From an uncultured Mycoplasmatota bacterium (GTDB lineage: Bacteria; Bacillota_I; Bacilli_A; Izemoplasmatales; Izemoplasmataceae): 64,000 nucleotides of DNA. Both the position numbers and the translations under genes were made by a program. Numbering within the stretch: the first letter of the stretch is position 1; every line of letters begins with the position of its first letter. Location of the stretch: NCBI GenBank assembly GCA_913062645.1, contig CAJXVW010000001.1, positions 682,001-746,000 of the forward strand, in the 5' to 3' direction. Under the pieces are notes generated by a model. It saw only the letters and a list, made by a program, of their open reading frames with translations, ran no database searches and had not been told where the DNA came from. Positions 1-64,000 of this stretch are shown here, in pieces.

Positions 1-213
1 ATGATGCAGTATGTGGTGCCCGATTATCAGAACACCGGCTTGATCGGGCACATGTTCAAGGTCATCTACGATGAGTTCGAGCGGATCGGCATCACCGATT
101 TTGAAGCCGGCACGATGATGGAGGACAATCCGAAACCGATCAACGCGTTCAAGAAGTTCGGTGGTGAGATCATCAAGATCTATCGCCTCTACGGCAAGGA
201 ACTCGGCAAATGA
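1..213 (+). CDS. C-terminal part of a GNAT-like N-acetyltransferase (5' end possibly outside the window)
   Basis: ORF open from base 1; C-terminal pattern 'YQNTGLIGHMFKVIYDEFERIGITDFEAGTMMEDNPKPINAFKKFGGEIIKIYRLY' resembles the end of GNAT-like proteins. Confidence 0.5.
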   Translation: MMQYVVPDYQNTGLIGHMFKVIYDEFERIGITDFEAGTMMEDNPKPINAFKKFGGEIIKIYRLYGKELGK

Positions 214-1397
214 TCATCGCCATCGTCCAGCTGATCGCCATCTTTCTCGTACCGTTGTTGATCATCCGCTACCACAATCTGTTCATCACCCGGTGGTTCG
301 GAACAATCGGCTCGGCCTATCTGTTCGGGATTGTCGTGGCATTGCTCATATATGGTGTCAATCAACTTGGTATTTCGTTTGCGGTCAATGCCGATGTCGG
401 TGAAATCGGAAGTCATCTGGCAATCAGTGTGGCCATTCCGTTGTTGCTCTTTTCCGCGAACTTGAAAGAAGCGAAAAAACTCTCCAAAACGGTGCTGAAA
501 TCCTTTGCTTCGCTGGTCCTCAGTGCGGTCATCGTGAGCACCATTGCATTCTATGTTTATGCGCGTAACATCACCGATGGGGCGGTGCTTTCCGGCATGG
601 CCATCGGGGTCTACACCGGTGGCACGCCCAACTTGAACGCAATTGCCAACATCTTTGGATTGGATGGTACCGTGATTGCCAGTGCAAACTTGTCGGACAT
701 GATCATCGGAGCCCTGTTCTACGTGTTTTTATTACTTCTATGCAAGCCGCTTTTGAGTCGGTTTCTGCGTTCCCGCACGGACGATGTGTACGTCACCGCA
801 ACATCCAACATCGACAATACCGATGACTTGGATCTGGTTGGATTTAAGATCAGCAAGACGTTGACATCACGCATCTTGCTTGCGTTTGGCATCGCCGTGC
901 TCGGAGCATTATTCGGACTCCTGGTATGGATCATTCTGGGTAGTGAAGACGGCAAGATGATTGATTTGCTTGTGCCCACGATGATGATCACCGTGACGGT
1001 GCTTGGCATCGTCGGTTCATTTCACGAAAAGATTCGTGAAACCAAGGGCATGAACGTAGTTGGTCAATACTTGATTCTGGTCTTCAGTTTTGCACTGGCA
1101 AGCAGCATCGACTTCTCTCGTCTGCAGTCAGTGTTCGGATATACCCTGCTGCTGTACGGATCGATCACGCTCGGTGTGTTTGTTCTGCACAGCATCTTCA
1201 GCAAATTGCTCGACGTGGATGTCGATTGCACGATGATCACGCTCACTGCGGGTCTCTACGGACCGGCGTTCGTACCGGCCATCACGAAACAGATCAACAA
1301 CGACGATCTGACCGTGCCCGGGTTAATCACCGGCAGTATCGGCTATGCGATCGGCACATTCCTCGGCATGATACTCGTCTTCCTCTACATGATCTGA
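210..1397 (+). CDS. DUF819-family polytopic membrane protein
   Basis: 395 aa, many hydrophobic helices, 'GVYTGGTPNLNAIANIFGLDG' motif typical of DUF819/YjcL; start overlaps the upstream stop. Confidence 0.75.
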   Translation: MIIAIVQLIAIFLVPLLIIRYHNLFITRWFGTIGSAYLFGIVVALLIYGVNQLGISFAVNADVGEIGSHLAISVAIPLLLFSANLKEAKKLSKTVLKSFASLVLSAVIVSTIAFYVYARNITDGAVLSGMAIGVYTGGTPNLNAIANIFGLDGTVIASANLSDMIIGALFYVFLLLLCKPLLSRFLRSRTDDVYVTATSNIDNTDDLDLVGFKISKTLTSRILLAFGIAVLGALFGLLVWIILGSEDGKMIDLLVPTMMITVTVLGIVGSFHEKIRETKGMNVVGQYLILVFSFALASSIDFSRLQSVFGYTLLLYGSITLGVFVLHSIFSKLLDVDVDCTMITLTAGLYGPAFVPAITKQINNDDLTVPGLITGSIGYAIGTFLGMILVFLYMI

Positions 1398-1410
1398 ATG
1401 AGGTGATTTT

Positions 1411-1917
1411 GTGAAATATGCAACCAGTGAACCCGATCGCGGGTCCCTTCTCAAACGCATTCTGATCGCCATCGTGGCGGTCTATCTGGTGGTGCTCCTG
1501 ATCATTCTCGGCATCAACATGTCACGCGGCGAACCATTGAGTTATCAAATGATTGATTACGACAACCAGTCGGCGCTGACGGTCGATCGCGCGACTTGCG
1601 AACAATACCACGCCGGCGTCATTTCGACTGCGTACCTCTGGGACGAGTTCGTGAGCGATTGCGAGCTGACGACGGATCTGACCTACGACGCAACGTTTTT
1701 CGAATCGCAGGTGTTGATCCTCCAGTTTTATGTCGGATCGCCCGACCAAGTCCCGTTCACGTATTACGACTATCTGTTCTCGCGCGACGGTTACGAGATC
1801 ATCAACGTTCGATACGAACGCTGCTGGCGATCCTGCTCGGACGAAACCGTGAAACACATCTACTTGATTACGATTGACAAGGACGAGATTCTCGGTGCGA
1901 ACATTTTGTTTGACTGA
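1411..1917 (+). CDS. hypothetical protein with one N-terminal TM helix
   Basis: 168-aa ORF with hydrophobic segment 'ILIAIVAVYLVVLLIILGI', preceded by a GAGGTGAT RBS, co-directional with neighbours. Confidence 0.6.
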   Translation: MKYATSEPDRGSLLKRILIAIVAVYLVVLLIILGINMSRGEPLSYQMIDYDNQSALTVDRATCEQYHAGVISTAYLWDEFVSDCELTTDLTYDATFFESQVLILQFYVGSPDQVPFTYYDYLFSRDGYEIINVRYERCWRSCSDETVKHIYLITIDKDEILGANILFD

Positions 1918-1941
1918 ATGCGAATCAGCTGGGGTGATGCA

Positions 1942-2319
1942 ATGAACAAACACGAACGTAGCGTCCTCGACGCCGACCGGGCCTTCTGCAAACTGGCCCA
2001 ACAAACCGACAGTGCCGGTTGGGCCGCCTATTTGGACAAACATGCCTTGATGGGAACAAGGTTGCACGAACCCTATGTGGAAGGTCGTGATAAAATCGTC
2101 ACGCTGATGGAGTACATTTACGCCTTGCCCAAGTTGACGTTCACGTGGGAACCGACACGCGCCTTCGTCAGTGACGATGGAACGCTTGCGGTGACGACCG
2201 GAACCTACGAACGGCAATACGAACTGGACGGTGAGACGCACCGGGAAATCGGCAAGTACGTCACGACGTGGCGGCGCAATGGTGATGCGTGGAAGATCAT
2301 CTTCGATTTCGGAAACTAA
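1942..2319 (+). CDS. NTF2-like / DUF4440 SnoaL-like protein
   Basis: Fold pattern 'DRAFCKLAQQTDSAGWAAYLDKHALM...EGRDKIVTLME...VTTWRRNGDAWKIIFDFG'; start moved to MNKHERS, preceded by GGGGTGATG. Confidence 0.65.
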   Translation: MNKHERSVLDADRAFCKLAQQTDSAGWAAYLDKHALMGTRLHEPYVEGRDKIVTLMEYIYALPKLTFTWEPTRAFVSDDGTLAVTTGTYERQYELDGETHREIGKYVTTWRRNGDAWKIIFDFGN

Positions 2320-2322
2320 AAC

Positions 2323-2350
2323 AAAAGACGAATCCTAAGATTCGTCTTTT
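2323..2350. terminator. Rho-independent terminator, probably bidirectional between convergent genes
   Basis: AAAAGACGAATC-CTAA-GATTCGTCTTTT perfect stem with flanking A/T. Confidence 0.85.
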
Positions 2351-3918
2351 TTATGAATGGGCAATGAGGAGGGGGCGGATGGTGGATTGGTAAGCAGTTC
2401 GTTGTCGATGCGGAACAGATCGTAAACGGTCGCCTGCAGTTCCAGTTCCGCCTGCGCGAGATCGCGCAGCAGCAATCCGGTGTTGGTCGGATTGACACCC
2501 TCGAGGAATGGATTGTCGGGTTTGTCGAAGACATAGTCGTTGGTCGCCACAAGGTACAGCGTGTCCGGGTCGAATGTTTCCACCGCGCTGACGTAACCGA
2601 GCGAGTTGGCGGCAATCAGCGTGTTGATCTCGCGACCGGTTAGTTCAACGGTTTTGATGACGTTGTCAAATGGCCAGATTTCATAGAGGAGGCCGAGGCT
2701 GATGACCTCGCCATCCCCAATGCTGGTCCGGGTACCGCCGAAGTTGTGGAATGCAATGTCGGCACCGGTTGCCTGGCGGATCAAGCCGGCAATCCAGTCG
2801 GTGAGCTGATAGGATGAGTAGTAGTCTTCGGACGTGATGATGGGGTCATTGAACAGACCGTCGGTTTCCAGAATGTACGTTTCCAGCAAGGCCGCGACGG
2901 CAACGTCTTCTTCGTAGAAGAGCGGATCCTGATACTTGTTCAAGTTGTCGATTTGATACGATACGATCTGGCCGTCGTAGAAATTGATGCGGACATAGCC
3001 AACGTATTCGCCGCTGCTGCCCGATTGCATTTCGGGGATGCCGTTGAGAAGATTGGCGTACTCGTTGTGGCTGTGACCGTTGAAGATCGCATCGACCTTG
3101 AAATCGCCTTCGAGTTCGGACAGTTCCTGATTGATGTAGCCGCTGTCATGGGCAACGACCAGGATCACATCACAGTCTTCCTCCGTGCGCAAGTACTGGG
3201 TATACGATTGAATGATCGGAATCGGGTCGGCGAACTGGTAGGGCGCGATGCGGCTTTCGGCGATCGATCGTTCCAGCCCATACCCCATTGTACCTATGAT
3301 TCCGATCTTATGACCACCTCGTTCAATGATGGTGTAAGGATCGATGCCTTCGGGGATGTTGGCAGTGTCCTTGTAATGGATGTTGGCGCCAAGGAACGGA
3401 AACGCTGCCTCGCCGTTGTCGGCGATTCCATCGGTGTAATCAAGGATCGTTTCAAGACCCCAATCAAACTCGTGATTTCCTACTGTGAAGGCGTCAAGAC
3501 CCATCAGATTGAGTAGGTTCACCGTCGACAGTCCGTTGTAGTAGTTGGACAGGGCGCTGCCTTGCAGGATGTCACCGCCGGCGAGAAACAACACCTTGTT
3601 GGGATGTTCGCTGCGACGCGTGTTGACCAGATTGGCAATCGAGGCGATGCCGATCTGACTGTTGCTGGCGGTGAGGGCGCCATGGAAATCGTTGATGTAA
3701 TAGATTTCGAGAAAGTCGTCGACGTTGTTTTCTTCCGGGACGCATGCACCGTTTTCTTCGACGAATCCATCGTCACAGACAAGTGGTTCGTCATCTTCGA
3801 TGCAATCGGCGTGTGTCGGATATCGTTCACAATCGACGATGTATGGGTCTTCCGCAGGCGTGCATGCGCTGAGCAGCACACCGACGATCATTGTCAATAG
3901 CAGTAACAGTCGTTTCAT
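2335..3918 (-). CDS. extracellular lipoprotein 5'-nucleotidase / metallophosphoesterase
   Basis: Signal peptide and lipobox 'MKRLLLLLTMIVGVLLSAC'; 'YYINDFHGA', 'GGDILQGSALSNYYNG', 'VGNHEFDWG', 'NGHSHNEY' metallophosphatase motifs; C-terminal 5'-nucleotidase domain. Confidence 0.9.
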   Translation of the reverse strand: MKRLLLLLTMIVGVLLSACTPAEDPYIVDCERYPTHADCIEDDEPLVCDDGFVEENGACVPEENNVDDFLEIYYINDFHGALTASNSQIGIASIANLVNTRRSEHPNKVLFLAGGDILQGSALSNYYNGLSTVNLLNLMGLDAFTVGNHEFDWGLETILDYTDGIADNGEAAFPFLGANIHYKDTANIPEGIDPYTIIERGGHKIGIIGTMGYGLERSIAESRIAPYQFADPIPIIQSYTQYLRTEEDCDVILVVAHDSGYINQELSELEGDFKVDAIFNGHSHNEYANLLNGIPEMQSGSSGEYVGYVRINFYDGQIVSYQIDNLNKYQDPLFYEEDVAVAALLETYILETDGLFNDPIITSEDYYSSYQLTDWIAGLIRQATGADIAFHNFGGTRTSIGDGEVISLGLLYEIWPFDNVIKTVELTGREINTLIAANSLGYVSAVETFDPDTLYLVATNDYVFDKPDNPFLEGVNPTNTGLLLRDLAQAELELQATVYDLFRIDNELLTNPPSAPSSLPIHKKDES

Positions 3919-3978
3919 ATTCATCACTCTTTCCTTGTAACGTATCATTGTATCATGATACGGGGGAAAACAAAAGGG

Positions 3979-4527
3979 TTATTGCATGCGTTCAATCAAA
4001 ATCGCGAATGGTGCCTGGCGGCGATTCAGATAGCGGTGGACGATTACTGTGTAATCGTGTTTGTCAAGGCTCTTCAGCATCGCCGTCAACGCATCGGCTT
4101 CCAGTTGTCCGCCCGGGTGTCCGGTGTAGACGGTGATTGCGATCAAACCTCGAATGGCGAGGTGGCGAAGAATCGTCTCAACCGCGGCCATCGTTGCATC
4201 CGGTGTGGTGATGATTGTTTTATCGCAATGTGGCAAATAGCCGAGATTGAACACGGCGAGATCGATGGAATCCTCACCCAGATGCCGTTCCATCAGTGCA
4301 TGCGAATCAAGGACCAACTTGACATTGTCATAACCAGCCTGACGCAATCGCTTGGCGGTTGCGTCCAGCGCTACCGGTTGAATGTCGAAACCGATCACCT
4401 GGTCGTAGAGTTCGGCCAGCAATAGCGTGTCATGGCCATTCCCGCACGTTGCGTCAATGGCAAGCAATCGGCGATCCTCATGGCGGCGTATCGTATGATG
4501 GATGAATGCGTTGATGTTTTGTTCCAT
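3979..4527 (-). CDS. mnmM: class I SAM-dependent methyltransferase of the YtqB/MnmM type
   Basis: 'IDATCGNGHDTLLLAEL' SAM motif, 'FNLGYLPHCDKTIITTPDAT', 'YTGHPGG' typical of YtqB-type rRNA-methylase-like proteins. Confidence 0.7.
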   Translation of the reverse strand: MEQNINAFIHHTIRRHEDRRLLAIDATCGNGHDTLLLAELYDQVIGFDIQPVALDATAKRLRQAGYDNVKLVLDSHALMERHLGEDSIDLAVFNLGYLPHCDKTIITTPDATMAAVETILRHLAIRGLIAITVYTGHPGGQLEADALTAMLKSLDKHDYTVIVHRYLNRRQAPFAILIERMQ

Positions 4528-4660
4528 GTCATCACCCCGCTCCATTATACCACAGTCGGGAACAAAGCAATATCAACAATTAGTTAGCGAGCAAACTATT
4601 TGCCATTTCACCCGACAAGTAGTACAATACAAGCGTACAAAAAGAAGGAGTGTGATTCAC

Positions 4661-4996
4661 ATGTTTGTCGATCTCAAAGCCAGTGAAACCGTTCAGGATT
4701 ACTTGCAAGACGGGAAAATCGCCGTCGTCAAGTTCGCCACCACGACCTGCCCGCCGTGCAAGATGCTGAAACCGATTTTTGAAAAACTGGCCACCGAACA
4801 GGATCTTCAGGACGTCGTCTTCATCGCTGCCGACGCCAACGAACATCCGCAGGCCTATCAATACGGTGTCAGCAGTGTTCCGACCTTGTTGTTCTTCAAC
4901 GGCAAGGACGTGCTCGGACAGAATGTCGGCTTCGTTCCGGAAAAACCGTTGCACGATTTTCTCAAGAAACTGGAACGCGAAGAACTCGCAAACTAA
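4661..4996 (+). CDS. thioredoxin-family protein
   Basis: 'VKFATTTCPPCKMLKPIFEKLA...VSSVPTLLFFNGKD'; CPPC active site and cis-Pro; AAGGAG RBS. Confidence 0.88.
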   Translation: MFVDLKASETVQDYLQDGKIAVVKFATTTCPPCKMLKPIFEKLATEQDLQDVVFIAADANEHPQAYQYGVSSVPTLLFFNGKDVLGQNVGFVPEKPLHDFLKKLEREELAN

Positions 4997-5019
4997 ACTC
5001 ATTTCGATGAGTTTTTTTT
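4995..5019 (+). terminator. Rho-independent terminator
   Basis: AAACTCAT-TTCG-ATGAGTTT followed by T tract. Confidence 0.85.
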
Positions 5020-5101
5020 GTGTCTGTTGGGGATTTCCACAAAACAAGGCACTTTGTCGGGTTTTGTGTTATAATGGTATTGAAAGTTTGGAGGAATATA
5101 C

Positions 5102-5944
5102 ATGAACCACATATCCGTTGCCATTTATCTGGATGTCGAAAACATCCAAGGCATGATCAATTTCGAGGACCTGCTCGACGACATCCGGCTGCAAGTCAGC
5201 AATGAATTTGAAAACGTCGACAAGGCCGTGTTCGCACTCAAGAAGGCGATCGGCGACTCGAACAACCTGAAACGCTTCCGCAATCAGCTGAGCGAACTCA
5301 ATTTCACCATCGAAGACACCCCGCACATCGCCAACAAGAAGAACCGCGCCGATCTGATGATCAGCGTCGACGCTTTGGAAAAACTCCACGTCGATCACCC
5401 GCATTTTGATTTGTTCGTGTTTTTGACGAGCGATTCCGACTATTCGATCGTGATGAACACGTTGCGCAAGTACAACCGTCAGGTGTGGCTCGTCGCCACC
5501 CGCGACGATTCGCAACGCACCATCTTCAAGTCGTCCACCGACAAGATCCTGATCATCGATGATTATCGCGTGATCAAGGAAACCAAATCGCGCAGCACGA
5601 AAACGACCCGTACCAAGACCAAGCCGAAACCGAGCGATTACGAGAAACTGCAACCATATCTCAAAAACGAATCCGATCGTCGCGCCTTGCTCGGCATGCT
5701 CAAGGTCATGCGCTCGTACACCGAGGAAAAACTCTACACCACCTTGGACACCAATAATCGCTTCCGCCAGATCGACGAAAATCTGAATCTGTCGCAAACC
5801 AAATTCAAAAAATTCAAGGCCGTCTACAAGGTTCTCGAAGAAGCCAAATTGATCGAGTTCCAGAAGGACATCACCCACAAGTTCACGATCATCGATCGCC
5901 AGAAAATCATCAGTTATCTCAACAAAATCCAAAACGAAGAATAG
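5102..5944 (+). CDS. NYN-domain (LabA/DUF88-like) protein with C-terminal wHTH-like region
   Basis: 'VAIYLDVENIQGMINFEDLL...KNRADLMISVDALEKL...FVFLTSDSDYSIVMNTLRKYNRQVWLVA' NYN Asp pattern. Confidence 0.75.
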   Translation: MNHISVAIYLDVENIQGMINFEDLLDDIRLQVSNEFENVDKAVFALKKAIGDSNNLKRFRNQLSELNFTIEDTPHIANKKNRADLMISVDALEKLHVDHPHFDLFVFLTSDSDYSIVMNTLRKYNRQVWLVATRDDSQRTIFKSSTDKILIIDDYRVIKETKSRSTKTTRTKTKPKPSDYEKLQPYLKNESDRRALLGMLKVMRSYTEEKLYTTLDTNNRFRQIDENLNLSQTKFKKFKAVYKVLEEAKLIEFQKDITHKFTIIDRQKIISYLNKIQNEE

Positions 5945-5970
5945 GAATCTCCGGATTCCTGTTTTTTCTT
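5943..5970 (+). terminator. Rho-independent terminator
   Basis: AGGAATC-TCCG-GATTCCT then GTTTTTTCTTTTT. Confidence 0.8.
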
Positions 5971-6071
5971 TTTGCTTGTAAAAATGATTGACAAATAAAA
6001 ATCTATGGTACAATAGAATTGTAAGTGATGTAAGGGATATCATCATATCTGAACGAGAAGGAGACGTAAAC

Positions 6072-6554
6072 ATGAGCGATGTAACCATCAGCAAGGCAAG
6101 ACGTGACGAAGCGGACAAGATTCTCTACTTCGTCAAGGAACTGGCGAAATACGAACGGATGCGCAAGTACGTCAAGGCGACCGTCGAAGACATCGAGAAG
6201 AACATTTTCGATCTTAACCGTGCGGAGGTCATCTTCATCCGTCGAGGTGAGGAACCGATCGGATTCGCCGTCTATTTCTACAAGTTCTCGACCTTCCTAT
6301 CCCGCCCGACCCTGCATCTCGAAGATTTCTATGTGATCGACACCGAACGCGGCAAAGGATTCGGCAAGAAGGTTCTCAAGTACCTGGCTCAGACGGCGCT
6401 TGACAATGGCTGCCTGCGTTTCGAATGGGACTGTCTCGAATGGAACAAGCCGTCGATTCGGTTCTACGAGAATCTCGGTGCCAAACCGTTGCGCGGATGG
6501 ATACCGTTCCGCATGGAAGGCAAACAGTTGGAAGAGTTCGCAAAAGAGGAGTAA
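6072..6554 (+). CDS. GNAT-family N-acetyltransferase
   Basis: 'LHLEDFYVIDTERGKGFGKKVLKYLAQTALDNGCLRFEWDCLEWNKPSIRFYENLGAKPL'; AAGGAGACG RBS. Confidence 0.85.
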   Translation: MSDVTISKARRDEADKILYFVKELAKYERMRKYVKATVEDIEKNIFDLNRAEVIFIRRGEEPIGFAVYFYKFSTFLSRPTLHLEDFYVIDTERGKGFGKKVLKYLAQTALDNGCLRFEWDCLEWNKPSIRFYENLGAKPLRGWIPFRMEGKQLEEFAKEE

Positions 6555-6570
6555 TCCTCTTTTTTTTATT
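6543..6570 (+). terminator. Rho-independent terminator
   Basis: AAAGAGGA-GTAA-TCCTCTTT then T tract. Confidence 0.8.
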
Positions 6571-6594
6571 TGTATTTAGTCTATTTAGAGAGTA

Positions 6595-6623
6595 TTTCAA
6601 TTTGGGTCAATCTGTGATATAAT
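6595..6623 (+). promoter_or_regulatory. putative sigma-A promoter of the purine-catabolism locus
   Basis: TTTCAA (6595-6600), 17-bp spacer, TATAAT (6618-6623) with extended -10 TGa. Confidence 0.55.
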
Positions 6624-6655
6624 ATATTAATATATCATATTTTTTTATATATGGA

Positions 6656-6669
6656 TGTAAGCGTTTACC
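6656..6669. promoter_or_regulatory. cre-like (CcpA/LacI-family) operator in the 5' leader of the purine locus
   Basis: TGTAAGCGTTTACC, one mismatch to TGWAARCGYTTWCW; inside pseudo-palindrome GTAAGCGTTTAC, downstream of the -10. Confidence 0.55.
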
Positions 6670-6752
6670 AATAGAAAAGGGCTACATTTAGCCATTATGA
6701 GAGACTTGGCAGCAGCACGGAAAACAACGCCAAAAAACAAGGAGGAATGCAA

Positions 6753-7319
6753 GTGGTCGATGGTATCATTCTTGCCGGCGGATCGTCTAAGCGGATGCGT
6801 CAGAACAAAATGCAACTACCGTTTCACGGTCACCCCATCATTCATCACACGATGTCGGCGATGGCATCTGTCTGTGAGCGCATCGTCATTGTGACCGGCC
6901 AGTATCAGGACAACTATGCCAAGGACTGGACGGGCACGGCCGATGTTGACATGGTCCACAACCCCGATCACGACGAAGGCATGTTCACCTCCGTCCAGTG
7001 CGGGGCGAGAACGATCCACAACGATGTGTTCCTGATTCCCGGCGACTGCCCGCTTGTGGAACCTTCCACATACGAAACGTTGCTGCAGGCGGACGGACCG
7101 ATCCGCGTACCCACCTATCACGGACGCCGTGGACATCCGATTTTCCTTGCCAAGGAACTTCTCGCAAGCTTGCGGCAAGAACCCAGTGATTCCAATCTCA
7201 AGGCATTTCGTGATCGACACGAAGTGACTTATGTCGAAGTCGATGATCCACATATCCTGTTTGACATCGACGACATGCTCGAATATCAAAAACTGTTGGA
7301 CATGGAAAGGATGGACTGA
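6753..7319 (+). CDS. MobA/MocA-like nucleotidyltransferase (Moco cytidylyl/guanylyltransferase type)
   Basis: 'VDGIILAGGSSKRMRQNKMQLPFHGHPIIHHTM' and 'FLIPGDCPLVEPSTYETLL'; GTG start at 6753 fits AAGGAGG better than ATG 6747. Confidence 0.8.
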   Translation: MVDGIILAGGSSKRMRQNKMQLPFHGHPIIHHTMSAMASVCERIVIVTGQYQDNYAKDWTGTADVDMVHNPDHDEGMFTSVQCGARTIHNDVFLIPGDCPLVEPSTYETLLQADGPIRVPTYHGRRGHPIFLAKELLASLRQEPSDSNLKAFRDRHEVTYVEVDDPHILFDIDDMLEYQKLLDMERMD

Positions 7320-7320
7320 C

Positions 7321-8109
7321 ATGCGAATCAACGAACTCATACAACCGACATCGATTGAAGAAGCGTATGCTCTCCTACAGGAACATGAGGACGCAAAAAT
7401 CGCTGGCGGCACGCTCTGGATGCGACTCGGACAGCACGATGTGGAACGCTTGATCGTGCTGGACGGTCTTGGTCTGGACACGATCACCGAGACAAATGAC
7501 GACATCTCCATCGGAGCGATGGTGACCCTGCGCCAGTTGGAGACCAACCCCATCATTCAAACGCATCTGAACGGCATGCTCAGCCGGGCGGCCGGCTCGA
7601 TCATGGGCGTTCAGGTTCGCAATCTGGCGACGATCGGCGGCAGTGTCATCGGCAACTACTCGTTCAGCGACATCATTCCCGTGCTCGCCGTCATGGACAC
7701 CACGCTGGTGTTCCATCACCAAGGGGAAGTTCCACTCGATCTGTTTCTGAGCAAACGGTTAAGCGAACCGGACATCCTGGTCGCGATCCGAATCCGCAAG
7801 CAAGAAGGCCGCGGCACAGTGCACAAGATCAGTCGCACGGAACTCGATTTCGCGCTCTTGAACGTTGCCGTCACCCACACCGATCGCTGGCGCATCGCCA
7901 TCGGCAGCCGCCCCGCCGGGGCAGCCATGGCGACCAACGCGATGGCCCATCTCGATCAGGCGGACAGGATCGATGATCAAACAATCGCCACGGCCGTTGA
8001 ACTGGCCATGGAAGAAATCAAGTTGTCCTCCAACGCCAAAGCCAGTCAGGCATATCGGCGCGATCTGTTGTCGGCCCATTTGCGTCGAGCTTTGAATGAG
8101 GTGAAATAA
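7321..8109 (+). CDS. xanthine dehydrogenase-type FAD-binding subunit (set A)
   Basis: 'AKIAGGTLWMRLGQ', 'ISIGAMVTLRQLE', 'VQVRNLATIGGSVIGNYSFSDIIPVLAVMD'. Confidence 0.88.
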   Translation: MRINELIQPTSIEEAYALLQEHEDAKIAGGTLWMRLGQHDVERLIVLDGLGLDTITETNDDISIGAMVTLRQLETNPIIQTHLNGMLSRAAGSIMGVQVRNLATIGGSVIGNYSFSDIIPVLAVMDTTLVFHHQGEVPLDLFLSKRLSEPDILVAIRIRKQEGRGTVHKISRTELDFALLNVAVTHTDRWRIAIGSRPAGAAMATNAMAHLDQADRIDDQTIATAVELAMEEIKLSSNAKASQAYRRDLLSAHLRRALNEVK

Positions 8110-8558
8110 ATGAAGGTAACCATGACGATCAACCATCGCCAGCGCGAACTCGATGTCGCCCCCGGCGAACATCTGTTGGACACGTTGCGCAACCACCACA
8201 TCCTGAGTGTCAAACGCGGTTGTGACAGCAGCAGCTGCGGCGTATGCACGGTCCTTGTCGACATGAAACCGGTCCTGTCATGCAGTGTGCTGACGGCCCG
8301 CGTTGCCGGCAAGGAGATTCTCACCGTCGAAGGCATTCATGATTTTGTGGAAACGCTGGCCGGCTACATGGGACACGAAGGTGCCGATCAATGCGGCTTC
8401 TGCAATCCCGCTCTGGCCCTTACCGTCTATGCCCTCAAACATGAAATTCCCCATCCGACACTCGATGACATCCGCCATTATCTGCTCGGCAACCTGTGTC
8501 GCTGTACTGGGTATCAGGCGCAACACATCGCGATTCTCAAATGTCTGGAGGAATGCGC

Positions 8559-8562
<4 letters not shown>
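8110..8562 (+). CDS. xanthine dehydrogenase-type 2Fe-2S subunit (set A)
   Basis: 'CDSSSCGVCTVLVDMKPVLSC' and 'CGFCNPALALTVYAL...LLGNLCRCTGYQ'. Confidence 0.92.
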
Positions 8563-10867
<2,305 letters not shown>

Positions 10868-10871
<4 letters not shown>

Positions 10872-11491
10872 CCAACAACATCAAAACCATCAGTACCATT
10901 CTCTTCTTTGGAGCCCTGTGGGGCATTCTCGAAGCAACGATCGGGCATGTGCTTCACTTCCTGCCGGCAACGATCGCCGGATCGATCATGTTCCCGATTG
11001 CCGGAGCGATTCTGTACAAGGCGTATCGCCGTCTCAACAACCGTCCGGCCCTGATCTATGTCGGCCTTGTCGCCGCCCTGATCAAATCCGTCAACTTTTT
11101 GATGCCGTCGCTGTCGATCTACAAGACGATCAACCCGATGATCGCCATCATCATGGAAACCGCCCTCGTGGTCATCGTGATCACGATGTTGGCAAGCGAC
11201 CGCATTCAAAATCAAGCGGGCGCGGCCGTCATCGCCAGCATCGGCTGGCGGGTGTTGTTCGTGTCGTGGATGGGACTTCAGTATGTCTTGACTGGCAATC
11301 TCGCACCCTATTTGGCAAACGCCACGGCGATTCTTGAATTCGTCGTGTTGAGCGGTCTGATCAGCAGCGTGTTCCTGATCGGCCTGCGCTTTGTTGTCGA
11401 CCGCTGGAACTGGAACACCGACCGCATCTACCAACCGGCGGTGTCATTGGTGTTGTTCGTGGTTGCCGCCATTCTGACCTATATCCTCTAA
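10868..11491 (+). CDS. polytopic membrane protein of unknown function within the xdh locus
   Basis: 207 aa, about six hydrophobic segments; overlaps the xdh Mo subunit by 4 nt. Confidence 0.7.
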
Positions 11492-11504
11492 AGGAGGCGA
11501 TGCC

Positions 11505-12338
11505 ATGATCTATGAAGAGATCGCCGATCATCTGCGCCGCGGCATTCCCGTGGTGGTCGTCTCGGTCGTCGAGAAACATGGCGAATCACCGGTCGACGTC
11601 GGCAAGAAGATGGTCGTCACGCCCGACGGCGCGTTCGGCACCGTGGGTGGTGGCGCGTTGGAATACGAAGCGCGGGAACTGGCCAAGACGATGTTCAATA
11701 GTCGCGGCAGTTTCACCCGGACCTATTTGCTCGACGAGGGGCGGGTGCACGATGACACCGAAACGTTGCCGATGGCCTGCGGTGGCAAAGTGACCCTGTT
11801 TTTCGAATACATCGGACCTCGTGAATACGTCTACGTGTTCGGTGCCGGCCATGTCGGTCAGGCCCTCGTCAAGGTCCTCAAGACGATGTCCTATCATGTC
11901 ACCGTCATTGACGAACGCGACGCGGTCGCGGCGGAATTCGAAGGCGCCGATCACGTTTTTGTCGCACCGTTCGCCGATTTCATTCGCGACCACGGTCTCA
12001 AAGAAGACAGTTTCGTAATTGTCTGCACGCCGTCGCACAAACACGATTACAACGTGTTGCACGCGGTCATTGAGCAAGGCATATCACTCAAGTACATCGG
12101 GATGTTGTGTTCGCCCAAGAAACTTGCCGAGTATCTTGACAAGACCAAGAGCGAACTGGCGACCGATGTCAACCTCAAGCAGTTTTACGCACCGGTCGGA
12201 CTCGATCTGGGTGGCGGCAGTCCGGCGGAAATCGCCGTTTCGATCGCCGCCGAGATGCAGCTGGTGAGTTATCAGAAGACCGACTTACGTCACATGCGGG
12301 AGCGCAATCATGATCCATATCGTTACTGGGAAGATTGA
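11505..12338 (+). CDS. XdhC/CoxI-family Mo-hydroxylase maturation protein
   Basis: 'VSVVEKHGESPVDVGKKMVVTPDGAFGTVGGGALE' plus Rossmann 'VYVFGAGHVGQALVKVLKTM' and 'GLDLGGGSPAEIAVSIAAE'. Confidence 0.88.
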   Translation: MIYEEIADHLRRGIPVVVVSVVEKHGESPVDVGKKMVVTPDGAFGTVGGGALEYEARELAKTMFNSRGSFTRTYLLDEGRVHDDTETLPMACGGKVTLFFEYIGPREYVYVFGAGHVGQALVKVLKTMSYHVTVIDERDAVAAEFEGADHVFVAPFADFIRDHGLKEDSFVIVCTPSHKHDYNVLHAVIEQGISLKYIGMLCSPKKLAEYLDKTKSELATDVNLKQFYAPVGLDLGGGSPAEIAVSIAAEMQLVSYQKTDLRHMRERNHDPYRYWED

Positions 12339-12783
12339 TTCCGGAAAATCGACGACCATCGCCGATTTGTACCAGCGGAATCAAGCCGGTGACGGCTTTG
12401 TTTCGATCAAGCGGATGCACTATCACAAGGTTCATGGGTATGACATCATGCGGCTCAGCACGCTCGAGACCAGACTCCTGGTCGTGCGCGACGAGTTCAA
12501 ACATCGCGACTACCAGATCGCCTGCAAAATCGGGCCGTATCTGTTTTTACAGGATGCCCTCGCCTATGTTGAAACCACCATCCGAACCTTGATTGCGGAT
12601 GGGGTGACGCCGATCTACCTGGATGAGATCGGCCAGCTGGAACTCTACGATCAATGTTTTCACAAGGTGTTCGCGGAACTGGTGGATAGCGGTGTGGAGT
12701 GCTACATCACCGTTCGCCACGATCTCGTTCCCGACATCATTGACAAATACAAATTGAAAGTTTATGACATCATCGAAGTGTAG
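12310..12783 (+). CDS. small P-loop NTPase (THEP1/NTPase_1-like)
   Basis: Walker A 'VTGKIDSGKSTTI', Walker B 'TPIYLDEIGQLEL'; overlaps XdhC gene by 29 nt. Confidence 0.7.
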   Translation: MIHIVTGKIDSGKSTTIADLYQRNQAGDGFVSIKRMHYHKVHGYDIMRLSTLETRLLVVRDEFKHRDYQIACKIGPYLFLQDALAYVETTIRTLIADGVTPIYLDEIGQLELYDQCFHKVFAELVDSGVECYITVRHDLVPDIIDKYKLKVYDIIEV

Positions 12784-12791
12784 GTGATTCC

Positions 12792-14102
12792 ATGTACGAC
12801 CTCGCCATTGTCAATGGGAAGGTGTATCTGGACGGTCATTTCCGCAACACCAACGTCTACGTCAAAGACGGCATCATCGCCAGCGTGTCCCCGCTATCGC
12901 TCAAAGCGACGGAGACCTACGACTGTGGTGGCGATCTGGTGTTGCCGGGAATCATTGATCCGCATACCCATTTCCACCTTGAATTGCCGACGATCACATC
13001 CCGTGACGACTTCTTCACGGGAACGCGATCGGCGCTTTTCGGCGGGGTGACGACGGTCATCGACTTTTTGCGACCGGTGCATCGGGCAGCGGCGTTGCGG
13101 GATGCCTTTGCCACGCGATTGCGCGAGGCCGCCGACAGCATGACGGACTACACCTTCCATGCCTGCGTGGCCAATCCGGTCGGCGAAACCGATGCGATCG
13201 CCGATCTGATGCAGGAACTCGGTCTCAAGACCGTCAAACTGTTCACCACCTATTCCGATAGCGATCGGCGTACCTACGACGACGAAATACTGGCGTTGCT
13301 GGAGCGCTCGAAAACAGACGGATTCACCGTACTTGCGCACATCGAGGACGATCGCCAGATCGATCTCGATCCGACCTTCACCTACCGCGATCTGGAACGC
13401 AGTCGGCCCCGTACGAGCGAGACGGACGAAGCCCTCAAGCTGGCGGCTTACGTACGAGGCACCGGAGGTCGACTGTACATGGTTCATCTCAGCAGCGGCA
13501 AGACCCTTGAAGCATTGAAAGACAAGTTTTACGACATCTTGCACAAGCAATTCTTTGTGGAAACCTGTCCCCATTATATGGTGTTTGACAAAAGCGTGTG
13601 GGACAAGCCGGATGGTTGGTTGTACACGATGGCACCCCCCCTGCGTCCGCGGGCTGATGTCAAATTGTTGCAGCGGTTGATCGACGACGTCGATGCGATC
13701 GGTACCGATCACTGCAGTTTCAATCGTGCCGACAAGCACAACACGCTGCTCAAGAACATGCCGCTCGGGATCGCCGGCGTCGAGTTCAGTTTCCCTGTGA
13801 TGTACAGTCTGTTCGGCGATGCGATCATCGACAAGATGACGAGCCAGGTCGCAAAATGCCATCATCTCTATCCGCAAAAAGGCGTGATCCGCGAAGGCAG
13901 CGATGCGGATTTGTTCGTCTATCACCTGGGCCCATCCAAAATCGTCGATCATCACGGCGCCACCGATCATACCCTCTATGCGAACTTCCCGACCAAGGGA
14001 AAGGTCGTCAGCACCATCATCCGCGGTCGATTCGCGTTGCGCAACGGCATCTTGCAGGAACACCGGGGACAGTATGTCAACCGAGGAGGAATCCGTTCAT
14101 GA
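12792..14102 (+). CDS. dihydropyrimidinase / D-hydantoinase family amidohydrolase (HydA/HyuA-like)
   Basis: 'LVLPGIIDPHTHFHLELPTITSRDDFFTGTRSALFGGVTTVIDFL', 'TVKLFTTY' metal Lys region, 'IGTDHCSF'. Confidence 0.85.
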   Translation: MYDLAIVNGKVYLDGHFRNTNVYVKDGIIASVSPLSLKATETYDCGGDLVLPGIIDPHTHFHLELPTITSRDDFFTGTRSALFGGVTTVIDFLRPVHRAAALRDAFATRLREAADSMTDYTFHACVANPVGETDAIADLMQELGLKTVKLFTTYSDSDRRTYDDEILALLERSKTDGFTVLAHIEDDRQIDLDPTFTYRDLERSRPRTSETDEALKLAAYVRGTGGRLYMVHLSSGKTLEALKDKFYDILHKQFFVETCPHYMVFDKSVWDKPDGWLYTMAPPLRPRADVKLLQRLIDDVDAIGTDHCSFNRADKHNTLLKNMPLGIAGVEFSFPVMYSLFGDAIIDKMTSQVAKCHHLYPQKGVIREGSDADLFVYHLGPSKIVDHHGATDHTLYANFPTKGKVVSTIIRGRFALRNGILQEHRGQYVNRGGIRS

Positions 14103-15400
14103 AGGCACTCATCAACGCCACGATCTATGATTTCCACACCTACCGCGAAGGCTGTTTCGTGCTCTTTGACGACCTCATTCGCCAGATCGGTGACATGAGT
14201 GACTACAAACCGGGCGATTACGATGAAATCGATTGTCAAGGCCGGCTCGTGATGCCGGGACTCGTCAACGGTCACACCCATATATACAGCACCCTGTCGC
14301 GCGGTCGTACCGGTCCCTTCGCACCGACCAATTTCGTCGAACTCCTGGAGCAGCGTTGGTGGAATTTTGATCGCAATCTCACGCTTTCGGATGTCTATCA
14401 CAGCGGCATTGTCGCGGCCGTCGACAGCGTCCGTCATGGCATCACGACGATCATCGACCACAATGCCTCGGGTGCCATCATCGGTTCTCTGGCACAACTC
14501 CAGCAAGCTGTTGTGAAGGACGTTGGATTGCGCGGTGTGTTCTGTTTCGAAACATCGGATCGGTTTGATGTCGACTCGGCGATTCGTGAGAATCACTCGT
14601 TTGCAGCCAACCAGCCCAAAGAGGATACGGCCGCTTTGTTTGGACTGCATGCGTCGTTCACCCTGTCCGACGACACGCTTACGAATGTTGCGGCACATCG
14701 CGGTGCAACGCCCATCCACATCCACGTCGCCGAAAGCGCGCAGGATCAGGAACTGGCCATGGAACGACACCACATGCGCGTCGTCCCTCGTTTGGCGTCG
14801 TTCGGACTCTTGTCCAAAGACGCGCTGCTCGCCCACTGCATCCATACCACCGATGAGGAGTTGGACCTCATCGCCAAGCATCAATCCGTGATTGCCGTCA
14901 ACGTCACCAGCAACATGAACAACGGTGTCGGACTTCCGGACATCCGTCGATTCCGCAACCACGGCATCGACGTGATCATCGGCAACGACGGCATCTCGCA
15001 CAACATCGCCGGTGAATACCTGTCGCTCTATTTCGCGATGCACGAGCAAGCCCGTTCGCCGCTCGGCTTTGCTTTCGACGAGTTGATCGATCTGATCGAT
15101 ACGACGTATGCCTATGCCTCACGACGACTCGGTGTGAAACTGGGACGACTGGAAAGCGGCTTTGCCGCCGATCTGATGCTCATCCCTTACGATCCGCCGA
15201 CGCCGATCAACAGCGCCAACGCGATGGGTCACATGATGTTCGGTCTGTTTCGGAGTTTTCAACCGGACGACGTCTTCGTCGCCGGACGACAGGTGCTGTC
15301 GCACGGACAAGTGACACCGACGGTGCAATTCAGTTATCGCCGCGCCCGCGATCTCGCCGCTTCACTGTGGGACCGCGTTGCAAAGGAGGAATCATCATGA
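14099..15400 (+). CDS. ssnA: SsnA-like amidohydrolase / metal-dependent deaminase family
   Basis: 'LVMPGLVNGHTHIYSTLSRG', 'FGLHASFTLSD', 'PIHIHVAES', 'LAHCIHTTDEEL', 'IGNDGISHNIAGEY'; ATGA overlap with hydantoinase. Confidence 0.75.
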   Translation: MKALINATIYDFHTYREGCFVLFDDLIRQIGDMSDYKPGDYDEIDCQGRLVMPGLVNGHTHIYSTLSRGRTGPFAPTNFVELLEQRWWNFDRNLTLSDVYHSGIVAAVDSVRHGITTIIDHNASGAIIGSLAQLQQAVVKDVGLRGVFCFETSDRFDVDSAIRENHSFAANQPKEDTAALFGLHASFTLSDDTLTNVAAHRGATPIHIHVAESAQDQELAMERHHMRVVPRLASFGLLSKDALLAHCIHTTDEELDLIAKHQSVIAVNVTSNMNNGVGLPDIRRFRNHGIDVIIGNDGISHNIAGEYLSLYFAMHEQARSPLGFAFDELIDLIDTTYAYASRRLGVKLGRLESGFAADLMLIPYDPPTPINSANAMGHMMFGLFRSFQPDDVFVAGRQVLSHGQVTPTVQFSYRRARDLAASLWDRVAKEESS

Positions 15401-16470
15401 GCAAACTCACCACCCGTTTTGACGGTTTCGTACTCGACAATCCCCTGATGCCCGCCAGCGGACCATTGGTCGGTGATGCGGACAAGTTGTTGTACCTCCA
15501 GGACTTGGGCGTCGGTGCGCTGGTGACCAAGACGATTTCCACCAAAGAGCCGCACATCCCGCGCCCCTGCATCTATGGCGACCGTCAGTTCGTGATGAAC
15601 TCCGAACTGTGGAGCGAACACAGCGCGGAACGATGGATCACCGAGTTCCTGCCCACCTTGCAGGCGGCCAAGACACGACCGCTGATCATCAGTGTCGGCT
15701 ATACCAAGGATGACATGGACGAACTGATTCCGAAACTGGATCCGTTCGCCGATGCGTTCGAAATATCGACGCATTACGTCGGTACCGATCTGACGGTAAT
15801 CGCCGACACCGTGCGAACCATTTGCAGCCATACCGACAAGCCGGTGTACATGAAGATCAGCCCCCACTTGACGGATCCGATCGGCTTTGCGAGAGCCGTT
15901 CGCGACGCAGGTGCGAGCGGCCTGGTCGCCATCAACAGCCTCGGTCCGACCATGTACATCAACGCGGCCAAGCGTGCCATTGAGTATGCACCGGAAAGCG
16001 GGTTCGTGTGGACCAGCGGCCCAGTCATCAAGCACCTGGCCCAGGCGACCGTATACACGATCAAACAAGCGATGCCCGATTTCACCGTGATCGGTGTCGG
16101 TGGCATAGGCAATGCCGAGGACATCGTCGAGTTCCTGCTCGCCGGAGCCGACGCCGTGCAGATGCTCAGCGCCGCGCTGCTCAAGGGCAAGGATCTCTAT
16201 GCGACGATTCTCAAGCGTTTGCCAGAGACCTTGGACAAACTGGGCTTCGACAGCATCGAAGCCATTAAAAAGACAACGCTGGCCAATCCGGTCCGCTATG
16301 CCAAACAGGTCCCGACGTGGCTCGAGGAGCCATGCACGATGTGTGGTCTGTGCGAACGGATCTGCCCGTATTTCGCCATCACCATGGACGACGCGATTCA
16401 CATTGATCCGGACCTTTGTTTCGGATGTGGGCTTTGCATCAGCAAGTGCCCGGTCGCGGCGTTGCGTTAG
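15397..16470 (+). CDS. dihydroorotate/dihydropyrimidine dehydrogenase-like flavoprotein with C-terminal 2x[4Fe-4S] (PreA-like)
   Basis: 'NPLMPASGPLVGDADKLLYLQDLGVGALVTKTIS'; 'CTMCGLCERICPYFAI' and 'CFGCGLCISKCPVAAL'; start MSKLTTRF. Confidence 0.85.
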   Translation: MSKLTTRFDGFVLDNPLMPASGPLVGDADKLLYLQDLGVGALVTKTISTKEPHIPRPCIYGDRQFVMNSELWSEHSAERWITEFLPTLQAAKTRPLIISVGYTKDDMDELIPKLDPFADAFEISTHYVGTDLTVIADTVRTICSHTDKPVYMKISPHLTDPIGFARAVRDAGASGLVAINSLGPTMYINAAKRAIEYAPESGFVWTSGPVIKHLAQATVYTIKQAMPDFTVIGVGGIGNAEDIVEFLLAGADAVQMLSAALLKGKDLYATILKRLPETLDKLGFDSIEAIKKTTLANPVRYAKQVPTWLEEPCTMCGLCERICPYFAITMDDAIHIDPDLCFGCGLCISKCPVAALR

Positions 16471-16480
16471 GAGGTAGCCG

Positions 16481-18568
16481 ATGAACGACATATCCCGATC
16501 GATTCCCAAACTTGACAGTGTACCAAAGGCGTTCGGCAACGAACGATACGTCAACGACATTCGCTATGAGAACGCACTCTATGCGAAGACCTTGCGCAGT
16601 CCCCACGCCAAGGCACGCATCTTGCGGCGCCGTTACCCGGAACTGCCCGCGGGCTATCACATCATCGATCACACCCATGTGCCCGGTGAGAACGTCGTCA
16701 ACATCATTGCCGACGATCAGCCGGTGTTTGCGGCCGACCGAGTTACCTATTACCAAGAACCGATCCTGCTCGTGATCGGTCCTGACAAGCGTGTCGTACT
16801 AAAGCTGATGAAAGACATCCACATCGAATACGACATCGAGGTGCCGCAGTTCGAATGGACCGATTCGGTGGTCCACTATCATTTCACCAAGGGGAATCTC
16901 GCCAAGGTGAAGGAACAAGCCGACAAGGTCATTCGCCGCGAGTATCACTCCGGTTATCAGGAACAACTCTACATCGAGCCACAAGGCATGATCGGCTACC
17001 ATGATGGCAAACAGGTGATTCTCGAAGGTAGCCTGCAATGTCCCTACTATGTGAAAAACGCCCTGATTCGGACCTTGAACTGCGCGGACGACTACGTGCG
17101 CGTCCGACAAGCGACCGTTGGCGGCGCATTTGGTGGCAAAGAAGAATTTCCCTCGCTGATCGCCTGTCAACTGGCGGTCGCGATCGAAGTCATCCGCAAG
17201 CCGATTCGACTCATTTATGAGCGCGAGGAGGATGTCGAATCCACGACCAAGCGTCATCCGTCGCACATTACGATGACGGCTTACGTCAAGGACAACGAAA
17301 TTCTCGGCATCCAGAGCGAAGTCGGTCTCGACGGTGGCGCCAACATCGGCCTTAGCGGGGTCGTGCTGTCGCGCGCGTTGATCGCGACGACCGGAGTCTA
17401 CACCATCGATCATCTCGATGTCACCGGCGACGTTTACCGCACCAATACCGTGCCCAATGGCGCGTTCCGCGGCTTCGGTGCTCCGCAGATGCTGTTCGCG
17501 GTGGAAATGTTCATGCATCACGTCGCAGCGGAACTGAAGGTTGATGCGCTGGCATTTCGCCAACGATATCTGGCGAAACAAGGCGACCATACGTCAACCG
17601 GCGGAACGTTCCGAGATCCGATCATCATGCCGGAGATGCTGTCGCGCGTGCTCGATGAATCGGACTATTTGAACAAGCGCGAACGATATGCCAGCCCCGA
17701 TTCCCATCGCGGCATTGGCATGAGTTGGGTTCTGCATGGCTGCGGGTTTACCGGCAGCGGAGAAGCGACGCACATCAAAGCGCGCGTGAAATTGCACAAG
17801 CGAACAACAGACGAGGTCGAGATCCTGATTGCCGCGGTCGACATGGGACAAGGTGTCAAGACAACGATGACGAAACTCGTCGCCACGATTCTCGATGTTC
17901 CCATGTCGCAAGTGATATACGACAATCCCGACACCAACTTCGTTCCGGATTCCGGACCGACCGTCGCCAGCCGCACGATGATGATCGTCGGTGGCCTGGT
18001 GGCCCGGGCCGCACGTCGCTTGCGTGACGAGTGGAACGCCGGGGAGGACCAGTGGATTGAAGAACGCTACGTCCAGCCCGACTACATCAAGTGGGATGAA
18101 ACGACCTTCCACGGCGATGCCTATCCGGCTTATTCCTGGGGCATCAACATCGTCGAGGTGGAAGTGGATCCGGCAACCTATGAAGTCACCGTGCTGGAAA
18201 CCTGGAACATATATGACGTTGGCAAAGCCATCGACGAACAGGTCATTCTCGGCCAGGCCGACGGTGGCCAACTGCAAGGACTAGGGCTCGGTTATCTCGA
18301 AGTGATGAATCATAAACAAGGCGTGATCCAACAACGAAACGTCACCGATTACATCATTTCCACCAGTGTCGACACCCCACCGATGCACAATTATCTGATG
18401 GACAATCCCTATCCGCTTGGGCCCTATGGTGCCAAAGGGGCCGGTGAACTGACGTTGGTCGGAGGCGCACCGGCCGTCGCCCTTGCCATTGAACAGGCGA
18501 TTGGCAAAGAAATTCACGAGATTCCCGTCACCCCCGAACGGATCATGGAGTTGATGAACGATGAATGA
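16481..18568 (+). CDS. xanthine dehydrogenase-type molybdopterin-binding subunit (set B, XdhD-like)
   Basis: 'VGGAFGGKEEFPSLIACQLA', 'GAFRGFGAPQMLFAVEMF', 'AVDMGQGVKTTMTKLVA', 'GPYGAKGAGELTLVGGAPAVALAI'. Confidence 0.9.
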   Translation: MNDISRSIPKLDSVPKAFGNERYVNDIRYENALYAKTLRSPHAKARILRRRYPELPAGYHIIDHTHVPGENVVNIIADDQPVFAADRVTYYQEPILLVIGPDKRVVLKLMKDIHIEYDIEVPQFEWTDSVVHYHFTKGNLAKVKEQADKVIRREYHSGYQEQLYIEPQGMIGYHDGKQVILEGSLQCPYYVKNALIRTLNCADDYVRVRQATVGGAFGGKEEFPSLIACQLAVAIEVIRKPIRLIYEREEDVESTTKRHPSHITMTAYVKDNEILGIQSEVGLDGGANIGLSGVVLSRALIATTGVYTIDHLDVTGDVYRTNTVPNGAFRGFGAPQMLFAVEMFMHHVAAELKVDALAFRQRYLAKQGDHTSTGGTFRDPIIMPEMLSRVLDESDYLNKRERYASPDSHRGIGMSWVLHGCGFTGSGEATHIKARVKLHKRTTDEVEILIAAVDMGQGVKTTMTKLVATILDVPMSQVIYDNPDTNFVPDSGPTVASRTMMIVGGLVARAARRLRDEWNAGEDQWIEERYVQPDYIKWDETTFHGDAYPAYSWGINIVEVEVDPATYEVTVLETWNIYDVGKAIDEQVILGQADGGQLQGLGLGYLEVMNHKQGVIQQRNVTDYIISTSVDTPPMHNYLMDNPYPLGPYGAKGAGELTLVGGAPAVALAIEQAIGKEIHEIPVTPERIMELMNDE

Positions 18569-19034
18569 CATTACCTTTGAACTCAATCACGAGCAAGTGA
18601 CCATCACCGCCGATCCGTCGCTGCGGCTTCTTGACGTATTGCGTGACCGATTGCATCTGACCGGTGCCAAGGAAGGTTGCGGTGAAGGGGAATGTGGCGC
18701 GTGTTCGGTGTTGATCAACGACCAACTCGCCAATTCCTGTCTGGTGCCGCTTGCCAACGTGCACAAACAACGTGTAACAACGATCGAAGGGATTGCGACA
18801 ACCAAGGAAGGCAAGTTGCTGCAACAGGCCTACAGCAAGGAAGGTGCCGTGCAATGCGGCATCTGCACACCGGGCATGATGATGGCCTCGTATGCGCTGT
18901 TGAAAAAACACCCGCATCCGACGCGCGAACAGATCCAGATCGGGTTGTCGGGAAATCTGTGTCGGTGCACCGGATACAACATGATTTTCCGCGCGATTGA
19001 GCGAGCGGCGAAAGAAGGCGAAGGAACATGGTGA
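18561..19034 (+). CDS. xanthine dehydrogenase-type 2Fe-2S subunit (set B)
   Basis: 'CGEGECGACSVLINDQLANSCLVP' and 'CGICTPGMMMASYALL...GLSGNLCRCTGYN'. Confidence 0.92.
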   Translation: MNDITFELNHEQVTITADPSLRLLDVLRDRLHLTGAKEGCGEGECGACSVLINDQLANSCLVPLANVHKQRVTTIEGIATTKEGKLLQQAYSKEGAVQCGICTPGMMMASYALLKKHPHPTREQIQIGLSGNLCRCTGYNMIFRAIERAAKEGEGTW

Positions 19035-19876
19035 AACACATCATCCCAAATTCGCTGAAAGAAGCTCTTGATTATATGGACGGGCACTACACGACGATTG
19101 TTGCCGGCGGGACCGATCTGATGGTGCAGCGCCGCAACTGGGCGGAACTGCCGCCAACGTTCACGAGCGATCCGGTCTATGTGTTCCATCTTTCCGAACT
19201 GAATTATGTGAACGAAGATGATAAAAACGTATATATTGGAGCAGTGACACCGATGAGCGTTCTGCTCGATCATCCTGCGACACCGCAGCTTCTCAAGGAT
19301 GCCATTGCGATCATTGCCGCACCTGGTCTTCGTAACATGGCGACGATTGCCGGAAACATCGGAAATGCATCGCCGGCAGGAGACAGCCTGCCGATTTTGT
19401 ACGCACTGGATGCACTGGTACGCATTCAATCCAAATCACAAAACAGTCTGCTGCCGATAGCTCAGGTCATTCAGGGACCACGTAAGACGATTCTCGACAA
19501 CAATGAGCTGATTACGGAAATCGTCATACCCAAAGACCCCTTTACGTTCCAGATGTTTCGCAAGGTAGGGGGACGCAAAGCCGATGCCATTAGCAAAGTG
19601 TCGTTTACGGGATCGGTGCGGATCGAAGGCAAACACGTTACCGATCTTCGCATTGCATTCGGTGCGGTTGCACCAACGGTGGTCCGCGTTCGCGACATCG
19701 AAATGGAATACGAAGGAAAGACCGTCAAACAACTGCAACAACAAGTCAAGAGCTTGCAAGAAGCATACGCAACGTACATCCGACCGATTGATGATCAGCG
19801 ATCCAACAAAGAATATCGGATGAACGTTGCAATGAATCTTTTGGAGCAATTCATCAGTAGTTTGAAAGAGGAGTGA
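19028..19876 (+). CDS. xanthine dehydrogenase-type FAD-binding subunit (set B)
   Basis: 'TTIVAGGTDLMVQRRNW', 'VYIGAVTPMSVLLDHP', 'GLRNMATIAGNIGNASPAGDSLPILYALDA'. Confidence 0.9.
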   Translation: MVKHIIPNSLKEALDYMDGHYTTIVAGGTDLMVQRRNWAELPPTFTSDPVYVFHLSELNYVNEDDKNVYIGAVTPMSVLLDHPATPQLLKDAIAIIAAPGLRNMATIAGNIGNASPAGDSLPILYALDALVRIQSKSQNSLLPIAQVIQGPRKTILDNNELITEIVIPKDPFTFQMFRKVGGRKADAISKVSFTGSVRIEGKHVTDLRIAFGAVAPTVVRVRDIEMEYEGKTVKQLQQQVKSLQEAYATYIRPIDDQRSNKEYRMNVAMNLLEQFISSLKEE

Positions 19877-19880
19877 TCCG

Positions 19881-21593
19881 ATGAATCACAAACAACTGTC
19901 GGAGATCGCGCTAGCGCAGCAACCAGCCGATTTAGTCATCAAGAATGCCACCATCATCAATGTTTTCGATGCGACGACGGAACGTGCCGATATTGCTGTT
20001 CAAGACGGCATTTTTGTCGGTATTGGTCAATACCATGGAAAACAAGAAATTGATGTGAAGGGTGCGTATGTAGCTCCTGGATTCATTGATGGGCACGTGC
20101 ATATTGAATCAAGTATGTTGACCCCATCTGAATTCTCTAAACTAGTAATTCCAAAAGGTACAACAAGAGTGATTGCAGATCCTCATGAAATCGCCAATGT
20201 CAAGGGCGTCAAAGGACTTGGTTTCATGCTTAACAGCAGCATGGACACACCTTTGAATGTGCACCTGATGATTCCATCTTGCGTCCCTGCCACAACGTTT
20301 GAAACGTCTGGATCAACCGTTGATGCGGAAGACATCTACAGTCTCCGCAGACGGGAAGGCATACTTGGACTGGGTGAAGTCATGGATTATCCCAGTGTCA
20401 TACATGCCGAACAATCGATGATGAACAAATTAAGCATTATGGAAGATTATGTGATAGACGGACACGCTCCGAACGTGACTGGGAAAGAACTAAACGCCTA
20501 TCTGCTTCATCACATTCGAACGGATCATGAAAGTACCACGATTGACGAACTTCATGAGAAGGTCAAACGAGGAATGTACATTCATCTACGCGAAGGATCG
20601 CAAACCAGGAATGTCGTCGATCTCTTGCCGGCGGTCACTCCGAAAAACATTCATCGCTTGCTGTTTTGCACCGACGACAAACATCCGATGGACATCCTAG
20701 CAGAAGGACACGTCAATTACAATGTAAATCTGGCGATTGCCAACGGAGTCGATCCCATCGACGCAATCAGGATGGCAACGATCAATACCGCCAATTGCTA
20801 TCAGCTCAATCAAGTCGGTGCGATTGCACCTGGTTATGAGGCGGATTTCATCGTGTTTGACGATCTCAATGACATTCAGCCAAGCAACGTATACATCGCG
20901 GGACAACCGGTCGCACAAAACGGCCAGGTCACGTTTGAGACGCATCGGTTCGAAAGCATCCATGTCGTGGATACCGTCAAGTACAACATCGACGATATCA
21001 AGCTGGATCTTCCGTTGAAATCCGATAACGTCAAAGTCATTCAATTGATTGCCAACAATGTGACGACCAAACAAGTCATTCGCAAAGTTCAACGCAACAA
21101 CGGGCTGTATGTCAACAATCCCAACGACGACATTCTGAAGATTGCCGTCGTCGAGCGCCATCACTACACCAAAAACGTCGGTGTGGGGCTCTTGGAAGGT
21201 TATGGACTGAAAGATGGCGCCGTCGGGATGACGATTGCCCACGACTCTCATAATCTCGTGGTCGTTGGTGACAACGATGCCGACATGATGAAGGCCATCG
21301 AGGAACTCAAACGGATCCAGGGTGGGATCACCATCGTTCACAACGGGTCGATCGTCGAGAGCCTTCCGTTGGAAATCGCCGGCATCATGACCAACCAGGA
21401 CATCGACACAGTGTGCGACAAGCTGAAAAAGATGGAGCATGAAGCCCGGCAACTGGGGGTCACCAAACAAGTTGACGATCCCTTCTTGTCGCTGGCATTC
21501 ATGAGTTTGCCGGTCATCCCCGATCTGAAACTCACCGATCGCGGATTGTTTGATGTTACGACCTTCTCGCTGACCGAAATCGAGGTGGAGTGA
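19881..21593 (+). CDS. ade: adenine deaminase
   Basis: 'APGFIDGHVHIESSMLTPSEFSKLVIPKGTTRVIADPHEIANVKG', 'GHAPNVTGKELNAYL', 'FCTDDKHPMDILAEGHVNYNVNLAI', 'VERHHYTKNVGVGLLEGYGLKDGAVGMTIAHDSHNLVVVG'. Confidence 0.95.
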   Translation: MNHKQLSEIALAQQPADLVIKNATIINVFDATTERADIAVQDGIFVGIGQYHGKQEIDVKGAYVAPGFIDGHVHIESSMLTPSEFSKLVIPKGTTRVIADPHEIANVKGVKGLGFMLNSSMDTPLNVHLMIPSCVPATTFETSGSTVDAEDIYSLRRREGILGLGEVMDYPSVIHAEQSMMNKLSIMEDYVIDGHAPNVTGKELNAYLLHHIRTDHESTTIDELHEKVKRGMYIHLREGSQTRNVVDLLPAVTPKNIHRLLFCTDDKHPMDILAEGHVNYNVNLAIANGVDPIDAIRMATINTANCYQLNQVGAIAPGYEADFIVFDDLNDIQPSNVYIAGQPVAQNGQVTFETHRFESIHVVDTVKYNIDDIKLDLPLKSDNVKVIQLIANNVTTKQVIRKVQRNNGLYVNNPNDDILKIAVVERHHYTKNVGVGLLEGYGLKDGAVGMTIAHDSHNLVVVGDNDADMMKAIEELKRIQGGITIVHNGSIVESLPLEIAGIMTNQDIDTVCDKLKKMEHEARQLGVTKQVDDPFLSLAFMSLPVIPDLKLTDRGLFDVTTFSLTEIEVE

Positions 21594-22874
21594 ATGACGT
21601 ACGCAACCGGGTTGCTTTGTACCATCTGCGGCAAGACACACCCCTATCGCGATGATCTCATGACATGCCCCGATTGTAAAGAACAGGGCATTCTTGATGT
21701 TCGATACGATTACCAGCGGATGTCTGAGGTTGTCAACCGAGCCTATTTCCAGCAGAACACACTGCGCCACATGCTACGCTACCAACCGCTGATGACGATT
21801 GCATCATATGATGCTCAAACGACGCTGCAAGTTGGGTGGACACCGCTGTATCGCTCCACAAGCTTGTCCAAGGAACTCGGTCTTCCACACCTGTACTTCA
21901 AGGATGAAGGCGTCAATCCAACGGCTTCGCTCAAGGACCGCGCCAGTCTCGTTGCCTGCTTGAAAGCAATCGAAGGCGGTCATCGGACCATTTGTTGCAG
22001 TTCAACCGGCAATGCAGCATCCAGCCTCGCCGGCAATGCTGCGAAATTGAATCTGAACAGCGTCATCTTCGTTCCCGGCCGATCGCCACTCGGCAAGCAA
22101 GCCCAAATGCTCGCCTTCGGTGCCGACGTGATCCCCGTTGACGCCGATTACAATACCACCTACGAAACGTCGAAACAATTCATCGATGCCTATGGTTGGT
22201 ACAATCGCAATGCCGCGATCAATCCCCATCTGGTCGAAGGCAAGAAGACGGTGGCTTTGGAAATTGCCGAACAACTTGATTTTCAACCGATTCACGCGGT
22301 GTTTGTATCGGTGGGCGATGGGTGCACGATTTATGGCGTGTACAAAGGTTTCTTCGATCTGTGGAATCTCGGTCTCATCGAGTACATCCCCCAAATCTAT
22401 GGCGTGCAAAGCAGTGGTTGCGCTCCGTTCGTAGAAGCGTACCAAGACGATCGCGAACTGCGCCCCGTCGCGGAATCGACCCTGGCGGACAGCATCGCCG
22501 TCGGGGTCCCGCGCAATCCCGTCAAGGGGATGTGGGCGGTTACCAAATCCAACGGTCGCTACCTGGCGGTCAGCGACGAGGACATTCTAGCCGCACAGCG
22601 AGAAATGGCGGCGACCGAAGGACTGTTTTGCGAACCGGCGGGAGCCACCGGCTACGCCGGTCTGAAGCAAGCCCTGAAACAAGGATGGATCGATCGCGAT
22701 GACCGCGTGGTCGTCATCGCCACCGGCAACGGTCTTAAGGATACCAAGACGTTCCTGGCCCATGCCAATCCCCGTTCCGCCATCGATCCCGATCAACTCC
22801 ATCGACACATGCAAGCGGACGTTCCGTTTGAAACCATACTACAAGACATTGACAGAAGAGGTGAATCATCATGA
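21594..22874 (+). CDS. threonine synthase-like fold-type II PLP enzyme with N-terminal zinc ribbon
   Basis: 'CTICGKTHPYRDDLMTCPDCKEQG' Cys4; 'FKDEGVNPTASLKDRASLVACLKAIE' PLP Lys; 'CSSTGNAASSLAGNAA'. Confidence 0.85.
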   Translation: MTYATGLLCTICGKTHPYRDDLMTCPDCKEQGILDVRYDYQRMSEVVNRAYFQQNTLRHMLRYQPLMTIASYDAQTTLQVGWTPLYRSTSLSKELGLPHLYFKDEGVNPTASLKDRASLVACLKAIEGGHRTICCSSTGNAASSLAGNAAKLNLNSVIFVPGRSPLGKQAQMLAFGADVIPVDADYNTTYETSKQFIDAYGWYNRNAAINPHLVEGKKTVALEIAEQLDFQPIHAVFVSVGDGCTIYGVYKGFFDLWNLGLIEYIPQIYGVQSSGCAPFVEAYQDDRELRPVAESTLADSIAVGVPRNPVKGMWAVTKSNGRYLAVSDEDILAAQREMAATEGLFCEPAGATGYAGLKQALKQGWIDRDDRVVVIATGNGLKDTKTFLAHANPRSAIDPDQLHRHMQADVPFETILQDIDRRGESS

Positions 22875-24235
22875 ATCAGATACCATTCGGTCCGACGTAT
22901 GACGAGATGCTGGATCCGTCCAGACTCGATCCGGACCTGCGCAAACGCGCGCTTGCGGCACGAGACAACGAACTCGACCCGCTCAACTTGTTCAACATCA
23001 CGTGGAAGGACGAACGCAATCAGGTCCGCAAGATCGTTCTGCCCAAGGAACTCACCGGTGTGGAGGCCAACATCGTCGTGCTCATCGGCAAGCATTTCCC
23101 ATCGGGAAGTCACAAGGTCGGTCCCGCCTACAGCACGCTCATCGAAGGCTGTGTCGACAATGAGATCGTTCCCGGCGAACACACCATTCTCGGCCCTTCG
23201 ACGGGCAATTTCGGAATCGGTGTGTCCTACATCTGCAACCTCATGAACTACGAAGCAATCGTCATCATGCCCGACAACATGAGCAAGGAGCGGTATCAGC
23301 GCATTCAGAAATACGGCGCCAAGCTCGATCTCACGCCGGGTACCGAAAGCGACGTCATTCTGACGCTCGAACGCACCTATGAACTGAAAAAGAATCCATC
23401 GTATCGTTCGCTGGCACAGTTTGAACTGCTGCCCAACTACCGGTTCCATCGACATGTCACCGGGGAGAGTTGTGTGGAAGCCGTCAAAGGCATCGGTAAC
23501 TCCCGCATCGCAGCGTTCACAAGCGCTGTTGGCAGCGCTGGAACGATTGCCGCCGGAGATCAGATCAAGACGCATTTTCCGGAATGCAAAGTGGTGGCGT
23601 TGGAACCGTACGAATGTTCGACGCTCACCAATGGCGGTCGCGGACAACACCGCATCGAGGGCATCGGCGACAAGATGTGCACGCTCATCCACAATGTACT
23701 CAATACCGACTTCATCGCCCAGATCAAGGACGATGACACGATCAAAGCATTGAAAATCATCCACGACGGCATTGACGTGCTCGTTGAACAAGGCATTGAT
23801 CGTGACACCGCGCTGGAACTGGCCGACACCTTCGGACCAAGTGGTCTGTGCAACGTCATCGGAGCCATCAAGATGGCCAAACATCTCCGTCTCGGGGCCG
23901 ATGACAATGTCGTGACCGTTGCGACCGACGGGTTCGACCGCTATGAAAGCGTACTGGAAGATCTGGAGCAACGTTATCTCGAAACCGAAGATTTCGTCCT
24001 GCGTCGCTGGTTCCATGACATATTCCGTAAAATCGGAAACGAGGACGTGTACGATTTCCGCACGCCCGAACGGAAACAACAGCTGTTCCATCAAAAAGAA
24101 CTGGACTGGCTCAAGTTCGGTTATGACAAAGCGTATCTCGACCGCATGAAACAGCCCTCCTTCTGGGATGCCGAATACCGCAAGATCGAGTATTACAACG
24201 ACCGCATCAAAGCGCTCAGAGGAGACGGATCATGA
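22871..24235 (+). CDS. fold-type II PLP-dependent lyase/synthase-like enzyme (cysteine synthase-like)
   Basis: '[23 protein letters not shown]' PLP Lys, '[19 protein letters not shown]' phosphate loop, '[20 protein letters not shown]'. Confidence 0.8.
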
Positions 24236-25452
24236 ACCTTGCCGATCGGATTCGCGAACGCGCGGAACACTATCGCGATGACATCAGCGCGTTTCTCCGC
24301 GACATGATCCGCATTCCCTCGGAAAGTTGCGAAGAGGGAGCCGTCATCGCCCGCATCAAAGCGGAAATGGAAGCCGTCGGCTTCGATCGCATCGAGATCG
24401 ATCCGATGGGCAACATTCTCGGCTACATCGGAACCGGACCTCGTCTGATCGCAATGGACGCGCACATCGACACGGTTGGTGTCGGCGAACGTCGCAATTG
24501 GGACTACGATCCCTACGACAGCTACGAAGATGACGACATCATCGTCGGCCGCGGTGCGAGTGATCAGGAAGGCGGCATGGCGTCGATGGTCTACGCCGCC
24601 AAAATCATCCAAGATCTTGATCTCGCCAAGGATTACACGTTGCTCATCACCGGGACCGTCCAGGAAGAAGATTGCGATGGTTTGTGCTGGCAGTACATCA
24701 TTGAAGAATCGAACATTCGACCGGAGTTCGTGGTCATCACCGAACCGACCAGCTGCCGGATTTACCGCGGTCACCGCGGTCGCATGGAAATCAAGGTGTC
24801 GGTCGGTGGCGTCAGCTGTCACGGCAGTGCCCCCGAACGAGGCGACAACGCGATTTTCAAGATGGCGCCGATCCTCCAGGAACTCGAGCAACTGCATCCC
24901 CGTCTGAAACACGACGATTTTCTCGGCAAGGGATCGCTCACGGTGAGTGAAATCTTCTATTCTTCGCCATCCCGCTGCGCCGTCGCCGATGGCTGTTCGA
25001 TCTCCGTCGACCGCCGCTTGACGGCCGGTGAAACCTACGACAGTGCCCTTGCTGAAATCCGCGCGCTGCCATCGGTTCAAGCAGCCGGCGCCGTGGTCGA
25101 GATGTACGATTACGCGCGTCCGTCCTACACCGGACTCACCTATCCGACCAAGGCCTTTTTCCCAACCTGGGTGTTGCCGGAGGACCATCCCGTGTGCCAG
25201 GCGACGATCGCCAGTTATCGGGCTTTGTTCCGGGCCGAACCGATCGTCGACAAATGGACGTTCTCGACCAACGCGGTCTCGATCATGGGCCGCTACAACA
25301 TCCCGTGCATCGGCTTTGGACCCGGTCACGAAGATCAAGCCCACGCACCCAACGAGCGAACCTGGAAAAACGAACTGGTTGAGGCGGCGGCGATGTACGC
25401 GATGATACCCACGACATTTCTCACCCTCAACAAGAAGGAGACAGGACAATGA
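24232..25452 (+). CDS. ygeY: YgeY-like M20-family hydrolase
   Basis: '[22 protein letters not shown]', '[53 protein letters not shown]', '[16 protein letters not shown]'; neighbour of ygeW-like gene. Confidence 0.85.
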
Positions 25453-26432
25453 AACCACGGTTCAAAGGCAAACACTTCATCACCCTCGAGGACTGGAGCA
25501 AGGATGAAATCGACGTTCTCCTCAAGGTCTCGAACGAACTGAAACGCCAGTTCTACAACAACGACATCACCGATTACCTCAAGAACAAGACATCGTTTCT
25601 GATGTTTTTCGAACAATCGACCAGAACCCGCAACTCGATGGAAGCCGGCATCGCTCAACTGGGCGGTCACGCCAACTTTCTTGACACCTCGACAATGCAG
25701 ATCTCGCACGGTGAGAGTGCCAAGGACACGGCCGTCATCCTCTCCAGTTACGGCCACGGCATCGCCTGCCGCAACTGTTTCTGGGGCGTCGGCAACCAGT
25801 ATCTCAATGCGATGGCCAAACACGCCACGGTACCCGTCATGAACCTCCAGGACGATCTCTATCATCCGATGCAGGGTCTGGCCGATCTGATGACGATTCA
25901 GGAAGTATTCCCAGAAGGCAAACGGATCAAGGTCTCGATCATCTGGGCATATGCGAAAAGCCACAAGAAACCGATCAGCGTGCCGCTCACGCAAATTCTC
26001 CTGTTCCCGCGTTACGCAATGGATGTCACGCTCGCCTATCCCGAAGGTTACGATCTTCCCGACTGGGCCATCACCAAAGCCAGACAAAACGCCGAACAAG
26101 GCGGCGGAACGTTCCGCATCACCCACGACATGGCCGAGGCGTATCAGGACGCCGACGTCGTAATCCCGAAAAACTGGGGCAGCTGGGTCACCAACCAGTC
26201 GTCCGAGGTCATCGACGACTTGCTCGAATCCTACAAGGACTGGAAATGCACCGAAGCGATGATCGCGCTCGCCAGCCCCGATGTCAAATACATGCACGCC
26301 CTGCCCGCCGACCGCGGCAACGAGGTGGAGGACAGCGTCATCGACGGTCCTCACTCGATCGTCTATCAGGAGGCGGAAAACCGACTGCATACGGCCAAGG
26401 CCGTGATGGTCATGACCATGGGCGACAAATAG
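25449..26432 (+). CDS. ygeW: YgeW-like knotted carbamoyltransferase
   Basis: '[64 protein letters not shown]', '[14 protein letters not shown]'. Confidence 0.9.
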
Positions 26433-26447
26433 AAAGGACGAGATGGT

Positions 26448-26912
26448 ATGAACAAATTCATGACCGTAGCGGTTCAAGAAGCGTTCCAAGGCATGCGCGC
26501 CGGCGACGGCGGGCCATTCGGGGCCGTCATCGTCAAAGACGGTGAAATCATCGCAACCGGTCACAACGAGGTGCTGAAGACCAACGATCCGACCGCCCAC
26601 GCCGAGGTCGTCGCGATTCGCAAAGCGACCGCCAAACTCGGCCGCTTCGACTTGTCGGATTGTGAAATCTACTCGAGCTGCGAACCGTGTCCGATGTGCT
26701 TCGCCGCGATTCACTGGGCGAAGATGAAACGACTTTACTTTGGAGCGTCACGTTACGACGCCGCGGCGATTGATTTTGACGATCAGTACATCTACGACGT
26801 CATCAACAAGACCGCGACCAAAGAGCAAGTCGAGATTCATACGATCGATTGCGACCACTGTTTAGAGCCGTTCAGAGAGTGGCAGAACAAACAGGACAAG
26901 ACCCAATACTAA
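26448..26912 (+). CDS. guaD: guanine deaminase (cytidine-deaminase-fold, GuaD type)
   Basis: 'GGPFGAVIVKDGEIIATGHNEVLKTNDPTAHAEVVAIRKA', 'CEIYSSCEPCPMCFAAIHWAKM', C-terminal 'EPFREWQNKQDKTQY' as in Bacillus GuaD. Confidence 0.9.
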   Translation: MNKFMTVAVQEAFQGMRAGDGGPFGAVIVKDGEIIATGHNEVLKTNDPTAHAEVVAIRKATAKLGRFDLSDCEIYSSCEPCPMCFAAIHWAKMKRLYFGASRYDAAAIDFDDQYIYDVINKTATKEQVEIHTIDCDHCLEPFREWQNKQDKTQY

Positions 26913-26917
26913 AACAA

Positions 26918-26946
26918 AAAGGCTATCGGTTTGATAGCCTTTTTCG
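26918..26946 (+). terminator. Rho-independent terminator closing the purine locus
   Basis: AAAGGCTATC-GGTTT-GATAGCCTTT then T's. Confidence 0.85.
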
Positions 26947-27043
26947 TTACCTCTGATTTTGGTGGTTAATGATCATGCGTGGTTTTGAAACATTGTATTG
27001 ATTTGGTTTTAAAGGAAGGAGTAGTCAGACTATATGCTACTGG

Positions 27044-28684
27044 TCAATCTTCCTGAAAACAACTTCCGCCGATGAATTCCCGCAACAGCGAGTTGTTCGG
27101 AACGAACTTGTCGTCGATGTCGACAAAATACTTCAGAAACTTGATCAGCCGGTTGGCGGTGATGAAGTGTTCGCTGTCGTTGGGAATCTCCTGCAATGTC
27201 GGGAGCGCATATTTCTTCAGCACGTTCAGTTCGTACTGAAGCCCGGAGTTGTACACGAAGTCGGCATGTTCCTGGTTGGGGTAGATCCAGCGGAACTCAC
27301 CAGCACGGACGCTGTCCCACATGGTGATCGTGCGCAGTGCCGATGCGTTGCGGAACTGATGGTCGCGGACGATCCGGCGGAGCAGGCGTAAATTGGTGAT
27401 GCTGATCGGATTATGGTTATCGAGATTCAATTGGAGTTGTGGACTGATGTAGATCTTGTAGGTCTGTTCCTTGGGGATCCGGTTCGTCAGTTCGTTGTTC
27501 AAGGCATGGATGCCCTCGATGATGATCGGGTTGTCTTCGGTGACTTTCAGTTTACGATATCCACCGCGTTCCTTGGTCGTGAAGTCAAAGATCGGCAGAT
27601 CGACTTCCACGCCGGCGATCAAATCCATCATGTTCTGGTTGAACAGTTCGACGTCGAGGGCGTGGATGTGTTCGAGATCGACGCTGCCGTCGGGTTCTTT
27701 GGGAATCAGATCGCGCGCAAGGTAATAGTCGTCGAGGCTGATCGTAATCGGGCGCAAACCACGGGTCATCAGTTCAATGCGCAACCGGTTCGAGAACGTC
27801 GTTTTGCCGCTCGAGGACGGACCGGCGATGGCAATCAGACGGATCTGTTGCTTGTTCTTGGCGATGCGATCGCCGAGTTCGGTGAGAAGTGCGTTGTGTT
27901 TCGCTTCGCACATGTGAACGAAGTCGACCACGCTGTTGGCGTGGACGTGTCGGTTCAAATTGGCGATCGTGTCGGCTTCGACGACACTCGCCCAGACGCT
28001 GGCGCGACGCAATGTGTCAATGTATTTGGGAGCGGCCTGATAGGGCGGAATCACGCCGTCTGCCTCGGCACGGGGATATTGAATCAGGAATCCGATGTCG
28101 AAGGGGAACATGTGAAACTCGGCCAAGTATCCCGTGGATGGCACCATGTAGCTGTACATGTAGTTCATGTATCCGTCACAGGTGTAGAAATGGACGGTGT
28201 CATCGGGGCGATAGTTGAGAATGTCGATGCGGTCCTCGTAATGGTTGTCTTCGTAGAAGGCTTTGGCTTCTTCGGTTGTGACGGATTTGCGGACGAACGG
28301 CAGATCGAGTTTGACAAGCCGCTCCATTTCCGCACCGATGGTCTTCAGGATATCCTTGATGTCCGCTTCAAGATCGTTGACGATGTAACAGAAAATCGAT
28401 CGTGAAACGGAGTATTTGAATTTGATCTGATAGTCGGGATAGACGTTGTGAAAAGCCATTGCGATCAGATATCGCAAGCTGGCTTCGTAGACGTGGACAA
28501 CCTCCCGGTTGTCGAGCGTCAGAAACTCCACGTCGGCGTCGTAAGCGAACTTGTAGGACATTTCGCGGAGACGATTGTTGACGCGGGCGACCGGATATTT
28601 GTGGTCGGGATCTTCAATCAGATCGCGCAGACGGATCGCCTGATCGAACTGGACTTCGGTGTTGTTGTAGCGGATGGTAAACAT
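27044..28684 (-). CDS. TGS-domain plus uridine kinase-like nucleoside kinase
   Basis: N-terminal TGS-like region; 'IAIAGPSSSGKTTFSNRLRIELMTRGLRPITISLDDYY', 'IIIEGIHALNNELT'; start MFTIRYNN with AGGAGGTGGC RBS. Confidence 0.85.
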   Translation of the reverse strand: MFTIRYNNTEVQFDQAIRLRDLIEDPDHKYPVARVNNRLREMSYKFAYDADVEFLTLDNREVVHVYEASLRYLIAMAFHNVYPDYQIKFKYSVSRSIFCYIVNDLEADIKDILKTIGAEMERLVKLDLPFVRKSVTTEEAKAFYEDNHYEDRIDILNYRPDDTVHFYTCDGYMNYMYSYMVPSTGYLAEFHMFPFDIGFLIQYPRAEADGVIPPYQAAPKYIDTLRRASVWASVVEADTIANLNRHVHANSVVDFVHMCEAKHNALLTELGDRIAKNKQQIRLIAIAGPSSSGKTTFSNRLRIELMTRGLRPITISLDDYYLARDLIPKEPDGSVDLEHIHALDVELFNQNMMDLIAGVEVDLPIFDFTTKERGGYRKLKVTEDNPIIIEGIHALNNELTNRIPKEQTYKIYISPQLQLNLDNHNPISITNLRLLRRIVRDHQFRNASALRTITMWDSVRAGEFRWIYPNQEHADFVYNSGLQYELNVLKKYALPTLQEIPNDSEHFITANRLIKFLKYFVDIDDKFVPNNSLLREFIGGSCFQED

Positions 28685-28832
28685 ATCGCCACCTCCTTCG
28701 GGGGGACTTTTCATTTTATTACATCGACGGCGGTTTGTAAAGGGTTTTCATCAAGATTGCAATGGGGACTGGGCAAATCAACCAAGTCGCGGTATAATGG
28801 AACACAGAAGTTCACCAAAAGGAGGTACCGAG

Positions 28833-29726
28833 ATGACTCGCACGCAGTTTGCCGGATTGGTCGTGATCAGCGCCCTGTGGGGCAGCTCGTTTTTGTTCAT
28901 GCGCGTGTTGTCACCGGTCCTCGGACCGATCTTCACCGCCAGTTTTCGCCTGTTGTTCGCAGCGTTATCGCTCGGCATCGTGTTTGTGATTCGCGGTGAG
29001 CGTCTGGATTGGAAAGCCCATTGGAAATGGTTCTGGCTGATCGGTTTGATCAACTCGGCGATTCCCTTTGTGCTGTACAGCTTCGCCGCCCTTCACCTTC
29101 AGGCGAGCTTGAGCGTCATCCTCAACTCGACCGCTCCGATGTTCGGCATGGTCTATGGCGCGTTGCTGCTCAACGAAGTGGTGACGAGCCGCAAGTTGTT
29201 CGGGCTGCTCTTGGGGACGATCGGCGTCGCGATCATTTCAACCGTCCGCACCGTCACGTCCGACGGCCTGTTGTACGTCGCGATTGCCGCCTGCGTTCTC
29301 GCCTCCAGCATGTATGGGCTCAGTGGTGCCGTAATCAAACGTCATGTCGCGCACATCGAATCGTCGCACCTGGTACTGGGGTCGATGCTGTTTGGCGGCA
29401 TCAGTCTCCTGCCGTTTGGATTGCTTGCTCCCATCCGGGAACCGATCACGGCTTCGATCGTCGGCCTGTTGGCCTTGTTTGGCGCCCTTGGGACGGCGAC
29501 CGCCTATATGATCTACTTTCGCTTGATCCGTGACGTCGGTCCCGTCAAAGCGCTGATGACAACGTATCTGATGCCGGTCTTCGGTGTGGTGTTTGGCGCG
29601 TTGATTCTGAATGAGACGATCACCTGGCGAATGGGTCTCGGACTGGCCGTCATCCTCGGCGGCATCTACCTGATCACTTCGCGACGCACACGCGTCATTG
29701 ACGAACCTTTCCCGCCGGGTGTATAA
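28833..29726 (+). CDS. EamA/DMT-family transporter
   Basis: 'LVVISALWGSSFLFMRVLSPVLGPIFTASFRLLFAAL', ten hydrophobic segments, duplicated EamA pattern; AAAAGGAGG RBS. Confidence 0.88.
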   Translation: MTRTQFAGLVVISALWGSSFLFMRVLSPVLGPIFTASFRLLFAALSLGIVFVIRGERLDWKAHWKWFWLIGLINSAIPFVLYSFAALHLQASLSVILNSTAPMFGMVYGALLLNEVVTSRKLFGLLLGTIGVAIISTVRTVTSDGLLYVAIAACVLASSMYGLSGAVIKRHVAHIESSHLVLGSMLFGGISLLPFGLLAPIREPITASIVGLLALFGALGTATAYMIYFRLIRDVGPVKALMTTYLMPVFGVVFGALILNETITWRMGLGLAVILGGIYLITSRRTRVIDEPFPPGV

Positions 29727-29757
29727 TGACGGTGTAGGTGCGAGAGAGAGTGAGAGA

Positions 29758-30054
29758 ATGGATAAAAAACGAATCCACGTCGAACGTTTCGGACCGAATG
29801 ATCGTCCGTTTCGCAAAGAAGAACACCGCCGTGACCGCGATCACCGTCACCGGCGCATGCACCCCCGTCCTCCCCTTGGGAAGATGACGACGAAACTGAT
29901 CACGTCGAAAGATGAACTGGTCGCCTACGTCAATGACCTTGGCGCCAAAGGGCATCACATCGACGTATTCAAGATTGATGACGGCCTGTACAAGGTCGTT
30001 GTCGTGGAGAGTCCCCCGGATTTCGACATCGAAGTCGAAATCGACGAGGACTAA
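29758..30054 (+). CDS. small protein with His/Arg-rich N-terminus, unknown function
   Basis: 98-aa ORF 'MDKKRIHVERFGPNDRPFRKEEHRRDRDHRHRRMHPRPPLGK...'; GAGAGAGTGAGAG upstream; followed by a terminator. Confidence 0.6.
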   Translation: MDKKRIHVERFGPNDRPFRKEEHRRDRDHRHRRMHPRPPLGKMTTKLITSKDELVAYVNDLGAKGHHIDVFKIDDGLYKVVVVESPPDFDIEVEIDED

Positions 30055-30077
30055 CTAAGAATCCAGCACCTACAAAA

Positions 30078-30103
30078 AAAAGGAGCTCCACGGAGCTCCT
30101 TTT
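30078..30103. terminator. Rho-independent terminator (bidirectional)
   Basis: AAAAGGAGCTC-CACG-GAGCTCCTTTT between convergent genes. Confidence 0.8.
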
Positions 30104-30104
30104 G

Positions 30105-31505
30105 TCATGAACCGAAAATCAGGGTGACGAAATCGGGATGGTCGACGAACGGATTGCGGTTTCCTTGAATGCCGAAAATCGCTTCGTTGCGGGCGCGTTC
30201 GAACGCATCTGGCAAATCGTTGTAATGCCAGGTGAGGAGGACGCTGAGTCGACCGACAAACGGTCCGTCGTTGTTGACGTTGTCGTTGAGTTCCAGATCG
30301 AGTTCCCCGCTGCCGCCTTCGTAGCGGACCGCCATGTAGAACATCATGCGGGCGACATCGCCTTTCACTTCGTCGCGCGGTTCAAAGGAATCGCCGTCCT
30401 TGTAACAATCAGTGGTCCCGCTGACGAGCGTTCCGCCTTCGTCAAAGTCGAGATTGCCGCGGGCACCGTTGACGGGAACGAGTGTCGGGCGGATGTGATG
30501 AAGGTCGGTGTAAGCCGGTCCGCCGAGATCCTCGAGATCACCGTGACTGCGGGGCCACACATGCTCGCGGTTCCAATCGGTCTGATCACCGCCATGGTTG
30601 TCCTCGTCCATGCTGGTGCCGCTGTAAAGGAGGATGACATTGTCCGGATTGTTCGGATCTTCATCGGTGATCGCGAGCGCATCCCATAACTGGGCATACG
30701 ATAAGACGGTGTGATCATCGATCAACTCGTGCAAAAATGCTTTGAGAAGTTCACCGGTGAGACCGTCGGCGCCGGCGTAATAGCCGTCGTAGATGACGGT
30801 GGTGACTTCGGCGAGCACGACAATGGTGAATTCCAGAGTGCTCGTCACGCCATCGTACGACAGTTCGGCCGTGAGTGTGACGATGGCGTCATCGTCGCCT
30901 TCACCGGGTTGTTGAACCACACCGGTATCGGACAGATAGGCCGGTTGGTCGGACAGCCAGAGGATGCTGACGCCGTCGAGGTCGACGGGCAGCGTCAAAT
31001 CGTCGGTGACTTCGATGCCGCTGGGATACATCGGATCGGTGAGGGCGTCGGTGAGCAACACCTCGACCTCGTCGACTTTGATCTGAGCAGCCGGATCGAT
31101 GGCTTCCACACATTCGCCGTCAATCAGTTCGAATCCATCGTCACAAACGGGATCGTCCGGTTCATCGTCGACGAGCTCGGGATCAAGGAGAATCGTGACG
31201 AAAAACAGTTTTGTCATGACCTTTCCATCTTGTTCGAGTGATGCCGTCAAGACCACATCGACATCGATCGCTTGTTGGATCGTGATGAAATCATCCGACA
31301 GGACATCGGGATGATTGGCCGACCAGCGAATGGTCACACCATCTTGTTCCGTCGGCAGCTGGTAGGATTCCAGTTGCTCGGGAATCGTCAGTGCGCTGCG
31401 GACCGTTTCTAGTGTCGATTCTTCCATGGTGCTTTGATTCGGATCGCATCCGATGAGCAGCAAACCGGAGAGCAGAAGCACAAAGAACAGCAGTATTCGT
31501 TTCAT
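30105..31505 (-). CDS. lipoprotein endonuclease I (EndA/NucM-like) with N-terminal bacterial Ig-like repeats
   Basis: Lipobox 'LLLSGLLLIGC'; two 'VTIRWSANHPDVLSD' / 'VSILWLSDQPAYLSD' Ig-like modules; 'DWNREHVWPRSHGDLEDLGGPAYTDLHHIRPTLVPVNGARGNLDFDEG' endonuclease I signature. Confidence 0.92.
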   Translation of the reverse strand: MKRILLFFVLLLSGLLLIGCDPNQSTMEESTLETVRSALTIPEQLESYQLPTEQDGVTIRWSANHPDVLSDDFITIQQAIDVDVVLTASLEQDGKVMTKLFFVTILLDPELVDDEPDDPVCDDGFELIDGECVEAIDPAAQIKVDEVEVLLTDALTDPMYPSGIEVTDDLTLPVDLDGVSILWLSDQPAYLSDTGVVQQPGEGDDDAIVTLTAELSYDGVTSTLEFTIVVLAEVTTVIYDGYYAGADGLTGELLKAFLHELIDDHTVLSYAQLWDALAITDEDPNNPDNVILLYSGTSMDEDNHGGDQTDWNREHVWPRSHGDLEDLGGPAYTDLHHIRPTLVPVNGARGNLDFDEGGTLVSGTTDCYKDGDSFEPRDEVKGDVARMMFYMAVRYEGGSGELDLELNDNVNNDGPFVGRLSVLLTWHYNDLPDAFERARNEAIFGIQGNRNPFVDHPDFVTLIFGS

Positions 31506-31560
31506 GTCATCACCTCATTGCAACAGTCCATTGTACTCCAAAAGAAGCGACAATGCAATG

Positions 31561-33108
31561 TCATTTGATGATTTTGATGTTGGTTGTTTTGGGCAGTGTC
31601 AGCCGGGGATGGCGGACGATGTAATCGACCAGCACTTCGATGACTTCCGTCTGAGTGTCGTCGATCGTCGGACAATCGCGGAGAAACTGGTATTCCCCAC
31701 CGCCACTGGCACGGTAATTGTTCATGACGACTTGGTAAGTCGCATCGGGATCAATCGGTTCGCCGTGAAGTGTGAGTTCGGTGATGCGATCGCCGCGCGG
31801 GCGTCGCAAATCGATCGTATATGCGATCGGATCGTACATGTCGTACGCGTACAGCTGTAGTTTCGGATGATTGTATTCGTCGGCGACAACGATGTCGTCG
31901 CCGTCGAGCTCGAAAAATTCGGCGGTGCGTTCAAGCGCCCGTTTCAATGTCGCGCCCGTCAATTCTTTGACAACGAGCGTGTTGGGGAAGACATAGGTCC
32001 CAATCACGTCGCGGATCGTCAGTTCCTGACGGAATCCGGACACGTGATTGCCGAGCGAACAGGACGAGATGTCGGCATTGGTCGCTTCTAGCTGAACCTG
32101 ATTGATGAAACCGATCAACGGGTGTTTCTCGATGCGGGCAGCGATCTGATCGGTGATCGTGTAGTCGGCATCCAGATGGCCGACGGGCGTGTCGAGATAG
32201 ATCTGGGTTGCGGCCTCCACGTCCTTGATCGACGCCAGGACGACGGGATCGGCGGTAACGTCTGTGACATCGTGCAAGGTGGTATCGATGGCAAACGTCC
32301 AGCCGTCGTCGAACGTGCCGACGATGTTCAACTCCATGACATGCTGGGCATTGAAACCGGGTTGGCTGTAGGTGGTGCCGAACTTGTTGCCATGGAGCAG
32401 GCGATGCTGGTGACCGGTGAGGAGAATGTCGATGTCCGGGATGTCCTTGAGGATTTTCGATCCTTGATTTTCACCGGTGTCTTCGACGTCAAGCTCGAAC
32501 GTGTCGAAGTTGCGTTCGAACCCACCATGATAGCTGACAACGATGAGATCGACGTCATTGCGAATCTGGGCGACCGTCTGTTGCAACGCTGCGAAGGCGT
32601 CCCGGATGTCGATGTCCGCGTAATGGGATGGTTGTTCCCAGTTGGGGATGTAATGCGTGGTTGCGCCGATGAACGCCACGCGCGGTCCGTTGTCGTACGT
32701 GATAATGTCGTAGGTCACACCGCGGTAGGGCGTGCCGTCGGGATGCAACAGGTTGCAGTTGAGAATCGTTGCGTCCAAGCCATCCAAAAACGCGTTCAAG
32801 TTGGCTTTGCCGTAATTGAACTCGTGGTTGCCGATGGTCACGTATTGATACCCGACGTGGTTCATGACGGTGGCCATGGGATGGATCGGCTGTCCGTCCT
32901 GTTTGGCGACGTAATACGTCAGCGGACTGCCTTGAATCGTGTCACCGGTGTCGATGCGGATCGAGTTGCCGCTTGCAATCTCATCCATCTTCGTCTTGAT
33001 GCGGGCGAGACCCATGGCGTGATTCTTCATCGTCGCATAGTCGTGGGGATGGACGTATCCATGAACGTCCGATGTGTGCAACAGTTGCAGTTGAAATCGT
33101 TTTGTCAT
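31561..33108 (-). CDS. 5'-nucleotidase / metallophosphoesterase without signal peptide
   Basis: 'LLHTSDVHGYVHPHDY', 'IDTGDTIQGSPLTYYVA', 'IGNHEFNYG', 'LTGHQHRL'; start MTKRFQLQ at 33108 with GAGGTG RBS. Confidence 0.88.
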   Translation of the reverse strand: MTKRFQLQLLHTSDVHGYVHPHDYATMKNHAMGLARIKTKMDEIASGNSIRIDTGDTIQGSPLTYYVAKQDGQPIHPMATVMNHVGYQYVTIGNHEFNYGKANLNAFLDGLDATILNCNLLHPDGTPYRGVTYDIITYDNGPRVAFIGATTHYIPNWEQPSHYADIDIRDAFAALQQTVAQIRNDVDLIVVSYHGGFERNFDTFELDVEDTGENQGSKILKDIPDIDILLTGHQHRLLHGNKFGTTYSQPGFNAQHVMELNIVGTFDDGWTFAIDTTLHDVTDVTADPVVLASIKDVEAATQIYLDTPVGHLDADYTITDQIAARIEKHPLIGFINQVQLEATNADISSCSLGNHVSGFRQELTIRDVIGTYVFPNTLVVKELTGATLKRALERTAEFFELDGDDIVVADEYNHPKLQLYAYDMYDPIAYTIDLRRPRGDRITELTLHGEPIDPDATYQVVMNNYRASGGGEYQFLRDCPTIDDTQTEVIEVLVDYIVRHPRLTLPKTTNIKIIK

Positions 33109-33162
33109 AACAAGCACCTCGTATTCATTATAGCGCAGTTGGCCGGGAAAGCCAAAGAAAAA

Positions 33163-33180
33163 AAGCCCACAAGCGGGCTT
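33163..33180 (-). terminator. Rho-independent terminator
   Basis: AAGCCC-GCTTGT-GGGCTT then T tract on the minus strand. Confidence 0.65.
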
Positions 33181-33658
33181 AGCGTTTGATCTTGCATTTG
33201 CTGTTTTGGATGGTGTACATGATCCAGATGAACCCAAGCGCCACAAACAACAGCGCGGCGATTTTCCACAGCAAGTTCGCATTGGGCAGCACGAGCGGTG
33301 TGAAGGCGATGCCGACGGCGCCCAGGAAGGCGACGACGCACGACGTGCATCCGAAGGTCAGAACACCGAGGAGGAACGACAGAAACGGGATCGCATTGGA
33401 ACCTGTCGGTTCGATGTTGGTGAGTTTGTAATTAATGATGCTGAACGTCACCATCACCGAGGTCAAGCCGGCAATGATCACATTGATCAGAATGTGCGTC
33501 GAGGTAACCAGTGCGCCGAACTCGGCGGTCATGACGCGATAGCTGATCGCGCCTTCAAAATCGAGAAACACGTACAAACTGAGAAAAAACGCGAACAGCA
33601 CGGCAAGCAGCACGCGGTACTGGCGTTGATGGAGTTCCTGGCGGATGAGTGTCAACAT
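33179..33658 (-). CDS. membrane protein of unknown function
   Basis: 159 aa, about four TM segments, 'GVLTFGCTSCVVAFLGAVGIAF'. Confidence 0.65.
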   Translation of the reverse strand: MLTLIRQELHQRQYRVLLAVLFAFFLSLYVFLDFEGAISYRVMTAEFGALVTSTHILINVIIAGLTSVMVTFSIINYKLTNIEPTGSNAIPFLSFLLGVLTFGCTSCVVAFLGAVGIAFTPLVLPNANLLWKIAALLFVALGFIWIMYTIQNSKCKIKR

Positions 33659-33780
33659 CGAATCACCTCGTTACTATCATATCAAAGGATGCGTCATTTG
33701 TACACTTGAAAGCAATCGAAATTTTCTCTATCGGAAAACCCGTTTTGTGGTATAATCGAACTGTGGAAACGAGGGATTCG

Positions 33781-34434
33781 ATGAACGACTTCCGGAACGA
33801 CATCAAGCGTCTGCCCCGCCTGCTGCTCGGACTCGTGGCTCTTGCCACGGGCATTTTCTTTGTTCGGCTCAGTTATCTCGGACTACCGCCGTGGGGCGTC
33901 TTTCACGATGGTCTGTACCTCGTCAGCGGCATCGGATTCGGCTATCTCACCCAACTCGTCGGATTGGTCGTGCTCGTGCTCTCGATGGTGCTCTTCCGCA
34001 CCAAGATCGGCATCGGTACCGTGATGAACGTCGCCATCGTCGGGCCCATCATCGAACTGTGGGAAGCCCTTTGGCCGTTTGCTACCGATACGCTGCTCGA
34101 ACAGATTCCCGTGTTTCTGCTCGGCATGCTGCTGATGACGTTCGGCCGCAGTCTCTACATCTCCAGCGAACTCGGTCAGGGTCCGCGCGATGGCCTGTTC
34201 GTCGGAATCGCCCGCACCACACGCTTCGAAGTCAAACACATCAAACCGGCAATCGAACTGACGGTGCTCATCATCGGCTTTATCCTGGGCGGACGATTCT
34301 ACGTCGGCACGGTGCTCATCGTGCTCTTTAGCGGTTATCTTGTCCAGTGGTTTTTCAACCGCTTGGGGTTTGATCCCAAACAAGCACGACAACACTCGAT
34401 TCGATCCTATTTCCAACAAAAGGAGCCTTCCTGA
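33781..34434 (+). CDS. YczE/YyaS/YitT-family membrane protein
   Basis: 'LSYLGLPPWGVFHDGL', 'GRSLYISSELGQGPRDGLFVGIARTT'; five TM segments. Confidence 0.8.
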   Translation: MNDFRNDIKRLPRLLLGLVALATGIFFVRLSYLGLPPWGVFHDGLYLVSGIGFGYLTQLVGLVVLVLSMVLFRTKIGIGTVMNVAIVGPIIELWEALWPFATDTLLEQIPVFLLGMLLMTFGRSLYISSELGQGPRDGLFVGIARTTRFEVKHIKPAIELTVLIIGFILGGRFYVGTVLIVLFSGYLVQWFFNRLGFDPKQARQHSIRSYFQQKEPS

Positions 34435-34449
34435 GAAGGCTCCTTTTTT
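34418..34449 (+). terminator. Rho-independent terminator
   Basis: AAAAGGAGCCTTC-CTGA-GAAGGCTCCTTTT. Confidence 0.85.
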
Positions 34450-34466
34450 CTATGTTCGGGGAGAAT

Positions 34467-37400
34467 TTAGGTTGCAGGTGTGTATTCGTCGATGAACAGA
34501 ATGAAGTAATGCGTATCGTCAAGTTGCACGATGTGCAGGCCGGTCGTCATGTCGATTGTCGTGGTGCCGTCATCGAAGGTGAAGGTCACGACATGAATGG
34601 TGCTGGCGAGGAAATCGACGGTGCCGGTCGTCCAACTGTCGACGGTGATCGTGTAGCCGCCGTCGATGTACATCTGGCGCGCTTCAACGCAATCGATGCT
34701 GCGCATCTGGGTGCCGAAATACGTGTCGCACAGCGTCTGGGCGTCGATCGTCGGGTCGAGCAAGTCGACGATGAACGCGTCAATGACATCTTGTGCTTCG
34801 ATGATGCCGAGTCCCGGATAGCCGAAGGGGAACGGCAACTCTTCACCGAGCACCTGATAGGTGAAGGTGTAGATCGGTTCGGTCATGTTGGTGGTGACGT
34901 ACTGGCCGAGGTATACCGTTTGCCAGGTACTGTCGGTGAACCAGACGGTCAGTTCGGCGGAGAACATCGGCTGCAGATAGACGCCGGGACGGAAGTAGAA
35001 CTCGTTGATCGAGATGTCGTCGATGACCTTGGTGCCGGCGAGGATGCCGTTGCACGGGATGTCGAGACACAGTTCGTCGAGCGTCATGCCGCTGCCAATC
35101 CAGCCGTCGATCAATGATTCGAGGTCGGCTTGTGCATCATCGTGTAGATCGAGCGGAATCTCGTAGTAGATGACGAGATACTGGTTGCCGAGGATGTCAT
35201 AGTTTTCATCGACGCCAAGCAGGATCGTCAAGCCGTTGGACAGAGCCATTTCAACGGTGGTATTCCACTCGTCGTAGTGAACCTCGATCAACGACAGCGT
35301 CAACGATTCGTTGCGCAGCGTTTCGCGCAGACGGTTGCAGAGCCAGCTGTCCCACGGACCGAAGAAGTCGGCGCAGATCTCGGCGTCGGCAATGGTCATG
35401 TTGTTGACGGCGTTCAGGAACGCGGTGAGGAAGGTGTCGATTTCCGGAGGTGTCGGGAAGTCGTGGTCGAAGTAGATGTTGGGAACGAGGTTGTTGTTCC
35501 AGTCTTCGTAGATGTCGAACCGGACCGTCACGGTGGACGATGTGCCACTGGGATCGGTGACGGTGAGAAGCGCTTCGTATTCTTCGTAGCCGCTGCCGGC
35601 GTTGATCAGGTACACATCGCTGACGACGACCGTTACACCATCATCAAGGAGCATTTGCCGCATGCCGGGAATCCAGGTGCCGGGATACATATCGAACAAG
35701 TCATCCAGTGTCAGCGACGTGTCGAAGTAGTCGGTGAGGAAGGACGTGAAGGCCTGCGTCACGGTCGCGATGTCGTACATCGGTTCAATGTCGCCTTCCT
35801 GCCAACCCCAGATGTTGACGTAGCCGTCGAGATCGATGACGATGGCGAGGTGGAAGAACACCGTTTCGACGACACCGCCGGTGTTGTCGATGCGTTCGAC
35901 GTGGGCCGAGAACATGTGATCGCCTTGATCGTAGAATCCGACGAGTTGCAGCGAATCACCGCTCGCTCGCACCATCTGGCGCATGCCATAGCAGTCCATG
36001 AACAGATTGCCCCAGCTGTTGCAGAAGTCGTCGTCACTGATCGTCATGTCGTTGAAGTCGCCAATCAGATCGTTGAGAGCGATCTGCACGTCGGCCTGAT
36101 CGCCGTAGGTGTAGGAGAAGGGGTAGAGAAGATCGAACTTCAGTTGATCGTTTTCATCGTAGAAGAACTTCACTTCATACGAAATGTAATATGCAATCGA
36201 ATCGCTGTTGGCGTACGTTGCGAACTCGAGGTAGTTGGGTTCGTAATGGAAATCGTAGAACCACCAGTACAGATCGTAACCATCGGCGTGAACGTCGGTA
36301 TAGAGCGCTACGCAGTTGTCCTGCGTGTCGACTCCGACGTACATCTGACAGAACGTGGTGGCGTCGAGCGAACCATCGTTGAAATCGGTTTGGAAGTTGT
36401 ACAGGTGGGCTTCCTTGTCCGCCATCGGGATGCCGTCGCCCGCTTCGAAGATGTGAGCGCGGATCGTCCGGTCGGCTTGGAAATGGAGCGTCACGTACAG
36501 GTAATACCATTCGACTGAGAGGTCGGTGTACTCGAGTTCGAACTCGAACTCCCAGTGATCGCCCATGTCGTTGGCATGAACGTTGATGATCGTCGCACCG
36601 GTGTCCCGGATGTATTGGAGTGCCGCGGCACAGGCGAACGAATCTTCGATGTAGAAGAGTGCGTTGCAGATGTCGTCGATGTTGTCGCCGTTGTTCAACC
36701 CCTGGACAATTTGTCCAAGGAATGCTTCGGCGTCGTTCCAGGTGACTGGGTCGTCGGGACCGAGTTCACTGGAGAACTCGGCGCGTAGAACATTGTTATC
36801 ATCCCAGAAGAAGACCAGGTCCCAAGAGTGATATTCGATGTTGCCACCGGGGAAGGTGAACTCCAGTTCGAGTTCCCAGTAATCCATCATGTCATAGAGC
36901 ATGAACGGTGCGACCTGTTCGCCATTGAGGAGCCAGTGGCTGAGTTCTTCGGTGCAACGCTGATAACTGTCGGCACCGAAGAAGGTGGCGCAGATGTCCT
37001 CGGTGCCAGCGCCGGAGGCAATGGTGCTGAAGAGCTGTCCGGCCCAATCCCATGCGTCATCGTAATAAATGCCGTCTTCGGGATACCACAGTTCGGCTAG
37101 CAACGTACCGGATTCGTCATGGAACAGCACTTCGAAGTAATGACGGGTGCCGTCGGTCATTTCGAACTCGAACGTGTAGTTGCCGTACATTTCGGTGAGC
37201 CACCAGTGGGTGATCGTCAGACCGTTGTCGATCGACGACTGACGCCATTCGTAGGCAATCCAATGGCTGTTGGGATGCAGGAGCTGAGTGGCAAAGTCAT
37301 CGTTGGTCGTAAACGGATCGTTGAACATGGATACGAAGTCGTCGATGTATGTTTGAGCGGTGTCGAAGTCGATTCGCGGACCCATGCTGGCAAAGGTCAT

Positions 37401-40400
37401 CCACAGACTGTTGAACTCGTCGTAGAAGAACTTGACGTCGAACTCTTCGGGATAGAGTTCGTTGTTCTGTTCAAACTCGATGTAGACGTGGAACATGCCG
37501 TCCATGATCGGGAAGAAACTGATCAACGTGACATTGTAGGTGCCGCCGACATATGTGGCGAAGCGGTCGATGCACGGTTGTTGATTGGCCGGATCGAAGT
37601 ACGTCGCACAGATGGAATCGATTGTCCATCCCGCCTGGCGGAATGTTTCGGTGAACTGCTCGACGTGGTTGCGGAAGTCCTCGTCACCACCGTGATAGGG
37701 GTCGCCGGTGATGGAAATCTTGAGGTTGTCCGAGGCGTCGTAATAGAACTCGACGTAGACTTCCTCGTGCCATTCGTCGGGGGCTGCCGGATCGAAGTAG
37801 AAGTGACGGATCACGGCTTTGTACTGGCCACTGGGGAGCGGGTAGAACTCGACGAGTTCCATGATGTAGTTGAAATCATGGTTGTCGCGCTTGTCGATGC
37901 ACTCGAGTGCTTCGTCGCCGCTGAAGAACAAGTTGCAGACGTCGATCGAGGACAGGCTCGCATCATCGTATTGCGAGATGAAGTCGGTGAAGAACTGGCG
38001 ATAGTCGTTGAACTCCGCTTGATCGACGAGGAAATGAATCTTGATGTTGCCGAATTCATCTTCGTAGAACAGGATGTAATCTTCTTGGACGAACTGTTCG
38101 TTGGATGAAATCGCGTCGACTTGCATGCTGTAGTACCAGACGCCGTCCATCAGCGGATGGAGATCCAGGAGCATGTAGGTGAAGTTGGCGATGCCGGTGC
38201 TGCGTCCGGCGAGACATTCGGCGACGATGTCGCCTTCGAAGTACATGTTGCAGAAGTCGTCGTCGGTGATCGACGGGTCTTGCAGATCGGCGATGTATTG
38301 CTCCATGTAATCACGGAAGAACATCATCGGATCCTGCTCGAACTTCATCTTCCAATTGTTGTTCATGTCCTGGAAGAAGGTCGCGATCATCCGTTTGCTG
38401 TATTCGTCGGTGCCGTTGTTGTAGATCAGCTCGACACCATAACTGCCATCACCATGCGGCCAGAATCCGCCGAGGGTGATCGCATAGCTGAAGTCGTAAT
38501 TGTTGTCGCGTTCGTCGATGCAGCCGTCTTGATCCTCGGGATCGAAGAACTTGCCACAGACATCGGCGCTCGGAATGCTGGAATCCTGGAACTCGGCGAT
38601 CAGATCGAGCACGAGTTGCTTGTAGATGTCGATGTTCGGATCAACGTCCGCCCACTTCAGTTTCAAGTTGCCGGTATTGTCCCACACGAACTCGACGGCT
38701 TGTGTGATCGTTTCACTGCTGGTTCCATCGTAGATTTCGGCTTCAAAGACCCAGTATCCGAACTCGTCGCGATATAGGTCAAGCAACGTGGCGGTGCCGC
38801 CGTTGCTGATGAACAGATCGCGTTCGTCGACGCATTCGCTGGTCGCGCCTTCGAGCAGGAAGGTGTCGCAGACCGTGGTGCTGTCGAGCGCACTGTTCTG
38901 ATAATCTTCCATGAATTGCAGGAGGAACTGATAATATTGATCGTATTCGCCGTCACCATCGCGCATGACGATTTTCAGATTGCCATCGATGTCGTAGATA
39001 AACTCGATCGGTTGCACTATCGTGTCGACGTTGGTGCCGTCGTTCAACTCCAGTTTGAATTCCCATGTGACGTCGTCCAGCTGATAGAATTCCATCAGCG
39101 TTGCCGTGATGCCGTCGGCCAGGAACTGGTCGCGGTCGGCTGCGCATTGATCGAAATCTTCATTGTCGAGATACGTGGTGCAGACCCACATGCTGTCGAT
39201 CGAATCGTCCTGATAGTCGGCGATGAAGTCTTGAACGAAGTCATAGTAGACTTGGTACATGTCGCCGTCGTCGCCCATTTTGAGTTTGAGATCGTTGTTG
39301 TTGTCATAGACGAAATCGACCTTGACGTGTTCGTCGTAAATGTTACCTCCCTCGTCGAACCGGACGACAAAGATCCACTGGTCGTTGTCATCGATGTACA
39401 GATCAAGCAGTTCGACGCTGTTGGGTTCGTTGACGAACTCGTCGCGCTCATCGGCGCATCCTTGCGGGTCGTCATCGATGAGGTACTGGGAACAGACGGT
39501 GTAGGAATCGAGTGCACTGTCCTGGTAATCAGCGATGAAGTCACTCAGCAGTTGATAGTAGGTGTCGTACAACGGATCTTGCGGTTCGCTGTCCCACAAG
39601 GCCCGCAGCTCGTCGTCTTCGTTGTAGACGAATACCACGACTTGGGTTTCGACGGTTACATCGGTACCATCGTTGATCTCCAGATCGAAAGACCATTCCT
39701 GTAACGCGTCATCGAACTTGAGGTCGATGAACGTCAGCGTGGTGCCGCTGGCGAGGAAGTCGTCACGTTCGGCGGCACATGCGGCGGAGTCGTCCGTTTG
39801 GAAGTACGTGTCGCAGAAGACCGCACTGTCGATGGTCGGGTTGTCGTAGTCTTCTACCAATTCCACCAGGAATGCGCGGTAGATGTCGTATTCCGAAGGT
39901 TCTCCGCTGTCCGGATCAATCTGTATCTTCAGTTCACCCATGATGTTGTGGAACCAGGCTTCAAACTGGATGGTGCCCTGACTGATGCCGTCCACCAACA
40001 TGTTGACCGTCACCAGATAATGGTCTTCGTAAGGCTCGAGGGATACGACTTCTTGGGTGTAGCTGCCTTCCTCTTTCTGTTCGTATCCGTCCATGCAGAC
40101 ATCGTATTGATCATCCACGAAGTACTCGTTGCAGACGTCCTCGGCTGTGCGGTCGGATCGGAAGAAGTCGTCAAACAGATCGTTCAGGAACGCCAGGAAG
40201 TCGGCTTCCGTGAAGACCATTTCGGCGTATTGTTCGATAACGTGCAGTTGCAACACGGCGCTCGTGTCGTAGAACACGTCGAGCGTATAGGCGACCGTGC
40301 CACTGCCGTACATGTCGTCGTCCCAGTTGGCGGATCCGATGAACTGGGAGCCGTCGGCAACGAGACTGATGTACTCGAAGGTCAGGTTGTTGGCGAGATT

Positions 40401-41045
40401 TTCCTCGCGGTCGCCCTGACATTGCGTGATGTCGTCATCGATGTTGTACGTTGCGCAAATCGTGGCGGAGTCAATCGCCGGATTGGTGTAGTCATTCAAA
40501 AACTGCTGGAACAACGCCGTGGCGTCTTCCAACGTGACCGTCAAGGTCGTCGGATCGGTCGTTTCGACCTCGTAGTCCCAGAAGTTGATGTACATGATGC
40601 CTTCGACGTAGGTAAGACCGATTTCGAAGGTGTAGCTGGTCAGACCGTCGGGACTGACGATGACCAATTCGTAGATGTCTTGCGTGGAGAGCGACGGTTG
40701 TTTCGTCACTCCTTCAATCGTCCAGCCTTCGAGATCCTCGGGGATCAGTTCGGAGCGGCTGGCGCGGCATTCGTCGAGCAACGGAATGTTGGTCACGGAA
40801 AAATAGTCGTCGCAGAATGTCGTGTTGGTGGTATCAGCGTATTCGGCGAGAATCGTGTTGAACACGTTGATGACCGCGTCTTCTTGCAGTTCGCCGACCG
40901 ACTCGCCCTGGCAGATATCCGCCTCGGGGTTGTCACGGCAATATTGTTCACTGATTTCCTCGACAACTTCCGGCGAGAACATGTCGCACCCCGCCATCGC
41001 GAAGGCACCGAGAAACACGGTGAACAGTAACAACAGTCGTTTCAT
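34467..41045 (-). CDS. giant (2192 aa) secreted lipoprotein built of about 20 degenerate ~107-aa repeats
   Basis: Lipobox 'MKRLLLLFTVFLGAFAMAGC'; recurrent unit 'YxxFlxDFixDYqDsalDsxxVCxxYfxxddxxxCxxeRdxF...xLlxfyxxxdgxwxFxxelxdgtxxexxxxvxFxydxxgnLklxm'; no frame break over 6.6 kb. Confidence 0.9.
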   Translation of the reverse strand: MKRLLLLFTVFLGAFAMAGCDMFSPEVVEEISEQYCRDNPEADICQGESVGELQEDAVINVFNTILAEYADTTNTTFCDDYFSVTNIPLLDECRASRSELIPEDLEGWTIEGVTKQPSLSTQDIYELVIVSPDGLTSYTFEIGLTYVEGIMYINFWDYEVETTDPTTLTVTLEDATALFQQFLNDYTNPAIDSATICATYNIDDDITQCQGDREENLANNLTFEYISLVADGSQFIGSANWDDDMYGSGTVAYTLDVFYDTSAVLQLHVIEQYAEMVFTEADFLAFLNDLFDDFFRSDRTAEDVCNEYFVDDQYDVCMDGYEQKEEGSYTQEVVSLEPYEDHYLVTVNMLVDGISQGTIQFEAWFHNIMGELKIQIDPDSGEPSEYDIYRAFLVELVEDYDNPTIDSAVFCDTYFQTDDSAACAAERDDFLASGTTLTFIDLKFDDALQEWSFDLEINDGTDVTVETQVVVFVYNEDDELRALWDSEPQDPLYDTYYQLLSDFIADYQDSALDSYTVCSQYLIDDDPQGCADERDEFVNEPNSVELLDLYIDDNDQWIFVVRFDEGGNIYDEHVKVDFVYDNNNDLKLKMGDDGDMYQVYYDFVQDFIADYQDDSIDSMWVCTTYLDNEDFDQCAADRDQFLADGITATLMEFYQLDDVTWEFKLELNDGTNVDTIVQPIEFIYDIDGNLKIVMRDGDGEYDQYYQFLLQFMEDYQNSALDSTTVCDTFLLEGATSECVDERDLFISNGGTATLLDLYRDEFGYWVFEAEIYDGTSSETITQAVEFVWDNTGNLKLKWADVDPNIDIYKQLVLDLIAEFQDSSIPSADVCGKFFDPEDQDGCIDERDNNYDFSYAITLGGFWPHGDGSYGVELIYNNGTDEYSKRMIATFFQDMNNNWKMKFEQDPMMFFRDYMEQYIADLQDPSITDDDFCNMYFEGDIVAECLAGRSTGIANFTYMLLDLHPLMDGVWYYSMQVDAISSNEQFVQEDYILFYEDEFGNIKIHFLVDQAEFNDYRQFFTDFISQYDDASLSSIDVCNLFFSGDEALECIDKRDNHDFNYIMELVEFYPLPSGQYKAVIRHFYFDPAAPDEWHEEVYVEFYYDASDNLKISITGDPYHGGDEDFRNHVEQFTETFRQAGWTIDSICATYFDPANQQPCIDRFATYVGGTYNVTLISFFPIMDGMFHVYIEFEQNNELYPEEFDVKFFYDEFNSLWMTFASMGPRIDFDTAQTYIDDFVSMFNDPFTTNDDFATQLLHPNSHWIAYEWRQSSIDNGLTITHWWLTEMYGNYTFEFEMTDGTRHYFEVLFHDESGTLLAELWYPEDGIYYDDAWDWAGQLFSTIASGAGTEDICATFFGADSYQRCTEELSHWLLNGEQVAPFMLYDMMDYWELELEFTFPGGNIEYHSWDLVFFWDDNNVLRAEFSSELGPDDPVTWNDAEAFLGQIVQGLNNGDNIDDICNALFYIEDSFACAAALQYIRDTGATIINVHANDMGDHWEFEFELEYTDLSVEWYYLYVTLHFQADRTIRAHIFEAGDGIPMADKEAHLYNFQTDFNDGSLDATTFCQMYVGVDTQDNCVALYTDVHADGYDLYWWFYDFHYEPNYLEFATYANSDSIAYYISYEVKFFYDENDQLKFDLLYPFSYTYGDQADVQIALNDLIGDFNDMTISDDDFCNSWGNLFMDCYGMRQMVRASGDSLQLVGFYDQGDHMFSAHVERIDNTGGVVETVFFHLAIVIDLDGYVNIWGWQEGDIEPMYDIATVTQAFTSFLTDYFDTSLTLDDLFDMYPGTWIPGMRQMLLDDGVTVVVSDVYLINAGSGYEEYEALLTVTDPSGTSSTVTVRFDIYEDWNNNLVPNIYFDHDFPTPPEIDTFLTAFLNAVNNMTIADAEICADFFGPWDSWLCNRLRETLRNESLTLSLIEVHYDEWNTTVEMALSNGLTILLGVDENYDILGNQYLVIYYEIPLDLHDDAQADLESLIDGWIGSGMTLDELCLDIPCNGILAGTKVIDDISINEFYFRPGVYLQPMFSAELTVWFTDSTWQTVYLGQYVTTNMTEPIYTFTYQVLGEELPFPFGYPGLGIIEAQDVIDAFIVDLLDPTIDAQTLCDTYFGTQMRSIDCVEARQMYIDGGYTITVDSWTTGTVDFLASTIHVVTFTFDDGTTTIDMTTGLHIVQLDDTHYFILFIDEYTPAT
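34470..40880 (-). repeat. protein-level tandem repeat array, about 20 units of ~320 nt, diverged at DNA level
   Basis: Manual parsing gives 20 units; C-x11-C in 14, variant spacing in 4 (x14, x9, x4, x12), both cysteines absent in 2. Confidence 0.8.
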
Positions 41046-41144
41046 TAGAATCCTCCCATTCTATTCTTTATACTTCGATTATACCGCTCGTGCGCGCGGA
41101 ACTTATGAATAAAATGTGAATTATGCTATTTTTTTTGACAAAAA

Positions 41145-41173
41145 AAAGCCCCGTCATTGGTGACGGCGGCTTT
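41145..41173 (-). terminator. Rho-independent terminator
   Basis: AAAGCC-CCGTCA-TTGG-TGACGG-(C)GGCTTT with T tract on the minus strand. Confidence 0.75.
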
Positions 41174-42383
41174 CGTAAGTGAAGGTGCGATTCTCCCAAG
41201 TGCGGATGGTGTACGTTTGACCATCTCGTTTGACAATGTACTCCGGAAGAAGTGGAACCTTGCCCAATCCACCCGGTGCGTTCATGATGTATGTGGGAAT
41301 CGCCATGCCGCTTGTGAACCCGCGCATGAATTCCATGATGGCCAGTCCGTCATCGAGCGATGGAATCAGATGACTGGTGCCGCGAACGCTTTTGGCGTGG
41401 AAGATGTAGTAGGGACGGATCCTTGCCTGAAGCAGTTTTTGATTGAGATAGGTCATCTTGTACGGGGTATCGTTTAGGCCGCGCAGGAGAACGGCCTGGT
41501 TGCCGACGGAAATCCCTGCATCGACGAGTTTTCGACATGCTTCGCGGGCCTCGTCGGTCACTTCGAAGGAATGGTTGAAATGCGTGTTCAAGTACACGGG
41601 ATGATACTTACTGATCATGTTGACCAGTTCGTTCGTAATGCGCATCGGCATGGTCACCGGCGTGCGACTGCCGATGCGGATGATTTCCACATGATCGATG
41701 GTGCGCAAGGCGGCCAGGATGCGTTCGAGCTGACGATCGCTGAGCAACAGCGCGTCGCCTCCGGTCAGGAGCACATCGCGGATTTCGGGATGATCACGGA
41801 CATACGCGATCGATTCGTCCACGATCGCGTCGGGCGTGTGGTGATCGGTCTCACCGATCAGTCGACGGCGCTGACAATGCCGACAATACATCGCGCAGAT
41901 GTTGGTCACGTTGATGATCAGCCGGTCGGGATAACGACGTGTGACGCTGCCGGCGGGATTGGTGTGTTCCTCATCCATCGGATCGTTGTCACCGGATGTA
42001 TCCAGGACCTCCTGGATCGATGGTACACTGAGCATTTTGATTGGATCGTCGTCGCGTTCGTTGATCAATGCCAGATAGTACGGTACGATTGCGAAACGGT
42101 TGATGGCGGCGACCTGACGAATGTCGGCCAGTTGTGCTTCGTCAAACGACACGAAGCGGGCGAGAAGATCCGGATCGGTGATCCGGTGCTTCATCTGCCA
42201 GTGCCAGTCGTGCCAGTCGGATTCGGTGCCGTTGAACCAGGTTAATAAGGCTTGTTTCTGCTCCTTGTAGTGTTGATCATTCTCCCTCTCAAGACGCTTG
42301 ATGTCGGATTTGAAAGCAAGATAATCGATGGTCTTCTCCTGAAGTTCGCGGGCCCGGTCTAATGACGCTTGGTTCGGACTCAT
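41154..42383 (-). CDS. kamA: radical SAM lysine 2,3-aminomutase-family protein
   Basis: 'NVTNICAMYCRHCQRRRLIGETDHHTP' CxxxCxxC, 'IRDVLLTGGDALLLSD', 'IRIGSRTPVTMPMRIT', 'GNQAVLLRGLND'; start MSPNQASL. Confidence 0.88.
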   Translation of the reverse strand: MSPNQASLDRARELQEKTIDYLAFKSDIKRLERENDQHYKEQKQALLTWFNGTESDWHDWHWQMKHRITDPDLLARFVSFDEAQLADIRQVAAINRFAIVPYYLALINERDDDPIKMLSVPSIQEVLDTSGDNDPMDEEHTNPAGSVTRRYPDRLIINVTNICAMYCRHCQRRRLIGETDHHTPDAIVDESIAYVRDHPEIRDVLLTGGDALLLSDRQLERILAALRTIDHVEIIRIGSRTPVTMPMRITNELVNMISKYHPVYLNTHFNHSFEVTDEAREACRKLVDAGISVGNQAVLLRGLNDTPYKMTYLNQKLLQARIRPYYIFHAKSVRGTSHLIPSLDDGLAIMEFMRGFTSGMAIPTYIMNAPGGLGKVPLLPEYIVKRDGQTYTIRTWENRTFTYESRRHQ

Positions 42384-42451
42384 GATATCACCTCTATTAT
42401 CTATCTTCAGTATAGCAAACCCCGTGCAAAAAAGCAAAATTCCACAACAAA

Positions 42452-42475
42452 ACAAGTAGCCATACGGCTACTTGT
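42452..42475 (-). terminator. Rho-independent terminator
   Basis: ACAAGTAGCC-GTAT-GGCTACTTGT then TTTTG on minus strand. Confidence 0.75.
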
Positions 42476-42980
42476 AGTCGTTCATCAAATCGATGTAATG
42501 CTGGGCATTCAAGCGGTTCGCCGCCAACTCCTCATCGGTCAGTTCACGGATGATGCGCATGGGGTTGCCGAGAACCAGGGTGCGGGCCGGAACGCGCTTG
42601 CCGGGTGGCACAACGGTGCCCGCCGCTACCAGCGCCCCCTGTTCGACGACGCAGCCATCGAGGAGAATGCTGCCCATCCCGATCAAGGCATCGTCTTCGA
42701 CGGTGCAGGCATGGATGATCGCACTGTGACCGACGGTAACGTTCGACCCGATGTGGGTGGGCATGCCGATGTTGGTATGAACGACGGCATTGTCTTGAAT
42801 GTTGGTGCGGTCCCCGATCGTGATTGGAGCCATGTCACCGCGCAGACTGGCGTTGAACCAGATGCTCGCGAACTTGCCGACGGTGATGTCGCCGGCGAGC
42901 GCGGCGCTGTCAAACACGGTTGCGCTCGGATCGATGCGCGGGGTCATGTTCTTGTATTGTTCGATTGTCATGTGATTCAC
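42468..42980 (-). CDS. gamma-carbonic anhydrase-like left-handed beta-helix protein
   Basis: Hexapeptide repeats; 'WFNASLRGDMAPITIGDRTNIQDNAVVHTNIGMPTHIGSNVTVGHSAIIHACTVED'. Confidence 0.88.
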   Translation of the reverse strand: MNHMTIEQYKNMTPRIDPSATVFDSAALAGDITVGKFASIWFNASLRGDMAPITIGDRTNIQDNAVVHTNIGMPTHIGSNVTVGHSAIIHACTVEDDALIGMGSILLDGCVVEQGALVAAGTVVPPGKRVPARTLVLGNPMRIIRELTDEELAANRLNAQHYIDLMNDYK

Positions 42981-43918
42981 CTCAGAACCGTTCGGACGAT
43001 GCGAGCGAAATTGCCGAACGCGATTTTTTCAATGTCACGATCATTATACCCCATGAGTCGCAGTTCGGCCAGAACATTGCCTGCGTCGGCGATCGTCTGG
43101 AATCCTTCGACGCGGTTGGAGGCGACGTTGTCATACAGATAGTAGCAGACGTCGAAACCGAGTCCAACGTGATCGATGCCGATCGTTTTGACCATGTGGT
43201 GAATGTGTTCGGCCATCTCGTGGACGGTCTGCCGCGATGGTTCGCTGGACAGGAACGGGGCGATGCCGCAAACGCCGACGACACCGTTTTTGCGTTGAAT
43301 CTTGCGCAGTTGTTCGTCGGTGTAGTTGCGGATGTGATCGCACCGTGCCTTGGCGTTGCCGTGGCTGATGATGACCGGGCCCGTGGTGTGTTCGATGATG
43401 TCGTCGAACGTTTGGGCATTGGCATGGGCGAGATCGATGATCATGCCGAGTTCCTCCATCGTATCCAGCACCTCGCGACCGAGCAGCGTCAATCCGTCGG
43501 TCTCGCTGTTGAGTCCGGCGGCGTAGCGGTTGACGTCATTCCAGGTCAAGGACGCGTGGCGCACGCCTTTGGAATAGAGATGCCGCAACTGGTCGATGTC
43601 CTTGAGTTGCCCGAGGCCTTCGATGCCGATGATGACACCGATCTTACCGGCATCTGTGGCGCGTTTGAGGTCATTGCCGTCACGCACGATCTGAAAGAGA
43701 TCGGCCATCGCATCGAGTTCCTGGAAGGCGTTGTCGAAAATCTTCTCGAACTGGTCGGGATCGGTGGTTTTCGGGTCGGTCCAGTTGACAAAGATGCTGT
43801 GGGTCACGCCGCCGTTTTTGTAGCGTTCAAGATGACGGGTGCGAAACGACTCGAGGCGACCTTGCTGGGCCTCGATGTAGAGATCGGTGAGGATGTCGCC
43901 GTGGGCGTCGAATATCAT
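42977..43918 (-). CDS. membrane dipeptidase (renal dipeptidase, M19 family)
   Basis: 'FDAHGDILTDL', 'GIEGLGQL', 'LTWNDVNRYAAG', 'IDLAHANAQTFDDIIEHTTGPVIISHGNA', 'DHVGLGFD'. Confidence 0.9.
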   Translation of the reverse strand: MIFDAHGDILTDLYIEAQQGRLESFRTRHLERYKNGGVTHSIFVNWTDPKTTDPDQFEKIFDNAFQELDAMADLFQIVRDGNDLKRATDAGKIGVIIGIEGLGQLKDIDQLRHLYSKGVRHASLTWNDVNRYAAGLNSETDGLTLLGREVLDTMEELGMIIDLAHANAQTFDDIIEHTTGPVIISHGNAKARCDHIRNYTDEQLRKIQRKNGVVGVCGIAPFLSSEPSRQTVHEMAEHIHHMVKTIGIDHVGLGFDVCYYLYDNVASNRVEGFQTIADAGNVLAELRLMGYNDRDIEKIAFGNFARIVRTVLR

Positions 43919-43933
43919 GTATATCCCTCCGAA

Positions 43934-43956
43934 AAACTGAGGCCGGGCCTCAGTTT
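43934..43956 (-). terminator. Rho-independent terminator
   Basis: AAACTGAGG-(5 nt)-CCTCAGTTT, T tract on minus strand. Confidence 0.7.
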
Positions 43957-45146
43957 GTTTGTTGGTTGTAAGCGATCAGACCGCGCTTGAGAATCTCCAT
44001 TGCACGGGCCATGTCGGTGGTGTTGAGAACATAGGCGATGCGGGCTTCGTCCTTGCCGAGACCGGGTGTCGCATAGAATCCTTCGGCGGGGGCGAGCATG
44101 ATGGTCTCACCGTTGTCGTCGAAGTGTTCCAGCATCCAGATGATGAACGCTTCGGCATCGTCCACGGGAAGTTTCACAACCATGTAGAAGGCTCCGGTCG
44201 GACGTTCGACGACCACGCCGTCGATGTTGTTGAGCGCGGTGTAGACGATGTCGCGTCGCGCTTGATATTCGTCGCGGACGTCGTCGATGTATGACTGTGG
44301 CAATTGATAGAGTGCGGCAGCGCCGATCTGTTCCAAGGTGGCGACGCACAGACGGGCCTGACACAGTTTCAGAATGTTCGCGGTGAGTTGTTTGTTGTGC
44401 GAGCAAATGGCGCCGATGCGGGCGCCGCAGGCGCTGTAACGCTTGGAGACGCTTTCGAGCACGACCAACCGATCGTCAATGCCTTGGATCGAGGCCATCG
44501 ATTTGGCGGCGAGACCGTCGAAGGCCATGCCGCGGTAGACCTCGTCACTGATGATGAACAGATCGTGTTCCTTGGCGATGGCGGCCACCATTTCCATTTC
44601 TGCGGTGGTCAGGATGGTGCCGGTCGGATTGCCGGGATTGCTGAACAGAATCGCTTTGGTCCGAGGGGTAATGAGTGCTTCGATGGCGGCTTTGGATGGT
44701 AGATGGAAGCCGTCTTCGGCTTTTGTTGTGATGGGGACGATCTTGGCGTTGACTTCGCCGGTGAACCCATTGTAATTGGTATAGAATGGTTCGGGGACGA
44801 GAATCTCGTCATCCGGATCGCAGATGGCGATGGTTGCAAACGTAACGGCTTCGCTGCCGCCATTGGTGATCAGGATGTCTTCGGGATCGAAATGGATGTT
44901 ATCGCGTGCGAAATAATCGCGGATGGCGTCGATCAGAAGCGGTTCGCCCTGACTGTAAGAATACTTGATGACGGTGGTGTCGTAATCGTGAATCGCATCC
45001 ATGAACACCGGGGGCGTGGGAATGTCGGGTTGCCCGATGTTCAGGTGGTAGACCTTCTTGCCAGCTGCTTTGGCACGCAGTGCGTATGGAACAAGTTTGC
45101 GGACCGGTGATGCCTGCATGGCGACGATGCGTTTGGACAGTTTCAT
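43950..45146 (-). CDS. class I/II PLP aminotransferase (aspartate aminotransferase-like)
   Basis: 'YHLNIGQPDIPTPPVFMDAI', 'ILFSNPGNPTGTILT', 'VVLESVSKRYSACGARIG'. Confidence 0.88.
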   Translation of the reverse strand: MKLSKRIVAMQASPVRKLVPYALRAKAAGKKVYHLNIGQPDIPTPPVFMDAIHDYDTTVIKYSYSQGEPLLIDAIRDYFARDNIHFDPEDILITNGGSEAVTFATIAICDPDDEILVPEPFYTNYNGFTGEVNAKIVPITTKAEDGFHLPSKAAIEALITPRTKAILFSNPGNPTGTILTTAEMEMVAAIAKEHDLFIISDEVYRGMAFDGLAAKSMASIQGIDDRLVVLESVSKRYSACGARIGAICSHNKQLTANILKLCQARLCVATLEQIGAAALYQLPQSYIDDVRDEYQARRDIVYTALNNIDGVVVERPTGAFYMVVKLPVDDAEAFIIWMLEHFDDNGETIMLAPAEGFYATPGLGKDEARIAYVLNTTDMARAMEILKRGLIAYNQQTN

Positions 45147-45281
45147 GTCTAGTCCCCTCTTTCTGTCGGAAAATCACCTATATTGTACCACCTGCATTCC
45201 CATAAATCAACCGTCCGGAGAAAGAAATGAAACCACTTACATTGGATTCTTCCCAGCGGAACTTCGTTGCCAGAAATGACG

Positions 45282-45295
45282 TGAAAATATTTTCA
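45282..45295. promoter_or_regulatory. perfect 14-bp palindrome in divergent intergenic region
   Basis: TGAAAATATTTTCA equals its reverse complement; AT-rich region between divergent genes. Confidence 0.4.
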
Positions 45296-45396
45296 TTCAA
45301 ATTATCGGAAAAAATGTCAAATTGAAATAAAAAAATGGCCAAAAATAGCCAAAAAAAACACATCACAAATAATTTCACGTTTTTTAATGAAAACGC

Positions 45397-45425
45397 TTGT
45401 TTTATTCAAATCGAATTGTTAAAAT
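45397..45425 (+). promoter_or_regulatory. putative promoter of the serA/GDH operon with overlapping cre-like site (45388-45401)
   Basis: TTGTTT (45397-45402), 17 bp, TAAAAT (45420-45425); TGAAAACGCTTGTT overlaps the -35. Confidence 0.5.
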
Positions 45426-45469
45426 GCTAATGTGTTGATATCATGGAAACAGAAGAAAGGATTGATGAC

Positions 45470-46543
45470 ATGGCGATCAAATTGTTCATCCCCGGGCCCG
45501 TTGACGTGGCACCGGACGTGCTGGACAAACTGGCAACTCCGCAGATCGGTCATCGCACCAAGGAAGCGAGCGATCTGCAACAACGCATCAGTGAAAAAAT
45601 GCAACAACTCATGTACACCAACAACACGATCATCCTGTCTACCAGCTCCGGCAGCGGCATCATGGAAATGACGATTCGCTGTCTCACCGCGAAACGTGCA
45701 GCCGTATTCAGTGTCGGCGCCTTCGGGGACCGCTGGTACAAAATGGCAAAACTCAACGACATACCGGCCGACGTGTTCCATCCTGAACCCGGCAAGGCCG
45801 TGACCCCGGAAATGGTCGAAGACGTACTTAAAAACGGCGACTACGATGTCGTCACCGTCACCCACAATGAAACTTCTTCAGGGCTCATGAACCCCGTCGG
45901 ACCGATTGGTGAAGTGTTGAAACAATATCCTGACGTACTCTATCTCGTCGATGCCGTCAGCAGTCTTGGCGGCGCCAAAATCGAAGTCGATGCATGGGGT
46001 GTCGATGTCTGTCTGACCTCCACGCAGAAGTGCCTCGGATTGCCGCCGGGCCTCGCCATCGCATCGATCAGCGACAAGGCGATCGCCCGTGCCGAAGCAA
46101 TCGGCCCGCGTGGTTTCTATCTTGATTTGATGAACGTCGTCAATCGCGTCAAAAAGAACTATCAGTATCCGACCACGCCGGCCACCCCGCTGATGTGGGC
46201 ACTCGATTATCAATTGGATAAAATACTGAATGACGAAGGTCTTGACAACCGCTTTGATCGCCACGCCCGGCTCGCCGGCATCGTCCGCGAATGGGGAAAA
46301 CGTCACTTTGAACTGTTTGCCGAGGAAGGCCATCGTTCCAACACGGTCACGACCATCCTGAATACCAAGGGCAACAGCGTCGCCGATCTGAACAAAGAAC
46401 TGATGAAACGCGGTTACATGATTTCCAACGGATATGGTGATCTCAAGGAAAAAGCATTCCGCATCGCCCACATGGCCGAACGCCAGGAAGACGAATTGCT
46501 GGCCTTGCTGAAGGAGATTGAAGACATATGGCAGTTATCCTAG
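45470..46543 (+). CDS. alanine-glyoxylate/serine-pyruvate aminotransferase family (phosphoserine aminotransferase-like role possible)
   Basis: 'FIPGPVDVAPDVLDKLATPQIGHRTKEASDL', 'VDAVSSLGGAKIEVDAWGVDVCLTSTQKCLGLPPGLA' PLP Lys. Confidence 0.85.
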   Translation: MAIKLFIPGPVDVAPDVLDKLATPQIGHRTKEASDLQQRISEKMQQLMYTNNTIILSTSSGSGIMEMTIRCLTAKRAAVFSVGAFGDRWYKMAKLNDIPADVFHPEPGKAVTPEMVEDVLKNGDYDVVTVTHNETSSGLMNPVGPIGEVLKQYPDVLYLVDAVSSLGGAKIEVDAWGVDVCLTSTQKCLGLPPGLAIASISDKAIARAEAIGPRGFYLDLMNVVNRVKKNYQYPTTPATPLMWALDYQLDKILNDEGLDNRFDRHARLAGIVREWGKRHFELFAEEGHRSNTVTTILNTKGNSVADLNKELMKRGYMISNGYGDLKEKAFRIAHMAERQEDELLALLKEIEDIWQLS

Positions 46544-47439
46544 CAAACGACGGCATCGATGCGCTGGCCAAAGAACAACTTGAAGCGCTCGGTCACACGG
46601 TGGAAACCCATCACTACAACGCCTTTGATCTGGAGCATCGGATTCAGGAAATCGACTGTCTGATCGTCCGCTCCGCAACCAAAGTGCGTTCCAATCTGAT
46701 CGATCATGCGCGAAACACCAAGCAACTCAAACTGATCATTCGCGCCGGCGTCGGCATCGACAACATCGACCACGAATACGCCGAAGCGAACGGCATCCTC
46801 GTTCGCAACACCCCGAACTCCTCAAGCGACGCCGTTGCCGAACTGGCCATCGGTCACATGTTTGCCATCGCCCGGCACATCTACCACGCCAACGTGACGA
46901 TGCGCCAGGGACATTGGAACAAGAAACATTACAAGGGCATCGAACTGGCCGGTAAAACACTCGGTCTCGTCGGCTTCGGACGCATCGCTCAAAGCGTTGC
47001 CAAGAAGGCGCACGCGCTCGGCATGACGATTCAATATCACGACATCACCGGGCCACGCGACAGCGCCATCAATGCGACATGGGTCGACAAGGAAACGCTG
47101 CTTCGAACCAGCGACTTCCTCAGTCTCCACATTCCCTATGATCCATCGGTCGGAGCCTATCTTGACAAGGCGGCCTTCCACGCGATGAAACCGGGGATGT
47201 ATGTGATTCACACCGCACGTGGTGGCGTCGTGGACGAGAGCGCCCTGCTCTGGGCCCTCGACGAAGGCATCGTTGCCTATGCCGCCCTCGACGTTTTCGA
47301 AGAAGAACCGACCCACAACGAAGCGCTGTACCATCACGAACGGATTTCGTTGACACCGCACATCGGGGCATCGACGACAGAAGCCCAGGCGCGCATCGGA
47401 CAAGAGATCATTCAAGTGATCCAAGCATCACTTACATAG
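46528..47439 (+). CDS. serA: D-3-phosphoglycerate dehydrogenase-like D-2-hydroxyacid dehydrogenase
   Basis: 'LIIRAGVGIDNIDHEYAEANGILVRNTPNSSSDAVAELAIGHMFAIAR', 'GKTLGLVGFGRIAQSVAKKAHALGM', 'HTARGGVVDESALLWAL', 'LTPHIGASTTEAQ'. Confidence 0.88.
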   Translation: MAVILANDGIDALAKEQLEALGHTVETHHYNAFDLEHRIQEIDCLIVRSATKVRSNLIDHARNTKQLKLIIRAGVGIDNIDHEYAEANGILVRNTPNSSSDAVAELAIGHMFAIARHIYHANVTMRQGHWNKKHYKGIELAGKTLGLVGFGRIAQSVAKKAHALGMTIQYHDITGPRDSAINATWVDKETLLRTSDFLSLHIPYDPSVGAYLDKAAFHAMKPGMYVIHTARGGVVDESALLWALDEGIVAYAALDVFEEEPTHNEALYHHERISLTPHIGASTTEAQARIGQEIIQVIQASLT

Positions 47440-47451
47440 GAGGATAAATTC

Positions 47452-50082
47452 ATGGCTATTGTAAGACCGTTTAAAGCATTGCGTCCGCGCAAGGACCTCG
47501 TCGATCGCGTGGCATCGCTTCCCTATGACGTCATGGATCGTAGAGAAGCCAAGGACATGGCGAAAGGCAATCCCTACAGTTTTCTGCACATCATCCGCAG
47601 CGAAATCGACTTCCCCTCGTCGACCGATCCGTACGACAGGAAAGTCTACAAGAAGGCTCAGAAAAACCTGAAGATTTTTGAAGACGACGGTATTCTGGTT
47701 CAGGATGAACTGCCGATGATCTACATTTATCGCCAGGTCATGAACGGCAATCCGCAAACCGGATTCGTCGCCTGCACCTCGGTCGACGACTACGTCAACA
47801 ACGTCATCAAAAAGCACGAACTGACGCTGCTCAGCAAGGAAAAGGACCGGCTCGATCATTTCGATCGCTGCGACGCCAACACGGCGCCCGTGTTCCTGAC
47901 CTATCGCGACCAGGCGCGCCTCAACGACATTCTTGACGAGTGGACGACAAAGCACGATCCGGAATTCGACATCGTCACCGACGACGGCGTCGGTCACATC
48001 GTCTGGAAGGTCGACGATCTGAAACTCGTCACCGAGATCCAGAATCAGTTCGCATCGATCGACAGCCTCTACATCGCCGATGGTCACCACCGTACGGCGT
48101 CTGCGGCCAAAGTCGCTCTGAAACGCCGCAGTGAGTTCCCCAATTATACCGGCGAGGAAGAGTTCAACTTCTTCATGAGCGTCATCTTCCCCGAATCGAC
48201 GCTCAACATCATGCCATACAACCGGGTCGTCCATGACTTGAACGGCATGAGCGAAACGCGCTTCCTCAAAAAGATGGAAAAACTGTTCCACCTCGAAGTC
48301 AGCAAAGCTCCCTTCAAACCGGTGGAAAAACATACCTTCGGCATGTACCTCAACAACGTTTGGTACAAGTTGAACTTGAAAGACGGCATCGTCAAATCGG
48401 ACAGCATCCTCGAGAACATCGATGCTGCGATTCTCGAGAAATTCGTCCTCGGCGACATCCTCGGCATCAAGAATCTCCGCAATTCCTCGCGCATCAGTTT
48501 CGTCGGCGGCATCCGCGGCCTCAAGGGTCTCAAGGAAAAAACCGATGAACTGCAGGGCGTCGGCTTCGCGATGTTCCCGGTCAAGATGAACGACATCATG
48601 GAAGTGTCCGACGCCGGACTGATCATGCCGGCCAAGTCGACGTGGTTTGAACCGAAACTGCGCAGCGGCTTGTTCGTCCATAAATTCGACAGCTTCGCCC
48701 ATGCGGCCGAAGCCGACGGCAAGGTCTCACGCACAACCAAGGAATACATCGAACAGGTCCTGACAAAGGTCCGCGAGAAGGACGGCAATCAAACCGAATT
48801 CGTCCAAGCCGTGACCGAAGTCTTGCATTCGCTCGGTCCGGTCCTCGACCAGCACCCCGAATACATCGAGCACAACATCCTGGAGCGGATCGTCGAACCG
48901 GAACGCGCCTTCCAGTTCCGCGTTCCCTGGGTCGACGACGAAGGCAACATCCAGGTCAACCGCGGTTTCCGCGTTCAGTTCAACGGCGCGATCGGCCCGT
49001 ACAAGGGCGGTTTGCGCTTCCATCCCAGCGTGTACCTCGGTCTGATCAAGTTCCTCGGTTTCGAACAAATCTTCAAGAACAGTCTCACCGGTCTGCCGAT
49101 CGGTGGCGGCAAAGGCGGCAGCGACTTCAATCCGCTCGGCAAGTCCGACGGGGAAATCCGCCGCTTCGCCGAAAGTTTCATGACCGAACTCTATCGCCAC
49201 ATCGGTCCGGACGTCGACGTTCCGGCCGGCGACATCGGTGTCGGCGGTCGTGAAATCGGGTATCTGTTCGGTGCCTATCGCCGCATCCGCGGTGCCTTTG
49301 AAAACGGCGTTCTGACCGGCAAGGGCCTCGACTACGGCGGCAGTCTGATCCGACCCGAAGCAACCGGCTACGGTGCGACGTATTATGCCTACCAGATGCT
49401 CAAGCACGACGACCTCGACTTCAAGAACAAAACGGTCGCCGTCAGCGGCTTCGGCAACGTCGCCTGGGGTGTCTGTAAAAAGGTTCGCGATCTCGGTGGC
49501 AAGGTCGTCACGCTGAGTGGACCCGAAGGATACATCTACGATCCTGACGGCGTCAGCACGCAGGAAAAGATCGACTTCATGCTCGAGATGCGCGCCAACA
49601 CCAACGGCAAAATCGAAGACTATGCCGACAAGTTCGACGTCGAATTCTTCCCCGGCAAGAAACCGTGGGAACGCGAGGTCGACATCATCATGCCGTGCGC
49701 CACGCAAAACGAGATTTTACCGCAAGACGCGAAACAAATCATCAAAAATGGTGTAAAATATATAGTGGAAGGGGCCAATATGCCGACCACCAACGAAGCG
49801 ATCGAAATGCTGCAACAAGCCGGCGTCGTGATCGGTCCGGGGAAAGCCGCCAATGCCGGTGGCGTGGCAACGAGCGCCCTGGAAATGGCGCAAAACAGCA
49901 TGCGCCTGTCCTGGACGGCCGAAGAGGTCGACGAAAAATTACGCGCCATCATGAAAAACATCTACAACAACTGCGTCCGTGCCAGCAGCCGCTACGGCTT
50001 TGGCTACGACCTGATCGCCGGAGCCAACATCGCCGGGTTCGTCAAGGTCGCCGACGCGATGATTGCCCAAGGCATCTACTAA
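47452..50082 (+). CDS. fusion protein: N-terminal DUF1015 domain plus C-terminal NAD(P)-glutamate dehydrogenase
   Basis: aa 1-415: 'LPYDVMDRREAKDMAKGNPYSFLHIIRSE', 'YIADGHHRTASAAK', 'MPAKSTWFEPKLRSGLFVHKF' (DUF1015); aa ~430-876: 'FQFRVPWVDDEGNIQVNRGFRVQFNGAIGPYKGGLRFHPSVYLGLIKFLGFEQIFKNSLTGLPIGGGKGG' (GDH). Confidence 0.92.
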   Translation: MAIVRPFKALRPRKDLVDRVASLPYDVMDRREAKDMAKGNPYSFLHIIRSEIDFPSSTDPYDRKVYKKAQKNLKIFEDDGILVQDELPMIYIYRQVMNGNPQTGFVACTSVDDYVNNVIKKHELTLLSKEKDRLDHFDRCDANTAPVFLTYRDQARLNDILDEWTTKHDPEFDIVTDDGVGHIVWKVDDLKLVTEIQNQFASIDSLYIADGHHRTASAAKVALKRRSEFPNYTGEEEFNFFMSVIFPESTLNIMPYNRVVHDLNGMSETRFLKKMEKLFHLEVSKAPFKPVEKHTFGMYLNNVWYKLNLKDGIVKSDSILENIDAAILEKFVLGDILGIKNLRNSSRISFVGGIRGLKGLKEKTDELQGVGFAMFPVKMNDIMEVSDAGLIMPAKSTWFEPKLRSGLFVHKFDSFAHAAEADGKVSRTTKEYIEQVLTKVREKDGNQTEFVQAVTEVLHSLGPVLDQHPEYIEHNILERIVEPERAFQFRVPWVDDEGNIQVNRGFRVQFNGAIGPYKGGLRFHPSVYLGLIKFLGFEQIFKNSLTGLPIGGGKGGSDFNPLGKSDGEIRRFAESFMTELYRHIGPDVDVPAGDIGVGGREIGYLFGAYRRIRGAFENGVLTGKGLDYGGSLIRPEATGYGATYYAYQMLKHDDLDFKNKTVAVSGFGNVAWGVCKKVRDLGGKVVTLSGPEGYIYDPDGVSTQEKIDFMLEMRANTNGKIEDYADKFDVEFFPGKKPWEREVDIIMPCATQNEILPQDAKQIIKNGVKYIVEGANMPTTNEAIEMLQQAGVVIGPGKAANAGGVATSALEMAQNSMRLSWTAEEVDEKLRAIMKNIYNNCVRASSRYGFGYDLIAGANIAGFVKVADAMIAQGIY

Positions 50083-50101
50083 ACCCAAAAGGAGTGATTT
50101 G

Positions 50102-51097
50102 ATGGGCTATGCGTTAAAGGAAACCAAATATCGTTATCGTGCCTGGACCAAGGATGGTGTTTGGCAGAAGGGGTCGCTGACCACCGATAAATACATCACC
50201 ATCCATGAGGGATCGAACGTGTTCCACTACGGCCAGGCCCTGTTTGAAGGACTCAAGGCCTACAAACAGAAAGACGGCAAGGTGGTGTTGTTCCGACCCG
50301 AGCTGAACTGCGAACGGATCCAGTCTGGACTCGATCGCATCGTCGCTCCCCGGCTGCCGCGCGAGATCTTCTTTGAAGCGATCGAAGAAGTCGTCAAGGC
50401 CAACGTCGACGACATTCCCGAATACGGCAAGCAACAGTCGCTCTACATTCGTCCATTCGTCATCGGACATGGCATGAACTTGGGCGTCAAACCGTCCGAC
50501 GAATACCTGTTCAGCGTGTTCTGCGCCCCCGTCGGCACCTATTTCAAGGGAGGCCTCGAAGCGCTCGAGTTCGTCACCACGCAATACGATCGGGCCGCCG
50601 CCAATGGCATGGGGCAAGTCAAGTTCGCAGGCAACTACGGCTCCAGTCTCTATCCACGCCAACAGGCCAAGGATGCGGGATACGCCGGAGTCATCTACCT
50701 CGATCCGGCAACCCACACCAAAATCGATGAAGTCGGTGCCGCCAATTTCTTCGGCGTCACCAAGGACGGCGTGCTCGTCACGCCCAAGAGCCCGTCGATC
50801 CTGCCGTCGATCACGCGTCGTTCGATTCTCTATCTCGCCGAGCACGTCCTCGGTCTACCGGTCGAAGAGCGCGAATGCTTCATCGACAACATCGACGAGT
50901 TCGCCGAAGCCGGTGCCTGCGGCACGGCCGCCATCATCACGCCGATCAAGGCGATCACCCACAAGGGTCAGCGCCACCAGTTCGGAGACGGCACCGTCGG
51001 TCCGACGATCAAGAAACTGTACGACTTGCTGCTCGGTATCTATTACGGCGAGATCGAAGCGCCGGAAGGCTGGCTGCACGAAATCAAATTTGACTGA
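50102..51097 (+). CDS. ilvE: branched-chain amino acid aminotransferase
   Basis: 'HYGQALFEGLKAYKQKDGKVVLFRPELNCERI', 'VKFAGNYGSSLYPRQQAKDAGYAGVIYLD', 'ACGTAAIITPI'. Confidence 0.93.
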   Translation: MGYALKETKYRYRAWTKDGVWQKGSLTTDKYITIHEGSNVFHYGQALFEGLKAYKQKDGKVVLFRPELNCERIQSGLDRIVAPRLPREIFFEAIEEVVKANVDDIPEYGKQQSLYIRPFVIGHGMNLGVKPSDEYLFSVFCAPVGTYFKGGLEALEFVTTQYDRAAANGMGQVKFAGNYGSSLYPRQQAKDAGYAGVIYLDPATHTKIDEVGAANFFGVTKDGVLVTPKSPSILPSITRRSILYLAEHVLGLPVEERECFIDNIDEFAEAGACGTAAIITPIKAITHKGQRHQFGDGTVGPTIKKLYDLLLGIYYGEIEAPEGWLHEIKFD

Positions 51098-51103
51098 TAC
51101 TAA

Positions 51104-51133
51104 AAAAAGGATTCGTACTCACGAATCCTTTTT
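51104..51133. terminator. Rho-independent terminator (bidirectional)
   Basis: AAAGGATTCGT-ACTC-ACGAATCCTTT between convergent genes. Confidence 0.85.
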
Positions 51134-52366
51134 GTATTGCGAAATCAGAAACTGGATGCGCTCGGCGAGGCCGAACAGTTTGGTCTTCGGCACGCTGCAT
51201 AGCGCCACGCGGAGCCCGCCAGCGACTTCGACCAAGAAGATGTTGTGCGCTGCGAGCCACTCGTTGAGGGATTCCTTGATGCGCTCGTCGACGCGGATCG
51301 TCGCGAAGAATCCTTCCCGGTAGGGGTAGAGGTCGAGACCGACCCGCTCGGCCTCCGTGACAAAGATCGCTGCGCGTTGTTGTATCATGGCGATGTGGGC
51401 TTGTTTCTCGGCGAGAAAGCGTCGTTCCCGGTGTTCGTCGGAGGTGATCCGCGCGAATAGTTCCATCGCCGCGTTGTTGACGGTCGACCAGATGCTGCGG
51501 GCGCTGTAGATCATCGCATCGGTGAATCGCTGGCGCTCGTTGTCGTCGCTGGTGATGGCGACGGCGGCGCCGACGCGCATGCCGTAGGCAGTCAGGGTCT
51601 TGGACAGGGAAAAAGCGATGACGACCATGGCATTGGGATGCAAGTCGCGATACCGCAACAGATTGCGTTTCCAGTGCGGATCGTTGTTGTAATCGACATA
51701 GGCGATGTCGTGCAGAAGCACGACGGGCCCTTGTTCGGCGAGTTCGTTGATGCCGTCAATCAGATCATCCCATTCTGACGTGTCGAGGGTGTAGCCCGAC
51801 GGATTGTGGCAGGGATCGTTGAGAATCGCGAGAACCTTGCCTTCTTGTGTCATCACGTCGGTGCAAACGGCGAAAAAGTCATCGAGATCGAAGTGATCGG
51901 CTTGGAACATGTTGTAGTCGCGAAGCTGCATGCCGGCTTCGATGGCCATCGTCTTGTAGGGTCCCCAGCCAAGCGAGGGCTTGACGAGGGTGCTGCCCGG
52001 ATCGAGAACGTTCTTGATCGTTGCCGCAACGGCTCCAGCGCCACCGGGTGTGGCAATGATCGATGCGGGCATTGCTTCGTCGGCGAACAGCCATTGGCGG
52101 ACCGCGTTCTGGTAGGACGGATTGCCTTGGATGCTTGCGGCGTAACGGGCCTTGGTGATGTGGTCGATCTGATCAAACTCGTCCCACACCGAATCGTATG
52201 CGATGAATTGGCCGGTGTCATCGAAGAGCGTACCGAGCGTCGCATCGACGACGTGTTCGGCGCCATCGCGCAGCTTCGCCTCATGGGCGCGGACTGCGGC
52301 CTTGAAGACTTTGTCGATCATTTTCTTGCCATCGGAACGTTGGTTCAAAAAAGGCATGTTGGTCAC
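51119..52366 (-). CDS. class I/II PLP aminotransferase
   Basis: 'ATPGGAGAVAATIKNVLDPG', 'LNDPCHNPSGYTLD', 'DIAYVDYN', 'IAFSLSKTLTAYGMRVGAAVA'. Confidence 0.85.
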   Translation of the reverse strand: MTNMPFLNQRSDGKKMIDKVFKAAVRAHEAKLRDGAEHVVDATLGTLFDDTGQFIAYDSVWDEFDQIDHITKARYAASIQGNPSYQNAVRQWLFADEAMPASIIATPGGAGAVAATIKNVLDPGSTLVKPSLGWGPYKTMAIEAGMQLRDYNMFQADHFDLDDFFAVCTDVMTQEGKVLAILNDPCHNPSGYTLDTSEWDDLIDGINELAEQGPVVLLHDIAYVDYNNDPHWKRNLLRYRDLHPNAMVVIAFSLSKTLTAYGMRVGAAVAITSDDNERQRFTDAMIYSARSIWSTVNNAAMELFARITSDEHRERRFLAEKQAHIAMIQQRAAIFVTEAERVGLDLYPYREGFFATIRVDERIKESLNEWLAAHNIFLVEVAGGLRVALCSVPKTKLFGLAERIQFLISQYKKDS

Positions 52367-52510
52367 CTCGTGCTGGATTTGTCGTTCGCCATCATTATAA
52401 CAAATGTTTCTGAAAATTACACGTTAAAGTGGTGCGAAACGCACATAAAATTAACGAATTCGAATTGTATTGTGCACAAGTTATGATACAATTATAGTGA
52501 GGTGATTGTC

Positions 52511-53518
52511 ATGATAGAAGAACTGCGTGCATTTTTGAAACGGAAATTTGATTATCAACTGGACCAGTTCGCTGTGTTTCAGACCGAATACGAACCGAGT
52601 AAGTTGGTCCCGATCGGCCTGGGCGCGTTTGCGGTTGTTGCCGTCTTTTACTTGTTGGATCTGATTTTCGGATGGGGCATCATGACCTTCGTGCTGTTTG
52701 CGATTCTGTTCGTCGTGCTTGTGCTGATGCCGCTGGCGTTTCGGAAGACATCGAAATACGATGCCATCTTCGTCACGCCCGAGTATCTGATTCAGAGCAT
52801 CGGCAAGAACGAGTTCGTCGCCGTCAACTACGACGATATCAAGGATTTCAAAGTGACTGCCGATGGCGTCATCATCAAAGGCAAACGTCATACCATCAAA
52901 CTCGGATTGTCACTGACGCGGGAAGAAGTGGATTCGATCATCGACATTCTCGAAGCCAAAGGCAAGACCTTCGATCCCGAGAAGGAATACATGATCCGTC
53001 CCGTGGAAATCCGTATCGTCAACAATGAGATCAAACTGGTTGACATCGAGGTCGTCAATGAACTCGATCGGGTCTACGAAAAGTATCAGGAAGACTATCT
53101 GATGCTGACTCCGGGCTATCTCGATCAGATCATCTTCACCAATACCAACGTCGAAGACGTGTGCATCGACCCCGAACACAACAACTTCGGACTCAAGGTC
53201 GACGCGTTCGAAGTGAAGGACGGTCATCCTGAGAACACCAAGTTCGAATCGATCATCGCGCAAGATGGGATCCTGGTATTCCACAAATTTGTCATCGAGC
53301 AGCTCATTCTGCAAAACACGCACGATAAGAACGAGGCGGATCAGGAACTCAAACACGATCCCAAGGAGCTTGAAAAACACCTTAAGAATGCCGTCATCAC
53401 GCAATGGCGCACCCAGCAGGACAAACTCGACATCCATTTCGCGACGGGTGTCCACATCTTGAAGGCACAGGTCGCATTCAAGGATGTCCTGGTTGGATGG
53501 AACAAAACCAAAGAGTGA
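52511..53518 (+). CDS. hypothetical membrane-anchored protein with two TM helices and a large cytoplasmic region
   Basis: 335 aa; hydrophobic pair 'VPIGLGAFAVVAVFYLLDLIFGWGIMTFVLFAILFVVLVLMPLAF'; GAGGTGAT RBS. Confidence 0.6.
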   Translation: MIEELRAFLKRKFDYQLDQFAVFQTEYEPSKLVPIGLGAFAVVAVFYLLDLIFGWGIMTFVLFAILFVVLVLMPLAFRKTSKYDAIFVTPEYLIQSIGKNEFVAVNYDDIKDFKVTADGVIIKGKRHTIKLGLSLTREEVDSIIDILEAKGKTFDPEKEYMIRPVEIRIVNNEIKLVDIEVVNELDRVYEKYQEDYLMLTPGYLDQIIFTNTNVEDVCIDPEHNNFGLKVDAFEVKDGHPENTKFESIIAQDGILVFHKFVIEQLILQNTHDKNEADQELKHDPKELEKHLKNAVITQWRTQQDKLDIHFATGVHILKAQVAFKDVLVGWNKTKE

Positions 53519-53536
53519 CGCGGTCACTCTTTTTTC
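53511..53536 (+). terminator. Rho-independent terminator
   Basis: AAGAGTGAC-GCG-GTCACTCTT then T's. Confidence 0.75.
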
Positions 53537-53556
53537 TCATCATCCGGAGGTGAACT

Positions 53557-54786
53557 ATGAGCAACGCCGCGCTCAAAACCGCACAGATGCGCAAATTCGG
53601 CTGGTACGGATTGTTGAAGAATCTCAAGTTCTTCGAACCGTATCTGCTTTTGTACATGATTTTTGCGGGGCTCACTTTCACCGAAATCGGGATCCTCTAC
53701 GCCATCCGTGAAGCGATCGTGTGGATCTTCGAAATCCCCTCCGGCGTGTTCGCCGACCGGTTCGGTAAGAAGACCGAACTGATCGCGAGTTTTGTCTTCT
53801 ACATCGCCAGTTTCATCGGTTTCGCACTCGCCGATTCCTTTGCGTGGTTCGTGGTACCGATGGTGCTCTTCGGGTTTGGCGAAGCCTTCCGTTCGGGGAC
53901 GCACAAAGCGATGATCATGGCGTATCTCGATCACGAAGCCATCGACTTGCCGAAACGTCAAGTCTATGGGTATACGCGCAGTTACTCCAACGTCGGCAGC
54001 GTCGTATCCAGTCTGTTTGGAATCGCCTTGATCCTGTCGATGCCGGACATGTCGCTGTTGTTCCTGATTGCGATCGTGCCATACGTTCTTGATCTGGTGT
54101 TGATCGCCAGTTATCCGTCGTTCCTCAACAAACGGATCGATCGTCGATTTTCTTTGGTCGAGTTTGTGCGCGAAACAGGACGAGCGCTTGCGTATGCCGT
54201 CAAGCACGTGCGGTTGCGTCTGTATCTGGTCGAATCGGCGGGATTCCAAGCGATATTCAAAAGCATGCGAGATTACATCCAACCGCTCTTGTACGGGGCG
54301 ACGCTGACGGTGTTGCTGCTGGCGGACCGGAGTCTCGATGACAACATCAAGATCATCATCGGTCTGACCTATGCCGTGGCCCAGTTGGTGAGCGTGTTCG
54401 TCACCCGCCATGCTTATCGACTTGGCGATTACATGTCATCGGGCACGTTGCTCGCCCTCACCTGGACGATGACCGCGACGATGGCCATTGCACTTGGGCT
54501 TTGGAGCACCTCGATCCCGATCATCTTGATATCCTTCGTGATGTTTTATGCCGCGCTCAACTTGCGCAAACCCTACATGGTCCAAAAAATCGGCGATGCG
54601 ACCATCGATGAGAAACGCGCCAGCGTACTGTCAATCGAGTCACAACTGTCGTCGGTGCTGATCATCATTCTGGCGCCTGTCATGGGTTGGATCAGTGACA
54701 CCTACTCGATTGGCACGATGTTCCTCGTGCTGGGCTCTGCAATGGTTATAACGGGACTCATCCGATATACGAAAAAAGGTGCCTGA
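53557..54786 (+). CDS. MFS transporter
   Basis: 'FEIPSGVFADRFGKKTELIASFVFYIASFIGFALA', about 12 TM segments. Confidence 0.88.
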   Translation: MSNAALKTAQMRKFGWYGLLKNLKFFEPYLLLYMIFAGLTFTEIGILYAIREAIVWIFEIPSGVFADRFGKKTELIASFVFYIASFIGFALADSFAWFVVPMVLFGFGEAFRSGTHKAMIMAYLDHEAIDLPKRQVYGYTRSYSNVGSVVSSLFGIALILSMPDMSLLFLIAIVPYVLDLVLIASYPSFLNKRIDRRFSLVEFVRETGRALAYAVKHVRLRLYLVESAGFQAIFKSMRDYIQPLLYGATLTVLLLADRSLDDNIKIIIGLTYAVAQLVSVFVTRHAYRLGDYMSSGTLLALTWTMTATMAIALGLWSTSIPIILISFVMFYAALNLRKPYMVQKIGDATIDEKRASVLSIESQLSSVLIIILAPVMGWISDTYSIGTMFLVLGSAMVITGLIRYTKKGA

Positions 54787-54799
54787 AGCACCTTTTTTT
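54773..54799. terminator. Rho-independent terminator (bidirectional)
   Basis: AAAGGTGC-CTGA-AGCACCTTT-type stem between convergent genes. Confidence 0.8.
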
Positions 54800-56423
54800 A
54801 TAGGTTGTCGATGATTGCCTGCAAACTGTCGCGGGCTTCTTTGGGAAGCGCGTCGTGACTGTACAAATGATCGAGGAAGTGGATGCGGGCGCGCAACCGG
54901 TCCTTGAACAGCTGGATGTAATCGGCATTGTCGAAATCAGGGTTGAAACCGGGGATGTCGGTGTAGGACAGTTCCGCAAGACCGGCGAAGGATTGAAAGG
55001 CGATGTCGCCATCGACGATTTGTTCAATCAGTCCCAGCGTGATTTTCGGTGTGACGTTCGAATCCAGGAAGAAGCCGGTGTTGATGACGTAGCAGTCCAC
55101 GTTCTGCGTTTCGAACAGATCCTTGAACTTTTTGTAATCCTGAACCAGCGGATACAGTCGGAACGGATTGGCATATGGTTCGATCACGAGTTTGCTGGTG
55201 ACGGCCCCGTGCTCGGCGCTTGACCGCTTTGTCGCCAAGGTGGCGCCAAGGGTGCTCGCAAGGGTCGATGAGTTGACCTTCAGAAGGGGTGGCAGAGTTT
55301 CGTCTTTCATGATCCAGAAAATGGCATTGACCTTGTTGTCGAACTTGTTGACGCGATGCGGCGTCCAGAACATCGACTTGAGCGCGCGTCCATTGCCGTT
55401 GCGGATATCCTCGGTGACGGGAACGATTCGGTTGTTGTCGTCACGTGTCGCACCGACATTCTGCATGGTGAGGAGATATTTGTTGTCGTCACAGGTTGTC
55501 GGATAGTCTTGAACCTTGTCGAAGTAAGCAGGTTCCAGTGCAATGCTGGAGCCGTCTTCATTGGAAATGACGAAGGCATCATCGTGCAAAACGGTGATGT
55601 CATATCGACCGCTGTGACGGGAGTGGGTGATCGTTGACTTGCCGCTGCCGCTGAGACCGAAGACACCGGCGATGTAGGTTGATTCGTCATCTCTGGTGAA
55701 TCGTTTTTGACCACCATGACAGGACGTGTAATGATGTCTCGAGGCGACTGACCATCCCATGGTTAACGTCGCTTTTTTATGTTCGCCGAAGTACCGGAGG
55801 CCAAACAAGGCACCGACGTTGTGTTTGTGGTCGAACAGGCTGAGACCTTCCGGGTGACCATCCAACATGAAATCGGGGTCTGAGTAGAGGAAGATGTCAC
55901 CCTCGTCGAACACGACCGACTTCTTGTAGCGCTCTTCCCACTGAATCGTCTGATGCTGAAAATTCAGCATCCACGAATACAGGGTGTTCTCGTATCCGGC
56001 AGGAACGAGCAGATGCGCCTTGACCATGAAGTCTTCGTGTAAACCAACGTAGGCGGTGGCATGGTACATTTGTTTGGTGCGACTGTGGAAGAGCGCTTCG
56101 CGCAGTTTGTTCGCGTAGTCTTCCATGTTGTTCATGTTGATCAGCTTGCGGGCTTTGGCCTGGCGTCCGGTAATCGTCCCGTCGTTGAAGATCAACACCT
56201 TCGCATCCGCCGGCAAGCCCATTTCTCGGGCATTGCAGATGGGCAGATCGGTGACGATTGTCCCGGCGTGGTCCTTGGCCAGCTGATAGGCGTGACTGAG
56301 GGTTGTCACACGGGTCACGTTATTGCGATAGAATGCGGTTTCGATGGTGGTTCGAATGCGGTTGAACAACACCGGTGACGATGTCCCGATCCGTTTGGGA
56401 TCAAGATGGCTTAAGGTAGCCAT
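54798..56423 (-). CDS. ATP-dependent phosphoenolpyruvate carboxykinase-like protein (divergent)
   Basis: 'YIAGVFGLSGSGKSTITHSRHSGRYDITVLHDDAFVISNEDGSSIALEPAYFDK' P-loop and downstream layout as in PckA; N-terminal 'TTLSHAYQLAKDHAGTIVTDLPICN'. Confidence 0.7.
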   Translation of the reverse strand: MATLSHLDPKRIGTSSPVLFNRIRTTIETAFYRNNVTRVTTLSHAYQLAKDHAGTIVTDLPICNAREMGLPADAKVLIFNDGTITGRQAKARKLINMNNMEDYANKLREALFHSRTKQMYHATAYVGLHEDFMVKAHLLVPAGYENTLYSWMLNFQHQTIQWEERYKKSVVFDEGDIFLYSDPDFMLDGHPEGLSLFDHKHNVGALFGLRYFGEHKKATLTMGWSVASRHHYTSCHGGQKRFTRDDESTYIAGVFGLSGSGKSTITHSRHSGRYDITVLHDDAFVISNEDGSSIALEPAYFDKVQDYPTTCDDNKYLLTMQNVGATRDDNNRIVPVTEDIRNGNGRALKSMFWTPHRVNKFDNKVNAIFWIMKDETLPPLLKVNSSTLASTLGATLATKRSSAEHGAVTSKLVIEPYANPFRLYPLVQDYKKFKDLFETQNVDCYVINTGFFLDSNVTPKITLGLIEQIVDGDIAFQSFAGLAELSYTDIPGFNPDFDNADYIQLFKDRLRARIHFLDHLYSHDALPKEARDSLQAIIDNL

Positions 56424-57328
56424 CAGCGGAGCTCCAATACGAGCGCGCCGAGGGCGATCGAATAGAACTTGCTGTCCATCGAATCGGCACGGCTGGTGAG
56501 CACGATCGGACGTGTCGCACCAGCAATCACGCTGGCGCTTTTCGCGTTGGCGAGAAACATCATCGTCTTGTAGAAGACGTTGCCGGCTTCGATGCGCGGC
56601 ATGACAAGGATGTCGACGTCCCCGGCGATGGGATCGGTGATGCCTTTGTGCAGCGCCGCCTGCTTGTTGATGGCGTTGTCGATGGCGAACGGTCCGCCAA
56701 CGGTGCAGCCAGTGATTGTACCATTCTTGTTCATCGCCACAAGTTGTTCGGCATCAAGTGTCGCATCCATTTTCGGGTTGATCTTTTCAACGGCGGCAAT
56801 GATTCCGACATGGGGATTGTCGTTTCCGAGCGCATGGGCGATTTTGACGCTGTTTTCGATGATCTGGCGTTTTTCGTCGAGCGTAGGGGCGATGTTCATC
56901 GCACCGTCGCTCATGTAGAGCAGTTTCGGATGAGTCGGCACTTCCATCACCGATACATGGGAGATGCGATTTTTGGTGCGCAGTCCGTATTCCTTGTCGA
57001 GCGCGGCACGGAGAATCGTACTGGTACCGACCAACCCTTTCATCAGGAAGTAGTCGGCATGGTCGTGGACCAGGCGGACGGCATCGATGCAAGCTTGTTC
57101 ATCATCGGGCTGATGGTGAATCTGATAGCTGTCAAGATCGTCCGTCAGGTTGGAAAGAATGGTTGCAATGGCATCCTTGTCCCCAATCAGAATGGGGCGG
57201 ATGATGTCTTTCTTGCGGGCTTCTTCAACGGCTTCCAGTACGTGCTCGTCGGCCGCGCAGGCGACGACGAGCGTCTTGGTCGGCAGTGTGGTCGCCCGTT
57301 TGACCAAATCGGCAATCGTTGTGATCAT
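56423..57328 (-). CDS. ptb: phosphate butyryltransferase
   Basis: 'LVVACAADEHVLEAVEEARKK', 'FLMKGLVGTSTILRAALDKEYGLR', 'VGGPFAIDNAINKQAALHKGITDPIAGDVDILVMPRIEAGN'. Confidence 0.92.
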   Translation of the reverse strand: MITTIADLVKRATTLPTKTLVVACAADEHVLEAVEEARKKDIIRPILIGDKDAIATILSNLTDDLDSYQIHHQPDDEQACIDAVRLVHDHADYFLMKGLVGTSTILRAALDKEYGLRTKNRISHVSVMEVPTHPKLLYMSDGAMNIAPTLDEKRQIIENSVKIAHALGNDNPHVGIIAAVEKINPKMDATLDAEQLVAMNKNGTITGCTVGGPFAIDNAINKQAALHKGITDPIAGDVDILVMPRIEAGNVFYKTMMFLANAKSASVIAGATRPIVLTSRADSMDSKFYSIALGALVLELR

Positions 57329-57340
57329 GGCAAGTCCCCC

Positions 57341-58408
57341 TTAGTGGTATTCTTTGGCGGTTTCTTCGTTGTTCAAGACGCGTAGCGCACCGAGCGCGAG
57401 CGCCTCCATTTCATCTTCACCGGGAAAGATCAGGAGATCACCGATGAATGCAACACGGGAGCGGATCTCATCAACGATGAAGTCATCGTAGGCGAGCCCG
57501 CCGGTTAGGACGATGGCATCCACGTCGCCGTGCAGGACGGTGGCGCAGCTGCCGATTTCCTTGGCAATCTGGTAACACATCACCTGGGTCAGGAACTTGG
57601 CTTCCTGATCGCCATTTTTGATGCGCTGTTCGATCTCGTATCCGTCGTTGGTGCCGAGGTAGGCGACAAGACCGCCATTGCCATAATTCTTGCGTTGAAT
57701 TTCTTTCAAGGTGTACTCGCCGGAGAAGGCCATCTTGTACAGTGGGCCAAGCGGTACCGAGCCACTGCGCTCTGGCGACATCGGTCCATCGCCGTCGAGG
57801 GCGTTGTTGACGTCGATGACGCGACCATTGTGATGCACGCCGACACTGATCCCACCACCCAGATGGGCGATGATCAGGCGCAACTCCGTGTACGGTCGAC
57901 CGAGTTTGCGCGCGGCCTTGAGCGCCACGGCTTTCTGGTTCAGGGCGTGAAAGAGACTTTGGCGGCGGATTTCCGGCATGCCCGTGTAACGGGCGATGTC
58001 CTCCATCTCGTCGACCGCGACTGGATCGACGATGAATGCGGGAATGCCGAGCGGATCGGCAAGGTCTTTGGCGATGACGCAACCGAGGTTGCTGGCGTGC
58101 TCGCCGCGAGGAGCGGCTTTCATGTAGTCGATCATCGCCTGGCTGACATTGTAGGTGCCGCCTTCGATGGGCTTCAGCATGCCGCCGCGGCCGACGATCG
58201 CATCGAAGGAATCAATGGTGATTTCGGCTTCGTTCAGGGTATCTAGAATCGCTTGTTTACGGAAGGAGAACTGGTCGTAAACGCGATCGAACTGTTGGAT
58301 TGTTTCGGTGCTGTGCTTGATGCTTTTTTTGTACGTGAGTTGCTCGTCTTCGTAGATGGCGATCTTGGTCGACGTGCTGCCGGGGTTGATCGCTAGAATG
58401 CGGTGCAT
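57341..58408 (-). CDS. buk: butyrate kinase
   Basis: 'ILAINPGSTSTKIAIYEDE', 'FDAIVGRGGMLKPIEGGTY', 'IAHLGGGISVGVHHNGRVIDVNNALDGDGPMSPERSGSVP'. Confidence 0.95.
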   Translation of the reverse strand: MHRILAINPGSTSTKIAIYEDEQLTYKKSIKHSTETIQQFDRVYDQFSFRKQAILDTLNEAEITIDSFDAIVGRGGMLKPIEGGTYNVSQAMIDYMKAAPRGEHASNLGCVIAKDLADPLGIPAFIVDPVAVDEMEDIARYTGMPEIRRQSLFHALNQKAVALKAARKLGRPYTELRLIIAHLGGGISVGVHHNGRVIDVNNALDGDGPMSPERSGSVPLGPLYKMAFSGEYTLKEIQRKNYGNGGLVAYLGTNDGYEIEQRIKNGDQEAKFLTQVMCYQIAKEIGSCATVLHGDVDAIVLTGGLAYDDFIVDEIRSRVAFIGDLLIFPGEDEMEALALGALRVLNNEETAKEYH

Positions 58409-58449
58409 ATGGATGACCTCCTCGTGGTTGCGGTAAAAATCACGACTAC

Positions 58450-58478
58450 ATTATAACATGATAGCGTTTACACTACAA
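58450..58478 (-). promoter_or_regulatory. promoter of buk-ptb-pckA-like operon with cre-like operator filling the spacer (58459-58472)
   Basis: Minus strand TTGTAG - 17-bp spacer TGTAAACGCTATCATGT - TATAAT (extended TGt); operator TGTAAACGCTATCA matches cre consensus core. Confidence 0.65.
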
Positions 58479-58576
58479 CCGCAATCCGGGGTTTTTTTGA
58501 AATTCTTATTAACGGCTTAAAATAGACGTAAATGAGCTCTTGAATCATGGCCGCACATTCTCATACTAACACAATG

Positions 58577-58590
58577 GGTCATATATGACC
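58577..58590. promoter_or_regulatory. perfect 14-bp palindrome upstream of TATAAT (58612-58617)
   Basis: GGTCATATATGACC equals its reverse complement; sits at the -35 region of the + strand operon promoter. Confidence 0.5.
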
Positions 58591-58646
58591 TTTTCTTTTG
58601 CTTTTCTTGTATATAATATATAACTATTCCCGTAAGAGGTGATGGT

Positions 58647-59213
58647 ATGTTATTCACGGTACTTGGCATATTCGGGTTTCTCGGATTCCTGCTGTTCGAT
58701 CTGTTCAGCCTCAACAAAATGGTGACGTGGAAATACGTCGCGATTTCACTTGGGCTGATGTTGATCGTTTTGAGCACGATTCTGATCGTCCGCTATCCGA
58801 GTACGATGACCGTGTCGTTGCCGCTGCGGATCACCGGCTTGCTTCTGGCGATCCTGTTCACGGGATTGCTGATTTATTCGGTGTTCGTTGAAGTCGGGCT
58901 GTCAACCTACCGGCGCTTCTCCGAGTCCAGCCTCGTGACAAGCGGCACGTACTCACTGGTGCGCCATCCAGGCGTGATCTGGCTGTTCCTGGCGTATTTC
59001 TTCGCCTCGCTCTACTTCGCCAACGAGTATCTGCTCATCACCGCCTTCGTGTGGACCTTCGTCAATACCGTCTACATCATGATCCAGGAAGAATTGATCT
59101 TGGTGAAACTGTTTCAGGATTACGAACAGTACCGCCGGACGACCCCGATGATCATCCCCAACCTGACAAGCATCCGACGCTTCATCGAATCATACAGCTG
59201 GAGGAAAGAATGA
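58647..59213 (+). CDS. isoprenylcysteine/phospholipid methyltransferase-like integral membrane protein
   Basis: 'LVTSGTYSLVRHPGVIWLFLAYFFASLYFANEYLL...EELILVKLFQDYEQYRRTTPMIIPN' ICMT/PEMT-type signature. Confidence 0.75.
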   Translation: MLFTVLGIFGFLGFLLFDLFSLNKMVTWKYVAISLGLMLIVLSTILIVRYPSTMTVSLPLRITGLLLAILFTGLLIYSVFVEVGLSTYRRFSESSLVTSGTYSLVRHPGVIWLFLAYFFASLYFANEYLLITAFVWTFVNTVYIMIQEELILVKLFQDYEQYRRTTPMIIPNLTSIRRFIESYSWRKE

Positions 59214-60772
59214 AAACACTTCGAGACATGCTACGCGATCAGGAATACGAGCGAATATGGAAAGCTTATTTGGGATTTCTGGATTTGTCAATCGATGAAT
59301 TCATGGACATCCAAAATAGGCTTTTATTAGAACAAATCGAACTTCTGAAACAATGCCGACTCGGCCAGAAATTACTTGGTGGTGCGCGAATCCGCACCGT
59401 CGATGATTTCCGTCGTCACGTTCCGCTCACCACCTACGACGACTATGCTGACACACTTCTAAATCAGCGCAGCGAGGATCTTCCCAGCGAACCGTTGCAC
59501 TGGGTGCAGACAACCTGGCGTGGCGGAGCGCAACCGATCAAACTCGCGCCGTATTCGAAGTCGATGGTGGAGGAAAACACGAAGATGTTCATGGCCAGCT
59601 TGATTCTGTCCACATCGAAAGGTCGCGGACACTTCACCCTGCGCAACTACGACAAGTTTCTCTACGGCATGGCCCCCCGGCCCTACCTGACCGGCTACGC
59701 CCCCTACATCCTCAAACACGAGGTGGATTTCGAGTACCTGCCGAGCACCAGACAAGCGGAAGAACTCAGTTTCAAGGAACGCAACATCGTCGGCTTCAAG
59801 CTGGCGATCAAAAAAGGTGCGGACTTGTTCTATGGCGTATCCAGCGTATTGGTGAAGATCGGCGAATCGTTTACCAACGGTACGACATCCTCGCGCACGC
59901 TGGTCGTTCCCAGCAATCCGAAACAGGCCTGGAAAATGATCAAGGCCTGGTGGAAAAAACGCATCAAACATCAACCCCTCCTGCCCAAGGATCTGTTTGA
60001 ATTCAAGGGCATCGTGTGTGGCGGCACCGATTCCGATACCTACAAATCGCAGATCGAACATCTCTTCGGAACGACACCGCTGGAAATCTTCGGTGGCACC
60101 GAGAGTGCCGGTGTTGCGACCGAAACATGGAGTCGCAACGGCCTGACGTTCTTTCCCGATGTCAACTTCCTGGAGTTCATTCCCGAAGACGAAATGAAGC
60201 GGGAACAGGAACAAGCGGGTTATCAGCCGAAAACGGTCCTTCTCAGCGACATCCGTCCCGGGGAAGTGTACGAACTCGTCATCACGAAACTTCGCGGTGG
60301 GGCGTTCGTACGATATCGCATCGGCGATGTGTTGCGCTGCATCGGACTTGCCAACGAAACCGACCAGATCGCCTTGCCGCAGGTCAAGTATCTCGATCGG
60401 GTCAACAACATCATCGATCTGGCGGGGTTCACCCGCATCACCAAGCAAATCATGGGCGATGCCATCAAACTGTCGGAACTCGGCATCGCCGAATGGACCG
60501 CCTGCAAAGAGTTCGGGGAAGACCGCACGTACATTCACGTCTACGTGGAAAACCCCGAGCAGCACGACCACCAGACGATTCGCGAGCGCATCAATCAGGA
60601 GCTGATGACGATCGACAGCGACTATCGCGACGTCAACCTCATGCTCGGCTACGATCCGTTGCTCCTGACGGAAGTAGCAAGCGGATCGTTCGCGCGATTT
60701 GAACAGGCCCACAACAACCGAATCAGTCGCATCAATCCATCCCAAGAAGACCTCCATCAACTCCAAGCATAG
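59210..60772 (+). CDS. GH3-family (auxin-responsive GH3-like) acyl-adenylating enzyme
   Basis: 'FRRHVPLTTYDDYADTL', 'EIFGGTESAGVATETW', 'LSDIRPGEVYELVITKLRGGAFVRYRIGDVLRCIGL' GH3 motifs; ATGA overlap with upstream gene. Confidence 0.78.
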   Translation: MKTLRDMLRDQEYERIWKAYLGFLDLSIDEFMDIQNRLLLEQIELLKQCRLGQKLLGGARIRTVDDFRRHVPLTTYDDYADTLLNQRSEDLPSEPLHWVQTTWRGGAQPIKLAPYSKSMVEENTKMFMASLILSTSKGRGHFTLRNYDKFLYGMAPRPYLTGYAPYILKHEVDFEYLPSTRQAEELSFKERNIVGFKLAIKKGADLFYGVSSVLVKIGESFTNGTTSSRTLVVPSNPKQAWKMIKAWWKKRIKHQPLLPKDLFEFKGIVCGGTDSDTYKSQIEHLFGTTPLEIFGGTESAGVATETWSRNGLTFFPDVNFLEFIPEDEMKREQEQAGYQPKTVLLSDIRPGEVYELVITKLRGGAFVRYRIGDVLRCIGLANETDQIALPQVKYLDRVNNIIDLAGFTRITKQIMGDAIKLSELGIAEWTACKEFGEDRTYIHVYVENPEQHDHQTIRERINQELMTIDSDYRDVNLMLGYDPLLLTEVASGSFARFEQAHNNRISRINPSQEDLHQLQA

Positions 60773-60798
60773 ACAACCGCCCCTTCGGAGGTGTCACC

Positions 60799-63321
60799 AT
60801 GATCGTTCTCACGCAGTACAACATCATCCCACTGATCGCCTTTGCCCTGTACAGCATCATTCTGGTGATCATCCTGACGTCGAACCGCACCCGTTTGTCC
60901 CGCGCCTTCAGTTTCTATGTCGTGGCGATGATGATCTGGTCGATCGGCTCCTTTTTGATGAAGACCGACGTGCCGCCGTCAACCTTGTTCTGGAACAAGA
61001 TCCTCCAGATCGGGTTCGTCAGCGTGCCGGTCTTGTTGCTGCGATTTTCCTACGTCCTGACCGACGACTACGACCGCCGCGGCATCGTTCGCTTCGGCTA
61101 TGTCGTGTTCGTCGTCATGATGGTATTCACCTTCACCAACAACTTCGTCCGCGATGCGTCGTATGTCAATGGCGTGTTCGAATACGAACTCGGTATCGGC
61201 GCCTATCTGTTCGCCGTCATCGGATCCGGCTATTCGATCGCCGCGCTTGCGATCATGATCAAAAAAACCTACGACCGGGAAGTCGCGGTCCGCAAGGTCG
61301 GTCTCGTCATCATCGGACTGTCGCTCGTGGTAATCGGCGGGGCACTCAACCTGAGCCCAACCATCGGCCAGTACGGCATCGACATTCTGTTCAATGCGTT
61401 CAATGCGTTGCTCATCACCTACAGTATCTATCGCAACAAGTTCCTTGAGATCAACCTCGTCGTCAAGCGCGGACTCTCGGTGACCGTCTACAACATCCTG
61501 ATGTTTGCCATTTATGCCGCGGTGATCATCAGCTCGTTCACGATCATCCGCTATCGCTTCGGCATCACCGACATGACCACGACCGTTCTGATCATGGCGC
61601 CATTGTTCTTCCTCATCGAACCGCTCCGCATCATCGTCCAGCGGTTCACCCAGCATGTCTTCTATCGGCGTACGGCCGATCGCCAGATCGTCTTGAAACA
61701 GTTCAGCGACTTGATCAATTCCTCGCTCGAACTGGATCACATCACGACGTCTTTGGCATCGGCGGTCCAAGACGCCTTGTCCGCCAAGGAAGTCAACATT
61801 CTCTTGAAAAACACCAACCGATACTATCTGCAAAGTTCCAGTACACCACGTGATCAGAGCGACGATTTGCATTTCAGTTTGCATCATCCGATCATTTCAT
61901 GGTTCGACAAAGGCAACAATCTGCTTCTGAAAACGCAGATTGACAACCACGTCATGTTCAAGGGGTTGTGGGATCGTGAAAAGGAACAAATTCGCGCGCT
62001 CAACACCGAAATCATCGCGCCGATCCGCTACAACGAACGGCTGATCGGGTTCGTGATCATCTCCGAACGAAACGACGAGACGCCTTATAGTCTGGAAGAG
62101 ACCGAATTCTTGCAGACGATCATCAACAACGCAGCGGCGATCATTGAGAATGCCAAGACGATCGAGATGATTCAAAAACAATCGATCACCGACGAACTGA
62201 CCAAGTTCTACAATCATCGTCATTTTCAGGAAACCGCCAATCAATGGATCCAGGAACAGCGGTACCGGCGGTTCGGACTGGCGATCATCGACATCGATCA
62301 GTTCAAGATCTACAACGATCTCTACGGTCACGCCAGCGGCGATCTTGCGCTCAAGCGGATCAGCGAGATCATCGCCGGTGCAACCACCGACAACGAAATG
62401 CTTGTTCGCTACGGCGGCGAGGAGTTCGTGGTTCTCTATCCCCATCTGAAACCGGAAGAGGTCTTCGTCAAGGCCGATCAGATCCGCATCGCCGTCGAGC
62501 GCGAGTTTTTACTGTCGGACGACATTCGTGAATTCTTGACGGTGAGTGTCGGCATCGCCAACTACGACGTCAACGGCAATACCCTCGAAGAACTCATCAC
62601 CAAGGCCGATCAGGCCGTCATGGAAGGCAAACAAAGCGGTCGCAACAAGACCGTCATGTACCGGGAGAACAGCGAACACAAGAACGTCGACGCCGGCGTT
62701 CAGGACAAGATCCGCGACGCCTTCGTGTCAAGCATCTATGCGCTCGCCGCGACGATCGACGCCAAGGATCACTACACCTACGGCCATTCCAACAATGTCG
62801 CGCTCCTCTCCGAAGCGTTGGCCCGCAAGGCCGGGTTCGGCGATGACAAGATCGAAGTCGTCCGCAACGCCGGCTTGTTGCACGACATTGGCAAGGTGGG
62901 GATCCCCGAAAGCGTCCTGTCCAAACCGGGTTTCCTCAGTCAGGAAGAGTACGAGATCATGAAGAGTCACGTCACCCAGTCGATCAACATCATCAAGCAC
63001 ATCCCCAATCTGATCGACACCGTTCCGATTGTCATCAGCCATCACGAGCGCTACGACGGCAAAGGCTACCCGCGCGGCATCAAGGGCGAGAACATCCCCG
63101 TGCTCGGGCGCGTCATCTGCATCGCCGACGCGTTCGACGCGATGACGACGGATCGACCGTATCGCAAGGGGTTGTCGCTCGAACAGGCGATTTTCGAACT
63201 CAAGAAGAATGCCGGATCGCAGTTCGATCCGATGCTGGTCGATCTGTTCATCGAACTCGCCCAGAGCGGTGAGCTCAATCTGCTGCAACTGGAAAACAGA
63301 CCATCGTTCAACGGCGCGTGA
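60799..63321 (+). CDS. membrane sensor: N-terminal 7TM-like region, GAF, GGDEF (diguanylate cyclase), HD-GYP (c-di-GMP phosphodiesterase)
   Basis: Several N-terminal TM helices; GAF-like segment; 'VRYGGEEFVVLYP'; 'LLHDIGKVGIPESVL', 'ISHHERYDGKGYPRGIKGENIPVLGRVICIADAFDAMTTDRPYRKGLS'. Confidence 0.93.
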   Translation: MIVLTQYNIIPLIAFALYSIILVIILTSNRTRLSRAFSFYVVAMMIWSIGSFLMKTDVPPSTLFWNKILQIGFVSVPVLLLRFSYVLTDDYDRRGIVRFGYVVFVVMMVFTFTNNFVRDASYVNGVFEYELGIGAYLFAVIGSGYSIAALAIMIKKTYDREVAVRKVGLVIIGLSLVVIGGALNLSPTIGQYGIDILFNAFNALLITYSIYRNKFLEINLVVKRGLSVTVYNILMFAIYAAVIISSFTIIRYRFGITDMTTTVLIMAPLFFLIEPLRIIVQRFTQHVFYRRTADRQIVLKQFSDLINSSLELDHITTSLASAVQDALSAKEVNILLKNTNRYYLQSSSTPRDQSDDLHFSLHHPIISWFDKGNNLLLKTQIDNHVMFKGLWDREKEQIRALNTEIIAPIRYNERLIGFVIISERNDETPYSLEETEFLQTIINNAAAIIENAKTIEMIQKQSITDELTKFYNHRHFQETANQWIQEQRYRRFGLAIIDIDQFKIYNDLYGHASGDLALKRISEIIAGATTDNEMLVRYGGEEFVVLYPHLKPEEVFVKADQIRIAVEREFLLSDDIREFLTVSVGIANYDVNGNTLEELITKADQAVMEGKQSGRNKTVMYRENSEHKNVDAGVQDKIRDAFVSSIYALAATIDAKDHYTYGHSNNVALLSEALARKAGFGDDKIEVVRNAGLLHDIGKVGIPESVLSKPGFLSQEEYEIMKSHVTQSINIIKHIPNLIDTVPIVISHHERYDGKGYPRGIKGENIPVLGRVICIADAFDAMTTDRPYRKGLSLEQAIFELKKNAGSQFDPMLVDLFIELAQSGELNLLQLENRPSFNGA

Positions 63322-63399
63322 GTGCTGGCATGGGGAGGATGTTCACTCGTTTGCAGCGTTGATGGATCACCAGTAGCGATCGATTTGTAAAACAATCAC

Positions 63400-63428
63400 A
63401 GCATCCGTGCAAACGGGTGCTTTTTTTG
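63400..63428 (+). terminator. Rho-independent terminator
   Basis: AGCATCCGT-GCAA-ACGGGTGCT then T tract. Confidence 0.8.
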
Positions 63429-63467
63429 TCCGTCGATCTGGTATATAATAAAGATAGAGGTGATAAC

Positions 63468-63938
63468 ATGAAACACATCATCAAACATTACGAGGAACGG
63501 TACTTCATCGGTGTCGAGGTCGAAGGAGGCGTCGACTTCGACTCGCTCGCTTCGATTCAGACGCTGTGGGACACGTTCCTTACGGAAGACATGAAATTGA
63601 TCGCGGACGCCCCGATCACCACCAAATGCATCGGGCTCGAATGCTATCCGCCGGATTTCATGGAAACCAGGTCGTTCGACTATTTCGCGCTGGTTCAGAC
63701 GGAACGCTTGATTCACCGCGACGGGTTCGTGTCCAAAAAGCTGCCGGCCGGCAATTACATCAGTTTCCCGATCGAGTTCGATCACATCCGTGACGGCATC
63801 CAACGGGTCTACAACTATCTTCGCGATCAGGACATCGCCGTTCACATGGCGTTCGATTTTGAGGATTATCTCGAAGAACAGGATTACACCAAGCCGGGTG
63901 CGATTCTTCATTTCTCGTTCCTGTTGGAAGAGAAGTAG
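63468..63938 (+). CDS. GyrI-like / AraC effector-binding-like small-molecule-binding protein
   Basis: 'YFIGVEVEGGVDFDSLASIQTLWDTFL...IGLECYPPDFMETRSFDYFALVQTER...LPAGNYISFPIEFDHIRDGIQRVYNYL'. Confidence 0.65.
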   Translation: MKHIIKHYEERYFIGVEVEGGVDFDSLASIQTLWDTFLTEDMKLIADAPITTKCIGLECYPPDFMETRSFDYFALVQTERLIHRDGFVSKKLPAGNYISFPIEFDHIRDGIQRVYNYLRDQDIAVHMAFDFEDYLEEQDYTKPGAILHFSFLLEEK

Positions 63939-64000
63939 ATGGACATCAACAAGTACATCGACTGGTTACCGGAATCGAACAAGACACTCGGCGCAGCATT
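63939..64000 (+). CDS. 5' end of a further ORF truncated by the window edge
   Basis: ATGGACATCAACAAGTACATCGACTGGTTACCGGAATCG... open to the end of the window. Confidence 0.4.
   Translation, partial: MDINKYIDWLPESNKTLGAA

Follow-up and report, generated by a model that had tools for sequence, protein, structure and literature searches.

A 2192-residue lipoprotein of 20 NTF2-like units, probably a long acidic surface stalk or coat, in an uncultured Mycoplasmatota bacterium

Introduction

What is the role of a lipoprotein that consists almost entirely of small, degenerate, cysteine-bearing repeats? The question is raised by an open reading frame in a 64,000-nt stretch of DNA from an uncultured Mycoplasmatota bacterium (hereafter the window, meaning the whole stretch analyzed). 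The frame runs on the minus strand from its start at 41045 to 34467, stop codon included, and encodes a protein of 2192 aa; an earlier note, made by reading the sequence, had stated no strand for it. The array protein is probably a long, highly acidic stalk or coat at the cell surface.

Repeat architecture and membrane anchor

The protein begins with a signal peptide that ends in a lipobox (AMAGC, aa 16-20), as in bacterial lipoproteins, and continues through a cysteine-containing linker into 20 units of 102-113 aa (Table 1), reproducing the division made in the earlier note. Across 15 family members M1 and C20 are invariant and K2 is nearly so; the lipobox and the N-terminal module are common to the array family, and Cys36 and Cys45 of the module possibly form a further disulfide. 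Taken together, all N-termini are too divergent to align, and those of six close members were usable. TATAAT is found near the gene start (41078-41083), where a consensus promoter scan listed no full promoter, and terminator-like sites such as the hairpin in Table 1 are no commoner in the region than in shuffles.

Little doubt attaches to the repeat architecture. BLOSUM62 autocorrelation has its maxima at lags of 104 (z = 9.0) and 208 (z = 7.3), against a shuffle maximum of 4.3 (n = 200), and the periodicity is beyond chance. A profile built from 19 units recovers those same units with E-values of 1e-18 to 1e-34; as they were part of the model, independent support comes from hits outside this genome, the best of which has E 3.5e-24. 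The central units U04-U07 are nearest to one another. Slippage of repeats at the DNA level is rejected, since the gene has no tandem DNA repeats beyond short low-score ones.

Table 1. Features of the array gene and its borders, in window coordinates
Feature	Position	Strand	Remarks
Shine-Dalgarno-like gggagga	41051..41057	-	shortly 5' of ATG; read directly
Lipoprotein signal peptide	40989..41045	-	lipobox AMAG|C, lipid Cys = aa 20; from sequence
N-terminal anchor module, aa 20-49	40899..40988	-	CDMFSPEVVEEISEQYCRDNPEADICQGES; C20, C36, C45 invariant in 15 family proteins
U01 (aa 50-162)	40560..40898	-	C-x14-C; best-conserved unit, 56% to zrk13
U02	40221..40559	-	C-x11-C
U03	39903..40220	-	C-x11-C
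U04	39579..39902	-	C-x11-C
U05	39264..39578	-	C-x11-C; part of three-unit model
U06	38955..39263	-	C-x11-C; modelled alone, predicted NTF2-like fold (pLDDT 96.9, pTM 0.88; Foldseek)
U07	38643..38954	-	C-x11-C; part of three-unit model
U08	38331..38642	-	C-x11-C
U09	38022..38330	-	C-x11-C
U10	37686..38021	-	C-x11-C
U11	37374..37685	-	C-x11-C
U12	37062..37373	-	no Cys; best zrk13 match, U12, likewise Cys-free
U13	36747..37061	-	C-x11-C
U14	36432..36746	-	C-x11-C
U15	36102..36431	-	C-x11-C
U16	35781..36101	-	C-x9-C
U17	35445..35780	-	no Cys; best zrk13 match, U16, likewise Cys-free
U18	35139..35444	-	C-x11-C
U19	34809..35138	-	C-x4-C; most divergent; missed by iterated profile
U20	34470..34808	-	C-x12-C; C-terminal unit, 38% to last zrk13 unit
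Terminator-like hairpin	34418..34447		symmetric, 13 pairs; between array and convergent membrane gene

Predicted fold of the unit

An AlphaFold2 model of U06, based on 124 alignment rows, has the order H-H-H-E-E-E-E, that is, four strands where about five had been noted earlier. Its Foldseek matches in the PDB are mostly NTF2-like (best TM 0.68, E 9e-4), among them designed NTF2-fold binders, the PARC6/ARC6 domain and ketosteroid isomerases. By this predicted fold, in which helices lie on a curved antiparallel β-sheet, the unit falls within the NTF2-like superfamily, and an assignment first offered as a guess is close to established at the level of the model. A three-unit model that includes U05 and U07 (pLDDT 92, pTM 0.57) consists of separate domains joined by short linkers, in agreement with the proposed beads-on-a-string arrangement; non-overlapping three-unit stretches could be aligned, and overlapping ones (1779 columns) were unusable. 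Conserved positions comprise the core aromatics Y17, Y31, F32 and W/F67 together with D16, D19 and R44, and the aligned units show neither a conserved His nor any other evident binding set. A viral structure search returned no match at E <= 0.001.

A family with a conserved locus

Searches of Pfam, NCBIfam and PDB sequences with 19 and 124 units matched no family, as the earlier note had anticipated; weak Pfam and NCBIfam matches, each by one or two units, are scattered over unrelated families, and those in the PDB are at chance level. The iterated profile finds approx. 206 units in 21 proteins, all in one bacterial family, of the Candidatus Izemoplasma type from seep sediments. Arrays were found in only 13 of its 49 genomes, so the lifestyle does not depend on them. 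Three further array paralogs are encoded in the array's own genome, and copy number of the units varies across the family. The locus is syntenic in at least five relatives, and the cultured Xianfuyuplasma coldseepsis zrk13 appears to carry a syntenic ortholog (L023, 2101 residues); both the family-wide occurrence and the conservation of the locus are close to established. Most units score 22-38% to zrk13, compared with 51-81% for neighbouring genes, and the repeats diverge too fast for a full-length protein query, which finds no relatives in the named genomes. A single-unit, membrane-anchored relative (L076:2688-3071, 127 aa, with orthologs) is present in 11 genomes, four of them without detected arrays. 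The lineage-wide family and its synteny, the arrays in the same genome, the single-domain relative and the calcium-loop variants described below had escaped the first reading.

A 5'-nucleotidase and an endonuclease I lipoprotein accompany the array in the window, in zrk13 and in L038 (only the endonuclease in L041), and Izemoplasma-type bacteria live on extracellular DNA (PMC8397711). Both observations would suit a multivalent binder, whose cone-shaped NTF2-like pockets would bind small molecules or peptides of the sediment for delivery to uptake systems. This role is rather unlikely, however, because the conserved positions are bulky core aromatics and D16, D19 and R44, with no obvious binding set, and because a convergent gene stands between the array and the nuclease genes. 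Moreover, the net charge at pH 7 (about -358 for the mature protein, -12 to -25 for every unit) disfavours nucleic acids; it argues against DNA binding and weakens the DNA-binding scaffold that had been among the earlier suggestions.

The cysteine pair

The 39 cysteines of the array protein comprise one in the lipobox, two in the linker and 36 in 18 units, and a recount agrees exactly with the earlier tally of 14 units with C-x11-C, four with altered spacing and two with none. In aligned units, both cysteines are present in 82, neither in 42 and one only in 0, a count not corrected for phylogeny; as the units share ancestry, no significance is claimed for the corresponding Fisher p of 4e-34. 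Among 206 family units, 151 have two cysteines, 50 none and one a single cysteine, and Cys-free units partly cluster as a clade of their own. That the pair behaves as a unit, as the idea of one pair per repeat had implied, is close to established; most simply, it would be a disulfide.

The host lineage is strictly anaerobic, and no extracytoplasmic oxidase was found, which bears on the route of disulfide formation: six genomes yielded no VKOR or DsbD-type partner, and in the two of these where a DsbA-like protein was read, it has no signal peptide. These features would suit a genuine repeat protein whose cysteines were free thiols or metal ligands, an explanation that we regard as unlikely given that cysteines are gained and lost as a pair, that a third or fourth conserved ligand is absent, and that Cys-free units mostly have Phe at the second site (23/44) and Ala most often at the first, in keeping with a contact inside a packed core.

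Acidity and calcium-type loops

Array proteins contain 15-24% D+E and mostly 2-8% K+R, compared with approx. 13% and 10% in the other proteins of the window; the ordinary composition of the latter led to the rejection of salt-in halophily as the cause of the acidity. Loops of the DxDxDG type lie between or within units of L007, L024, L028, L032 and L034. Together with the acidity throughout, they raise the possibility of a surface adhesin that responds to calcium, its stalk being stiffened on calcium binding by the acidic units and, in paralogs, by the EF-hand/TSP3-like loops. Such a mechanism seems distinctly unlikely, as the window protein is devoid of any such loop and L007 matches the Pfam metal motif only below the cut-off.

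A possible role at the cell surface

Bact_surface_Ig-like domains are fused to the arrays of L029 and L026 and found below threshold in L031. These fusions, the charge, the fast divergence of the repeats beside a conserved anchor, and the variable copy number favour a stalk, coat or adhesin, and are consistent with surface exposure and adhesion. On balance, the array is likely to be a modular stalk outside the cytoplasm, held by a lipid anchor. The chain would be fixed to the membrane by its conserved N-terminal module, and the 20 NTF2-like domains, small and joined by short linkers, would extend away from the cell in a flexible and strongly acidic string. Most domains would carry one disulfide from helix 2 to helix 3, its place being taken in others by two hydrophobic residues or, among certain paralogs, by an EF-hand-like calcium loop. 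Since a peptidoglycan wall is missing from these cells, the stalks would most likely serve as a protein coat and/or adhesin at the cell surface, with unit number and sequence changing fast while the anchor end is kept.

More tentatively, it may be that a wall-less lineage recruited a small membrane-anchored NTF2-like protein, in up to 20 copies per chain, as a surface coat with interchangeable disulfide, hydrophobic or calcium cross-links at one position of the bead. If so, the substitute for the wall would derive from a fold that is not known to form long stalks at the surface. The family defined here has no name; it comprises syntenic orthologs and array paralogs, together with what is likely their single-domain ancestor, in seafloor-sediment bacteria that have lost their wall. 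Its units are of two types, distinguished by the presence or absence of the cysteine pair, and this, with the calcium-type loops at the same place, makes the family useful for studying how cross-links change in domains. A cultured wall-less relative exists (PMC8397711), and as an ortholog appears to be present in the cultured strain, it becomes possible to test what a free-living wall-less cell displays on its surface.

Comparison with known systems

Lipoprotein_17 (PF04200) likewise forms tandem domains of approx. 80-100 aa in lipoproteins of wall-less bacteria (mycoplasma); the relationship suggested by weak matches was rejected (hhalign probability 1.1%, versus 99.2% for a positive control), and PF04200 has no match in the array's own genome. 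TcpC and VirB8-like conjugation proteins also place NTF2-like domains outside the membrane, two in series, but PF12642 (TcpC) matches nothing in the array's own genome or zrk13, and no conjugation genes were seen beside the array. The single-unit membrane protein from this lineage is homologous to the array unit (hhalign 94.5%, E 8e-8) and has C-x11-C in 9/9 aligned sequences; it differs in having one unit and a transmembrane anchor instead of a lipobox, and is a plausible ancestor of the arrays.

Within the NTF2-like superfamily (SnoaL/ketosteroid isomerase, the ARC6/PARC6 IMS domain, DUF4878 and relatives), the modelled unit has a similar overall fold, and extracellular lipid-anchored members are known, whereas the array units are shorter (approx. 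103 aa, four strands), bear the cysteine pair between helices 2 and 3 and occur in 20 copies per chain. Iota-class carbonic anhydrases (COG4337) are the known NTF2-like enzymes with several domains, and a tandem member is what the three-unit model matches best in the PDB. That the array is such an enzyme is extremely improbable, as the similarity is poor along the length of the match (TM 0.19) and the HHSS consensus of these enzymes (PMC8425729) is absent from all array proteins. The array units are also far more numerous and shorter, with a lipid anchor and a cysteine pair. In the iota class, tandem NTF2-like domains are known in series of up to five (PMC8425729); the array has 20 per chain.

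Architecture and predicted fold of the array lipoprotein

The array lipoprotein gene has a ribosome-binding site, and its product carries the lipobox AMAGC and comprises 20 units (U01-U20 from the N-terminus), each 102-113 amino acids long. Autocorrelation of the protein peaks at lag 104 (z = 9.0, against a shuffle maximum of 4.3), which bears out the periodic repeats read earlier from the sequence; the earlier cysteine tally was also exact, with C-x11-C in 14 units, altered spacing (x14, x9, x4, and x12) in four, and no pair in two. A TATAAT and a terminator-like hairpin, of a kind no more frequent than at shuffle level, lie upstream; the promoter scan listed no full promoter there, and the gene probably has its own promoter region.

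The predicted model of U06, built from a 124-unit family alignment (A5; pLDDT 96.9, pTM 0.88), contains helices at residues 2-17, 24-31, and 37-49 and strands at 53-61, 66-74, 79-90, and 96-100. Among PDB structures, Foldseek ranks a computationally designed binder first (5iep, TM 0.68); most of the next matches are NTF2-like proteins such as PARC6/ARC6 and ketosteroid isomerases. TM-scores of 0.4-0.68 indicate a fold class, not close kinship. The model and these matches support the NTF2-like fold that the earlier note had guessed. Moreover, a three-unit model (pLDDT 92, pTM 0.57) predicts separate domains with short linkers, consistent with the proposed beads-on-a-string arrangement; with such a pTM and separate domains, the model does not fix how the units are oriented relative to one another.

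Features of the array family and its surroundings (bare coordinates refer to the window; L-numbers are fetched loci holding relatives)
Feature	Position	Strand	Size
Array lipoprotein gene	41045 to 34467	minus	20 units
TATAAT	41083-41078		
Terminator-like hairpin	41166-41151		
Paralog, own genome	L006:4844-7552		902 aa, 8 units
Paralog, own genome	L007:5991-9836		1281 aa, 11 units
Paralog, own genome (transmembrane anchor)	L037:5228-6037		269 aa, 2 units
Open frame with Ig-like repeat sequence (putative)	L037:10-4173		1387 aa
Single-unit relative	L076:2688-3071		127 aa
Purine-catabolism-type cluster	8496-24232		
Endonuclease I lipoprotein and two 5'-nucleotidase-type proteins	30108-31505, 31564-33282, 2341-3948		

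Cysteine pair

In U06, the two cysteines, which would form the presumed disulfide, are C28 of helix 2 and C40 of helix 3. Both cysteines are present in 82 of the A5 units, neither in 42, and a single one in none; over all 206 family units, 151 have two, 50 none, one has one, two have three, and two have four. On trees built with the cysteine columns included, the state changes 4 times among 124 units or 22 times among 204, so that unit counts are not independent data. In cysteine-free units, Phe predominates at the second position (23), and Ala is the commonest residue at the first (13). Searches of six genomes (the window's own G000, G046, G047, G018, G012, and G028) detected neither VKOR nor a DsbD-type protein; four of them contain DsbA-like matches, and those read in G000 and Xianfuyuplasma coldseepsis zrk13 lack a signal peptide and look cytosolic.

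DxDxDG loops resembling EF-hand/TSP3 loops occur between or within units of L007, L024, L028, L032, and L034; by reading, some lie in the helix 2-helix 3 loop (L028, L032, L034). Among the paralogs with these calcium-type loops, L007, L024, L028, and L032 share an RKRPGR motif in some of their units.

Distribution and divergence

Pfam, NCBIfam, and PDB sequence searches returned nothing convincing for the full-length protein, for a set of 19 units from it, or for the 124 family units, in agreement with the earlier note, which recognized no named family. Within the fetched loci, repeated rounds of HMM searching yielded 206 units in 21 proteins. The profile of the window protein's units matched 13/49 genomes of the same family and 0/41 others of the order, and the larger A5 profile matched 8/395 genomes sampled from the class, all eight in the same family. 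The named records in which relatives occur are Candidatus Izemoplasma, Candidatus Izimaplasma, Mycoplasmatota, and one Bacillales-labelled MAG. Most array proteins share an N-terminal module, and Cys20, 36, 45, 78, and 93 are invariant in 15 of them.

The window's genome encodes three further array proteins. The two-unit paralog and polysaccharide-export-like genes lie near the 1387-aa frame, whose start appears to hold Ig-like repeat sequence. The single-unit relative, an N-terminal membrane helix plus one exact C-x11-C unit, was matched in 11/90 genomes, all in the same family; C-x11-C is kept in 9/9 aligned sequences, and its profile matches A5 (probability 94.5%, E 8e-8). It is present in G012, G013, G017, and G028, where no arrays were found at E <= 0.001, and is plausibly the ancestral form.

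The array locus is syntenic, wholly or partly, in zrk13, L038, L040/L021, L022, and L041. One flank contains an aminotransferase, M19 dipeptidase, hexapeptide protein, and KamA-like enzyme; on the other, a convergent membrane protein comes first, followed by a 5'-nucleotidase and the endonuclease I lipoprotein. Strain zrk13, which genome G046 appears to be, is cultured and wall-less (1,958,905 bp; PMC8397711); its ortholog has 2101 amino acids counted from ATG and 18 detected units. Best matches pair 1:1 at both array ends (window-zrk13: U01-U01, U02-U02, U12-U12, U13-U13, U15-U14, U16-U15, U17-U16, U18-U17, U20-U18), and U04-U07 are nearest one another. Identity is 56% for U01, 51% for U03, and 22-38% for most other units; genes beside the array share 51-81%. 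The window's G+C is 54% versus 28-41% in relatives' loci (L009-L043), a large shift inside one family or genus.

Possible function and relation to known proteins

The purine-catabolism-type cluster encodes two molybdopterin hydroxylase large subunits, [2Fe-2S] and FAD subunits, an XdhC-like protein, adenine deaminase, and a DHOD-like ferredoxin protein, and fits a nucleic-acid-feeding life. The endonuclease I lipoprotein carries an atrophied Ig domain, and one 5'-nucleotidase-type protein is a lipoprotein.

For the array lipoprotein itself, we lean towards a surface stalk, coat, or adhesin because of its anchor, signal peptide, extreme acidity (charge about -358 at pH 7; other window proteins are of ordinary composition), variable unit number, fast divergence, and the Ig-like fusions of array proteins L029 and L026. 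DNA binding, an option raised earlier, is disfavoured by this negative charge. The most conserved unit positions are core aromatics, D16, D19, and R44, and no catalytic-looking conserved set was seen in the units.

The NTF2-like unit fold itself is already known, and chains with up to five tandem NTF2-like domains have been described (PMC8425729). Relative to the libraries and (mainly open-access) papers searched, what is new is the length of the array, together with its cysteine pair, its lipid anchor, and the family as such.
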